Assembly (NCBI GenBank): GCA_015143295.1
Contig: CM026557.1
Span: 25,763,760-25,827,759, forward strand
DNA length: 64,000 nt
Source: Tetracentron sinense
Taxonomy: Eukaryota; Streptophyta; Magnoliopsida; Trochodendrales; Trochodendraceae
Direction: 5' to 3'
Both the position numbers and the translations under genes were made by a program. The first letter of the stretch is position 1. Every line of letters begins with the position of its first letter. Below are positions 1-64,000 of the stretch, in pieces. Under the pieces are notes generated by a model that had not been told where the DNA came from, ran no database searches, and saw only the letters and a program-made list of their open reading frames with translations.

Positions 1-1583
1 CACTTCCAAGGGGGCTTTACTATTTTTTTGTGTGGTTTGCTTGCTACTCAAACCCAACACAGGGGCTTCCCATACCTTGTTCATAGGTATAAGGAACCCC
101 TCACAGGTATAGCTACCTCCCTGAACCTCTCAAGACAGCCTTACCGTTTCTGGGGGTCCCTTATTCCCTGAGGGAACCCCTGGAACCCTTGTAGTGCAGC
201 CCCCATGAGGCCAAACTTGATTTTGAGCAAATCCAGGAATGGTGGTAAAGTCAGTACCGCCATTCCTAGCACTTACCAATGCAGCATCTGTAAGCCCATG
301 TGGGTGGGCTTTGGTCCATTTCCAGGGCCTGGGGATCTAAGCTTACCTGGTCCTACCAGGTTCATCACTTAAGCCTAACCATGGTTAAAATTCAAAAATA
401 AAGCTGTCAATAATGGCAGTAGATCATCTACCGCCATTACCGACAACCAAGCAAAGGGACTTTAGCCCACTATGGGGCCCACTCTAATCCACAACCAGGT
501 CCCACAACAGGCCAAGGGTCTTCCCTGAAGTCCCATCTTCAATCTCATAGGTTCAAAATCCTCTAGTTGCACCCATGGCTCAATCCATAGACCTGCCAAG
601 ACCCTTTAGAAGAACAGCTTAAATGGCGGTAATCTTATTACCACCATTAATCTTTTCTATCTTTTGGCTGTTTGCACAGGGCCCAAGCCTGGTAGGAGGC
701 TACTCTAGGCCCTGCCTAGCCCCCTGAGCCCATTTCAGACCATCCCCAACCTTAACCAAGGGTTAACCCAACCCCAGTTAGTTTTTAACCATGATTAGCC
801 GACCTAGCCATGAAATAAAAACCCTGAAAAAATTTCCTAAAATTCTCAAATAATTTGAAATTGTAAAAAATGAGCAAACTAGACTCAGCAACATTCCTAA
901 CCACAGTTGAATCAGCTTAACCATGGTTAATCCATTCCTAACCATGGTTAATCCTTTCTTTAACCATGGTTAAGCCTATTTAACCTTCGTAAATTCTAGA
1001 AAAATCATTGAAAATAGTAATTGGACCATAAAACTGAGCTTGGCCTTTTTCAGCCCTAGTTAGCAGCCCTAACTATGGATAGACCACCCTAACCACATTT
1101 AAATCTGATTTTGGCCTACCGGGTCTAAAATCCAGTCTACCGGACTTACCCTTTGGCCTACCGGGCCCAGTCTCAGCCTACCGGGCCTGACCTTACCCTC
1201 TTTTGACTGTGGTTAGCAATCTTAACCATAGTTAGTTTGACCTAACCCCGGTTAGCAATCCTAATCTTGGTCAAACTCTATCTTAGCCTACCAGGCTTCT
1301 CTTTCGGCCTACCGGACCCAAACCCTAGTCTACCAGACTAACCCTAAGCCCATCAGGCTTGAACCATGCACTTGACCTACCTCAGTCAACCAAACCCTAG
1401 TCTACCAAACTAGCCCAATTAGCTACCCTTGGTGCGCACACACACATCCCCTAGCCTCCGCACAGGCTCACGTGCCAGAATTACGCTCGGTCTGATCTCA
1501 CCCTTATGAGTACGTAGGCAACCCAACCCAGGTTTGACTCTAGTTAGCTTTTCTTTCTTGGATTAGTACTATCTTAAACACTC
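1..1583 (-). mobile_element. Truncated Ogre/Tat-like LTR
   Basis: Reverse-complement match to the solo LTR at 14739-17511: the same order of blocks is seen (a run of 'cctaccgggc' type motifs, repeated AACCATGGTTAA palindromes, AATGGCGGTA-type inverted repeats at about 240, 412 and 622, and the stretch around 1430-1550 with 'acgctcggtctgatctc'). The LTR terminus (TGTGAGCGCGG on its own strand) is missing. Similarity stops at about 1583, where copia coding sequence begins. No gene is visible. The other end lies outside the window. Confidence 0.7.
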
Positions 1584-1919
1584 AGGTCAACAACATTAAG
1601 TTGAGACCTAATCTTTGTAACAACATTATCTTACCTCTCAATTATCTCAAGAATGAGATGATACTTTCGCTCCACATGTTTCATCTTTTTATGGCTCCTA
1701 GGTTCTTTGCTATGAGCCACTGCACCATTACTATCACAACAGAGAGTAATAGGTTTAAGTGCAGAAGGAACATTTCCTAACTCTTGCAAAAATCTTCTGA
1801 ACCAGACTGCTTCTTTTGCTGTTTCAGAAGCTATAATACATTCGGCTTCTGTGGTGAAGTTTGCAATAATCTTCTGCTTTATGCTGCGCCAACTGACAGC
1901 AGCACCACTCAGTGTGAAC
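1584..1919 (-). pseudogene. Copia 1 RNase H (C-terminal end of pol)
   Basis: The frame shows the end of copia RNase H: SGAAVSWRSIKQK, then TEAECIIASETAKEAVWFR, CDSNGAVAHSKEP and HVERKYHLILEIIER. A TAA stop follows, and the same frame continues with a recognisable KIRSQLNVVD stretch before joining an unrelated LTR at 1583. The upstream part of the domain lies across the inserted LTR, at 4286 and beyond. The TGAAC target duplication ends at 1919. Confidence 0.85.
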
Positions 1920-2130
1920 TGTAGCACCCCGGACTTTTCTATACTTAATGAATAGCACTTTTGTAGCCAATTTACCTTTCACGTAGTCTAATTAATAAAT
2001 AAGGGAGAAATTGAAAGTTTTGAAGCATCAAAAATGTTCCTTTTCGAAAGACGAATCCAACACAAGTTAAATCGTCAAAATCCAATAAACGAGTCAAAAG
2101 ATATGGCCAAAACAATTGGGATCTGTAGAG

Positions 2131-2365
2131 CACCGATCGCTCGGTCCAATGCAATGATTGATCAGTTCACAACCAATCGCTCGGTCATTTTTAGTGATCG
2201 ATCGGTCCAAAACCGATCGATCGGTAGCTATCGATTGGTTAACTTTTTTGTATGGGAAATTTTTCCAGAGAGGGTGTTTTTGACCGAGAGCTCGGTCAAG
2301 AACACCGGTCGATCGGTAGGCGATCAATCGCTCGGTCATAACCACCGATAGCTCGGTCTATCGCG
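2131..2365 (+). repeat. CGATCGNTCGGT palindrome array in LTR
   Basis: At least nine copies of a motif close to CGATCG(C/A)TCGGT, a near-palindrome, lie in about 235 bp. The same module, including the intervening 'ggttaacttttttgtatgg', is present in the LTRs of element B and in the solo LTR at 48696-50555. In other subfamilies this position is taken by unrelated palindromes. The placement upstream of the inferred transcription start suggests a U3 regulatory array; that is inference. Confidence 0.8.
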
Positions 2366-3345
2366 TTTTGCATAAATTTCAGTAAGGGTTTTTTTGTCTT
2401 TTGGGCATTAAACCCTTACCCATAAGGGCTTGCTCGACCAGTTTGGGTCCCCATTCACTACACTTAGAGGTATTTGAGGGAGAGGGAGAAGAACTTAGGA
2501 TTTCAAGAGGCCCCTTCCCATTTGAGAAGGAGAATCAAGGGTTTAAATAACCAAGATCATCCCATAAGGCTTGGATTCATCACATTCAAGCCTCAAGCTC
2601 GTGTGGCGTTCCCTTTCCAAGCTAAGGCAGTGATCCTGCGGCATTTTACAAGGGCTTTCTCCCCCAAATCAAGCCTTCCTCAAGCAAGGGTTCTTCCCTA
2701 CCCTTTTGGGGCTCTATTTCAAGGTTTCTACGAGGTTAAGCCTTGATTCAAGTTAGTATACTCTACTAACTTCCCTAGCAATAATCTAATTCCTCTTTTG
2801 AAAAATCATGATGTGGATCTTGTATTTTCCCTTCTTTGAAAACATACCAAATAATCTACACCTAAACAAGATAAATGTGAATGAATGTGGGAGGTATGAA
2901 TGGATGAAAGGGGTTGAGGTGATTGGATGCCGAGATGTATGATATGTGATGTGTGTGATGGAAATGGTGGAAGGGTACTCTACAAATAATGAACATACTT
3001 CGATGTTGTGTTGGAAAATATGCGCTAAAAAGGGTAAATAGAACTACAAGAAGATGTTGCACGCCAGATGTTTGACAATATGCCTAAACCAAGAACAAAT
3101 GAATTTAATGAAGGAAATGGATGTAAACTTTATGCAATTATTCTTATAAATGATGACTTGGCCAAATGCCGTGTTGATCACCTAAATTCTTACATGTTTA
3201 TACTATGAATGGAAATGCGAAGTAATATCCATCTTGCTACATGTGTTCCCATGATTGTCACTATTGGCAACCACACGAGCACGCATGCATGCATGAACCG
3301 AGTTTTCAAGAGTATGTGCATATAATAAATCAACAAAAATCACTA

Positions 3346-3640
3346 CATGTCAAGGAGGTTGGTAGCCCAGGAGTGTTCGGGTACTAGCCTCTAGCTCACA
3401 AGAAAACTAAACAAGCAATTAAAACCAACATATGTCAAGGAGGTTGGTAGCCCAGGGATGTATGGGTACTAGCCTCTGGCTCACAAGAAAATAATATGTC
3501 AAGGAGGTTGGTAGCCCAGGGAGGGTCGGGTGCTAGCCTCTGGCTCACAAGTAAACGAAATATGTCAAGGAGGTTGGTAGCCCAAGTGAAGGATACTAGC
3601 CTCTGGCTCACAAGAACAGGCTCACAAGTAAAGGCTCACA
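3346..3640 (+). repeat. Hairpin minisatellite in LTR (4 units plus remnants)
   Basis: Four units begin at about 3348, 3426, 3496 and 3561, each of the form 'caaggaggttggtagccc'...'gggtactagcctct' then 'ggctcacaag'. The two halves are inverted repeats (AGGTTGGTAGCCC against GGGTACTAGCCT), so each unit can fold as a hairpin. Two more short 'ggctcacaag' remnants follow. The same unit occurs six times in the LTR at 23932-26884. Confidence 0.85.
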
Positions 3641-3850
3641 AGTATACAAGATGAGACAAGACACGCATGTATGATTTTCACAAGCAAGACTGAGACATGA
3701 AATGAGTTTTTCAAATACTATTTATCTTATGCTGCTTCTATTATTTTAAATCGATACGTTGGATTGTGTTCACTGTTGTTGTGCTTTTATTATTGCTATG
3801 GTTAGCTAGTAGCTTGTACTCGCTAAGTATTTCATGTTCAGCCGTACTTT

Positions 3851-3991
3851 ATGTCGGCAGGTTCCGAGGAAGCCCTCGACCTGGAGCCTTGGGTCGAGGA
3901 AGAGTACGTAGAGGAGAGGGAGCCATCTATTCTGTTATAGTCGCAAGCGGATAGAGACTTGGACGTGTGGCTGTACCTCGACTATTGTTGA
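3851..3991 (+). pseudogene. LTR small ORF (46 codons), one premature stop
   Basis: ATG TCG GCA GGT opens a frame encoding MSAG, then LEPWVEEEYVEEREP, then DRDLDVW, ending at TGA 3989-3991. Codon 30 is TAG where related LTRs at 12188, 26460 and 22725 have CAG (Gln), so this copy is interrupted by a C-to-T type change. It sits just after the LTR stem-loop and before the 'ggtgggcatgtccacc' inverted repeat. The family is not recognised; the product would be small and strongly acidic. Confidence 0.55.
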
Positions 3992-4285
3992 GGGGAGAGT
4001 ACAAGAGAGTTCCTTTTGTGTATTTTGATATTTTGATAGGTGGGCATGTCCACCTCTAACTTGATATGTTCTGTGTATGTTAATTTGGAATACTATTTTG
4101 GAATTTTAGAAGAAAAGAAAAAGTTAGTTTACGCTTCCGCATACATGTTTAGCTTCCTTGCTCTGATCATTGTTAGTATTGTATTATGTTAGCCTTGTTT
4201 ACTTCAGGATGGTTTGGTAGGTACGATTAGTCACTCCTAAAGTATCCCTTAACTCCTAGGGGGTATTTTGGGGCGCGACATGAAC

Positions 4286-5079
4286 ACATACCCAGATTAA
4301 CACCTGGATTGCTTTGGAACCGACTAACAACTCCCACTGCATGACAGATATCCAATCTAGTACATAGTATGGTATACATGAGGCTCCCAACTGCCGAAGC
4401 ATAAGGGCACCTCTTCATCTGCTCGATCTCATCAGCTGATGTAGGGGCCATCTTTTTAGACAAAGTGACACCATGTCTAAAAGGAATGAGAGTTGTCTTA
4501 CAATCACTCATACTGTACCTAGACAAAATCTTGTCTATGTAGGAAGTTTGGCACAATCCCAACATTTGGCATTTCCTATCTCTTAGATCTTTATTCCGGG
4601 AATATAGGATGCCTCTCCCAAGTCTTTCATTGAGAAATTCTAAGAAAGCCAAATCATGACTGATGATAGCATCCCTACATCATTCCCAATGAGTAGGATG
4701 TCATCTACATAAAGAATTAGGAATACTACCGCTCTCCCACTGTCCTTCTTGTATATACAAGATTCCTCTAAATTCTTTTGGAATCCAAATTCTTTGATCG
4801 AAAGATCAAATCATTGGTTCCAACTTCTGGAAGCTTGTTTCAAACCATATATCGACTTGTTGAGCTTGCATACCATGTTCTCCTGGTTAGGAGCAATAAA
4901 GCCCTCAGGTTGCTTCATATAGATGTCTTCATCTAACATTCTATTAAGGAAAGTAGTTTTGACATCCTCTGCCATATCTCGTAGTCATGATGTGCAACTA
5001 TAGCCAGCAATATCCTGATGGATTTGAGCATAGCTACAGGTGAAAAGATATCCTCATAATCAACTCCTTGAATTTGAGT
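4286..5079 (-). pseudogene. Copia 1 reverse transcriptase (decayed)
   Basis: Minus-strand fragments of copia RT. The 4227-4652 frame contains the C-terminal RT/RNase H connection (YIDKILSRYSMSDCKTT, then YASAVGSLMYTILCTRLDICHAVGVVSRFQSNPG) and breaks at the solo LTR at 4286. The segment 4653-5079 carries the rest of the palm region with several stops and frameshifts, so the YVDD-type catalytic box is not in an open frame. It continues from the integrase/RT frame at 5080-5625. Confidence 0.8.
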
Positions 5080-6653
5080 TTAACCTTTTGTAACAAGTCT
5101 AGCTTTATAGGTTTCCACGTTACCATCGGCACCCTTCTTCCTTTTGTAAATCCATTTGCATCCAATTGGCCTTATACCATCTGGTGGATCTACTAAAGTC
5201 CAGACGCCGTTTTCATATATGGAATCTATTTCAGCATTCATGGATTTATTCCATTGATATACATCTACATCTAATGTAGTTTCATGATAAGTATTAGGAT
5301 CAGTATCCTCATCATCAGGGGTAACTAGATAAACCTCATTATTGTAATATTGAAGTCTATCTGGTGGTCTAAAAACTTTTTCAGACCTTCTCAGTGGAAC
5401 AGAATTAGAAGAATCAATAGTGGAAGGATTAGGTTCATCTTGGATACTGGCTGAGTGGTCTTTCATCTCATGAAATTCAACCTTCTTAAGAAGATCCATT
5501 TCTTCCTCCAAGAAAGTGGCATGATGCCTAACAACTATTGTTTGGTCTGCCTTGGAGTAGAAATAAAAACTCTTAGTTTCTTTTGGATATCCTACAAAGT
5601 TCCATTTTTCTGTTCTACATTCCAATTTAGTGGGTTTGAGTTTGCGAATATGTGCAGGGCAACCCCAAATCCTTAGATGTTGTAAATTAGGTTTTCACGC
5701 AGTCCACAATTCATAGGATGTAATCGGTATTGCCTTAGATGGAACCCGGTTCAGAATGTAAATGGCAGTTTGTAAAGCATATCTCCAAAGATAAGAAAGT
5801 ACATCAACATTGCTCATCATAGAGCGAACCATATCCAATAAGGTTCGGTTTCTTCTTTTAGAAACACCATTTTATTGAGGTGAGGTAGGACTAGACCATT
5901 GCGAGATAATCCCATTATCCCTTAAGTAATCCATAAACTCTTTGGTGAGGTATTCTCCACCTCGATCTGATCGAAGTGTCTTTATGGATTTGTCTGTTTG
6001 ATTCTCAACTTCTAATCTGAATTCTTTAAACTTTTCAAAGGTGTTAGATTTGTGTTGCATCAAATAGACATATCCATATCTAGAATAGTCATCAGTAAAT
6101 GTGACAAAATACTGGTATTGCCCTAGTGTAACAATGTTAAATGGACAACATACATCACTATGTATGAGTCTTAACTTTTCTTCAGCTCTTCCTACCTTTT
6201 TAGGGTAAGGCTTCTTGGTCATCTTCCCTTCGAGACAAGACTCGCAAGTAAGGACTGGTTCTACCTTGAGAAATTCAAGGAGAACATCTTTTACCAACCT
6301 CTTGATCCTATCAAGATTAATATGACCAAGTCTCTTATGCCAAAGATAAGTAGACTCAGTGCAAGGTCTCTTCATTCCAGACATTCTAGATGATGGGGCA
6401 TTTTCACTTTGCAGACATTCATTATTACCAAAGGAAATATTAAATAAAGACCATTAATGAGATTACCAGTAATCAAGACCATTTCATCTTTCTTAATTTC
6501 AAAAATTGAATTAAAATTGATAGAGATTCCACAAAATAAAAGTCTAGATACTGAAATCAAATTACGATGTACAGAAGGCATATAAAAGCAGTCTTCTAAA
6601 ATTAATGTCTTTCCATTAGGTAAATAAAGAGTAAAGAAGCCAATTGACGTCAC
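5080..6653 (-). pseudogene. Copia 1 protease tail, integrase and RT start
   Basis: Three open pieces in element order. 6653-6372 contains LPNGKTLILEDCFYMPSVHRNLISVSRL, the segment after protease. 6384-5872 carries the integrase zinc-binding part (HKRLGHIN, then CESC) and the catalytic core (HSDVC, TFTDDYSRYGYVYLM, LRSDRGGEYL). 5625-5080 covers the integrase C-terminus and the RT entry (WNKSMNAEIDSIYENGVWTLVDPP, IGCKWIYKRKKGADG, ETYKARLVTKG). A stop after WSSPTSPQ and one at 5079 break the polyprotein. Confidence 0.88.
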
Positions 6654-6679
6654 TACAACATTTGCACCTGAGCCAACTT

Positions 6680-7695
6680 TAAGCTTCTACTCCTGTTTGG
6701 TCGGTTTTCTGGTTTCCTTGAACTCGTGCAAACAATTGCAAACATATACAGTGGATCCAGAATCCACGCACCATGAATTAGGAGGACCATCCAGAAAGTT
6801 TGACGCAACAATAATTAATACTTCAAAGCATCTCATACCTTGAGTATTGGCACCTCCCTTCTTAAGAGTTATAAGGTAAGTCCTACAATTCCTCTTCCGA
6901 TGGCCTATTTTACCACAGTGGAAACACTTTCCCTTACCTTTGTTTTCCTTGCCAGTATCACCTAAAGAACCTTTGGCAACTCTTGCCTTACCCCTATTGT
7001 CTTTGAACTTACCTTTGCCCTTATTCCCTTTTCTAAACTTTTTAGATCGCTTGGAGGTATTAGGTTTATCGATAATTAAAGCTTCACCCTTTGTTGACTT
7101 TTTGATCAAATCTTCTGCAGCCACAAGTGAGTTCATAAGCTCACTTAGTGACATTTCACTCTTGTTCATGTTATAATTTAACATGAACGCATTAAAGGAC
7201 AAAAGGAGTGACTGCAAAACAGTGTCAACTTGAGTGATGGCATCTATCTCTCCACCAAAGAATTTCCAGCTCATTTAATAAGCCCATCATCTTTATGATG
7301 TGCTCTCGAACTGGAGTTCCCTCAGCCATCTTGGTGTTAATAAGGGTTTTGAACTTTACTTGTCGAGCTGATCTATTCTGCTCACCAAACATCTCATGCA
7401 GGTTTTGCAAAATGTCAGAAGCCTTATCCATGTGTTCATGCTGGCTTTGCAAAATGTTAGACATCGAAGCCAGTATGTAACACTTGGTCATTTGATTGGA
7501 CCTCTCCCATTTCTCCAATTCAGCCTTTTGGGTCAGTGATGCATTGATGGGAATTTCAGGTTTAGGTGTCTTAAGACATAGGTCAAGGTTATCCGCGGTA
7601 AATACTATTCTAATCTTTCTTTTCTAGTCTACATAGTTAATTCCAACTAACTTTTCATCACGAAGAATTTTAGTTAATGGGTGAAGGCCTATCAT
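6680..7695 (-). pseudogene. Copia 1 gag and start of protease
   Basis: Starts at an ATG at 7695. An in-frame stop follows soon after (KLVGINYVD then stop, where copia gags usually have NYxxWK). The 7518-7225 piece is the gag helical region (SNILQSQHEHMDKASDILQNLHEMF). The 7274-6687 piece has a basic linker, the CCHC zinc knuckle CFHCGKIGHRKRNC, and the aspartic protease motif WCVDSGSTVYVCN. There is a frame change between the two pieces near 7250. Confidence 0.85.
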
Positions 7696-9160
7696 GATCT
7701 AATCAAATGACAAATAAGATAGTATTAGGGATCTATTGTATTCATTAATTACTATTAGATTATGGGTCTGTTTCTAATAGTATTGCCAATTTTGGAAGTA
7801 TCAATTGACATTGAATACCTAGACACTGGCTTAATGTAATCCTGCCTTTGGGCACAATATCACATCACCTTGAATAGGCAGATATAAACTATCTTCTCCA
7901 TTTTCACAGATCTCATCTTGTGAATCTTGGAGAATTCGATCTACTGTCTGATTTATAAGGGATGTTATACTCACGTTTTGGCGTTATTGTACAATATCTC
8001 TTATTCATGTGCCCACCTACCATGAACCTAATAAACACCTAGCAAAAGCTCATGCTTTAGCATTATTGCTCCCACTATTGCTTATAAAATTTTCACCATG
8101 TTTTCACATAAGTGAGAGAGATTGGGCCCGGCTTTGGCCTGTCAACTTACTCACACTCCCCGCTATAAGATCACATAGTGTATGGCAGAAGATCATAATA
8201 CTTAGGGACTTGTCCCCAGTCTTATATACACATGATATATTAGGGCAATTATTTCAACAGAATAATTAAATAAAATTAACAGATATCATCTCATGATAAA
8301 ATAAACAAGTATCATCTCATAATAATAAACATCATATGAGATTAATCGTTATAGGTCAATTAAAATTAAAATGCATGGATGCAAGAGAATGAGAATAAAG
8401 GTAACTTACAAACTCCTTTATAATTCCTTTATCACCTAATCAAGATCATCATCGCAGCATCCTCCTTCACAGCATCTCCACCAATGCATAATATGGAATT
8501 TGATAACAATTATCAATTTGCTTGATAAAATCTATATCTTATATAGATCAAACCTCAGAGAATAAAACAATTATATTTTCCTACAAACAATTTTCATAAA
8601 ATTATTTTTAAAATATAAGATAGAATTTTGTTAAATCTCTACAATATTTTATTCCTTTCTTGAATGCAAGATCCTTTCTCGAATGCAAGATCCTTTCATG
8701 AAGACTGGTTCTATTATTATCTAAGATTAGTTCTACTAGTATCCAAGATTAAAATAAAAATTAAAAGAATCGAAAATCCTAAATATGATCTCATCATAAA
8801 ATAGGGTTTTTAAAATTTTCAAATAACATCTATTTATTGGAAAAATCATTCATTAATTATTTTAAAAAATTAAAAAATATATATTAAATGATCAAATCAT
8901 TTAAAATGAAATTTATTTCAAATTTAATTATATCACATATAATACTAGTTTTTAAAATTATTTAATTATCATTATTATCAAATCTCATTCGATAATAAAA
9001 TAAAATTATTTATTTATTTATTCATCATGAACAAATAAAATAAAACTATAGCATATTAAAAAGATCTAAATTAAATTCAACTCCTGAATTAAATTATCCA
9101 TTTAATTATCTTATTAAAATAAACAAAAAATACTCCCTAACCATGAGCTCTGATACAACT
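7696..9160 (-). other. Copia 1 leader between PBS and gag; no gene
   Basis: About 1.46 kb of AT-rich sequence between the primer-binding site and the gag ATG, unusually long for a copia leader. Short direct repeats such as 'gatcctttctcgaatgcaa' occur near 8660-8700. The only long open frame (8009-8269 on plus) shows no known domain and lies on the strand opposite to the element. I see no gene here. Confidence 0.5.
9144..9160 (-). promoter_or_regulatory. Copia 1 primer-binding site
   Basis: The minus strand reads TTGTATCAGAGCTCATGG immediately inside the LTR end, close to the TGGTATCAGAGC tRNA-iMet primer-binding site of plant LTR elements. It fixes the LTR edge at 9161. Confidence 0.7.
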
Positions 9161-10089
9161 TGAAGGGAATCCGGAAAAAAATTTGTGCAGAAAACAGGAT
9201 CCCGATGATCTTTACACCATAGAAAGCAACTAATATTATCTACAAGTTTTAGTCATATTACCTCGGTGAATGAGTTCACCTGTAGCGCCCTAGATCTCAC
9301 CATCACTGTTCATGTGAATAGGGTAGTGAATAGTGCCCTTGTATGGTGTTTATAAAGGCCTCAAGCCTTCCATTTTGTTCTTGGGAGTATGGTGAGCCAA
9401 GTGAGGGTTTTATGTGCATGTTTTGAATCTCAAAAGAGAGTACAAAGATACTCTAAGTGTCTAAAAACAAGGGTATAAGATACTCTAAGTGTTTAGTGGG
9501 TTGAAATTGAAAAGTGCGGTGAATAGTGCAAGTGCGCGAAGCACAAAGAGGCCGTGGCCTCTCAAGCATATTGGCATGAACTCAATGATCACCTAGGTAA
9601 CTTACAAGACTATGGGGTAATGGGTCATGAGGTGTGAGTAGGGTTTTGGGCCCGAGGAAAAAGAGTGTGAAACACTCAAGATGTTCTAAGTGTTAAAAAG
9701 GGTAGGTCTTAACATCACCCTCAACTTCAAGAAGCTTTAGTTTGATCACCAATGATCGGAATTGAGAGATTTTTGAATTTTTTGAAAGGTATTTAAATTC
9801 TATTCAAGGTTCATGTTGATCACTTTCCCCGATTTTGAGTCGGGGTTGAGTCAAAAGTCCAATTTCCAAAGTTAGGACTGTTAAAAATCTGGGCTGTCGA
9901 AACCCATTTACAGACCAGTCGGCTTTTGAGCCATTTTTGGTAAAGTAAAAATCAAAATTTGGAGTTGTATAAAACATAAAAAGTTTTTCTCTTCGAAAGA
10001 AGAATCCAACGCAAGTTGAATCGTCAAAATCAGACTACCGAGTCAAACGTTATGGCCGATTTACCAAAACGCGTTTTTGCAGAAAAACT

Positions 10090-10197
10090 CACTCGAGCAA
10101 GATCCAAACCCGCTCGAGTGAGATTGACCAAAACCAAGTTTTTCAGTCCAGGGTACAACCCGCTCGAGCGAGATGGAATTCCACTCTAGCGAAATCA
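10090..10197 (+). repeat. CTCGAG palindrome cluster in LTR
   Basis: Four related motifs (ACTCGAGCAAGAT, CGCTCGAGTGAGAT, CGCTCGAGCGAGAT, and a decayed ACTCTAGCGAAAT) in about 108 bp. They follow the block 'gttgaatcgtcaaaat...gagtcaaacgttatggcc' that precedes the unrelated CGATCG or ACGT-core arrays in other LTRs. A TATA-like box lies about 40 bp downstream. Confidence 0.7.
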
Positions 10198-11400
10198 CCC
10201 AGACACATTTTTTAAGGGTTTTTCTCAACCCAAAGACCTTATATACCCAAATTTTTGAGGGGCCAAGGTTTTAAACACCTAGAGAGGGACTTTTTGAGAG
10301 AAAAAAGGAGGAAACTTAGGTTTCCAAAAGGGGGTTTCTCTCAAGATCAAGGAAACTCCCAATTTCAATCTTCAAGCTTCTCAAGACCAAATAGGGGAGC
10401 AAGGATCGTGCAAAACCAAGGCTTTTCTCATGAGCTAAGCCACGAGGAAACGATCACAAAGGGGATTTCCCATTCGAGGAAAGGTTGAGCAATTGTGAGC
10501 CAAAAATCCATTTCCAAAGGCTTGGATTCACCCAAATCCGAGTCACAAACCTTAGAGATTGCTTCCACCAAGCTTGTGCAAGCCGTAGACACGTGGATCT
10601 TCGACCTTGGAGTTGGGAAAGCTTCCACAAGCTTGGATCTCGCTCCCCACGGCCTCCTAAGGCTTTTTCCCCCAATCTTTCAAGGTAGAACAAACTACTA
10701 ACTCGTTGTTAGGATTCTATTAATGTTTCTTTGATTCTTTTTCCTCAAAACTTGTCATGATTTGAGATGGAATATTGTGTATAGAGGTTGGTTGGGCAAT
10801 GGATGCCAATGGATGGTGTGTGGTGTGATGAACAAATGGGGAAGGGCATTGTTTGCATAATGTACACACTTAGTGTTTGATGAAATGTCTCACAGAAAAA
10901 AAAGTGAATGAATGAAATAACACGAAGAAGGGGGTTTTTATGTGAGTGTAATTACACTCTCCAATTTGCATAATTACTAATTATGAACATTTACTAAGAA
11001 TTGAGGGTAAGGGTTGATGAAAAAGAGTATGGGATACTCTAAGGAGTTAAATAGCATGTAAATGGAATGGAATGAAAGGACTTGTTAGGAATCATCATTT
11101 ATTTTTTTTTAAAGGCATGTTAATTGAATAAGTGTGAATTGTGCAACTTGTTATGATGCGTTATTAGACGGTATAAGATGCATGAATTATTGAATGAAAT
11201 GAAATGAATCGCCTACATCACTCGTTGTTTACTTTTTTACAAAAGCCATGAATGTTTACATTTCAAGTACGCATGTGCATTGGTGAAAACATCAAAAGTA
11301 GCACGCTAGGAAAATGCATGCATATGAAGTTAGTGAAATACAAGTAAATGAACATGAACAAGGAAAAACCACAAGAAAACAAGAAAGCATGAAAAGTAAG

Positions 11401-11790
11401 CTAATGTGTGCCATCCAGTACATAGTTCAGGCATTAGTGAAAACAAGACAAACATAGATGCTAATGTGTGCCATCCAGTACATAGTTCGGGCATTAGTGA
11501 AAACAAGACAAACATAGATGCTAATGTGTGCCGTCCAGTACATAGTTCGGACATTAGTAATCTAGCTAATGTGTGCCATCCAGTACATAGTTTGGGCATT
11601 AGCAAAACAAGACAACAAGATGATAATGTGTGCCGTCCAGTACATAGTTCGGGCATTAGTGATCTCCAAGCAAGCAAACAAGACAAACAGGATGCTAATG
11701 TGTGTCGTCTAGTACATAGTTCGGGCATTAGTTTAACAAGTGATAATAAGCTAATGTGTGCCATCCAGTACATAGTTCGGGCATTAGTTA
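11401..11790 (+). repeat. Seven-unit hairpin minisatellite in LTR
   Basis: Seven units start at about 11401, 11461, 11521, 11566, 11622, 11695 and 11751. Each runs 'taatgtgtgcc'...'gtacatagttcgggcatta'. The outer parts (CTAATG and CATTAG) are complementary, so a unit can fold. Spacers vary in length and are A-rich. Overlapping open frames across the array are by-products of the repeat, not proteins. Confidence 0.85.
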
Positions 11791-12187
11791 AACAAGCAAG
11801 ACAAGAACAATTAAACAAGCAAGAACTAGTAAACAAGAAAGTCAAGAAACAAGAAAATAAGTCAAGTGAACAAGTGTGTGTGAAATGCATGTGTGAGGTG
11901 TGTGTGAACTAAATAAGTTAAGTAAACAAGACAAGCGAACAAGTGTATGTGAAATGCATGTGTGATGTGTGTGGGGACTAAACTGAACAAGAAAAACAAG
12001 AAACAAGACATGAACACGGATTAAATTGATATTGCTTATCTTATTATGATTTGATTTGTTTTCTTCCTATTCCATCTTGCACTGTTTAAATTATACCATA
12101 GAAGAAAGTATTGTTGTATTAATGTTTCATAACATTGCTAGTTAATAGTATGTACACGTTGAGTATTTCATGCTCAGTCGTACTTTC

Positions 12188-12328
12188 ATGTCGGCAGGTA
12201 CCGAGGATACCCTCAACCCCGAGTCTTGGGTTGAGGGAAAGTATGTAAAGGAGAGAGAGCCTCCTATTCCGAGGCAGTCGCAAGTAGATAGAGACCTCGA
12301 CGTGTGGTCATACTTAGATTACTATTGA
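12188..12328 (+). CDS. LTR small acidic ORF, intact 46 aa
   Basis: ATG TCG GCA GGT opens an uninterrupted 46-codon frame to TGA 12326-12328. It encodes MSAGTED, then PESWVEGKYVKEREPP, then DRDLDVWSYLDYY. Length and register equal those of the copies at 22725 (minus) and 26460 (plus), although the surrounding arrays are unrelated. No known domain is recognised. It could be a small protein, or the last exon of a spliced product, because 'tcggcag' before the GT looks like a 3' splice site. Expression is not shown. Confidence 0.5.
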   Translation: MSAGTEDTLNPESWVEGKYVKEREPPIPRQSQVDRDLDVWSYLDYY

Positions 12329-14738
12329 GGGGAGCGATAGCGGGATCTTGTCTTTTGTATTTTGATACTTTGATAGGTGGGCATGTCCACCTTCACCTTG
12401 ATGTTTGTGTCTGTTCATGTAAACTGGGAAAACAGATTACCTTATATGGAAAAGAAAAAGTTGGTCATGAGCTTCCGTACTCTGATTAATCTCATTATTA
12501 TGTTACAATTATCTTGTTCATTACAGGATGGTTTGATAGGCACCAATAGTCACCTCTAAAGTATCCCTTAACTCCTAGGGGGTATTTTGGGGCGTGACAT
12601 CACCGGTGAAGCAAAACCAATTCGAACCGTCAGAACTCCTTGTAAAGATTTCTTGAAGAAATACTCGAAGCTCGATCCTTATTCTTCGCTATCCCTGCGA
12701 AGCTTTAGAATCTCTACTTGGAATTGAAGAAGCGAGAAGAAGAAGATGGATGTTGGTGTAGACTTTCTATCACCCAAAACTCTAAGGATTCAAAACCCAA
12801 CTTGTTGAACCCTATAAAGCTCACAAAAATCCAAGGGGTATTCCCCTTGGGGCTCACGGTTTGGAGAGAGAATTGAGAGAGAAAGAATTCAATTGGAATG
12901 AAAGCAATAATCACCCCACACGTTTTGGGGTATGGGGTTATTTATAGGATTGGATGAAATCCTAATCCTAATCCTAATCCAATTTAGAAGTTATCCCTTA
13001 GTAATTATTTAATAATAATAACTCTTATTATTAATTAAATAAAAACCTAGTTTATATATAACTACTTTAGTTATATTAATCCTACTAATTTAGGAGTCCT
13101 TTTCAAAAAGGGATTCCTTAATTAAAAGGATTAACCAACAAACAAAATTGGAATCCTAATCCAATTAAGAAAGCATCCAAAGGGGGGGCGTGAACCATAG
13201 GGGGCATGAGCTATAGGGGAGAATTAGACTCCTAGTTGTAATCCAATTACAACTCATCTCCATTAATCTTGCAATCCAAGTATTGGAATTTAATTCCATA
13301 ATTAAAATAGTTATTATTCAATAAGAATTCAATTAACCTAATCCTAATCCAATTAGGAAAGCTAAAGTGGGCACCTCACCCTCGGGTTTTAACCCATGGA
13401 CTTTGGCCCACTATTAAGGTCCATGTTTTATGGGTTTATGGATATGGGTCAAACCCATTTCCCCTTTCATTAGGTTAATTAAATAATTACTAATATAATC
13501 CTCTAATTTAAATTAACAATTAATTTAACCCATAGATTAACTTTTAATCTATTTAATCAATGATTAATATTTAATCATTTAAATAATTGAGTAACACTTA
13601 ATCAATTTATGAGCTTATATTTCTTATGTGAGCATCTCCACAGATTGCTCTGGGACATTCAAACCCTGACTTACCCAATGTTATCCCATTGACCCTAAAC
13701 AGGAATTACATCGGAATTGCAAGTGACATGAGATATCTATGTTGCAATTGAATCCTAGTGTAAGAACATTAATTAATACGGATCCCACCACATGAACTTT
13801 TAAATTCAATTTATCCTACCAATTACATTATCCCTAATGGGCCTTCAAGATTATTTATATTATCCAACTCATAGCCCATTGCACATCAACCGAGTTTCCA
13901 AGACTTCTTATTAAGCCATGAGAAACATTTTCTCATGTAAAACATTTTGATAAAAACATTTTATAAGTAAAATATATTTTAAATAAAATATATTTCAAAC
14001 TTATTTTGTTTCAAAATCACTTGCGCAGGATTTAAGCTTAATTGACTGTCTTACCCAGAACTTGGATAATCTCTCAAATTAATGAGTATAGATTTCTTGT
14101 TTGAAATTCATCATGACTCGAACAGCTTTCTAACTATCCAACTGTCACTGTATCGTATTCCCTAAGGTAGAGAGTACTTTGGTGGAATCAAAACAGTTAG
14201 ATTACTACTCGGTTATAAATGAACTCATCAGATCTAAGGATCATTGAAACCGTTCAATGTGAATGAGAGATAAACTATCCAATAGTATATTTATGCAAGA
14301 GGTCTCTCATTGAATGCAATTAGTCAGTGTACATTTAAGCACCCACATGCTGATGTGTAGTCTCCACTATAATAGTTTGAGATAAAAATACATTTCAACC
14401 ATTGAGAAAATCTTAGCATTATGGTAGCCATATAAGTGAAGTGCCCAGCTTCACCCATAGTTTTGACTGCCGTGCCCCAAAATACCCCCTAGGAGTTAAG
14501 GGATACTTTAGAGGTGACTATTCGTACCTATCAAACCATCCTGTAATGAACAAGGTAACATAATACTATAAAGACCATAATCACAGTGCGGAAGCTAAAT
14601 CATGAGTGTGGAAGCGTGAACCAACTTTTTCTTTTCTTCTATAACTCAAACCTGTATTCCAAGTTTATACAGATAATATATGAAGTCAAAGGTGGACAAA
14701 CCCACCTATCAAAATACAAAAAGAACTATTGAACCCAC

Positions 14739-17511
14739 TGTGAGCGCGGGAATTTCCCTCCACTCACAAAAAGAGAAAGAGTAGATGTATTTACCTTGTG
14801 TGTCCTCACGGGTGTGAAAGGGTTTTAGAGTTGCCACCTATTCATTCAGAAGGGATAAATCCCTCGGGTTTGGATAAGGTCTTGGTCTGTGATTGAGATC
14901 AGGGTAAGGGGTTCGGTTAAGTCCGGGAAAGGTGTTAGGTGCCCCGAGGCTTCCTGTCTTACAACGGTTCCGTACTCCCCGGGTTTAAGCTAAATAAAGT
15001 TAATCTTGATTAGAATGTCGAGGTGTTTAAGTTAACACTAATTCAAGAAAGGAAAAGTTAACTGGGGTCGAACCCGGATTGGGTTGCCTGTGTACTCACA
15101 GGGTGAGATCAGACCGAGCATAGTTCTAGCACGTGAGCTTGTGCCGAGGCTAAGGGTGTGTGTGTGTGCACCAAGGGAAGCTGACATGGACTAGTCCGGT
15201 AGACTAGGGTTTTGGTTGACTGAGGAGGGTCAAGTGCAAGGTTTTTAAGCCTGGTAGGCTTAGAGGGTAGTTTGGTAGACAAGGATGGAGTCCGACCCAG
15301 GTTAGGGTTGCTAACCGAGGTTAGGCTGAACTAACTGTGGTTAGGTTGCTAACCATAGTCAAGGGGAAGTGAGATTTATCCCGGTAGGCTAAGGCGGGGT
15401 CCGATAGGCCGAAGGTAGTCCTGTAGACTTCGTTTTTAGGCTTAGTAGGCCATAAACTAGAGTTAACTGCGATTAGGGTTACTAACCAGAGTTAAGGGGA
15501 TTCTAACTGTGGTTAGGGTTGCTAACCAGTGTTAGGGAGAGTGCCAAAGTCAGTATTATGATCCGATTATATTTTTAGAAATTTTCGTTTAATTTTCCAC
15601 AATTTTGAAGGGTGAAGGGGTGCTTAACCGCGGTTAAATGTTAATCGGAGGGGTATTTAACCGTGGTTAAGGGTCTAGTACAGTCTGAGGTGGGCCCAGG
15701 GGGCTAGGTAGGGCCTAAAGTGGCCTCCTGCCAAGCTTGGGCCCCTGCAAAAGCTCAGAATCAAAACAAGAATAATGTCGATAATTGGATTACTGACATT
15801 ATAAATAGTGTTTTTTTAACTATGGTTTTGCCAAAGTTTACTAGGGTTAAGATGTAACCCAAGGTGAACCAAGGTCAGGGGAGTGAAGAGGATACTCAGG
15901 GAATCTTTTGAGTCTGGTTTGGGCCCCATGGGATGCCTGGAGTGGGCCCCACAAGGCTGCAAAGATGCGATAGTAGAAAGCTCATATTGGCGGTAATTAT
16001 TCTACCACCAATCAAAAACTAGGCCAAAACAGTATTGTCGGTAGAAGGTCTACTGATAGTATGCACAATGTTGGATTTCAGGGATTTAACCATGGTTAGG
16101 CTTAACCCAAGGACCTAGAAGGACCAGGTCTGGTCCAGGGGAGTGAGAGGGATCCAGTTTGGGCCCTGGACATGGACCAAGGCCCACCTAAGTAGGCCAA
16201 ATGAAGTTTAAACAAAGTGTGCCAGGAATAGCGGTACTGAGATTACCGCCATTCCTGGTTTTCTGTGAAACTGGGATGGTGCCCATGGGGGCTATGTACA
16301 GAGGTGTCTAGGGGTTCCCTCATGATTTGAGGGACCCCTAGAGGATCCGTGGTGGTCTGCCAAGCATAGGGAAGAGGTGTATACCCCGTAGGGGTTCACC
16401 ACACCTATGAACAAGGTGGGTGAACACCCTGTTGGGTTTGGGAAGCTAAATAAACACCAACAAAAAAATGAGATGTCCCCTAGAGATGACTAAGGGTTCA
16501 CATGATGGATGGAACAGCAATAAAGAATGGGTAGGGGGCGTCCCTACCCTGTACTCTGCTTCTGCCAGAGTGGGTGTAGCCTGTGCACGGTGGTGGTGCG
16601 CCCTGGTATTGCTACACGAACAAGGGAAAGGTGAGGTAGGTTCAGGAGAGTCCTAGGATCAAGACCAGGGGTCTGGGAGAGGCTGAGGTTCAGACCTTTT
16701 CGCAACAAGGTTTTCCTCTAGGATTTTTACCGACCTTTGAACTGCTGGTGGAGCTTGGGTTTTATAGAAAACTCTAAAGGGTACCTAATAGGGTTTAAGG
16801 AGAAGGGGGAGAAGGGCATTGGACCAAGGGGAGGTCGACTAAGAGACCTGAAGGGAGAGATCGAGGTGAGGGTTGAGTGTGCAGCGGTGTTCGCAGACAG
16901 TAACTCGTAACTTGCATATTGTCGATAGAAGATCTACCGATAATATGAAAACAGGCTAATTTATAATGTCGGTAGACCTTCTACCGACATTATGAGATTT
17001 GCTTTTAAATGGGTTGGGCCCTGCACATATGGGTATGGGGGGTTGTTCTAAGGTTTTTTGGGCCTGGTGGGCTTGAGGTTATGGGGTCAGCCCTATAGGC
17101 CATGGGTTTTAGGGTTTTAAGCCCTGAGGGCTCTAGGGTTATGCTAGGGTCACCTAAGGCTAGGATTTTTGACATGGGCTTGACTTAGGGTGAGTCCTAA
17201 GGTTTAACTAGGGATAGGTCCTAGGGTTTTAACCAGGGTTGAGTCTAGGGTTTAACTAGGGTTTTAACTAGGGATAGGTCCTAGGGTTTTAACTAGGGTT
17301 GAGTCTAGTGTTTACCTAGGGTGTAGCTAGGGTTTAGCTGGGCTTTACCTACGATTAGGGTTTTGGTTCTAGGGTTTTCTAGGGTTTGACTTAGGGTGAG
17401 TCCTAAGGCTAACTAAAGGCTTACCTAGGGTGCAAGGGATTTGGAAGAGAGTAACCATAGTTAAAAGACTTTAACTATGGTTAGATGGGGTGTAAAAATT
17501 GGGTGCTTACA
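14739..17511 (+). mobile_element. Solo Ogre/Tat-like LTR (2773 bp)
   Basis: Starts TGTGAGCGCGG and ends GGGTGCTTACA. Flanks are CCCAC (14734-14738) and CCAAC (17512-17516), a 5-bp duplication with one mismatch. The uninterrupted target is seen in the sister LTR near 22575 ('cccactatgctcaacag'). It contains AACCATGGTTAA-like palindromes, repeated 'ccggtaggc' motifs, six roughly 27-bp palindromes between 15773 and 16993, and a 3' part rich in degenerate 'ctagggtttt' repeats (17080-17420). Assignment to Ogre/Tat rests on LTR length and on a Tat-type gag elsewhere in the window, so the lineage is inferred. Confidence 0.85.
16963..16993. repeat. Perfect 13-bp inverted repeat in Ogre-like LTR
   Basis: ATAATGTCGGTAG, a five-base loop, then CTACCGACATTAT. 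It is the cleanest member of a dispersed family of about 27-bp palindromes in these LTRs; others lie near 15773, 15987, 16033, 16230 and 16918, and on the other strand near 240, 412 and 622. Confidence 0.9.
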
Positions 17512-17521
17512 CCAACAACGC

Positions 17522-17662
17522 TCAACAGTAACCTAAATATGGTCACACGTCGCGATCTCTATCCTCCTGCGACTATATTGGGATAGGAGGCTCTCTCTCC
17601 TCTACATACTCTTCCTCAACCCAAGGCTCAAGGTTGAGGGCTTCCTCAATACCTACCGACAT
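17522..17662 (-). pseudogene. LTR small ORF in element A 3' LTR, decayed
   Basis: Same register and length (141 nt including the stop) as the intact copies. It reads MSVGIEEALNLEPWVEEEYVEE and then has two premature stops: TAG in place of a Gln codon and TGA in place of the Trp codon near the end. The final TGA lies at 17522-17524. The sister copy in the 5' LTR (22585-22725) is intact. Confidence 0.55.
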
Positions 17663-18159
17663 AAAAGTACAGCTGAGTATGGAATACTTAACAAGTACAA
17701 GCTACTAGCTAGCAATAGTAATAACGTACACAATAAAAACAACGAGATATGGTTCATCACATAATTTAAAACGATAATAGCAACACAAGACATTCATAGC
17801 ATAAACAGTAAAGCAATGTAATAGTCTTGACATGTATGAGTGAATGCTAAAACTTGATAAAACTCATGCTTTAAAAGTCATGTCTTGTTCTTGAAAATAG
17901 CCTTTCGTGTTTCCAAAACTTGCTTGTCATGTTTTAAAACTTGTTCTTGTATCATGGGAATCACACATGTCTTTTCTTGTTCTTGTTTAGAATCACTTGT
18001 CTTGCTTGTTCTTGTCATGTTCGTGACTTGTTCTTGACTTGACTTGCTTGTATACTTGTGAGCTAGAGGTTCGTGCCCTTGAAGCGACTTGTCAGGAACG
18101 TATGTTACCTTCAACGAAATATATATATAGAAAAGGGTACACCAACCTCCTTGTCTTGT

Positions 18160-18360
18160 TTTGTGAGCCAGGTAAGACATATCTTGCGATATGCCCTACC
18201 CTTGACATTCATGCTTTGTTTACTTATAAGTCAGGTATGACATATCCTAGGGATATGCCCTACCCTTGACCGGCCCGATGTCCGGCTTTATCAACTTGCT
18301 TGTTTTTCTTGTGAGCCAGGTATGACATATCCTAGGGATATGCCCTACCCTTGACCGATC
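18160..18360 (-). repeat. Hairpin repeats in element A 3' LTR
   Basis: Three units of 'gccaggtatgacatatcc'...'gggatatgccctaccc' separated by 'tgtgagcc' spacers. The core GACATATCCTAGGGATATGCC is an inverted repeat. The same array, slightly diverged, is at 23213-23407 in the 5' LTR. It holds the position occupied by other hairpin minisatellites in other LTR subfamilies. Confidence 0.85.
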
Positions 18361-19362
18361 CAAATTTCGGCTTGATCATGCTTGTTTCGTGAATCACATT
18401 TCTTGTTCTTGTTGTTTTCTTCGATACATATACTTGAAAACCCGATTCATACATGCATGCATGCTTGTGGATGTGATTCGTGAACATATTAATGGCATGG
18501 AAAGATTGAGGATAACATATAGTATTTGAACAATTATAGGCACGTGAGAAATTTAGGAGATTCATGAGCACATCATCATATTTACAAATTCTTGGGAAAA
18601 TATCCCTATCTCAGATCTCATAGATTTGGTTTCACATTTCACACATGCAATAAATGAAACACCTTGCATGCACCATTTTCCTCACTCTCATTCATGTGTT
18701 CTTAGCCTTAGTTTTTCATCTCATTCATTCATTTTATCAAACATATGGCAATCAACATCTTTGAGAGTATTTTATTCATGTTTTCGGTTCAAGGAATTCA
18801 TCAAGCACATAAAGTATGTTCATTATGAGTACATTGCCCTTCCATCATTTTCGTCACACATCATTTATCCCCAATCACACATCATTAATTCATTAGTTCA
18901 TCTTATGCATTTTTAGGTAACCTTAGTTCATTTCAAATTGGAAAACACCAAACCAAAGCATCATCATTTTTCAAACAAAACCTAGGTTACTACTAAGTTA
19001 GTTAGTAAGGGTGTACTAACCTTAAAGATCAAAGCTTAATCTTGAAGAAATCCCTTGATTTAGGAACCCCACTTGGTGTAGAAGATCTACTTGAACAAAT
19101 GCTCCAAGCTTGAAGTGGGGAAGGATCCACAACTTGAAGAATGGAGGAACTCTTGCTTGAGTGAGGAGGATCTAAGCTAGATCTTGGGTTCTTCTTCCTC
19201 CAATCCAACTCCCTTGAAAGAATCTCCAAATCTCCTTGCTCTTCCTTTCTCAATCTCCTCTTAGTCTCTCTAGGTTTAGGGTAAGCCAAAAACCCTCCAA
19301 TTGGAAGCCCTATTTATAGGCAAAGGGTGAAAACCCTCAAAATCATGCTCAAACAGTTGGAT

Positions 19363-19520
19363 TCGCGCATCTGCGAGCATTCGTAGGCTTCCTATGATCG
19401 ATCGTAGGTTTTCCAGTGGGTTTACAGTATTTTTTGGACCTTACAATCGATTGTAGCAACTCTACGATTGTTCGTAGTGCCGCTACGATCGTTCGTGGGT
19501 CGTTTACAAACGATCGTACC
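19363..19520 (-). repeat. TACGATCGTTCGTAG palindrome array in element A 3' LTR
   Basis: At least six near-palindromic motifs of the type (C)TACGAT(C/T)GTTCGTAG, for example at 19397, 19444, 19466 and 19485, lie about 45 bp from a TATAAATA box at 19311-19320 (minus strand). The 5' LTR has the matching array at 27386-27543. Confidence 0.8.
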
Positions 19521-20503
19521 TGGGACAAAAAGTTTCTAGGTTTTTTGCACTTTCGTATTTCGGCCATAACTTTTGACTCGCTATTCAGATTTTAACGATT
19601 CAATTTGCGTTGGATTCTTCCTTCAAAGAGGAAAAACTTTGATGTTTTGAAAAATTCTAATTTTTCTTTATTCATAGACCAAAATGACCCTAAAGCTGAC
19701 TGGTCTGCAAATGGACTTCGACAGTCAAGATTTGCAGCAGACCCGATTTCAGAAATCGGATGTTTGACTTAACTCCAACTCAAAATCCGGAAAAGTGATC
19801 AACATGTACCTCGAATAGGGTTTAAATACCTTTCCAAAGATTCAAGAATCACTAGATTCTGATAAGCAGTGAGAAAACTATGCCCCCCTAAAGTGAAGGG
19901 TATGCGAAGACCTTTTTCTTCTTTTCAACTTCGATTATATTTTGATCACTTAGAGTGTTTCACACTCTTGTTTTAACATCCTTAAGCTATTCATAAAGGT
20001 CCTTAGGACCCTAACATAAGTTCTAACACATCCATGGAACAAAAACCCCATGAACACTAAGATCCATGTCGCCTTGACACCATAACGCTTAGGGTATTTC
20101 ATATCCCATTTACCTTGAATCCAACCCCTATTCCATTCTCATAACTCACGGCCCTAGGTTCTTAAACCAAACCAAGGTAACCCTTTAGGCACATCACATA
20201 TGCATGGGAGGCCCCGGCCGCTACAAAATCCCTTAATTTGATACTATTCATAGCACTATTCACTTAACGGTTAGAGTATGTTTTTATACTCTTTGCATGT
20301 TTCCCAAAACACCATACACCCCTTGATTCATGCACTAAACTCACATCACACTCAGGCCACGAGGAAACCCTCACTCTCATTAACCAAACCCAACTTATAA
20401 TAAAGGCCTTTGGCCCTTCCAATACTAATGCCCTCAGCACTATTCACTCACATGAACAGTGCTTGTACATGAACAGTGTTTGTAGAAAATCCGGGGCTCT
20501 ACA

Positions 20504-20520
20504 TCCTCCGCCCTTATAGA
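20504..20520 (-). promoter_or_regulatory. Element A polypurine tract
   Basis: The minus strand reads TATAAGGGCGGAGGA directly before the 3' LTR start TGTAGAGCCCCGG. It resembles the intact tract of element B (TAAGGGGGGAGGGA at 38465-38478). This is the plus-strand priming site. Confidence 0.75.
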
Positions 20521-20829
20521 AATGTCATCCTCGAAATTTTGACTTTTGTGAACAAGTGAGGATACTTTCCCACACTTCATTTAGGTCGGACGAGCCTTCG
20601 TACCTAGTAATACTAAACACGTCCACCAGAAATTTAAATCCCACGCTAACCAATCCCCTAGCTAGGCACACGTTACACCCAACTAAATCAACAATGTATT
20701 GTAGTACACATAGAATATACATAGCATGTTCATACACATATATAAACATACATCACATACTATTGACAATTTATAGACCACAACTTGAATTGAGCGTTCC
20801 CTGCACGACATCGTCAGATGCACGTGCGT

Positions 20830-22011
20830 CCTGTTCTGACAAGGCGAAGACTCGACCCTGAGTATTCTAGCGAGGCGGCCATGTAAACTGTGAGGGCCTC
20901 GATGCCTTTGAAGGGCTCTGCTGGGAGAACTGCCTAATCAGGGGCCTACTCCCCTGAGACTGAGATGGCCTCTGTTAGTAGGGACAATCTCTAATTGTGT
21001 GGCCCTGGTCACGACAATGAAAACACCCACCGAAAATCTTCCTACACTCTCCGGCCACATGCCTCCTACCACAAAGAGTGTAGATGTCATACGAGTAAGT
21101 GAAGAGAAGGGAGCATATCCCATAGCCTGAGGTAGCGCAGGGCGAGGTGCCTGAGTGGTAGTCGGGTGTGAAACCGGTGGAGCAAATGAACGAGGAGCCT
21201 GTGGTGTAGAATACAGCCTCTGTGACTGTGCTAGCCCTGAAGGCTGGTATGGTGTAGTCATAACTCTCTTCAATGCTGAGGCACTAGACTAGCCTCTCTC
21301 CATTCCCCTTCTCTTGAGGAATTCCTCAGAATTAGACTCGGCTAGCTAGGCCTTTTCCACCACTTCAACATATTTCTCATGCCTAAACATTGAGACTCTG
21401 TCCTTGAGGTAGGCCTTCAACCCCCTCTCGAATTTTTGGGCCTTCATCGCCTCGGTAGCTATCATGTGAGGAGCAAATTTTGATAGCTACAAAAACTTAG
21501 CCTCATAAGCGACTACTGACAAGTTACCTTGCTCCAAGGTAATGAACTCGATCTCCTTTTCTTTCATCCCGATGAGGAAGTACTTCTTGTAAAAGACGTC
21601 TAAGAAATCTCCCCATGTCCATTCTTGGCCTTGCCGGGTCAACTCACTGGTCCTAAGTGTGGACCTCCACCAATGGTCGGCCTCGCCTTCAAGCATAAAG
21701 GCGGCCCAAGTGACCCTCTCTGCCTCAATTGGTGTCAATACAGAGAAGATCTTTTCAAGTTGCTGGATCCATCCCACAAAATGTTGGAGGCCTCATCCTC
21801 TGAAAAGCCTCTATTTCGTCTTGTGTTCGATTGGGGGGAGCAGTTAAAAGTACGGCATTAAGAGGAGTAGCTGGTTGCCTCGCCGCTAGCATAGCCAAAG
21901 TCTCGGCTATTGATTCAAAAGCTTGGGAGAAATCGATTGTTCATCCCCCGATGGAGCATCACCCACATTGCCCCTCGTGTTGTATCCGCGACCCCGAGTA
22001 TTGCGTCTCAT
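20830..22011 (-). pseudogene. Element A gag (decayed)
   Basis: The ATG at 22011 gives MRRNTRGRGYNTRG, matching the gag start of element B at 33757 (MRRGIRGRGYHTRR). The capsid-like region is open at 21777-21487 (WIQQLEKIFSVLTPIEAERVTWAAFMLEGEADHWWR, then YEAKFL). A proline-rich tail follows at 21273-20938 with a frame shift. The last recognisable gag residues are DARASDDVVQG near 20800, as in element B. Stops near 21960 and 21480 and frame changes disable it. No pol follows, because the next part is deleted. Confidence 0.85.
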
Positions 22012-22289
22012 GATTAGATCCTGAAATGACAATACACATGAGTCTAACTTGGATACGCATTTAGTAACAATTTCAAGACTCACTCAATGCATATTCACTA
22101 AGCTTAGAATAATTTCATAACATACAATCCGTGTCCCTAGCATAAGACTCTAAGTTCGGTTGAAGTTCAACCTATTTTGACTAAGACTAACTCGTTATTA
22201 CATACTTGGAATACGACTCTTTCGTATGACCCTAATGCCTTGTTCAATCATGGTACAAGTACTAAGTGACCCTAGGGACTCTAATGCCT

Positions 22290-22306
22290 AAAGCTCTGAC
22301 AACACT
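22290..22306 (-). promoter_or_regulatory. Element A primer-binding site (degenerate)
   Basis: The minus strand reads TGTTGTCAGAGC just inside the 5' LTR end at 22309, a two-base variant of TGGTATCAGAGC (tRNA-iMet). It supports the LTR boundary. Confidence 0.6.
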
Positions 22307-22584
22307 TCTGTCATGCCCTAAAATACCCTCTAGGAGTTAAGGGATACTTTAGAGGTGACTATTCATACCTGTCAAACTATCCTGTAATGAACAAGGTAAC
22401 ATAATACCATAAAAACCAAAATCAGAGTGCGGAAGCTAAATCATGAGTGTGGAAGCATGAACTAACTTTTTCTTTTCTTCTATAACTCAAACCCGTATTC
22501 CAAGTTCATACACATAACATATCAAGTCAAAGGTGGACATGCCCACCTATCAAAATACAAAAAGAACTATTGAGCCCACTATGC

Positions 22585-22725
22585 TCAACAGTAATCTAAA
22601 TATGGCCACATGTCACGATCTCTATCCTCTTGCGACTGTATTGGGATAGGAGGTACTCTCTCCTCTACATACTCTTCCTCAACCCAAGGCTCATGGTTGA
22701 GGGCTTCCTTAATACCTGCCGACAT
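22585..22725 (-). CDS. LTR small acidic ORF, intact 46 aa
   Basis: Starts at the ATG at 22725 in the invariant ATGTCGGCAGGT context and ends with TGA at 22585. It encodes MSAGIKEALN, EPWVEEEYVEERVPP, DRDRDMWPYLDYC. Upstream codons in this frame are also open, so longer products cannot be excluded; the conserved block starts at this ATG. The register matches copies at 12188 and 26460. Function is unknown and there is no recognised domain. Confidence 0.5.
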   Translation of the reverse strand: MSAGIKEALNHEPWVEEEYVEERVPPIPIQSQEDRDRDMWPYLDYC

Positions 22726-23212
22726 AAAAGTACGGCTGAGTATGGAATACTCAGCAAGTATTCTACTAGCTAACAATAGTAATAACATACACAATAGAAA
22801 CAACGAGATATGGTTCATCACATAATTTAAAGTGATAATAGCAACACAAGACATTCATAGCATAAACAGTAAAGCAATGTAATAGTCTTGACATACATGA
22901 GTGAATGCTAAAACCCGATAAAACTCATGCTTTAAAAGTCATGTCTTTTTCTTGAAAATAGCCTTTCGTGTTTCCAAAACTTGCTTGTCATGTTTTAAAA
23001 CTTGTTCTTATATCATGGGAATCACACATGTCTTGTCTTGTTCTTGTTTAGAATAACTTGTCTTGCTAGTTCTTGCATGTTCGTGACTTGACTTGCTTGT
23101 ATACTTGTGAGCCAGAAGTTAGTGCCTATGAAGCGACTTGTGAGCCGGGAACGTATGTTCCCTTCAACGAAATATATATATAGAAAAGTGTACACCAACC
23201 TCCTTGTCTTGT

Positions 23213-23407
23213 TTTCTTGTGAGCCAGGTATGACATATCTTGTGATATGCCCTACCCTTGAAATTCATGCTTTTTTACTTATGAGTCAAGTATGGCATAT
23301 CCTAGGGATATGCCCTATCCTTGACCGACCCGATGTCCGGCTTTATCAACTTGCTTGTTTTTCTTTGAGCCAGGTATAACATATCCTAGGGATATGCCCT
23401 ACCCTTG
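23213..23407 (-). repeat. Hairpin repeats in element A 5' LTR
   Basis: Three units matching the 18160-18360 array, with the core 'catatcctagggatatgcc'. One unit is changed in the loop ('atcttgtgatat'). The unit number is the same in both LTRs, so the array was present before insertion. Confidence 0.85.
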
Positions 23408-24164
23408 AACAACCCAAAGTTCGACTTGATCATGCTTGTTTTGTGAATCACATTTCTTGTTCTTGTTGTTTTCTTAGATACATATACTTGAAAACCCGAT
23501 TCATGCATGCATGCATGCTTGTGGGTGTGATTCGTGAACATAATAATGGCATGGAAAGATTGAGGATAACATATAGTATTTGAACAATTATAGGCACATG
23601 AGAAATTTAGGAGACTCATGAGCACATCATCATATTTACAAATTCTTGGGAAAATTTCCCTATCTCAGATCTCATAGATTTGGATTCACATTTCACACAT
23701 GCAATAAATGAAACACCTTGCATGCACCATTTTCCTCACTCTCATTCATGTGTTCTTAGCCTTAGTTTTTCATCTCATTCATTCATTTTATCAAACATAT
23801 GGCAATCAACATCTTTGAGAGTATTTTATTCATGTTTTCGGTTCAAGCAATTCATCAAGCACATAAAGTATGTTCATTACGAGTACATTGTCCTTCCATC
23901 ATTTTCGTCACACTTCATTTATGTAGCACCCCGGACTTTTTCATCCTTAATGAATAGCACCTTCGTAGCTAATTGGCCGTTTTTGTAGTCTAATTAATAA
24001 ATAAGGGAGAAATTGGAAATTCCGAAACTTCAGAAATGTTCCTTTTCGAAGTACGAACCCAACTCAAGTTGAATCGTCAAAATCGGACGAACGAGTCAAA
24101 AGATATGACCAAAACAGTCTGGACCTACAGGCAATCATAGCTCGGAAGGCACTAAGGACGTAGC

Positions 24165-24775
24165 TCTGATAACGTGCTCTGACAACGTGCTCTGATAAGG
24201 CACAGACAACGCATAGACAACGTACTCTGATAACGTAGCTCTAGCTCTGATAACGTATACGTTGTGCATCCACAACGTGTACGTTGTACAGCAAACAACG
24301 TGTACGTTGTACAGCTCACGACGGGCACGTTGTACATAAGACAACGGGTTCGGCACCCTTCACAGCACAACGTGCTCGGCACTATTCACAGCACAACGTG
24401 TTCAGCACTATTCACAGCACAACGTGTTCAGCACTATTCACAGCACAACGTGCTCGGCACTATTCACAGCACAACGTGCTCGGCACTATTCACATCACAA
24501 CGTGTTCAGCACTATTCACAGCACAACGTGTTCAGCACTATTCACAGCACAACGTGCTTGGCACTATTCACAGCACAACGTGTTCAGCACTATTCATAGC
24601 ACAACGTGTTCAGCACTATTCACAGCACAACGTGTTTGGCACTATTCACAGCACAACGTGCTCGGCACTATTCACAGCACAACGTGTTCAGCACTATTCA
24701 CAGCACAACGTGTTTGGCACTATTCACAGCACAACGTGTTCGGCACTATTCACAGCACAACGTGTTCGGCACTCG
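24165..24775 (+). repeat. ACGT-core array, including 26-bp tandem repeat x about 16
   Basis: First an irregular run of 'ctgataacgt' and 'acaacgtgtacgttgta' palindromes (24165-24360), then about 16 tandem copies of a 26-bp unit whose core is CACAACGTG followed by TTC(A/G)GCACTATT (24362-24775). The unit has no stop in any forward frame and 26 is not a multiple of 3, so all three forward frames are open for 110-200 codons; these are not genes. Confidence 0.9.
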
Positions 24776-25754
24776 TGTTTTTGCAGAAATTTCAGTAAGG
24801 GTATTATGGTCTTTTGGTCGGTTCACTCTTACCTTAAGAGTTTAACCCGAGCCTTTAGGGCTCATTCTCAACACTTAGAGGATTTGGGGGATTAGAAGAG
24901 AGGAGAAAGGGTTTCCTAAGCTAGGGTTTTGCTTTTGGAGAAGAATTAAAGGGGTTTTGAGACCCTAGATCACTTCAAGTCCTGTTTTTCTCCAAGATCA
25001 CGGCTCAAGCACTCGTGGAGAGCGTTCCCCAAGCTAGGGCAGCAACCCAAGCACGTTTTGAAAGGGGTTTCTTCCCCAACTCAAGTCTCCTTCAAGCAAA
25101 GGTGTTCTTCTTTCAAGTTGGAGCTTCAATCAAGGTTTCTACCAAGGATCAAGCCTTGATCTAAGGTTAGTACACCCTACTAACTTACCCTAGCAAAAAT
25201 CTAGGTTTTGTATATAAAAATGTGATTCTCTATATTATGTTTTCCTCCTTATGAAATGTGTTATCCCCCATTTAAATATAAACAAGATAATGGAAAAGGT
25301 GTGGATGTGTGGATGGAATGTTGGATGTGGCGATTGGATGCCGAGATGTATGTTGTGTGATGTGTGTGATGGAAATGGTGGATGGGTATTTTACCAATAA
25401 TGAACTTACCTTGATGATTGGATGGAAAATATACACTAAAAGGATGGAAATGAACCATGAAGGAAAATAGCATACTATGTGTTTGACAAAATACCTAAAC
25501 TATGAATAAATGGTTTAAATGAAGAATATGGAAATGGGTTTTATGCATGCGTTCTTATAAATGATAAATTGATCAAATGTTATGCAAACTACTTATGTTA
25601 CCTATGTTCATATCATGAATTGAATTGTAATGTCATATCTTGGTTATTCCCATTATCATGATTATCACTATGGACACGTACACGAGCACGCATGATAGCA
25701 TGAACCAAGATTTCAAGAGCATGTGCATATAATAAACAACAAGAAAATATTGCA

Positions 25755-26170
25755 TGTCAAGGAGGTTGGTAGCCCAGGGAGGATTCGGGTACTAACCTCT
25801 GGCTCACAAGATAACCCCTAAAACACCTATTGTCAAGGAGGTTGGTAGCCCAGGGACATTCGGGTGCTAACCTCTGGCTCACAAGAAAACTAAACAAGTA
25901 ATAAAAATCACCTATTGTCAAGGAGGTTGGTAGCCCAGGGAGATTCGGGTACTAGCCTCTGGCTCACAAGAAAACCAAACATTGCATATCAAGGAGGTTG
26001 GTAGCCCAGGGACATTGGGGTACTAACCTCTGGCTCACAAGTGCATTGCATATCAAGGAGGTTGGTAGCCCAGGGACATTCGGGTACTAACCTCTGGCTC
26101 ACAAGTGCATTGCATATCAAGGAGGTTGGCAGCCCAGGGAGATTCGGGTGCTAGCCTCTGGCTCACAAGT
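25755..26170 (+). repeat. Six-unit hairpin minisatellite in LTR
   Basis: Units start at about 25755, 25831, 25916, 25986, 26046 and 26111, with arms AGGTTGGTAGCCC and GGGTACTAACCT and the closing 'ggctcacaag'. It is the same unit as at 3346-3640 but with two more copies. Spacing is irregular at about 65-85 bp. Confidence 0.88.
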
Positions 26171-26459
26171 TACAAGATGGAGGTTTACAAGATGATGATC
26201 ATGCATTCATGCATGCACGCATACATGATTTCTACGAGGCATACCCGGACATGACAAGGGTTTTCAAGCATGAGTTTTATCGGTGTTTTTGCATTCATGC
26301 ACACACTTTGAAATGATTGTATTGTACCATGTCAAATACTGTTTAGTTCGTGATGCTCCTATTACTGCTTTGTATGGTATGACTATTACATGTGTTATTA
26401 TTGTTATGGCTAGCTAGTAGCTTGTACTCGCTGAGTATTCCATGCTCAGCCGTACTTTC

Positions 26460-26600
26460 ATGTCGGCAGGTACTGAGGGAGCCCTCGACCTGGAGCCTTG
26501 GGTCGAGGAAGAGTATATAGAGGAGAGAGAGCCGGCTATTCCATTACAGTTTCAGGCGGACCAAGACCTCGATGTGTGGCCATACCTCGACTACTATTGA
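26460..26600 (+). CDS. LTR small acidic ORF, intact 46 aa
   Basis: ATGTCGGCAGGT starts an uninterrupted frame to TGA 26598-26600, encoding MSAGTEGALDLEPWVEEEY, then IEEREP, and DLDVWPYLDYY at the end. It follows a stem-loop (GCTGAG and CTCAGC arms at about 26430-26450) and precedes 'aggtgggcctgtccacct'. Differences from the copies at 3851 and 12188 are often third-position or conservative. The product family is unrecognised. Confidence 0.5.
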   Translation: MSAGTEGALDLEPWVEEEYIEEREPAIPLQFQADQDLDVWPYLDYY

Positions 26601-28763
26601 GGGGAGAGTATGAGAGGGTCTTGTGTATTTTGATATTTTGATAGGTGGGCCTGTCCACCTTAGACTTAGACATGTCTTGTATTTATGTTAACTTGGAATA
26701 CTATTTTGGATCATCAGAAGAAATGAAAATTTGTTTACGCTTCCGCATGTATGTTAGCTTCCGCGCTCTGATTATCGTTGTTAGTACTGTATTTTATCTT
26801 GTGCATTACAGGATGGTTTGATAGGTACGTAGTGTGACACCTAAAATATCCCTAAACTCCTAGGGGGTATTTCGGGGCGTTACAATTTATCCCCAATCAC
26901 ACATCATTAATTCATTAGTTCATCTTATGCATTTTTAGGTAACCTTAGTTCATTTCAAATTGGAAAACACCAAACCAAAGCATCATCATTTTTCAAACAA
27001 AACCTAGGTTACTACTAAGTTAGTTAGTAAGGGTGTACTAACCTTAAAGATCAAAGCTTAATCTTGAAGAAATCCCTTGATTTGGGAACCCTACTTGGTG
27101 TAGAAGATCCACTTGAAAAAATGCTCCAAGCTTGAAGTGAGGAAGGATCCACAACTTGAAGAATGGAGGAACTCTTCCTTGAGTGAGGATGATCCAAGCT
27201 TGATCTTGGGTTCTTCTCCCTCCAATCCAACTCCCTTGAAGGAATCTCCAAATCTCCTTCCTCTTCCTCTCTCAATCTCTTCTTAGTCTCTCTAGGTTTA
27301 TGGTAAGCAAAAAACCCCCAATTGGAAGCCCTATTTATAGGCAAAGGGTGAAAACCTTCAAAATCACACTCAAACAATTGGATTCGCGTGTCTACGATTG
27401 TTCGTAGGCTTCGTACGATTGATCATATATTTCCCAGTGGGTTTACAGCATCTTAGAGGCCTTACAATCGATCATGACAACTCTACGATCGTTCGTAGCG
27501 TCGCTACGATCGTTCGTGGGTCATTTGCGAACGATCGTACCTAGGACAGAAAGTTTTTAGGTTTTTTGCACTTTCGTATTTCGACCATAACTTTTGATTC
27601 GCTCGTCGGATTTTGACGATTCAACTTGCATTGGATTCATCTTTGAAGATGAACAACTTTAATGTTTTGGAAAAATTCTAATTCTTTCTTATTCATGGAC
27701 CAAAATGCCCCTAAAACTGACTGGTCTGCTAATGGACTTCAACAGTCCAGATTTGCAGTAGACCCGGTTTCAGAAATCGGACGTTTGACTTAACCCTAAC
27801 TCAAAATTCAGAAAAGTGATCAACATGAACCTCAAAGAAGGTTTAAATACCTTTCCAAAGATTCAAGAATCACTTGATTCTGATAAGCGATGAGAAAACC
27901 ATGCTTCCCTAAAGTGAAGGGTATGCAAAGATCTTTTTCTTCTTTTCAACTTCGATCATATTTTGATCACTTAGAGTGTTTCACACTCTTGTTTTAACAT
28001 CCTTAAGCTATTCATAAAGGTCCTTAGGATCCTAACACAAGTTCTAATACATCCATGGAACAAAACCCCCATGAACATTAAGATCCATGCCGTCTAGACA
28101 CCATAACACTTAGGGTATTTCATACCCCATGTACCTTCAATCCAACCCCTATTCCAAATCTAATAACTCATGACCTTAGGTTCTTAAACCAAACCAAGGT
28201 AACCCTTTAGGCACATCACATATACATGGGAGGCCCGGCCGCTACAAAATCCCTTAATTTGATACTATTCATAGCACTATTCACTTAACGCTTAGAGTAT
28301 GTTTTTATACTCTTTGCATGTTTTCCCAAAACACCATATGGCCCTTGATTCATACACTAAACTCACATCACACTCTGGCCATGAGGAAACCCTTACTCTC
28401 ATTAACCAAACCCAACTTATAATAAATGGCTTTGGCCCTTCCAATACTAATGCCCTCGACACTATTCACTCACATGAATAGTGCTTGTACATGAACAGTG
28501 TTTGTAGAAAATTTGGGGCTCTACTGTGACTATATAAAGTATAAGGAACTAGAAAGCTATATCTGCATGTGATAGTCCCATCACATAGCTTTCCTACAAC
28601 ATATCCTATGGACCTTTATCGATATCTCATATCGTATAGATCATCTCATGATCATGGTCAATTACCCATAATGAATACACAATAGATAAAGAAGAAGTCT
28701 CTATTAATCAAATTAATACGAATCCTACAATCTAAAGTACTTTTCTGGGCATCATGTCTAACA

Positions 28764-29843
28764 AATGCGGGCTGTGCTAATCACTGCCCTAAATTACTTA
28801 ATGTCCACTAACACATAATTCAAATAATTCATGCATGCACGCATGATTCAAATATCAAATTAATTAATTAATAACCCTAAGTTACAGAGAGAAATTACAA
28901 CACCCCAAAAAGAAATTACAAAATCACAAAAACCCCAAAACAAAATTACAGACAAAACCCTAAATTTGTAAAAATACAGAGAGAGTACATGCATCCATGC
29001 ATTATATAGAGAGGGATTATAGAGAGTGAGATTACTGTGAGGTGGAGCTACACAGAGGTGGCCGGAGGTGGTGGAGCAGCCGTGGAGGTGGTGGAGCTTC
29101 CAGAGGTGGAGCTGCACAGCGGTGGCCGGAGCTACATAGAGAGAGGGATTGAGAGAGATTACAAAGAGAGAGAAAGAACCAGGGAGAGAGAGAAACCTTA
29201 CCGTTGAGGGTGGTGGAGCTGCACAAAGGTGGCCGGAGGTGGTGGAGGTGCATAGAGAGAGGGGTTGAGAGAGATTACAGAGAGAGAGAAAGAACTAGGG
29301 AGAGAGAGACCTTACCGTTGAGGGTGGTGGAGCTGTAGAGGGTGGTCGAGACGTTGAGGGTGATGGAGCTACCGTGAGATGGTGGCTACCATGACGGAGG
29401 TGGTGGAGATGGCCGGAGAATACGAGAGTAGGAGAAAGGAAGAGGGGAGAGGGGAGAGAAGAAGAAAATCGCTCAAGGAAAGGAGAAATGAGGAAAAACT
29501 ATCGGGGCCTAAATAAAGGGATTCACCGGCGGTTTTTAAATTGCCGCCGTAATATATAAATAATCTACAGCGGTAATTACAAAAACCATTGCTGATATAG
29601 TGCAAGGAATGAATTGGCGGGAAACCAAAAGTGATGGTGGGAAATAATTCAACGACGGTTTAGTAAAAAACCGCCGGGAAAATGTAATTTTAATGACAGT
29701 TATTGAAAAACCATCGTTAATTTAGTGCCGAAAATAGAAAGCTACGGTTGTATTATAATACTGTCATCCTAGATACTATTAAGCTGCGGTTTTCATTAAC
29801 CACTACTAAAACACCACTGCTAAAGGGCTGCAGTTTTGTAGTG
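28764..29843 (+). mobile_element. CACTA transposon right end (fragment)
   Basis: The right edge reads GCAGTTTTGTAGTG at 29830-29843, the reverse of a CACTACAAAACTGC terminus. The last 330 bp carry repeated CACTA-type subterminal motifs (for example 'cggcggtttttaaattgccg', 'aaaccgccggg', 'aaaccatcgtt'). Inside lies a purine-rich region with repeated 'ggtggccggaggtggtgga' (29040-29400). The left end is not in the window; the copia insertion with flank AATGC splits it. No transposase frame is visible. Confidence 0.7.
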
Positions 29844-31457
29844 TCTACTGATCTCCGTGATACAGTCTACCCCGGAAGATTTCTCAGACATCAAAACCCT
29901 CTACCAGCTTCTCCAAAGCATATCAGAGGAGAGATCATATGGCAATGTGAGTGGCTAGTCCTGAAAAGCTACCTCGCATCGTCATAACCGGAAGATGATG
30001 CATGATCCTTGCCAGCCTGACCGGCTCAGCAGTCTATGCACCACTCCGAGTCCTTCATCAGTTTGGACTCCCTTAGCGCATCCCAATGATAGACCGACAA
30101 GGAAATGATTGGATCACCTTCATAGTGCACTCCAAAAGCTTCACTCGCCGCTTTCAGTTAGGTTAGTGAAGCTCCAGACGAGAACAGTGGCCCAACTTTG
30201 TGGTTACAGCAGGACCACTAACTGATTCAACATACCGACATTGGGTGGAAGACCCTGATATTCCATCCAGTATGCCAACACCAAGGGAACTACTCACACC
30301 AGTCTTAGCTCCTTCACAAGGAACCCTACCCATAGCTGAAATGGTAGTTCCCTGGAGAGAAATATTCCTGGAGAGACAGCTTCAGATCCAGCAGAATGAG
30401 ATAAGGCTACGGAAGGCCCAGCTAGCATTTAGGCAGCAGGAAGCGGAGTGGAACCGTGAACTCCAAGCCATGTAGGGACAGATCAAGCAACTCGAGCAGA
30501 CGGTCCGATCTTTTCAGAAGAAGCATAGAGGCGATGCCAAAGAAACAACCGTCATCAGGGCCCAACTGTACTTCTATCGAGAGCAGCTTGATAGTGCGAA
30601 TGTTGAGATAACCACTGGATCCGACAGTTCAGATTTTGAATATTCAAAGCTACTGAGGTAATTAACAACATGGAGGTTGAAGTCACATCCCTCCAACAAC
30701 AAATCATGGACTTTAACGGAGTGCCCCGGCCACTTGACTTCGCGATCCCTGACGGACCTGCCTAGGATCGAGTCTTTTTCTCTTTTTTTGAGTCACACAA
30801 TCCTATACTCATCATGCATGCATCAATGAAAATTTTTTTCTAGTATCTTCTTCCTGGCATCATTCATATTCATGTTTAGTCATTGCATTCTTTTCAATTA
30901 CATGAGCCGACCTATGACTCACTCTATAACTGCAATTCTCATAGAAGCAGCAACAGTAGACGTAGTTCTAACTATGGTACCAGTCACGGAAGAAGCGTAC
31001 AGTGTAGCCTCTACTGATAGTCAGTCAGAATCAATGGTAGAACCTTCTGATTAGCATCAAAGAACCAGTGAGATCCTATAGTCTCACGAGAGAGATATCA
31101 TAGTCATACAAGCCAAGTTAGATAGCGTTCTAAAATCCCTGATGATTCTCAATGGTGCCTAAACCGAAGAACCCTCCATCCGAAACCCTACTGGGGAAAC
31201 CCCTAAAAAACTGCATCCAGAGCCACATCAACCCATTCCCATCATCATTCCTAACCTTGGGCCCACAACAATCAGAAGTGAAGCAGAATATGATCAGTAT
31301 CATGAACTGCCTAAGGCCTCTCACGTCAACCAGGACAGGCAGTCATCTTCAGACCCTACTCTGTCCCTCAATGACTAGCATGAGGAGATCATGTAGATGA
31401 AGGAAGAGATGAGATGGATGAAGGGGACATCTGCAAACTCTAGTCTATCATTGGAAG
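29844..31457 (+). pseudogene. Ogre/Tat-like 5' coding region (upstream of gag)
   Basis: Degenerate frames precede a Tat-type gag that resumes at 40421. 29990-30170 reads LTGSAVYAPLRVLHQFGLP and a FTRRFQLG-like end, resembling an N-terminal region upstream of gag or a plant-mobile-domain-like segment; this is uncertain. 30200-30475 is open (YRHWVEDPDIPSS, then EIRLRKAQLAFRQQEAEWNRELQAM) and looks coiled-coil. It continues after a stop with QIKQLEQTVRSFQKKHRG. The region is cut at 31457 by element B (TSD GGAAG). Confidence 0.55.
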
Positions 31458-31687
31458 TGTAGAGCCCCTTCATTCCCCTATGTAATGGATAGGGTGTGAA
31501 TAGTGCTCAAGTGTAGTTTTGTATACTTGTGGGTTTTGTATAGATATATGAGTTTGGATATTTGGCGTGCATGTTTCAATAGGTCCACATATCACCAAAG
31601 AGTATGTATTAAGCCTTAAAGAGTATTAGAATTGGATTGAAAAGGTTCCAAGTAGGGAGAACAAAGTTTTGGCAGAAAACAGGAGGC

Positions 31688-31858
31688 ACCGATCGCTCGG
31701 TCATAACGTCCGATCGACCGGTCAACTACCGATCTCTCGGTAGCTATCGCGCGGTTAACTTTTTTGTATGGGGTTATTTTCCAGACATGGTGTTTTTAAC
31801 CGAGCTCTCGGTTGAAACCACCGATCGCTCGGTCTATACCACCGATCGATCGGTTATG
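31688..31858 (+). repeat. CGATCGNTCGGT array in element B 5' LTR
   Basis: About eight motifs such as CGATCGCTCGGT, CGATCGACCGGT and CGATCGATCGGT. Their spacing and order match the 3' LTR array at 38714-38882 with point changes. The TATA box lies about 55 bp downstream. Confidence 0.82.
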
Positions 31859-31910
31859 CGCAGAAATTCTTCATTAAGGGTGTTTCAGAATTTAACCATT
31901 TCCCATTTGC

Positions 31911-31919
31911 CTATATAAG
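31911..31919 (+). promoter_or_regulatory. LTR TATA box (CTATATAAG)
   Basis: Near-consensus plant TATA box in the expected place between the palindrome array and the transcribed leader. The copy in the 3' LTR is at 38937-38945. Related boxes: 10239, 19311 (minus), 27331 (minus), 44583, 50083 (minus). Confidence 0.65.
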
Positions 31920-32873
31920 GCTGGACTCGTGCCTTAGGGTTTTAGAAACCCTTTGTGCACTGTTTTGGAGCTAGAGAAGAGGAGAAGAAGGAGAAGAGCT
32001 TGGTGATTGTTCAAGCTTGAAGGATAGATCGATTTCTTCCTTCCTTTGGTGATTCTCAACCAAGAACTCACTGTTCTTGCTTGTTCAAGCTTTTGGGGAT
32101 CTAGTTCTTTGATTTCTACAAGGTAGATACACTCTACTACAATCTTGCAATACTATTAAAGTTATTCTTCTATCTCTATACAACTTGTGTTTTGGTGGAT
32201 TATGGTGTGACAGCACGTATTTATATACTTGGATGAAAGATACTATTATGATGCACTCTAAGTGTTTGATAAAATACCTCTAAAGGATTCTATGCTTAAT
32301 ATGATGATTCCTTGCATTAAGTTCATAAGCTCGCATGTCTCGCATGAACCGATGGTTTCTACGGATTTCACAAAGTACGAAAAGGGTTTTTCACTCAAAA
32401 GACTATTAAGGAACGATTCTACGTAACTCTATGATTTGTCTAAGATCGTCTCACAAGCTCTACAGATCATACTATGCTCACAAGGAACACTCACAAGGAA
32501 CTCTATGATAAGCTCTAAGATCGTCTCACAAGCTCTACGGATCATAACTCATAAGCTCTAAGATCTCTATGGTATTGGCTCTAAGGATATGCTCTATGTG
32601 CTCTATGGTATCTCTATGTCTCTACGGATCATAATGACTCTAAGTAACTCCATGAACTCGCAAGAACTCATAAGACTATGATTAACGGTTGACTCACACG
32701 GTTACAGTTTGTTTTGATTTCGGATCTCATCTCACATGTGTTTTATGGTTTCTATGATCTCACATGTTTTAAGGATTTCAATCTCCATGCCTTGTATGCT
32801 CTATGATATATTGCTTTATTGTTGTTAGTTTGTATACGCTGAGTATTCCATGCTCAGCCGTCATTTGTTATGA

Positions 32874-33014
32874 TCGGCAGGTTCTAGGGATCGCTTCGAT
32901 CTGTGTGGCTCAGAGCCTTGGGTGGAGGAAGAGTACTTCGACCCGGAGCCTTCCATGGATCATGATCAGGGCTATGGTCCAGTAGATAGGTGTCGAGAGT
33001 TTCATTTCTATTGA
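32874..33014 (+). CDS. LTR small acidic ORF, element B 5' LTR; no in-frame ATG at usual place
   Basis: The frame from the conserved TCG GCA GGT runs 46 codons to TGA 33012-33014, encoding SAGSRDRFDL, then SEPWVEEEYFDPEPSMDHDQ. The EPWVEEEY core matches other subfamilies. Here the codon before TCG is TGA rather than ATG, so translation would need an upstream exon joined at the 'cggcag' acceptor-like site, or a later Met. It is open in both LTRs of the element. Confidence 0.4.
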   Translation, partial: SAGSRDRFDLCGSEPWVEEEYFDPEPSMDHDQGYGPVDRCREFHFY

Positions 33015-33291
33015 CCGACAGACTTGGTTAATAGGATTATACAGTGTTTTGTCTTTTGGATTATTACACATGTATCTTTTGTTGGTTTATACTTGAACCA
33101 CGTATAGGAGTGTTATCTTTTGCTTCCACTATATTGGTATATTTTTCCGCTGTGCATTATTTTCGTTTCCGCATTATACTCTGACAGGTTTCTATGTTTT
33201 ATGCCTTATGTATTATACTGGAGGTATGATACGGCGGTCACGAGTCAAAGTATCCCTAACTCCTAGTGGGTATTTTGGGTCGCGACAGACT

Positions 33292-33393
33292 TGGTATCAG
33301 AACTAAGGCATTAGGTCACATAGGCTAGTGTCTTTTGAATTAGAACTAGGGATTATTCTACTTTGGGTCTGATACCAGACTTGGTATCAGAGC
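33292..33393 (+). promoter_or_regulatory. Primer-binding site, duplicated
   Basis: TGGTATCAGAAC lies 4 bp inside the LTR (33292-33303), and a second, better match TGGTATCAGAGC is at 33382-33393. Both are followed by 'cattaggtcac(a/g)taggctagtg', so about 90 bp of leader have been tandemly duplicated. Only the first is at the normal distance from the LTR. Confidence 0.8.
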
Positions 33394-33756
33394 AAGTCAT
33401 TAGGTCACGTAGGCTAGTGCCTTGATCAAGTCGAGACTGTCTAAGGTCTAAAAACAGATTTAGTGTCGGAGCTTAGGCATTAGAAGCGGAAGTAATTCCT
33501 ATGAGTTGAACTTAGAACTCAGATGGACTTGTTGTACTAGGCTTGTTACTACGATTCAATTGGTAGCAAGTGGATCTTTAGGATGGTCTAGGAAATTTTC
33601 TAGGTTCTAGTGTCTAGAACTCTAAGTTATAATTATTGATTATATGTATACGATATGCTTAAGAGCAATTCATGAATATTGAACTGCTATATGATGTGTG
33701 AGGTTGGTATCCAAGTTAGACTCATGTTTTGCCAATTAATCTCAGGATTTGACATC

Positions 33757-34975
33757 ATGAGACGCGGCATTCGAGGTCGAGGTTACCATACTCGAAGGGC
33801 CGAGAATGAAGTTCCAAGAGAAGAGGAACCGTTGTATTTCACGAATGCTATGGATTCCATAGCCGAGACGTTGGCATTGTTGGCGGCTAGGCCTAATCCT
33901 ACCCCACCGTCTACTCCTATGCCTACACCGGTGCATCACACCGCAGGGCTTGAAGCTTTCAGGAGACTTCGGCCTCCGACTTTCTATGGCACTCTGGACC
34001 CTATGGTGGTAGAGTCTTGGATTATGCAGTTGGAGAAGAATTTTCGGGCTCTCTGTTGCACCGAAGAGCAAAGAGTCGAATGGGCTTCCTTCGTGATGGA
34101 AGGTGAAGCCGAACATTGGTGGAGAGCGGCCCAAAGGCAGAGAGATGTTGCTAAGGCAGGTGTGCCCTGGACTTGGGCAGAGTTCTTGGAGTCTTTCAGA
34201 GAGCAGTACTTTCCCAGATTTATTCGGGAACAGAAAGCAAGGGAGTTCATACTCTTGGAGCAAGGGTCGATGAGCGTAGCCGAGTATGAGGTGAAGTTCA
34301 CCGAGTTGTCGAGGTTTGCTCCGCAATTAGTTGCCACTGAAGACCTACGGGTCAGGAAGTTCGAGATGGGCTTGAAGGCCTTTATCAGTGATCGGGTGTC
34401 TATTCTCCAGGTGGAATCTTGGAGAGAGATAGTTGGAAAGGCGAAGATCGCCGAGAAAAATGCAGAAGACTTCATGAGAAGAAGGGACAGTGGCTTCGGG
34501 AAGAGTATGTCTCAGGGTCAGTCTAGTGGTTCATCATCCGAGAAGAGGTTGAGGACAGCACCTTATCAGTTCTCCCAGCCGAGGTCGGCTCAGAGACCTT
34601 CTTTTGTGCCTCAGGCACCATGTCCTACGGCATCACAAGCTACGAGGATTATGCCTCCGGCTTCCTCCACATCCCAGACCTTTGAGGAGTTCGCAGTTTG
34701 TGGTCGTCGGCACAAGACCGGGGATTGGCGAAGATTGTCAGGTGGCTGCTTCCACTGTGGCGAGATGGGTCACTTGATTTGAGATTGCCCTCGTAAGCAG
34801 TCACAGTCAGGACCACAGGGAGTTCGGTCTCCAGGCAGGCAGACTTCACTTCAGGGGTCTTCATCTCAGGCCTCTAGATCTGTGTCACCCGCTCAGCAGC
34901 CTCGTCAGACTAACCAGGGCAGGGTCTTTGCCATGACAGATAGAGACGCACAGGCATCTGACGATGTTGTGCAAG
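33757..34975 (+). pseudogene. Element B gag with premature stop
   Basis: The ATG at 33757 was chosen because the matching start is conserved in element A (22011). The capsid-like region has FYGTLDPMVVESWIMQLEKNF, EGEAEHWWR and FPRFIREQKAREFILLEQG. The zinc knuckle CFHCGEMGHLI*DC is cut by TGA at 34780-34782, consistent with a CGA-to-TGA change. After the stop the frame continues through a Ser/Gln-rich linker to RVFAMTDRDAQASDDVVQG, just before an intron-like segment. The product would be nucleocapsid/capsid of the particle. Confidence 0.88.
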
Positions 34976-34981
34976 GTACGC

Positions 34982-35116
34982 GTAAGTTGATCTTATCAAA
35001 GTTATAACATTGCTATGATGTGTTATGTAGTGTACGTGTATCCTATGTGGTGTTTTGCGATGCTTGTATCTATATGTATAGTTTATGTGTATAACTCGGG
35101 TAGTGAACATTCTCAG
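34982..35116 (+). other. Intron-like segment between gag and protease
   Basis: The gag frame ends in VVQGT and meets a strong donor-like GTAAGT at 34982. An AG acceptor at 35116 ('ttctcag') or 35128 returns to the protease frame (LLVNECLARVLIDTG) in the correct phase. The segment itself is AT-rich with stops. Element A has a diverged counterpart after its VVQGT near 20650-20790. Splicing is inferred only. Confidence 0.45.
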
Positions 35117-35400
35117 GTTCGTTACTAGTGAATGAGTGCTTAGCAAGGGTGTTGATCGACACAGGATCCACTCATTCCTTCGTCTCACCAAGCTTTGCAA
35201 AAGGCTTCATGTCCGAGCTGAGTAAGCTACCTCGGGAGTTGTCCATTTCGACTCCATTGGGCATGTCCATAGAGACAGACAAAGTGTATCTGGGTAGTGT
35301 TGTGCAAGTCATACAGCACGAGTTACCAGTAGACTTGATTATTCTGGGATTTCAGGATTGGAATTTTGACGTTATCCTAGTATGGAACACGTGGCGTGTT
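35117..35400 (+). pseudogene. Element B aspartic protease (3' part deleted)
   Basis: VLIDTGSTHSFVSPSFA carries the retropepsin DTG active-site motif. The frame runs [18 protein letters not shown] and then jumps into [12 protein letters not shown] in another frame: about 60 bp that normally encode the segment after 'DVILG' are missing, so protease and RT are no longer in one frame. Confidence 0.82.
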
Positions 35401-37241
35401 TCGAGAAGGTGGTGAATTTCAAGCCTGCTGGGTTGAAGCCATTTCATTTCAGGGGACTTCAGAGGAGAGATATTGCTCGCTTTGCGGCTCTCAGTCTTGA
35501 GAAGGTGGAAGTACGAGACTCCACATCCATTCCCGTTGTATGTGAGTACATGGATGTTTTTCCGGAAATCTTACCGGGATTGCCTCCTGATCGGGCAATT
35601 GAGTTGGCTCCAGGCACGGCACCAATTTCAAGGGCTCCGTATAGGATGGCTCCTATCGAACTTAAGGAGTTAAAGGAGCAGTTGGAAGAACTGCAAGGCC
35701 TTGGATTCGTTCAACCAAGTGTCTCACCTTGGGGAGCTCCAGTGCTCTTTGTGAAGAAGAAAGATGGGTTTATGCGTATGTGCATTGACTACCGACAGTT
35801 GAACAAAGTCACGATCAAGAATCGTTATCCATTGCCTTGGATAGACGTCTTGTTTGATCAGTTGAAGGGAGCAAAGTTCTTTTCCAAGATTGACCTTCGA
35901 TCTGGTTATCATCAGTTGAAGATCAAAAAGGAAGACATTCCGAAGACAGCGTTCAAAACTCGGTACGGCCATTATGAGTTCTTGGTCATGTCTTTTGGGT
36001 TGACTAACGCACTGGCAGCATTCATGGATCTGATGAACCGAGTGTTCAGATCATCTCTCGACAGGTGTGTAATTGTGTTTTTGGACGACATTCTGGTGTA
36101 CTCACAGTCACAGGATGATCACACGAGAGATCTTCGCTTAGTATTACAAACTCTTCGAGAGCATCGTCTGTATGCTAAGTTGAGTAAGTGCGAGTTCTGG
36201 CTGAACAAGGTGTCCTTTCTTGGACATGAGGTGTCTGCTGAAGGTATCTCAGTCAATCCTGCAAAGATCGAAGCAGTGATGAATTGGGAAAGGCCGAAGA
36301 GTGTTACTGAGATTCTTAGTTTTCTCGGCCTAGCAGGATACTACCGGAGGTTTGTAGAGGGGTTTTCGAGTTTAGCAGCTCCGCTTACCTATCTCACGCG
36401 GAAGAACACTAAGTTCACTTGGAGTGACAAGTGCGAGGCTAGTTTCTTGGAGTTGAAGAAGAGGCTTACCACAGCCCCTGTTCTCACAGTTCCATCCGGA
36501 AGGGGTGGTTTCGAAGTCTATAGTGATGCTTCGCTAGTTGGACTTGGGTGTGTTTTGATGCAGCATAAGCAAGTTGTTGCCTATTCTTCACGTCAGTTGA
36601 AGGAGCATGAGCAAAACTACCCCATGCACGACTTAGAGCTTGCAGCGGTCGTTTTTGCGCTGAAAATTTGGCGTCACTACCTCTATGGAGAAGAGTTCGT
36701 GGTATTTACAGACCACAAGAGCTTGAAGTACCTCTTCCTCCAGAAGGAGTTGAATATGAGGCAGCGTCGCTGGATGGAATTCATGAAGGACTATGATTGT
36801 TCCATTCAGTACCATCCGGGTAAGGCTAATGTAGTAGCCGATGCTCTTAGTAGGAAACCCTATGGGGTTATGGCTCACTTGAGAGTGCAAGAGTGGAAGT
36901 TATTGCATGAGATGTGCAACCTAGACACTACTCTTAGGCATGTCGCCTACGGGCCGGTGATGTCCAACATCGTGGCTAAGCCACATATCTTGAATCGGAT
37001 CAAGGAGTTGCAAAATTCGGATGTTGAATTGCTTGCTTATCGAGATAAGTCGGTCGGTAATGGCAGTCAAGAGTTCGCTTTGAATGGTGATGGTGCTATC
37101 ACATTCAATGGCAGGTTATGTGTTCCCGCCGACATAGTGTTGAGGGGTGAGATTTTGGATGAGGCTCACCGATCCAAATACACGGTACATTCGGGAGGTA
37201 CCAAGATGTATCAGAATCTGAAGAAGCACTACTGGTGGTGA
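35382..37241 (+). pseudogene. Element B reverse transcriptase and RNase H
   Basis: A 619-codon open stretch, intact by itself but separated from its neighbours by a frameshift and stops. RT motifs: [57 protein letters not shown], and the catalytic box [11 protein letters not shown]. RNase [53 protein letters not shown]. The end enters the integrase zinc region ([17 protein letters not shown]) and stops at TGA 37239-37241, with more stops up to 37290. Confidence 0.92.
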
Positions 37242-38395
37242 AATATATAAAGGGAAGTCACCGAGTATGTTGCTAGATGTTTGGTGTGCTAGCAGGTGAA
37301 AGCCGAGCATCAAAGGCCGGCAGGTCTTTTACAGTCCCTTCCTATTCCAGAGTGGAAATGGGAGAATATCTCGATGGATTTCATCGTGGGTTTGCCACGA
37401 ACGGCGAAGGGCTCTGATACTATTTGGGTGATTGTAGACAGGTTAATAAAGTCTGCACACTTTATTCCTTATCGGACTACTTTTAATGCAAATCAGTTAG
37501 TAGCCTTGTATGTTAAGGAGGTGGTTCGTCTGCACGGTTTGCCAGTTTCTATTGTGTCCGATCGAGATCCTAGGTTTACTTCAAGATTCTGGAAAACTTT
37601 TCAGGATGCCATGGGTTCTCGTTTAGATTTCAGCACCGCCTTTCATCCTCAAACCGATGGGCAGACTAAACGGGTGAATCAAGTTGTGGAAGATATGCTC
37701 CGAGCTTGTATGCTAGATTTTCAGAGCAGTTGGGAGGAACAATTGTCGTTGGTTGAGTTTGCCTACAATAACAGTTACCAGGCAAGCATCTAGATGGCAC
37801 CTTTCGAAGCTCTGTATAGTCGGCGTTGTCGATCACCGCTATACTGGGATGAAGTTGGTGAGAGAAAGGTACTTGATCCTGAGTTGATTGAGCATACCGC
37901 GGAGAGGGTCAAAGTTATCCGGGAGCGACTGAAAACTGCACAGGATAGGTAGAAGAGCTATGCGGATACTCGCCGTAGAGATTTGGAATTCTGAGTTGGA
38001 GATTGGGTTTTTGTGAAAATTTCGCCGAGTCGGGGAATCATGAGATTTGGAAAGAAGGGAAAGCTCAGTCCTAGGTACGTGGGACCATTTGAGATCATCA
38101 CGAGGGTTGGTGAGGTTGCTTACAGGGTAGCACTACCGCCTCACATGGTCTATGCTTAGGAAATACATTTCGGATCCATCTCACGTCATTGCTCTTGATC
38201 CTATGGAGATTTGAGAGAATCTTACTTTGGTGGAGCAACCAGTTCAGATTTTGGATCGTCGAGATCAAGTGTTGCGAAACAAGACTATCCCGCTTGTCCT
38301 TGTGAAGTGGCAACATCATTCCAAGGAAGAAGCTACATGGGAATGGGAAGCCGATGTGAAGGAAAGGTACCCTCACTTGTTTGGGTGATTTTCTG
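37242..38395 (+). pseudogene. Element B integrase and chromodomain
   Basis: The catalytic core is open at 37296-37793: MDFIVGLPRT (first Asp), SDRDPRFTS (second Asp) and NQVVEDML (Glu). Stops precede it in the zinc finger (LVC then stop then QVKAEHQ) and follow it (NNSYQASI then stop; also near 37952, 37995 and 38158). The C-terminal part LSPRYVGPFEII is visible. A chromodomain follows (QILDRRDQVLRNKTIPLV, then KWQHHSKEEATWE and RYPHLFG), typical of plant chromoviruses and thought to steer integration to heterochromatin. Confidence 0.9.
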
Positions 38396-38464
38396 GTTGG
38401 TTTTGTATGTATTCTGTTCTTGTATGTTTTGGGTGTCGTTCTAATTTCAAGGACGAAATTCCTG

Positions 38465-38478
38465 TAAGGGGGGAGGGA
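38465..38478 (+). promoter_or_regulatory. Element B polypurine tract
   Basis: TAAGGGGGGAGGGA directly before the 3' LTR TGTAGAGCCCCG, the standard plus-strand primer of Ty3/gypsy elements. Confidence 0.88.
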
Positions 38479-40415
38479 TGTAGAGCCCCGAAATTTCATT
38501 CCCCTATGTAATGGATAGGGTGTGAATAGTGCCCAAGTGTAGTTTTGTACACTTGTGGGTTTTGTATGGATATATGAGTTTGGATATTTGGTGTGCATGT
38601 TTCAATAGGTCCACATATCACTAAAGAGTATGTATTAAGCCTTAAAGAGTATTAGAATTGGATTGAAAAGGTTCCAAGTAAGGAGAACAGAGTTTTGGCA
38701 GAAAACAGGGGCCACCGATCGCTCGGTCATAACGTCTGATCGACCGATCAACTATCGATCGCTCGGTAGCTGTCGTGCGGTTAACTTTTTTGTATGGAGT
38801 TATTTTTCAGAGAGGGTGTTTTTAACCGAGCTCTCGGTTGAAACCACCAATCGCTCGGTCTATACCACCGATCAATCGGTTATGCACAGAAATTCTTCAT
38901 TAAGGGTGTTTCAGACTTTAACCATTTCTCATTTGCCTATATAAGGCTAGACTCGTGCCTTAGGGTTTCAGAAACCCTTTGTGCACTGTTTTGGAGCTAG
39001 AGAAGTTTAGAAGAAGGAGAAGAGCTTGGTGATTGTTCAAGCTTGAAGGATAGATCGATTTCTTCCTCCCTTTGGTGATTCTCAACCAAGAACTCACTGT
39101 TCTTGCTTGTTCAAGCTTTTGGGGATCAAGTTCTTTGATTTCTACAAGGTAGATACACTCTACTACAATCTTGCAATACTATTAAAGTTATTCTTCTATC
39201 TCTATACTACTTGTGTTTTGGTGGATTATGGTGTGAAAGCACGTATTTATATACTTGGATGAAAGATACTATTATGATGCACTCTAAGTGTTTGATAAAA
39301 TACCTCTAAGGGATTCTATGCTTAATATGATGATTCCTTGCATTAAGTTCATAAGCTCGCATGTCTCGCATGAACCAATGGTTTCTACGGATTTCTCAAA
39401 GTACGAAAAGGGTTTTTCACTCAAAAGACTAATAAGAAACGATTCTAAGTAACTCTATGATTTGTCTAAGATCGTCTCACAAGCTCTATGGATCATACTA
39501 TGCTCACAAGGAACTCTATGATAAGCTCTAAGATTGTCTCACAAGCTCTACGGATCATACTATGCTCACAAGGAACACTCACAAGGAACTCTATGATAAG
39601 CTCTAAGATCGTCTCACAAGCTCTACGGATCATAACTCACAAGCTCTAAGATCTCTATGGTATTGGCTCTAAGGATATGCTCTATGTGCTCTATGGTATC
39701 TCTATGTCTCTACAGATCATAATGACTCTAAGTAACTCCATGAACTCGCAAGAACTCATAAGACTATGATTAACGGTTGACTCACACGGTTATAGTTTGT
39801 TTTGATTTCGGATCTCATCTCACATGTGTTTTATGGTTTCTATGATCTCACATGTTTTAAGGATTTCAATCTCCATGCCTCGTATGCTCTATGCTCTATG
39901 ATATATTGCTTTATTGTTGTTAGTTTGTATACGCTGAGTATTCCATGCTCAACCGTCATTTGTTATGATCGCCAGGTTCTAGGGATCGCTTCGATCTATG
40001 TGGCTCAGAGCCTTGGGTGGAGGAAGAGTACTTCGACTCGGAGCCTTCCATGGATCATGATCAGGGCTATGGTCCAGTAGATAGGTGTCGAGAGTTTGAT
40101 TTCTGTTGACCGACAGACTTGGTTAATAGGATTATACAGTGTTTTGTTATGTGAGTGTGGGATTTGTTCACTCCACTTGTCTTTTGGATTATTACACATG
40201 TATCTTTTGTTGGTTCATACTTGAACCAAGTATAGGAGTGTTATCTTTTGCTTCCGCTATATTGGTATATTTTTCCGCTGTGCATTATTTTCATTTCCGC
40301 ATTATACTCTGACAGGTTTCCATGTTTTGTGCCTTATGTATTATACTGGAGGTATGATACGGCGGTCACGAGTCAAAGTATCTCTAACTCCTAGGGGGTA
40401 TTTTGGGTCGTGACA
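38479..40415 (+). repeat. Element B 3' LTR (1937 bp)
   Basis: TGTAGAGCCCCG to GGGTCGTGACA. It is closely similar to the 5' LTR but has an additional copy of the 'gaactctatgataagctctaag' block near 39500-39600, and retains a 35-bp inverted-repeat segment ('gtgagtgtgggatttgttcactc') at 40147-40180. The palindrome array is at 38714-38882 and the TATA box at 38937-38945. Confidence 0.95.
39969..40109 (+). CDS. LTR small acidic ORF, element B 3' LTR
   Basis: Same register and length as at 32874-33014, ending at TGA 40107-40109. It encodes SPGSRDRFDLCGSEPWVEEE and then YFDSEPSMDHDQ. The GGCAG of other copies is GCCAG here. As in the 5' LTR, no ATG precedes it in frame. Confidence 0.35.
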   Translation, partial: SPGSRDRFDLCGSEPWVEEEYFDSEPSMDHDQGYGPVDRCREFDFC

Positions 40416-40420
40416 GGAAG

Positions 40421-41590
40421 ACCTGACCTTCTCATCAGGGGATGCTGTACCCCTAGGTTTATAAGTGCCCGACTTTGACAAGTACGACGGCACAGGCTGC
40501 CCGAAGCAACACCTGCAACTGTATCTAGGGGACATGCTCCAGCATAACAAGAGCCAACCACTTCTCATCCAATACTTTTAGAAGCGTGTGAAGGGAGCAG
40601 CCCTTACTTGATGGATGTCAAGCAACGAGTCAAGACTTGGCAAGACGTCATGGACATTTTTCGTGGAGCAATACTCTTTCAATCAAGAGCTTCGGCTTTA
40701 GAGAAGCCAATTGGAGTAGATGTACCAGTGTAACAATGAGTCCTTCGTGGATTATGCTACCCACTGGAGGGAGATGATAGCAAAAATCTCTACTCCGATC
40801 CCCAAGGAGGAGTTGACAAGCATATTGTCAAGACAAGTGGTAGACTTTAGCACCATTGTCAAGACAAGTGTCCGCATCAAGACGGCCATCCAGAGTGGAA
40901 CCATTCACTCCAGCTTAGGGCTTGCTCCCCCAGAGCAGTAGCACCAGTAAGCAGAAACAACAGTCCCAAGGCCCAGAGAAAGAAGGAAGATGTTCAAATG
41001 GTGGCTGCCACAGCACTAATCAGATTGCCGGCTCCAGCCACTCAATCTCAGCCAGCATTCAGAAACACCCGGTCAGTCAGACAAAATCAGGGGCAAAACC
41101 GTCCCCCCAGAAACTTCAACCCTCTTCCATGCACTCTCAGCCAGTTGTTGGAATTTCTTACCAAGCGGTCTTCTCACCTTGAGATGCCCTACCCCCTCTC
41201 TTGCCCTGTGACAAACAAAAAAAAAATTACAGAGCCGATCATCACTACACCTTTCATCAAGGTCCAGGCCATGATACCGATTATTGCATTGGTTTGAAAT
41301 ACGCCATCCAAGATCTCTTGGCTGAGGGTAAGGTTGAACTGGCCCCCGGCAACACCAGTATCAACCAGGCGTCACTGCCTCCACATAACAATCAAGTCAA
41401 TTTCATTGAGTGGGAAGAGCCCGGGGCAGGGCGGCCGAGACCCAGTGTACTCGCAGTGGATGATGGTATAATCAGACCTTCATACCAGCCACCTGCCATA
41501 ATCTCATTTCCTTAATCAAACATACAGACCATCCGGTCTCCAGCACAGATCTCTACTCTTGAATCAGAAAAATAGCAAATTATCTACACT
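40421..41590 (+). pseudogene. Ogre/Tat-like gag (decayed)
   Basis: Continues the element interrupted at 31457. Recognisable Tat-type gag features: VPDFDKYDGTGCPKQHLQLY, GAALT then WMSS, FFVEQYSFNQEL, NNESFVDYATHWREMIAKIS, PIPKEELTSI. A later part has FHQGPGHDTDYCIGLKYAIQ, like the degenerate zinc-finger zone of these gags (41201-41515). At least five stops or frame changes are present, and the region fades into non-coding sequence after about 41590; no pol is found. Confidence 0.72.
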
Positions 41591-43857
41591 ACCGTAAAGT
41601 CCTCTTTCTAGCTGACCGCAATGTCGTCGTGTCCTTTTTTTTCTTTTATTCATGGTTAAGTTTAATTAAATATGATAATATTTTATTCTCCTAAAAACTA
41701 AGGTTGGATGGATGAAGCCTAGGGGTGAGTGAATCATAACCCTAGTTTTGTTTTGTTGGGAAATCATAACCTTAGTAGATGTTAAAAATGAGGGTGTCCG
41801 TTTCCAAGGTAACCGCACAAGGTAACCGCACGGTCCGTTTGTCACTTCCCATCAATTATACTATTGGATGAGTTGAGAAAGATGGAAAGGAGAGAGAAAG
41901 GGGCTGAAATCAAATAACATATATTTTCTAATAAGTTTCGGAATTGACGGACGCCTCATCTTTCCCTTAACAAGATTGAAGGGTTATGGGTACGTGGCAA
42001 ACAGTTGTGGAGTCTACAAGGATTCCTTGTGGAGGACACTACAAAGGATCCCGACTCATGCAAAAATCCCTTTGTAGCTGATTATTGATCGTTATAACAT
42101 TAGTAGAAAGGATTTCTCTTTTCTTTCCTAGAGATGCTAGCAATCAGGGGTGGAGCCACCTGGGCCCTAAGGAGAGCTGAAGTCCCCCTAAATTTTGGGA
42201 AAAAACAAAATCCCATTGTATTTGTAGGGATGAAGTTTGTGAGAGGGGCGGAGCTGGGACAAGGTTCTAGCCCCCTAAACTTTTGAAAAATATATATTCT
42301 ATACAAGCGGGCACAAACAGACGGGATGACCGATAAACTTTTCCTTCAAATGAAAAAAAAAGGGGGACTAGGCCCCTGAACCCCCATTGTTAGCCTCCTT
42401 GCAGAGAATCTTGGCTCCCCTTCTGCTAGAAGTACAGTTCGAGAGTCTTACCCCGCATCCTCTAAATGGGGTTCCCTGTAAGGTTTTCTATACCACAGCA
42501 GGTTTCCCCCCCCCCCCCCCCCAAAGGGTCATCTTCTTAATGGGCTTCCCTCTAAATAATGAAAAGAAATGTGGTTTTGAAGGTTATCCTACTACTTACT
42601 GTTGTGTTATGGGTAGTGATTTGATGTTGTCAATTGTCATCAAAGCCCTAGAGGTTAGACCAATAATCCAATAGAATATTGTGGATAGGGGAAGACCAAT
42701 TGATGGAAATAAAAACCTGATTTCCAGATGAATAGCATTTGAGTTACAAATTTCGGTTAGTACTATTTTCTTCTTTGTGGAATGCAAAGCACTCTTCGTT
42801 TAGCGGACTCGCCCCTTGTTACAGATTCCTTGCCACTTTATTTCCATGTGATGAGCCGAAGAGGAATAGATTTCATCTGGCCCTCGTCAGACAAAAACAC
42901 CTCATCTCACAAGTCAACACGTGTTCTTCTTATGTTCTTCTTATCGCTCTTTAACTATGGTTAAGATTCACCTAATTCTTAGGGTTCAACCATGTAACCT
43001 TGGTTTTTAGAATAAAAATATTAAAAAATTTAAATATTGTGGTTAAAGTTTCTTAACAAGGATTAAAAGGGCAGTTAAAGGAGTAATGTGATTAAGCCAG
43101 ACCAAATCCGATCCCAGGAAGGAGCATTCCCCACCCTTTCTTTTCAATGTAACACAAACCTAGCCACCTGCAACAAAGTCTAGATAGGTCATAGGTAACC
43201 CCAATTGGGTTATCATACATAAGTTTGGAGTCTGGGGTTTGGAGTTTGAAGTCACCCTCTAACTCCTCTTTCTAGATAATAAGTTGCTGTTATAGCTCCA
43301 ATGCAGTGACTCCAATGCAGGGACTCTAGTAGGAGATATTTTTACCTTTTTTGGTAAATCAAAGCAGGAGATATTTGTATGAAGAAAAAGCAGGAGATAT
43401 TTGAATGGATTAAATGGATCACAACCGATCGATCATATTTGCAATTAATTCAAAATCGCAACCAGCTGTGTTTGCCATTTCAAGTCTTCAAATTTCTCTA
43501 CAAATCTACAACTCCACAAAAATTGCGTGAATCCTAACCGTTAAACCATTCACTACGATTATGATCAACATCATCACTATCATCGCCATTCGTTGGTCAG
43601 ACTGCATGTGAGAAAAGAGTTCTTTTCATATAATAAGAAAGAAGCCAGCAAAAACAAGAAAAAGAAAGGGGTCTGACAAAAACAACATAAATGAGGAACC
43701 GATCGACGTCCTACATACGTAGATGAGCATCCAAATGGGTCCTTCATCTTCGCAGGGCAGAGCCAGGGAGGCTTAGGGGCACTGTCCCGAACTTTTAAAA
43801 AAATAATTTTTTTCTATAAAGGCATAGCCAAAGGAATGGGGACGTGGTTAATGGGGA
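41591..43857. other. Intergenic region, no supported gene
   Basis: Open frames here are short and show no known domain. Features seen: a run of about 17 C at 42507-42523; motifs of the type 'ccccctaaattttg' near 42185 and 42270 that resemble ends of decayed DNA transposons; a 'ggttaagattcacctaattcttagggttcaac' block at 42960 related to the foldback arm at 43860. Confidence 0.5.
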
Positions 43858-44929
43858 CGTGGTTAAGATTCACCTATACCATAGGGTTCAACAATCTAAC
43901 CTTGGTTTGTATAAAATAATATTAAAAAATATTAATGTAGAGACCCGAAATTTAGTTTCTCGGCATTCGTGTCATTTACATAAATTCCTTAGACTATGCA
44001 TCCGATTTTAAATGCATGTGTTCCTATGAAAATTAATGTGGCCCCCTAAATTAGTAAACTTTTATATAATAATAATAATAATAATGATTAACTTATTATT
44101 ATTATTACTATGGTTATTAAATTAAAAGTTTTGCATTTAAGGGACACCTCATTGCTTAAAATTAGCCCAAGGTATCTATTTTCTAACTTTTAGGAGTATA
44201 GGAGTTTAAACTTTGAGTTCTCAGTATTAACCCAAATATTTTGAGATTCGCGTTTACCTTCATCCAACTTGATGAGAAATTTTAACCTCCATAGACTTGA
44301 AATTGGGATTTGTCTATAGATAAGAAATTGTTCCCCATCGGATAACGGTTCCAACGCAAGTTGAATCGCCCAATTCCGATAACCGAGTCGAAAGTTACGG
44401 GCAAAATACCGGAGCAAGGTTCAAAAAAAAAAAAATGGATCCGACCGATTGGCCAACTAGCGCCGATCGATCGGTGGAGGCGGGGATCGATCGGCCAAAA
44501 CTCGTCGATCGATCGGTGGACACTGAAATATGCACGAAAACGTCAATTTGTGACTTTTTAAGTTCTCTTTGGTCCCCAAACTCTATAAATAACCTTCAAA
44601 CTTGTGAGTTAGGGTTTTCATAAACTTCTAAACCTAAAAGAGAGAAAAGAGAGAGTTTCCTAAGAGATCAAAAGGGGGAATCTTGAAGAGTTCAAAGATT
44701 AGATCAAAATAAAGGAAGAAGGAGGCTTGGAGATCGATATACAGCCTTATTCGCAAGTGATAGATCATAGGGAAGCGATCAAGTGAGATAAATAACAGAT
44801 CTAGTATCCAATATTTTGATAGTTAACCTAGAATAATGAATAAAAATGAGTAATCAAAGGAAATATGTAAAGATGGGTAGGATCCATGAATATGCCTATG
44901 ATTTTTGTTTATTATAGTTAATCTATTAA

Positions 44930-45310
44930 AAATAGGATGTGAAAAATCATGATTATAGTCTCTGTTATTGAATGATTAACATAAGATGTGAAGAACTAGA
45001 ATTGATTCCCATTTTATTATTTATGGATGATAAAAGTAGGATGTGAAGAACTAGATTTGTAGTTTTTAGTTTATGATTCCTGGGTGATTAAACTAGAATG
45101 TGAATAGTGGTAATTATGATCATGATTTATTAATAGTGAAATATTAAATTAGGATGTAAAGAACCCAGTTGTTATATAGTTTTTATTATTTATTGATTTG
45201 ATGTAGAAGATTTATTGAGGATATAATTTTATTATCATTGGAATGTTAAAATAGGTTGTGAAGAACCTAGTGCAGACACTGTTTTATTATCACGAAACTA
45301 TTATGTTAGG
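44930..45310 (+). repeat. Diverged 'taggatgtgaagaac' repeat region in LTR
   Basis: About seven degenerate copies of '(t)aggatgtgaagaactag' spaced 40-80 bp, at the position of the hairpin minisatellites of other LTRs. Hairpin potential is weaker here. Confidence 0.6.
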
Positions 45311-46393
45311 ATGTGAAGAATTATGTATAATTTATTTATGATTCAACATAGGATTGGGAAAGCTATTGAAGTGTGCAAATTTATAAGAAGAATGAGATGG
45401 TGGATGGATTGAATGGATTATTTAATTGTAATATTTGATGATGTTTGAGTTGATTTTATATTTAACAATTTAAGAACAGTATCATTAATTAAAAAGGATT
45501 ACGATTAGGATATTGATCTTGATTAAATAAACAAGGGATTTTAACAATGAAATTAGATCGTGATGTAGGAATATTTTTAAGACCAATTGCGATTTTTATA
45601 TTGTTGAATCATTAGAAATATGATGGGTTGTGTATTGCTTTTATGTTCCTAATACGTGATATACCATTGGGTAAACGAACCTTTGATGAAAGTCAAGCTT
45701 GCCTAGGCCTGGTTAACGTAGTGGTATAAGACACTATGGTGAGATGTCCTATGGCCCTTGACGGTTAATCTTAAGTGAAATTTAAACAAGAGGTATATCA
45801 TTGTGCACTCACGAATGAAAAATATTCAAAAGTATGAATAAAGAATTAAAGACATTAATGAGATGAACGTAAGACCAAAAGTAAAATAAGAAAAGTATGT
45901 AAGTAAGAAAGAAAGACACACAAAAATGATAATGTATGTTGTGTTGTGCACCACCGGATACCATCAGAAAGGGCGAGATATATGCCAAAATAAGTAAGTC
46001 GTCGTACCGGAAAATGTACTAAGTCATCCGTACCGGATAATGTGCGAAGGGGGGTATCTCGGTAAAGTAAAGTATAGTAACTCATTTCCTTATACGGTAA
46101 AGTGGTATTTTAAGTTATTACAAATGCGTATGAATGGGTATTGGTGTGATAATAATGTATGAAATATGAAAATTAAGAAAAGAAAGAAAGTAAGAAAAGA
46201 AAGAAGGAAAAAGAAAGAAAAAGAAAGAAAGAAAGAAATTGACATAAGATACATGTTTATCTTCCGCACTCTGATTTGATATGTAAACTGATGTATGAAG
46301 TGACGAATGCACGTAACATATTATTCATTATATTGTTTATTATGTCTTTTATATACGTGGAGTAACTTGTTACTTAGCTGATGACTTTTGTTG

Positions 46394-46528
46394 TCGGCAG
46401 GTCCAAGTTCAGGTTCAGGCTTCGACATTTGTGTTCCCGGACCGTGGGAAGAAGAGGAGTATATCGAGGAGCCTGAAGGTGACTATCCTGAGGAAGAAAG
46501 GGACCTTGATCGATGGCCCTATTATTGA
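46394..46528 (+). CDS. LTR small acidic ORF, 44 codons
   Basis: From the conserved TCG GCA GGT the frame runs to TGA 46526-46528, encoding SAGPSSGSGFDICVPGPWEE and then EEYIEEPEGDYPEEERDLDR, WPYY. The PW-x-EEEY core and the DLD-x-WPY ending match copies in other subfamilies although the DNA around it is strongly diverged. There is no ATG before it; TTG precedes TCG, with stops just upstream. Confidence 0.4.
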   Translation, partial: SAGPSSGSGFDICVPGPWEEEEYIEEPEGDYPEEERDLDRWPYY

Positions 46529-46900
46529 AATGGTTTTATGGTTAATTAAATTCCAGAAGACTTTAATTTAATTGATAGAGACACATGTTAGTTAGTTTGT
46601 CATGTTTATGGTCCGGATGGGTGACCAAGATTTATTACTTTTCAGTTACATCATGAGATTGGAGTTTTAGTTGATGGTTTATTTGAAGAAAATTTTTAGG
46701 TCCATATTTTTGTGCTTTAATTGCTTCTAACAGGATGATTATTAAGTGAATCATGTGCCAAGATCTCACATCCTCCTAGGTGGGGTTTTGGGGCGTGACA
46801 ATTAACCTTAGGATTACAAAATTTTTAACTAGAGTTAAAAGTTTTTTTTTATTAGATTTCTCTAAAAACCAAAGTTAGAGTATTAAACCCTAAGGAATCT

Positions 46901-47025
46901 TTACCATGGTTAACCGGGATTCACAGGGACATGTGGTGACTTGTGGGTATGATTGAACTCTCCCAGAATCGAATCGCAATTGGCTGTGATTTGATCTCGG
47001 TGTGGGGGCATAGCCCCCTAATTTT
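46901..47025 (+). repeat. Dispersed repeat block, copy 1
   Basis: About 125 bp from 'ttaccatggttaaccgggat' to 'gccccctaattttat', strongly similar to 50730-50860. It contains a palindromic AACCATGGTTAA-like core at its start and 'ggggcatagcccccta' near its end. Class unknown; possibly part of a decayed DNA transposon. Confidence 0.7.
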
Positions 47026-47129
47026 ATTTTATTTATTGAGTTTCAAACTCTTGTGTTGTCACCTTTTGATCTTTATCAAAATGTTATATGAGTCCTACCC
47101 ATTTGGTAAATCACATCTTATATGATTTC

Positions 47130-48340
47130 ACCTATAAGAGCTTCACTATACCATATAGTGAATTACATGGAAAAATTAATTAATTTAATTATAAATTAAA
47201 TTAAAATCCTTGAGAAAGTCCTAGTGTGTGGGATCTAAAGGGATCTCCTATTTTCGGTTGTGGGACCAAGTGTTTTATCACCTTTAAGGTGAAGCCTTGT
47301 TGGTAGGAAACACTTTCCTATAATTCCTTTTAGGATCATAGAATGCTATCTAAGTCCCTGAACTTCCACTGATTACAATAATGTCTATTAACACATTGTG
47401 GTCAATCTCTAGAAATTAGAGAATTGCTTGTAAGTACTATCTCTTAATATATTTACAAATAAATCCTTGCACAATCCGATATCATATATAAGTTTTCGGG
47501 ATTGGAACAAGTCCACTGTTTAGTCCCTAACTTATGAATAGAACTCTTTCGTATGAATACTTTTTCATTGAACTGAACTATCAAAACACTTTTGAAGAAA
47601 CCTTAGAAAAGAATTGACATATACATAAACTTTTCTATATTGAAAATATCAACTTCGATAAAGACCATTTTACCGAAAAGTACCAGTACTGGATTTTGAG
47701 TTCATTTCAACAAGTATCATCTTGATATCATTATCTTCAATTAAGGAGTAATGGATTCCTTATTGAGTGTTTACACACTTCTCCAAACATTGTATACATG
47801 ACCCAACGTATCCGGAGTTAGTCTTGTGTATTGGACATTGCCGATTGGCACATCAAAGCCATATAGACAGATGTTTGAGAAGATGTTAACCTCTCAGGTC
47901 TAAAGACAATTTGTCGAATGGATTTAACCCTAATACAATCTGATAGTGTATTCCATAGGGTATCCACTAATGATCCCATTTAATATTATGTACTTACTAC
48001 ATATACTCACATGTTAGTCAAGAGTCAACACTCTCTGTGAATGAGATTCATCACACTACCTTATAGAACTAAACATGTGCAAGCCATGATGAAGTACGAT
48101 GCCCAACCAGTACTTTAGAGGTTTCGAACAATATTAAGTTTACAAGGAACTGGAAAATCATATCTCCTTCGCAACCTTTGTATGATCTTTCTACAATGTT
48201 ACCTATGGAAATTTATGTCATCATCAAATGAGATAATAATTATTATAAATACCCTTTATAGTTGGTTGTGTAAATACGATGTTTCTCTAATCAACATTGA
48301 AAAGTCTTTTATTAGATTTCGAGGGCACATATGTCCAACG
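47130..48340 (-). repeat. Copia LTR remnant (third copia)
   Basis: Ends on plus as 'gggcacatatgtccaac' at 48339, followed by 'gatctctcacttgcac'. Read on minus this is a copia polypurine tract (AAGTGAGAGAT) running into an LTR start TTGGACATATGTGCC. It is therefore the 3' LTR of a minus-strand copia. The left boundary is uncertain. The layout matches the copia 1 LTR and the fragment at 51050-51524. Confidence 0.6.
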
Positions 48341-48695
48341 ATCTCTCACTTGCACTGTAAACCAATTTGATGTAATGTCCATTTTCTCAGTGATGTATAT
48401 TTCTCAAACACCAGCTGAGGCATAACTTAATATATATGGGTCTATCATGTCTGCTTTACCACAACTATTGTAGTAGTGCAATACTACCTACAACTCTTGC
48501 AGATTTATTATCAATAACCACAGTTTTAAAAGACTAAACAAAATGATACTATCCAACAATCATTTTCAAAAGTTAACATGCTTGTGCTTTACCATTATAC
48601 AATGCTCCGGACTAATCTGACCAATATCTTATCACATCAACATGTGATGAATATCTGGTCTAGTACAAGTATACTATCTCATGATATCACATATT
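48341..48695 (-). other. Copia remnant next to the LTR; no gene
   Basis: AT-rich sequence expected to be the 3' untranslated end of the third copia, interrupted at 48695 by the solo LTR and continuing at 50561-50729. No reading frame with copia motifs is seen. Confidence 0.4.
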
Positions 48696-48997
48696 TGTCG
48701 CGACCCAAAATACCCCCTAGGAGTTAGGGATACTTTGACTCGTGACCGTCGTATCACACCTCCGATATGATACATAAAGCACACATGGAAACCTGTCAGA
48801 GTACCTGAACATACAAAGCGGAAACGATATACAATGCACAGCGGAAATGAAAGCACTAAACATAGTAGAAGTAGAGCAAATACTCCTATAACTTGGCCCA
48901 ACTAGGAATCAACCAAAATATACATAAGTGAGAATCCAAAAGGTGGAGTGGACAAGTCCCACTCTCACATAACAAAATACTGTATCTTCCTAATCGC

Positions 48998-49138
48998 TCA
49001 AAAAAATTCGAAGTCTCTACACCTATCTACTGAACCATCGTCCTGATAGTGGTCCATGGAAGGCTCTGAGTCGAAGTACTCCTCCTTTACCCATGGTTCC
49101 ATGCCATATAGATCAAACGGAGTTCGAGCACCTGCCGA
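48998..49138 (-). CDS. LTR small acidic ORF, 46 codons
   Basis: From TCG GCA GGT at 49138 the frame runs 46 codons to TGA 48998-49000, encoding SAGARTPFDLYGMEPWVKEE and then YFDSEPSMDH. The register and length equal element B. The codons before TCG are TTG TTA TCA, so no conserved ATG; an internal Met (GMEPW) exists. Confidence 0.4.
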   Translation of the reverse strand, partial: SAGARTPFDLYGMEPWVKEEYFDSEPSMDHYQDDGSVDRCRDFEFF

Positions 49139-50145
49139 TGATAACAAATATCGGCTGAGCATGGAATACTTAGCGTATACAAACTAATAACAATAAAGTA
49201 ATATAGCATAGAGCATACAAAGCATGGAGATTGAAATCCTTAAAGCATAGCAAAGCGTAGATACCATGTATAGCATATGTGATGAAATCTGAAATCCGAA
49301 ACCAAAACCAATTTCCATGTGAGTTATGCGATAGTCATAGCCTTGTGAGTTCTTGTGAGTTCATGGAGTTATTTAGAGTCAATTATGATCCATAGAGACA
49401 TAGAGCATAGAGCAAAACCATAGAGCCAATACCATAGAGATCTTAGAGCATTTCATTTATGATCCTTAGAGCTTGTGAGACGATCTTAGAGCTTATCATA
49501 GAGTTCTTGTGAGTGTGTATCATGATCCTTAGAGCTTGTGAACCGATCTTAGACAAATCATAGAGTTGCTTAGAATCATTCCTTATAAGTCATTTGTTGA
49601 AAAACCCTTTTGTAAATTTGAGAAATTCATGGAAAAGCTTCGTTTCATGCGAGACATGCGAGCACATGAGCATACAAGAGTACTAGCATATTTTGACACC
49701 CAAAAACTCTTAGTGACACTTCATCAAACACTTAGAGTGCATCATAATAATAACTTACATCCAAGTATATAACACATCCTTTCACACCATACTAGTCAAG
49801 ATATATGCATAGAAGAGATTAAGAAAAACAATACTTAGTATCTTAGTAGTATTGAAAGATTGGTAGTAGAGTGTATCTACCTTGGTGAAATCAAAGACTT
49901 GATTCCCAAAGGCTTGAACAAGCAAGAACCTTGAGTTCTTGGTTGAGAAACACCAAAAGGATGGAATAACTTGATCTTCCTCCAAGCTTGAACAACCACC
50001 TAGCTCCTCTCCTTCTTCTCCTCTCAAAATCCTTCAAAAGCAATGCACTAAGGATTTCTGAAACCCTAAGGCACGAACAAGCCTTTATATAGGCAAGGGG
50101 TGATGGCTAAAGTCTTAAACACCCTTAATGAAGAAAATCTGCGTA

Positions 50146-50335
50146 TAACCGATCGATCGGTGGTACAGACCGAGCGATCGGTGGCTTACCATTCGATCGG
50201 CGGTTTCAACCGAGAGATTGGTTAAAAACACCCTCTTTGGAATTTTTCTCCATATAAAAAAGTTAACTAGTCGATAGCTACCGATCGATCGGTAGAGGAC
50301 CGGTCGATCGGAGGATAACACCGAGCGATCGATGA
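50146..50335 (-). repeat. CGATCGATCGGT palindrome array in LTR
   Basis: About eight motifs such as ACCGATCGATCGGTGG and ACCGAGCGATCGGTGG, in the same order as the element B LTRs, placed about 55 bp from a TATATAAA-type box. Confidence 0.8.
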
Positions 50336-50729
50336 TCCCCTGTTTTGCTGTAAACCTTGTTTCCACTACTTGGATCTTCTCCAATCTCATTCCAACACTC
50401 TTTTATGCTTTAAACACAATCCTTAAGCATATATAGATCTAATAGGACATGCACGCCGTAAATCCAAACTCGTATATTAACACAAGGCCCATTAGTGAAC
50501 AAACCACACTTGGATACTATTCACACTTAGTGAGATATGGATTCGGGGTTCTACAATATCGAAGAGAAACAAATTCCATTCCCCAAAGGTAAAAACTCTT
50601 TTATTGGAATCTTACTTGCACAAAAACATGATTGTTATTAGGAGAATAACAATATCATTTTCCTTTTGTTTCTAGACCATTCAGGACTAAGAAACATGGT
50701 TATTCCATTCCCCTAAGGATTACTGAATC

Positions 50730-50860
50730 TTAACCATGGTTAATCGGGATTCACAAGGACACATGGTGACTTGTGGGTGCGATTGAACTCTCCCCAAATC
50801 CAATCGCAATTGGCTGTGATTCAATCTTGGTGTGGGGACATAGCCCCCTAATTTTTTTTT
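50730..50860 (+). repeat. Dispersed repeat block, copy 2
   Basis: Second copy of the block at 46901-47025 ('ttaaccatggttaatcggga'...'catagccccctaattttttt'), ending in a T run. The surroundings differ from copy 1 outside the block, which argues for an independent mobile or duplicated unit. Confidence 0.7.
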
Positions 50861-51049
50861 AGGGCCAGGTTCGTGGGCATCTCGTTTGTTTGGGTCTATT
50901 ATTATTATTATTATTTTTAAAAGTTAGGGGCAGCTACTCTCCTTGTTCACGGCTATGCCATTTTAAATTGAATAATATAGAATAAAACTTAATTTAAATT
51001 TTTTTTTACGTATTTTACCCGTGATTGGATATCAATGTTTGGAATCATC

Positions 51050-51524
51050 AAAGCCATGTAGACAATGTAAGAGAAGATGTTAATCTCTCAGGTCTAAGGA
51101 TTGTTTGTTTATTAATAAAATTTCTCTCTAACCTAATAGTGATCAATCCATAGGGTTTCCATTAAGTGATCTGGTTTAATACATGTACATGCTATATGTA
51201 CCCACATGTTAATTGAGAAGTCACTATGCATTCTCTACGATTAAGATACACCATACTATCTTATAGCACTAATCATGTGTAAGTCATAAAGGAGTATGAT
51301 GTCTAGTCCATAGTCATAGTTTAGAACATTCTACGCCTATAAGGAATGGAAAAATCATATCCTACTTCCTTGGGTTCACAACCCTTTGCATGGTTCTCAT
51401 CATATGAAGCATTAACATAAATATCCATAAATAATGAATCTACAATAATTAATGACTTGAAATATTGAATGTAAGGAGTAGATAAACAAGCAAATATGAC
51501 TTTGGTGGGCACATATGTCTAACA
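51050..51524 (-). repeat. Copia LTR fragment
   Basis: Ends on plus 'gggcacatatgtctaaca' (51524), the reverse of a TGTTAGACATATGTGCCC LTR start. It includes 'ctcaggtctaaggattg' and 'catgtgtaagtcataaagg' blocks also found at 47890-48130. No polypurine tract follows, so this is an outer edge or a truncated solo LTR. Confidence 0.6.
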
Positions 51525-52441
51525 ATAGTCATGGGACAAGGGAACAGTTGTCCTGTAAACAAGGAGAAACAATACCCACATGGCCGAATTATATGTATCA
51601 AGAAAATTAATGGGATTGGGGTTCGGGGGTGTAGGACCGGGATATTTTTTTTTTGAGTAATGGGTTCATATTCGTTAATGTTACATTCCGAAAGGAGTCC
51701 AATCCCTCTCTTTTGATAGAGCCATTATATAAACAAAATTAAGGAAATTGCTTAACTTATCCCACATTTCGACTATATAACAAAATATTGGTCTTCATCG
51801 GTCCTGCTTACCTTTTTAATATTCACCAAGTTAATAAATCTTAACTAGGGTTCAAAGATATATAATAAAACGTAAAGAATCAATCACTTTATATTATACA
51901 TATAAAAAATTTACAATATTTTTTGGGGGAACACTATACAAAATTTAGATATTAAGTATTTAAAAAAAAATCTGCAATATAATAATTTTTTTAAAATATA
52001 AATTGGGGACCATGGCCCCCTCCCCGCCCTTGTTGGTTCCCTTTCCTTGATGGCCACCATTAGGGATTTATTCTTCCTTGGTGTAGATAGAGGGTTCTGT
52101 CTGTGCCGGGGATTAGTCTAAGCCGAGATACCCTCGATACCGAAAAACAAAAAAGAAAAAGGCAAAAAAAAAAAAGGGGTGGGTTGACTGAGAGTCAGCT
52201 AGCATCTTGGCCTAAATATGAATGATCTCTCAACAAGTGACAGAGCTTATATTGGAATATCGTCTACTTTTCACGTTCAAGTTCTTTCCTTGTATAGCTC
52301 ATTGTAATAGTCCTTAGGAAGCTGTCTTCTATTTTTATCTTCTCACTTTCATGTATAGACTATAGAATAACCAAGGGAGTTGCCTCTCTAATTCTTCTCA
52401 GTTTAAACTCAAATTTCTTCGTCTTCTAACATCTCTGCAAG
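51525..52441 (+). promoter_or_regulatory. Upstream region of the ABCG gene
   Basis: AT-rich, with a decayed 'ccatggccccctccccgcc' motif near 52010 and purine-rich tracts at 52140-52180. A W-box-like TTGACT lies at 52183. A pyrimidine-rich stretch at 52320-52430 looks like the 5' UTR. No convincing TATA box can be assigned. No other gene is seen. Confidence 0.4.
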
Positions 52442-54674
52442 ATGGCAGCGGCTTTGGTTAGAGACGATGTAGCCAGATCGACGAGCAGCCGGAGAAGTTT
52501 ACTTTGGTCGAGTTTTCGCGAGATATGGAGTGCTCCATCGGATATTATTCAGCAGAGTGGAATGCAAGACGATGAAGAGGAGCTGAGATGGGCTGCTATT
52601 GAGAGGCTCCCGACGTATGATCGGATGAGGAAGGGGATTTTGAAGCATGTTCTTGATAATGGCAGCGTTGTACATGACGAGGTTGACATTACCAACCTCG
52701 GGATGCAGGATAAGAAGCAACTCATGGAGAGCATTCTCAAGGTTGTTGAAGACGACAATGAGGAATTCCTTCACAGGCTCAGGAACCGGACCGATATGTG
52801 AAAACCTCTCTCTCACACAGCTTATCTTTTCGATCTTTTTTTTTTTTTTATATATATATATAATTATTATTATTATGTGTTGTTCTAATTTCTGGTCCCA
52901 ATAAATATTATATTTATATATCCCCATTTTTAAAAAAGTAAATTTTCTTAACTATTCAATTTTGTTTGAAACAGGGTTTTGTTTTTATGTGTTTTGTTCT
53001 AATTTCTGGGCCCCATAAAATTTATATTTATATATCCCTTTTTTAAACTAAAATTTTTCAACTATTCGATTTTCTTTGAAACAGGGTTGGCATTGAGATT
53101 CCTAGGATTGAAGTTCGGTTCGAGCATTTATCAGTAGAGGGAGATGCATATGTTGGGAGCAGGGCACTTCCAACTCTACTCAATTCTACCATGAACGTAG
53201 TAGAGGTAGTTTATTTTTAGTTATGAATTAACCATTTTCATTCATGATTAAGCTTTACAATATTTGTTGTGATCAGATGTATATTATATACTCTTTATTT
53301 TCAGTTCTGGTTTTGCTGTCTCTTGAAAATGTAACAAGGAAATTCTATGTAAAGAACAGATGATTCAACTTTTTCACCATCAAATAGGAAATTACTAGAA
53401 GGATAATTAGAAAAGCATGCTTGTAATTTATAGTTTGGTAAAATTTGCAAACAAACTAGTTTTTTTTCCTTCTTTTGCTATTTTATATTCTTTCCGTGCA
53501 GAAATAATTTCTCATATCAATTTTCTATTTATGAAAGATTTGAAGTCTTGTGATATTTGCTATTTGAGTTTACAAGTTATCAATGTCTATATGAGAAGAT
53601 GTTGATTGGATGAAATAAAAAGCTTAGTGTGTTTGCACTGATAAATGTCGTCTTTCTGATTTCAATTTGTTATGGTAAATAGGGAGTTCTCGGATTGGTC
53701 CGGCTTTCCCCATCCAAGAAAAGGGTTGTCAAGATACTTCATGACGTGAGCGGGATGGTGAGACCATCAAGGTACATCTATGAACCCATTTGTGAGATCA
53801 GTATTCTAGTCTATCATGTTATGCGATCCCTTGGGATAAATCTGCTAAAATAGCTTTCTGTCTTTATACTTACCCATTCAGTAGTTCCCAGCAAGCATGA
53901 AAAGGAAATTTTTGGTTGTGTTTCTTGTATGAAGTAGCTAATGTAAATTTATGTTTTAGGAATTCCTTTTTGTGCTTTATTTATTGATTTAACGATTTAA
54001 CGATTTTCAGGATGACATTGCTTCTGGGACCTCCAGGCTCGGGGAAAACAACATTGCTGCAGGCACTTTCTGGGAAGCTTGATAAGGATCTAATGGTGTG
54101 CCATCCTCCCTCTCTTTCTTTCTCTGTTTGCACGTTTTTGTGCGTATGCGTGTATACTTAAACAGATTCTTTTTCCATCTGCTGATAACTTGGAGTCATG
54201 AACAGGTAGCTGGGAAAATCACCTACTGCGGTCACGAATTTTCGGAATTCGTTCCCCAGAGAACCTGTGCTTATATTAGCCAGCATGATCTTCACTATGG
54301 TGAGATGACAGTCAGAGAGACATTGGATTTCTCAGGACGATGCTTGGGGGTTGGAACCAGATATGAAATGGTGGCAGAATTGTCAAGACGAGAGAAAGAA
54401 GCAGGAATTAAACCTGATCCTGAGATTGATGCGTTCATGAAAGTAACAGCAATGGCAGGCCAGGAAACCAGTCTGGTTACAGATTACGTTCTCAAGGTTT
54501 ATTTCGATTTCAAGTTAATACCTCTGTCTTCTTACCTAGCAACCCAAATTTGCCAAGCCTGACTTCTTAAGATTCTCTAACAGATACTTGGATTAGATAT
54601 CTGTGCGGATATTATTGTGGGCAATGAGATGAGAAGGGGCATCTCTGGTGGACAAAAGAAGCGTGTGACTACTG
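52442..54674 (+). CDS. ABCG exons 1-6: N-terminus and first part of NBD1
   Basis: Exon 1 has the PDR N-terminal motif [14 protein letters not shown] and [20 protein letters not shown]. Exon 2 has [20 protein letters not shown]. Exon 4 holds Walker [21 protein letters not shown]. Exon 5 has [17 protein letters not shown], then [20 protein letters not shown] (Q-loop region). Exon 6 has the ABC signature [18 protein letters not shown]. All six exons are free of stops and splice in phase. Intron 6 is long (about 1.1 kb). Confidence 0.88.
52798..53084 (+). other. ABCG intron 1 with internal duplication and second acceptor
   Basis: About 110 bp are repeated in tandem: 'gttctaatttctgg' through 'tttgaaacaggg' occurs ending at 52974 and again ending at 53084. 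The 3' splice site is therefore present twice. Only the second gives the VGIEIP exon in frame; using the first would read into a stop within about ten codons. Confidence 0.8.
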
Positions 54675-55772
54675 GTATGTGTAGTACAAAAAGAATTGTT
54701 GAAGGGAAGTTATGGAAGTGGGATCATTTTTTCTCATACATCGAAGCTAATATTTTTTCACACATGCGAAGTTCCAAACATGTCTCATCTCCTGTTGGAA
54801 ACAGTCTCAAATGTATCATTAAACAAAGGTTCCTGCTGGTTTCTGCATCTATACCAAGGAAATGTATATTAGTTATTCCTAAACTTGTGGCCTTTTTCAA
54901 CCTTGACAGTTGTTGCTTTAGTAAAACTGTAATATGCCCTTATGGTTTAAATGAAGTAGTTATCTTGCAGCATTTATGATAGACAAGAACCAGGCACTTC
55001 CCAGTTGCAGTTATTTGTTACTCTATCGGGAATCAGATGGTAGCTTCACTTGATGTCTTACTGTGCTGTGCTTCAAAATCCAAGTTCTTGTTATCTTAAC
55101 ATTCATTTCCTACCATTTTGTTTCATTTTACTATCTTGTAGAGTAAATATATGCTCCTCTCTGATTATACTTTAGATGTTTTGTCCCACCAAGTCAGAGA
55201 AGTTCAAAGAGAATTTTTTCCGCATTTACAGAAAGTGTATGGAGTATCCACTATGAAAATATTTCAGATGCCCTGTTTTTGAGTGTGTTGCAATATTGTT
55301 GGCTGATTTCAACTATTATACCATCAAAAGAAGTGGAATCATGTATTGATTATTTCTCATTAACCACTTAAGCAGAAGTGGTTTATTTTAAGTTGTTGGA
55401 ACCCTACTTATCCTTAGCTGCAATGGCATAAATGCCTTGACCTTTTGCCAATGTGACCTGATGGTATCGAAATGTTACTGATAAACAAATCAATCCAGTT
55501 AATAATCTTAAACAATAAAAAAAATCTAACCCAAATCCTTGTTTAATTAGGTAATAATGAAGGAATCTCTTCGAAGTGAGGAATATTGTGAGTGCTTGTG
55601 AAGTTGGTGAAATATATTGCATCTGTCCTATTTGAAAAATAAGTATATGCTGCATCCAACACTCTCCAGTGATCAATGATATTTTATATCTTCCCTTTTT
55701 TTTATTTTTTCTAGTTTAGCCTGATCCTTTCCATTTGGAACTGTTTATGGGAATTGGTTGTACTGAATGCAG

Positions 55773-57833
55773 GAGAAATGTTGGTTGGACCAGCAAAAGC
55801 CCTTTTCATGGATGAAATATCAACTGGGTTGGACAGTTCCACGACTTTTCAAATTATCAAGTTCATTAGGCAGATGGTTCATATTATGGATGTAACCGTG
55901 ATCATCTCTCTTCTGCAGCCTGCACCTGAGACATTTGATCTTTTTGACGACATTATCCTACTTTCGGAGGGTCAGATTGTCTACCAAGGTCCGCGTGAGA
56001 ACATCCTTGAGTACTTCGAATATATGGGCTTCAAATGCCCAGAAAGGAAAGGAGTTGCAGATTTTGTGCAAGAGGTAACTTCCAAGAAGGACCAAGAACA
56101 GTACTGGTTTATAAAGAACCAACCTTACAGATATATCTCAGTACCAGAGTTCAAACAATCCTTCAAGTCTTTCCACATTGGCCAACAGCTCACAGAAGAT
56201 CTTAGAACTCCTTATGATAAAGCCAGAGCCCATCCTGCTGCATTTGTGACAGAGAAGTATGGAATCTCCAACTGGGAACTCTTCAAGGCATGTTTCTCAA
56301 GGGAGTGGCTACTGATGAAGCGCAACTCTTTTGTATACATATTCAAAACTACCCAGATAACAATCATGTCAGTGATTGCTATGACTGTGTTCTTGAGAAC
56401 AGAAATGAAGCTGGTCACATAGCAGATGGAGCAAAATATTATGGAGCATTATTTTTCAGTCTAATTAATGTGATGTTTAATGGGATGGCAGAGCTCTCGA
56501 TGACTGTTTTCAGGCTTCCTGTATTCTTCAAACAGAGGGATTTCTTGTTTTACCGTGCATGGGCTTTTTGCTTACCGATTTGGTTCCTCAGGATTCCACT
56601 CTCACTGATGGAGTCAGGGATATGGATCATTCTTACCTATTACACTATCGGATTTGCTCCAGCTGCCAGCAGGTAACTACACTTTCAGCATTCTTGTTCT
56701 AAAGAAATAGTTTTCATTTGCATGGCCTGTAATTTAGATGCCACATAAATGATTTTATGCTCCTGTCCATCATAACTTTTAATGCATATATATATAAAGT
56801 TCCTGTCCAGCTTATCACTGAAACCTTATGACATCATATAAATCAGAGGTTTTTGACACATCCAACATGTTCAGGTTTTTTCGACAGTTCTTGGCACTCT
56901 TCGGTGTACATCAGATGGCTCTCTCCCTCTTCCGGTTCATTGCGGCAGTTGGAAGAACAAAGGTTGTTGCAAACATGCTTGGTACCTTTACCTTGCTATT
57001 GGTTTATGTGCTTGGAGGATTCATTGTTGCCAAAGGTTAGCAGTTGATCCCTTTTCATGGTTAAAGCTTTCTTATTTTTGAAGTAAGCTGCTGCTGGAAA
57101 AATCTGACCCACGATTTATTGTTGATGCTGTTTAATATATGGTGAAAACTGGTGGATTCTTTCACGTGATTCTAAGATATTTGAGATAAATAAGTATAGC
57201 AACCACTTTCTTCTCTACTTGCAGATGACATTGAACCATGGATGATATGGGCCTACTATATTTCTCCTATGATGTATGGACAGAATGCCATAGCTATGAA
57301 TGAATTTCTCGATGACAGATGGAGCACTGTAAGATATACTAGTAGTTTGACATTTGATGTTTCTCTAATCATTTTAGCATAGCTACTGTCAACTTCATTA
57401 ATTGATTTCTTTCTCTTATTTATACTATTCTTATTCAATGATACAGCCCAACACTAACCCCAGAATGCCCGAACCCACAGTTGGAAAGACCCTTCTCAAG
57501 TCCAGAGGCATGTTTGTGGATGACTATTGGTATTGGATCTGTATTGGAGCACTCATTGGGTTTTCTCTTCTCTTCAATGTTTGTTTTATTGCGGCACTGA
57601 CGTTTTTGAATCGTAAGCCATTGCTTCACTTATTAATCTGGTTTTCTGCAACGGAAAAAAATTTCTGTGTTGACAATTTCTCCAAAACTCAATTGCAGCT
57701 TTGGGTGGTTCTAAAGCTGTAATAGTGGATGAGGATGCTGAGAATAAGAGTAAGCAGCTGTTGTCCTCCAGTGGACAACATAGATCAAAGGCAATAGATA
57801 TTAGTTCAGCATCCACTGCTCCTATGTTTGAAG
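55773..57833 (+). pseudogene. ABCG exons 7-11: Walker B, TMD1 and linker, frameshifted
   Basis: Exon 7 begins [20 protein letters not shown] (Walker B) and has the PDR motif [20 protein letters not shown]. The first membrane segments follow ([20 protein letters not shown]). At about 56411 the frame slips: the reading continues in the next frame as ADGAKYYGALFFSLINVMFN, with VFRLPVFFKQRDFLFYRAWA and LTYYTIGFAPAASR. Exon 8 (FFRQFLALFGVHQMALSLFR), exon 9 (DDIEPWMIWAYYISPMMYGQ), exon 10 (TVGKTLLKSRGMFVDDYWYW) and exon 11 (acidic linker) are open. About six hydrophobic segments are visible. Confidence 0.87.
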
Positions 57834-58739
57834 GTTCGTCTAGATCTCACCTTGGTTGTTTGCACTTTTTGCTATGCTTCTGACAATTGAATGACATGAT
57901 TATAAGAATGATCATGTGATTTAGTAGTTATGAATGATGTTCAGTTGCTATATATACATATAAATTACCATATCTTAGGAGTCATTGGCATTCCCAACAA
58001 CCATTGAATATTTTAAATAAATTGGTATACTCCCCCCCAAGCTTATCAGCCCTCTCTTGACTTAGTATCTTATTCAAACTATAAAATGGGTGAACAATCA
58101 GCTAAAGAAACAGAAAAGGTGGACATTGGAGAGAGATCCTAAAAGAGGATCTAGAGAATTGACTTATTGAAAAGGGGATAAAATTTGACATTTCCTATAA
58201 AACCTTTTTCTCCATGAAAAAGAATTATACCAGATAATAATGACAATTCACTAACAATGATGGAAAGATAGAGAATTGATGACTGCTCCCACAGATTATT
58301 TTTATTGATTTATTGTGTCCATTAGGTTAACCAGGTTATAAAGATACAAAATGTAGACAATAGTAAGATATCCTAAAGGAGCTGGGAAACATGAAGTGCA
58401 TATTCTGTAAACAAGACTAACTTTACAAGGTAGGATACACTCGCATCTTCTGCAGAAATGTTCTATGTGTATATATATATAGGGAAGGGATCCATCGACA
58501 TATGAAAAATAATATATAAGTTCACATATGCTTACAATCAATGGATCTCCCAATTTAACTGCCACAATCATGCACCCTTTTATATCTACAAGGTTAAGGA
58601 AATTTAGTATTTTTTAAAAGATTGTCTCTATATTTAGTTTCCTAAAAAGAGAAGAACACATTCTCCTCTCTCTCTGTTCCGGCATTCTCTCTCCATCGCC
58701 TCTCTCTCTCTCTAGAGGGCGTTGCTCTAGTTCAACAGT
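57834..58739 (+). other. ABCG intron 11 start or downstream region; no gene
   Basis: Follows a donor GTTCGTC after exon 11. Mostly AT-rich, with a TA-dinucleotide run followed by 'gggaagggatcc' near 58470-58495 and a CT-rich stretch near 58655-58715. The C-terminal ABCG half is not seen. Confidence 0.45.
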
Positions 58740-59712
58740 GATTTAGGCGTCTTCCGGTGAATTTCCACTCAGCACACAGCTGAAAAAAGGCTTCTTCTCT
58801 GGCCAATTTCGGCCAACACAGTTTTTTTTTTGTTTTTCCTATTATTTTCTTCTCTTCTAACACTGGGAGAGGGAAATGAGAAAATAGACCTCAAACATGG
58901 CAAGAATACTGAACACAGCAGGACGCTCACCATTACTTATAAGATAAAGTAATTGGTTTAGTTTGTGAGATTATTAGGGTTGGAAGTTAGGGTTTGAGAG
59001 AGAGAAAAAGAAGAAGAAGGAGAAGGAGATTAGGTTTAGGGAAAAAAAGTGAGAGATTAATGATCTCTATCACACACTTCATTATTTATATTCCACTAAT
59101 AGTCTACTACTAACAGTGTTTTAAAAAGTGTGTGAGGCTTACGCCTCGAGGCTCTCCTGGGGCGAGGCTTAAGGAAAATGCCTCGAGGCTTAACCATGAG
59201 ACTAAAACCCCATGAGGCTCACATGAGGCACACGCCTCATGTCTTGAAATTTGTTTTATGTCTGTGTATGTCTTATACATTAACTAAAATTAGGAACTGA
59301 GACTTAAATATTGTTTTTTTTCAAAAATTTGTTATTTGTTTCAACTAATTTATATAGTATTTCTTATGTGTACATGTGCGCCCACATGAACACACACAAT
59401 GTATACAACTACAACTATATATGTCTCTCTCTCTATATATGTATATATATAATTTTTCATCAACTTCTTGAATCTTTTTGCCATTTTTCTTATATTATAT
59501 TTATTTGTTAAAATGAGAGAGCATGAAGCTTTCTTGTGAGGCTTATGCCTCACGCAACTTGAGGTCCTAACGCCTCACCTCACACCTTAACGTTTTAAAA
59601 CATTGACTATTAGTATATAAGAGCTACTAATAGTAGACCCACAATACAGTATATAAGAGATAACATAAAGACAAGGCCCATAGGAATATAGTCCATAAAG
59701 CATTATTCAACA
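58740..59712 (-). repeat. Copia 2 3' LTR, split by a small insertion
   Basis: On its own strand it starts TGTTGAATAATGC at 59712. The sequence to 59603 and from 59116 leftward shares A+T-rich 'actattagtatataag' and 'aatagtctactactaac' parts. Between them lies the 59117-59602 insert. The left boundary is a guess from composition. Confidence 0.55.
59117..59602. mobile_element. MITE-like element with TGTTTTAAAA inverted ends
   Basis: The left end TGTTTTAAAAAGTGTGTGAGGC and the right end ...CCTCACACCTTAACGTTTTAAAACA are inverted repeats. Beyond the TTTTAAAA core the arms carry GTGAGGC-type motifs, and the interior near each end is rich in 'gcctcgaggct' and 'gcctcac' repeats. About 486 bp, without coding capacity. 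A clear target duplication was not found. Confidence 0.6.
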
Positions 59713-59719
59713 CTCTCTC

Positions 59720-61200
59720 TTAAGTTGGTGCATAGATATTACTCATGCCAAACTTGCCAACAATATTTCGGAACTGAGTACCACTAAGACCCTTAGTCAA
59801 CACATCAGCCAGTTGATCTTCTGACTTCACAAACGGGGTGCAAATATACCCCGCCTTCAAATTCTCCTTGATGAAATGGCGATTTACCTCAATATGCTTC
59901 GTTCTGTCATGCTGCACCAGATTATGAGCAATACTAATAGCGGTTTTATTATCACAATATAAGCACATAAGGCCTTCAGTAGGAAGCCCAATCTCACTTA
60001 GGAGTAATCGGAGCCAAAACAGCTCACACACACCGTGTGTCATGGCTCTAAACTCCACCTCTTCACTGGATCTAGCAACTACATTATGCTTCTTACTTCT
60101 CCATGTGACAAGGTTACCTCCAACTATTGTATAATACCTGGAAGTAGAGCGTCTATCAGAAACTGAGCCAGCCCAATTTGCGTCATTGTAGGCTTCAACC
60201 CTTAAGTTATCATTACAGGTATACAACAAACCCTTCTCAGGAGATGTCTTAAAGTAGTTGAGGATTCGATTCACTGCCTCCAGGTGGCCAGTAGTTGGTG
60301 AATGCATGAATTGGCTGACTATATTGACAGTATAAGCAATGTCTGGCCTGGTAAGGGACAAATAAATAAGTCTACCAACAAGTCTTTGGTACCTTCCAGT
60401 ATCTGGCAGATGATACCTATTGGCTTCACTGAGTTTATAATTAGGGTCTATAGGTGTATCTCATGGCTTACAACCCATTATGCCTGTCTCCTCCAGTACG
60501 TCCAGTACATACTTGCGGTGAGAGACAAATATGCCCTTTTTAGGTCTGGCAACTTCAATTCCAAGGAAATACTTTAGTAGACCTAGATCTTTGATCTCAA
60601 ATTCCTTTGCTAACTTACCATTCAGAGATTCTATCTCATCCAAATCATCATCTGTTACAACAATGTCATCCACATAAACAATCAAGATAATCACTTTCTG
60701 GTATGACCGCTTAAGAAACAATGTGTGGTCTGTTTGACTTTGTCTATAACCATTCTTCACCATAGCATTGCGAAAACGCTCAAACCATGCTCTGAGGGAC
60801 TACTTCAGTCCATACAAAGCCTTCTTTAGTTTACACACCTTCCCTTCATCTGATGGGCATTTGAACCCAGGAGAAGGTATCACATACACTTCTTCCTCTA
60901 AATCACTGTGAAGAAATGCATTCTTCACATCAAGTTGAAATAAGGGTCAATTCTGATTAACTGCAAGAGAAAGGAGGACTCACTGAGTTCATTTTTGCAA
61001 TTGGAGTAAATGTCTCTTGATAGTCTATGTCGTACGCCTAAGTATACCCCTTTGCAATCAAGCGAGCTTTGTATCTCTTAATTGAGCCATTCGAGTGGTG
61101 TTTTACAATAAACACCCACCTATATCTAACTGGCCTCTTCCCTCTTGATAGGCTGACTATATCTCAGGTACTATTTTTTCGAGTGCACATCTCTTCTTTT
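59720..61200 (-). pseudogene. Copia 2 reverse transcriptase and RNase H
   Basis: [21 protein letters not shown] and [13 protein letters not shown] near 60800-60950 with stops, then an open piece 60763-60461 with catalytic LIVYVDDIVVTDDD and LLKYFLGIEVARPKKGI. RNase H: 60361-59720 with LTRPDIAYTVNIVSQFMHSP, EAYNDANWAGSVSDRRSTS, FRAMTHGVCELFWLRLLL, CDNKTAISIAHN, DQLADVLTKGL, ending just before the polypurine tract. A stop between the two pieces (near 60460) and one near 60801 disable it. Confidence 0.9.
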
Positions 61201-62710
61201 ATAATCTGTTTTCATTCTGGTTGAGACAGTGCATCAGTTAAATTGCAAGGGATAGAAACAGAAAATAAAGCCAAGGTAAATGAGCGATACGAAGAAGACA
61301 AGGTTTGATAAGATAAAACATTAGAGATAGGATGATGAGTATATGTTTTAGTGCATTTTCTAAGAGCAATAGGAATTTCAGACTTAACAATGTCAGGATT
61401 AGAATGAATAACAATGTTACCTAAATCAGAAGAAGTCTCTTGGTGGGGCTCATGAGATTCTTTCTGTCTTCTCTTGTATACCTGCAATTCTTTGACCACA
61501 GGTTCACACTCCCCCTGCCAGATAAGAAAATATGAATGAGAAGAGAAGAAGATATCTCTTCATTGATGCTCTCCCCTTGAAGAGATGTCTCATTGGCAGA
61601 CAAATACGGAGTAGACTCAAAAAAGGCGACATCAACAGATACGAAGGACCGACGAGAAGTAGAATGATAACATTTATACCCTTTCTGAGGAGGAACATAC
61701 CCAAGAAAGATACATCAAAGAGCCTTAGGATCAAGCTTTTTGCGGGCAGAATGAGCAATATACACAAATCAAATACATCCAAAAAATCCATGAGGCCACT
61801 GGAAACAAAGGAATGGAAGGGGATAATAGGGAAACAGAATGACGTCAGACTAGTAAAGGTTAAGCACATTCATAGCAAGCATAAGCGAGTGAGTGACTTC
61901 CAACAGATGTCTATTTTTTCGCTCAGCCACACCATTTTGTTGAGGTGTGCCAACACAAGAATTCTAATGAATGATAATGGGAATAAAAAAATGTAGCCAA
62001 ACTAGTAGACATATATTCCCCCTATTATCTGAACGAAGGACTTTAATAGAGGCATTAAACTGAGTGACAATCATTGTATAAAAAGAAGGAAAAATCGTGC
62101 CAACTTCACCCTTAGATTTCAACATATACAGCCATGTAGTTTGAGAAAAATCATCCACAAAAGTAACAAAATACTTAAAACCGGACGATGAAGTAACAGG
62201 GGATGTTCTCTACACATCATAATGCACGGGAGAAAATGGTGAATTGTATTTATTACAACTATAAGAATATGAAGTTCGACAATGTTTTGTAAATTCACAA
62301 GTTTCACAGTGAAAAGAAGAAAGGATACTAGAAACAAATAAATGCGGAAACAAATTCCTAGGAAGGAAAATGGAGGGGTGGCTGAGACGTCTGTGCCACT
62401 GGTATAACTCCTTTGTATTACTAATACTCCGAACACCATGGGGTATCTACTGGACTGATAAAGCAATCCGAGGCAAAGGGTCGAGCAGATACAGACCTTG
62501 CTCCTCATGACCCGTACCAATCGTCCTCTTCGTTTCCAAGTCTTGAAAAACACAATGAGAAAGAAAGAAAGTGGCGCTACAGTTCAATGATTTGGTAATA
62601 TGGCTAATGGATAAAAGATTTAAGGTGAACTTAAGAACACGAAGAACAAAGGAAATGGAAAGAGGATGTAACATTAACACTCCCCTTACACACAATGGAT
62701 GATAAAGTAT
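61201..62710 (-). pseudogene. Copia 2 integrase and N-terminal pol (frameshifted)
   Basis: Pieces in several frames: WHRRLSHP-like zinc region near 62390, SKGEVGTIFPSF and IKVLRSDNRGN (catalytic Asp region) near 62030-62140, then GTPQQNGVAERKNRHLLEV near 61900-61950, and FLGYVPPQKGYKCY near 61680-61710. 61212-61603 is the low-complexity linker between integrase and RT. At least four frame changes. Cut at 62710 by the inserted LTR. Confidence 0.8.
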
Positions 62711-64000
62711 TGTGAGCGCGGATTTCGGGGAAACCCTGGTTTGAATCTCACGGGGTAAGTTTAGAGTTGCCACCTATTCATTCAGAAGGGATAAGTCCCC
62801 GGGATTTGGATAAGTCCTGGTCTGTGGTTCGAGATCAGGGTAAGAGGTTCGGTTAAGTTCAGGGAAGGGGTTAGACACCCCGGCACTTCCACTTTCAGTG
62901 GTTTCCTACTTGTTAGGGTTAAGCCAAATTAAGTACAATTTTAATCAAATGCCTAAATATTTGAGATAATACTAATCTAAGAAGGAGAAAATCCTAGACT
63001 AGGGTCGAACCCGGGTTGGGTTGCCTACGTACTCACATAAGGGCGAGATCAGACCGAGCGTAGTTCTGGCACATGAGTTCGTGCCAAGGCTAGAGGTGTA
63101 TGTGTGTGGACCAAGGGTGGTTAATGGGCCTAGTCCAGTAGACTAGGTTTTGGTTGACCGGGGTGGTCAAAGTGCATGGTTCGGACCCGGTAGGCCTAAG
63201 GTAAATCCGGTAGACTAGGGTTGGGCCCGGTAGGCTGAGGGTGAAGCCCGGTGGGCTGGTTTAGCCCGGTAGGCCTGGGGTAAGTCCGGTAGACTAGGGT
63301 TGAGCCTGGTAGGCCATGAGGGAAGCCCGGTAGCCTGGTTTTGCCCGGTAGGCCTGAGTTAGACCCGGTAGGCCCAAGGTGCCTTAACCAAGGGTTAGGG
63401 TTGCTAACTGTGGTTAAGAAGGTGATTAACAATGGTTAGGGGTGCTAACCATGGTTAAAAATTCCAATATCAGTATTTTTGGTCTTTTTGAATTTTTCTG
63501 ATTTTTTTGAAATTTTTTTAGATTTTTTCCAGTGGTTAAGGATGCTTAACCGCGGTTAAAGGGGAGGAAGTCACCATGGTTAAGAGTCTTAACCAAGGTT
63601 AAATGGACAAGTGAGACCATTTTTGGACTTCTCATATTATTTTAGAAATTTTGACCATTTTTCCAAATTTTTTCTGGTTAAGGGCTGCTTAACCATAGTT
63701 AAAAATTAACCAAACATGGTGTTTAACCATGGTTAAGGGCTCTAACCAAAAACAAAATTGTCACAGAGGATATTTCTAGATTTCAGAGAATATTTTTGAA
63801 TTTTTGGTGAATTTTTCAGAATTTGTTGAGTTCATGGGCTGCTTAACCATGGTTAAGTGTTAACCATGGGTGGGTTTAACCATGGTTCAAGGTCCAATTG
63901 GGTCAAGAGTGGGCCCAGGGTCCATGGCAGGGCCTAGATTGGCCTCCTACCCGGTCTGGGCCCCCACAAAGTCCAGAAAATGCAAAACAACCCAAAAAAT
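62711..64000 (+). mobile_element. Ogre/Tat-like LTR, 5' part, continues beyond window
   Basis: Begins TGTGAGCGCGG at 62711 and follows the solo LTR 14739-17511 block by block: 'ttagagttgccacctattca', 'ggttgggttgcctacgtact', 'gatcagaccgagcgtagttc', many 'cccggtaggc' motifs (63190-63380) and repeated AACCATGGTTAA palindromes (63410-63890). It stops at the window edge, about where the 27-bp palindromes would start. Whether it is a solo LTR or a complete element cannot be told. Confidence 0.85.

Follow-up and report, generated by a model that had tools for sequence, protein, structure and literature searches.

The LTRs of plant elements are generally regarded as non-coding control DNA, and the locus analysed here, a window of 64,000 nucleotides from Tetracentron sinense, raises the question of why LTRs of Ty3/gypsy elements should hold the same short, stop-terminated reading frame at nine sites. 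The original prediction was that a peptide is under selection. Codon-level maximum likelihood (ML), neutral simulations and indel counts on the window's nine copies support it and, judging from its sequence, the frame is genuine and has evolved in the manner of coding sequence. We further propose, at roughly even chances of being right, that the LTRs of these Tekay-like Ty3/gypsy elements carry a conserved coding exon, and that its copy in the 3' LTR serves as an alternative last exon, likely joined to gag.

All nine predicted sites are present, in the element sense and at the positions claimed, apart from a small correction to one group (see below). An HMM of the LTR region matches the same nine and no tenth; its one extra match (E 0.037) spans only sequence downstream of the frame. 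In all nine copies, the frame lies inside the LTR boundaries. The copies form three groups. F1 comprises three solo LTRs (F1a, 3854..3991, +, with one internal stop and the acceptor-like junction before 3861; F1b, 12191..12328, +; and F1e, 26463..26600, +, nested in the 5' LTR of element B) and the 3' and 5' LTRs of element B (F1c, 17522..17659, -, with two internal stops; F1d, 22585..22722, -). F2 comprises the 5' and 3' LTRs of element A (F2a, 32874..33014, +, predicted exon start 32881; F2b, 39969..40109, +, predicted terminal exon start 39976) and a solo LTR (F2c, 48998..49138, -). The most diverged copy, F3 (46394..46528, +), is again a solo LTR. Exactly seven of the nine are open, where six or seven had been stated, the exceptions being 3854 and 17522. 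Other details needed amendment: the five F1 ranges, all of which opened at an ATG one codon ahead of TCG, were corrected; the common start TCG GCA GGT does not hold at 39969 (TCG CCA GGT) and at 17522 on the minus strand (TCG GTA GGT); and the nine sites are not independent, as 32874 and 39969 are the LTRs of one element and 17522 and 22585 those of another. The encoded stretch has about 43-45 residues, is acidic (net charge -5 to -12) and rich in the aromatic residues W, Y and F, and ends at a fixed TGA. Its PW-x-EEEY core is kept, often with DLD-x-WPY near the end, but EPSMDH, previously counted as part of the core, is confined to one family (32874, 39969 and 48998).

Element A (5' LTR 31458..33287, 3' LTR 38479..40415, both +) is probably a Tekay/Del-like chromovirus. 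The Pfam families Retrotrans_gag, Ty3_capsid, RVT_1, RT_RNaseH and Integrase_H2C2 are above the cut-off, rve and zf-CCHC are below it, and the C-terminal end before the 3' LTR is chromodomain-like by eye (...LVKWQHHSKEEATWEWE...YPHLFG, then a stop). The element is broken, with stops in gag and pol. Element B (14467-28524) has a frameshifted gag and is missing most of pol; both of its LTRs are interrupted by nested insertions, of which one is a complete solo LTR, and a tandem repeat with a 26-bp period (24237-24860, 17 register copies listed) is located inside the nested solo LTR at 23922-26884. At 54086-56676, 4227-7623 and 59720-60460, exons resembling a PDR/ABCG transporter gene and minus-strand Ty1/copia fragments were seen by eye.

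For the nine copies from this one locus, codon ML gave an omega of 0.253, not near 1 (2dlnL 44.4 vs omega 1; kappa fitted on a grid under the null; 3 stop codons of 407 masked in the codon alignment). The shifted sense frames of the same copies yielded omega values of 1.26 and 2.05, and the antisense frame that shares third positions yielded 0.39 (2dlnL 22.4) with 18 stops, as a shadow of the sense frame would. In 120 data sets simulated neutrally on the nucleotide tree, the maximum 2dlnL was 4.9 and the minimum omega 0.655, against 39.9 and 0.27 observed; one data set had as few stops, and none reached the observed signal. Because the three groups had been aligned by protein, the coding test was rerun with nucleotide-guided alignments (362-383 codon cells in register; 0-6 out of register, dropped). 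All four settings agreed, two of them with nearly identical results (omega 0.24-0.29, 2dlnL 32-42). Frame-breaking indels are likewise not as common in the frame as in its flanks: the 10 within-family pairs have none in the frame vs 94 in three flanking windows per family (about 138 nt each; 36, 29 and 11 in F1, and 2, 10 and 6 in F2), and 34 of the 38 indels in the upstream flank are not multiples of three.

Pairwise comparisons indicate when this selection acted. The two LTRs of the same element have a dN/dS of 1.01 in one case and 0.64 in the other, each based on few changes (5 and 11), whereas copies from different elements range from 0.14 to 0.48 within F1 (nine pairs) and from 0.16 to 0.18 in F2 (two pairs). 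In comparisons between groups, saturation of dS is frequent, and dN/dS scatters from 0.13 to 1.19 where it is defined. Near-neutral pairs within elements, together with constrained pairs between elements, indicate that the peptide was selected while the lineages replicated, a pattern that is expected if it mattered for replication and drifted after insertion.

The frame opens at the acceptor-like site TCGGCAG/GT, where a block of nucleotide-level conservation ends. The AG/GT is kept in all nine copies. The bases past the GT vary between copies, which is unlike a donor, and a donor at this site was therefore rejected. The composition of the frame is exon-like: in all nine copies, it has 45-53% GC and 21-30% T, compared to 32-39% GC and 40-45% T in the 150 nt upstream and 30-40% GC and 35-45% T in the 150 nt past the stop. 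The final 40 nt ahead of the AG contain 30-40% T and are not clearly U-rich. A contrast between GC-rich exons and T-rich introns in plants has been described (PMC3735527). At the frame start, the codon pair is ATG TCG in F1, TGA TCG in F2a and F2b, and TTG TCG in F3, so there is no conserved AUG. In-frame ATGs occur further upstream in F1b, F1d, F1e and F2c. In F2a, F2b and F3, the frame is preceded 9-18 nt upstream by in-frame stops, which excludes a single AUG shared by all copies. Thus, the small ORF of the original prediction holds as a coding frame but probably not in a self-contained form, and the lack of a conserved AUG combined with the acceptor-like opening makes a spliced coding exon the more likely reading.

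Inverted repeats flank the frame. About 20-40 nt ahead of the acceptor-like AG/GT lies a conserved repeat, GCTGAG-TATTCCATG-CTCAGC in the element A copy (32838..32858, +), which is found in F1 and F2, imperfect in some copies, while F3 has a different repeat near the same place. A second inverted repeat is located about 50 nt past the stop (26590-26790 and homologous places; AGGTGG...CCACCT in F1 and GAGTGG...CCACTC in the minus-strand copy at 48998). This second repeat, H2, was considered as a covarying hairpin and rejected, as no pair is changed on both sides as aligned and the stems of the two families are offset.

In seven of the nine LTRs, those with an assigned TATA box, the frame lies downstream of it (about 960 nt downstream in the element A 5' LTR, TATA box 31912..31918, +), which places it in the transcribed part of the LTR and not in U3. 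Repeated palindromic CGATCGCTCGGT / CGATCGATCGGT motifs were seen by eye ahead of the TATA box in several LTR families (31690-31860, 2135-2360, 44440-44515 and 50155-50340); they might be bound by proteins or be targets of methylation. Past the TATA box, a donor-like site would end a leader exon 1. Its GT starts a short hairpin in all eight LTRs in which it was placed, with the stems GTAGA/TCTAC, GTAG/CTAC or GTTAGTA/TACTAAC, compared to a background of 4.7% of the 6886 GT sites in the window with a stem of 4 bp or more in this position. In element A, the donor-like site forms the 5' arm of AAG/GTAGA-TACAC-TCTAC (32123..32137, +); the other hairpins start at 2752, 10685, 25166 and 39149 (+) and at 49880, 27042 and 19020 (-). 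This arrangement suggests a structure-masked 5' splice site, which could balance splicing against genomic RNA.

The putative leader intron of element A (32123..33745, +) would run from the exon 1 donor to the acceptor-like CTCAG/GAT, 11 nt ahead of the gag ATG at 33757; the corresponding distance in element B is 9 nt. Counted from 32 nt past the TATA box, leader exon 1 contains a single ATG vs 12.0 expected (six LTRs, 1481 nt), and the tract from donor to frame contains 404 vs 267.7 expected (eight LTRs; the F1a donor was placed 28 nt upstream of a better site, a small count error). An AUG-poor exon 1 and an AUG-rich tract, as would be expected for an intron, along with the donor- and acceptor-like sites, make a spliced leader likely. 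In F3, neither donor nor exon 1 could be placed. The frame was also considered as part of an AUG-scanned leader and rejected, since with 19 ATGs vs 20.3 expected it is, unlike exon 1, not AUG-poor. Extra acceptor-like sites (TTACAG/GAT or TAACAG/GATG) were seen by eye near the LTR end at about 12526 (+), 22382 (-) and 46733 (+).

A candidate splice partner is found at the end of gag. In element A, a putative gag/pro intron of 141 nt (34976..35116, +; phase 1) has the donor CAAG/GTAC, the acceptor CTCAG/GTTC and 40% T, vs 22% and 29% alongside, and thus has the features of a BARE/EVD-type intron, U-rich and with consensus sites at the gag end. Without it, gag and pro would be spaced by 10 residues, which is also the spacing in P0003, P0006 and P0007, relatives that lack the intron (hand count). 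A second candidate GT 6 nt downstream (GTAAGT) is in the identical phase. The LTR exon also starts in phase 1, an agreement that would arise by accident one time in three. A T-rich insertion of similar kind is present in element B but lacks a GT at the donor place (CAGGGAACG), so that the donor is seen in element A only. The related Gag P0004 ends in VVQGTSSQSFITAWY, which reads as if it had been translated into such a gag/pro intron. The LTR-encoded tail is absent from all six relatives that reach the gag end, among nine Gag relatives (candidates 0.55-1.75x the query length). In a Tekay-like element, the gag/pro intron is a possible switch from Gag to Gag-Pol.

From these features, we infer splicing itself, gag as the partner, use of the 3' LTR copy and a role for the tail. 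The exon would be entered at the 3' splice site TCGGCAG/GT and, in the 3' LTR, would form an alternative last exon with a U-rich stretch behind it; the donor would most likely be that at the gag end. As this donor is in the same phase, the product would be a variant of Gag extended by about 45 residues of acidic tail encoded in the LTR, made beside plain Gag and Gag-Pol. Unspliced RNA would serve as the genome, and leader-spliced RNA would give Gag if the gag/pro intron is retained, Gag-Pol if it is removed, and tailed Gag if gag is spliced to the 3' LTR. Positioned after the zinc-knuckle region, the acidic tail could moderate the binding of nucleic acids or bring in a host factor. Owing to the exon's place in the LTR, each solo LTR would also be a portable terminal exon available for splicing onto host genes. 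The full scheme, in which retention, gag-to-pro and gag-to-LTR splicing turn one transcript into Gag, Gag-Pol and acid-tailed Gag, hairpins at the splice sites tune the choice, and solo LTRs provide host genes with portable terminal exons, is a tentative suggestion with the balance somewhat against it.

Other explanations of the frame have to be weighed against this proposal. Few related copies, transition bias and the protein-guided alignment could in principle produce a statistical artefact, and F1 gives some reason for caution. On its own, this group yields an omega of 0.37 and a 2dlnL of 11.0, and it cannot separate the sense frame from its antisense shadow (2dlnL 11.1, with 8 stops vs 3 in sense). 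When windows of 45 codons were scanned in F1 (123 tried, 73 usable), the frame came third. The top-scoring window (16.2) shares sequence with the frame's second half, the runner-up, at 11.0, is unrelated and contains 14 stops, and the window directly past the stop scores 7.6 and 6.0. The rank and these background scores render F1 alone inconclusive, and the case rests on the combined evidence. F2 alone (omega 0.33, 2dlnL 7.5) places the frame first of 74 windows, kappa was fitted, the neutral simulations and the nucleotide-guided alignments concur, and the frame is free of indels, which leaves an artefact scarcely credible. Selection at the RNA level, on a purine-rich splicing enhancer (GAGGAAGAG) and junction hairpins with the acidic peptide as a by-product, would fit the inverted repeats at both splice-like sites and past the stop, and GAR-rich codons resemble exonic enhancers. 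However, it predicts no codon periodicity, and the reading is strained by an omega that is 0.25 in the frame but exceeds 1 in each of the two shifted sense frames; moreover, the codons conserved near the C-terminus do not form purine runs, and H2 lacks covariation as aligned. We therefore regard it as highly improbable.

If the peptide itself is selected, it might still be produced in other ways than by splicing to gag. A self-contained, AUG-started small ORF (MLSRTFMSAG... or MSAG...) in an unspliced transcript could act as a micropeptide or a regulatory upstream ORF. The ATG TCG of all five F1 copies would suit it, as would the in-frame upstream ATG CTC AG(C/T), by which the open frame of F1b, F1e and F2c is lengthened, and the 141 nt open upstream of F1d with several ATGs. 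We nevertheless consider it unlikely, as F2a and F2b have a TGA directly ahead of TCG which, being common to both LTRs of element A, was present at insertion, F3 has no in-frame ATG, and 30-64 ATGs per LTR lie between the exon-1 donor and the frame (eight LTRs). Alternatively, the exon may be spliced at TCGGCAG/GT to a donor other than that of gag, for example elsewhere in pol or in an upstream host exon. The coding evidence is independent of the partner, and the missing donor GT in element B would agree with such a reading. Yet among the places surveyed (the gag end, leader exon 1 and the GT at the pol stop of element A), only the gag end independently suggests an intron in the right phase. 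Leader exon 1 is without an AUG in F2a, F2b, F2c, F1c and F1d and has in-frame stops just ahead of its donor in F2a, F2c and F1d (by eye), and the GT at the pol stop codon of element A was rejected as a partner because it runs straight into a stop (by eye). A donor other than that of gag thus seems distinctly unlikely, and an LTR exon joined to gag is the reading that we prefer.

Database searches found no relatives of the peptide. As an alignment, the seven stop-free peptides gave no candidate with enough shared words to score among 5.8 billion proteins and no match among PDB sequences; in viral contigs, they gave 19 pattern stretches, none of which was confirmed. Four of the nine peptides matched no Pfam family at E up to 1. 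The pattern WGTATTYCATRYTCAGYCG was found in 46 prokaryote and 4 viral stretches, and part of the element A pol in two stretches of viral contigs, neither confirmed. Rfam at gathering scores detected nothing in the window. The best match of the HMM of the LTR region on 50 loci (12.7 bits, E 0.0068, 43 model positions, L012) was taken as chance. In the portion of the open-access literature consulted, no description of a coding exon inside the LTR of a plant element was found. Already known are coding sequence in an LTR (MMTV Sag) and extra Tekay ORFs at the 5' end of the element. If true, a conserved LTR exon would provide an abundant class of plant elements with a further protein isoform and suggest how plant elements separate Gag from Gag-Pol. 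Solo LTRs would then bring a ready 3' splice site, a coding frame, a stop and probably a poly(A) region beside genes.

Protein-coding sequence in an LTR is familiar from MMTV Sag and HIV Nef, both of which are located in U3 and have their own start codons. The LTR frame shares with such accessory genes a coding sequence within the LTR under purifying selection, but it is short, has no conserved AUG and lies downstream of the TATA box, not in U3 upstream of the promoter. For sag of MMTV, a mouse betaretrovirus, purifying selection is stated in the abstract of PMC11998498 and positive selection also in its conclusions. With about 45 codons, its acidic product and its position inside the LTR, the frame also differs from the Tekay aORFs, which lie at the 5' end ahead of GAG-POL. 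These 5' aORFs are outside the LTR. An extra conserved protein of Tekay elements without known relatives is described in work on Tekay 5' aORFs (PMC11728184) and on plant aORFs (PMC7264820). The sunflower aORF has about 400 aa and a nuclear signal.

Spliced plant elements offer a further comparison. Ogre belongs to Tat and not to the chromoviruses; its intron position differs from that of the gag/pro intron here, and the descriptions drawn on mention no LTR exon. In EVD (Arabidopsis, Ty1/copia), splicing produces shGAG, a separate, well translated Gag message (PMC8892269), and sunflower elements likewise make spliced Gag messages (PMC7730604). Unlike the arrangement proposed here, splicing in EVD is coupled to premature cleavage/polyadenylation within the element and involves no 3' LTR exon, and the sections drawn on describe no conserved tail. 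In BARE1 (barley, Ty1/copia), a U-rich intron that is spliced facultatively lies directly beyond the end of gag. Its junctions are CAG/GTAT and CAG/GA, and its splicing yields a Gag-only message with a new short C-terminus (PMC3735527). BARE1 belongs to another superfamily, its intron is at the start of the pr domain, and its splicing adds about three residues encoded outside the LTR; nevertheless, as proposed for element A, it combines an intron near the gag end with an altered Gag C-terminus.
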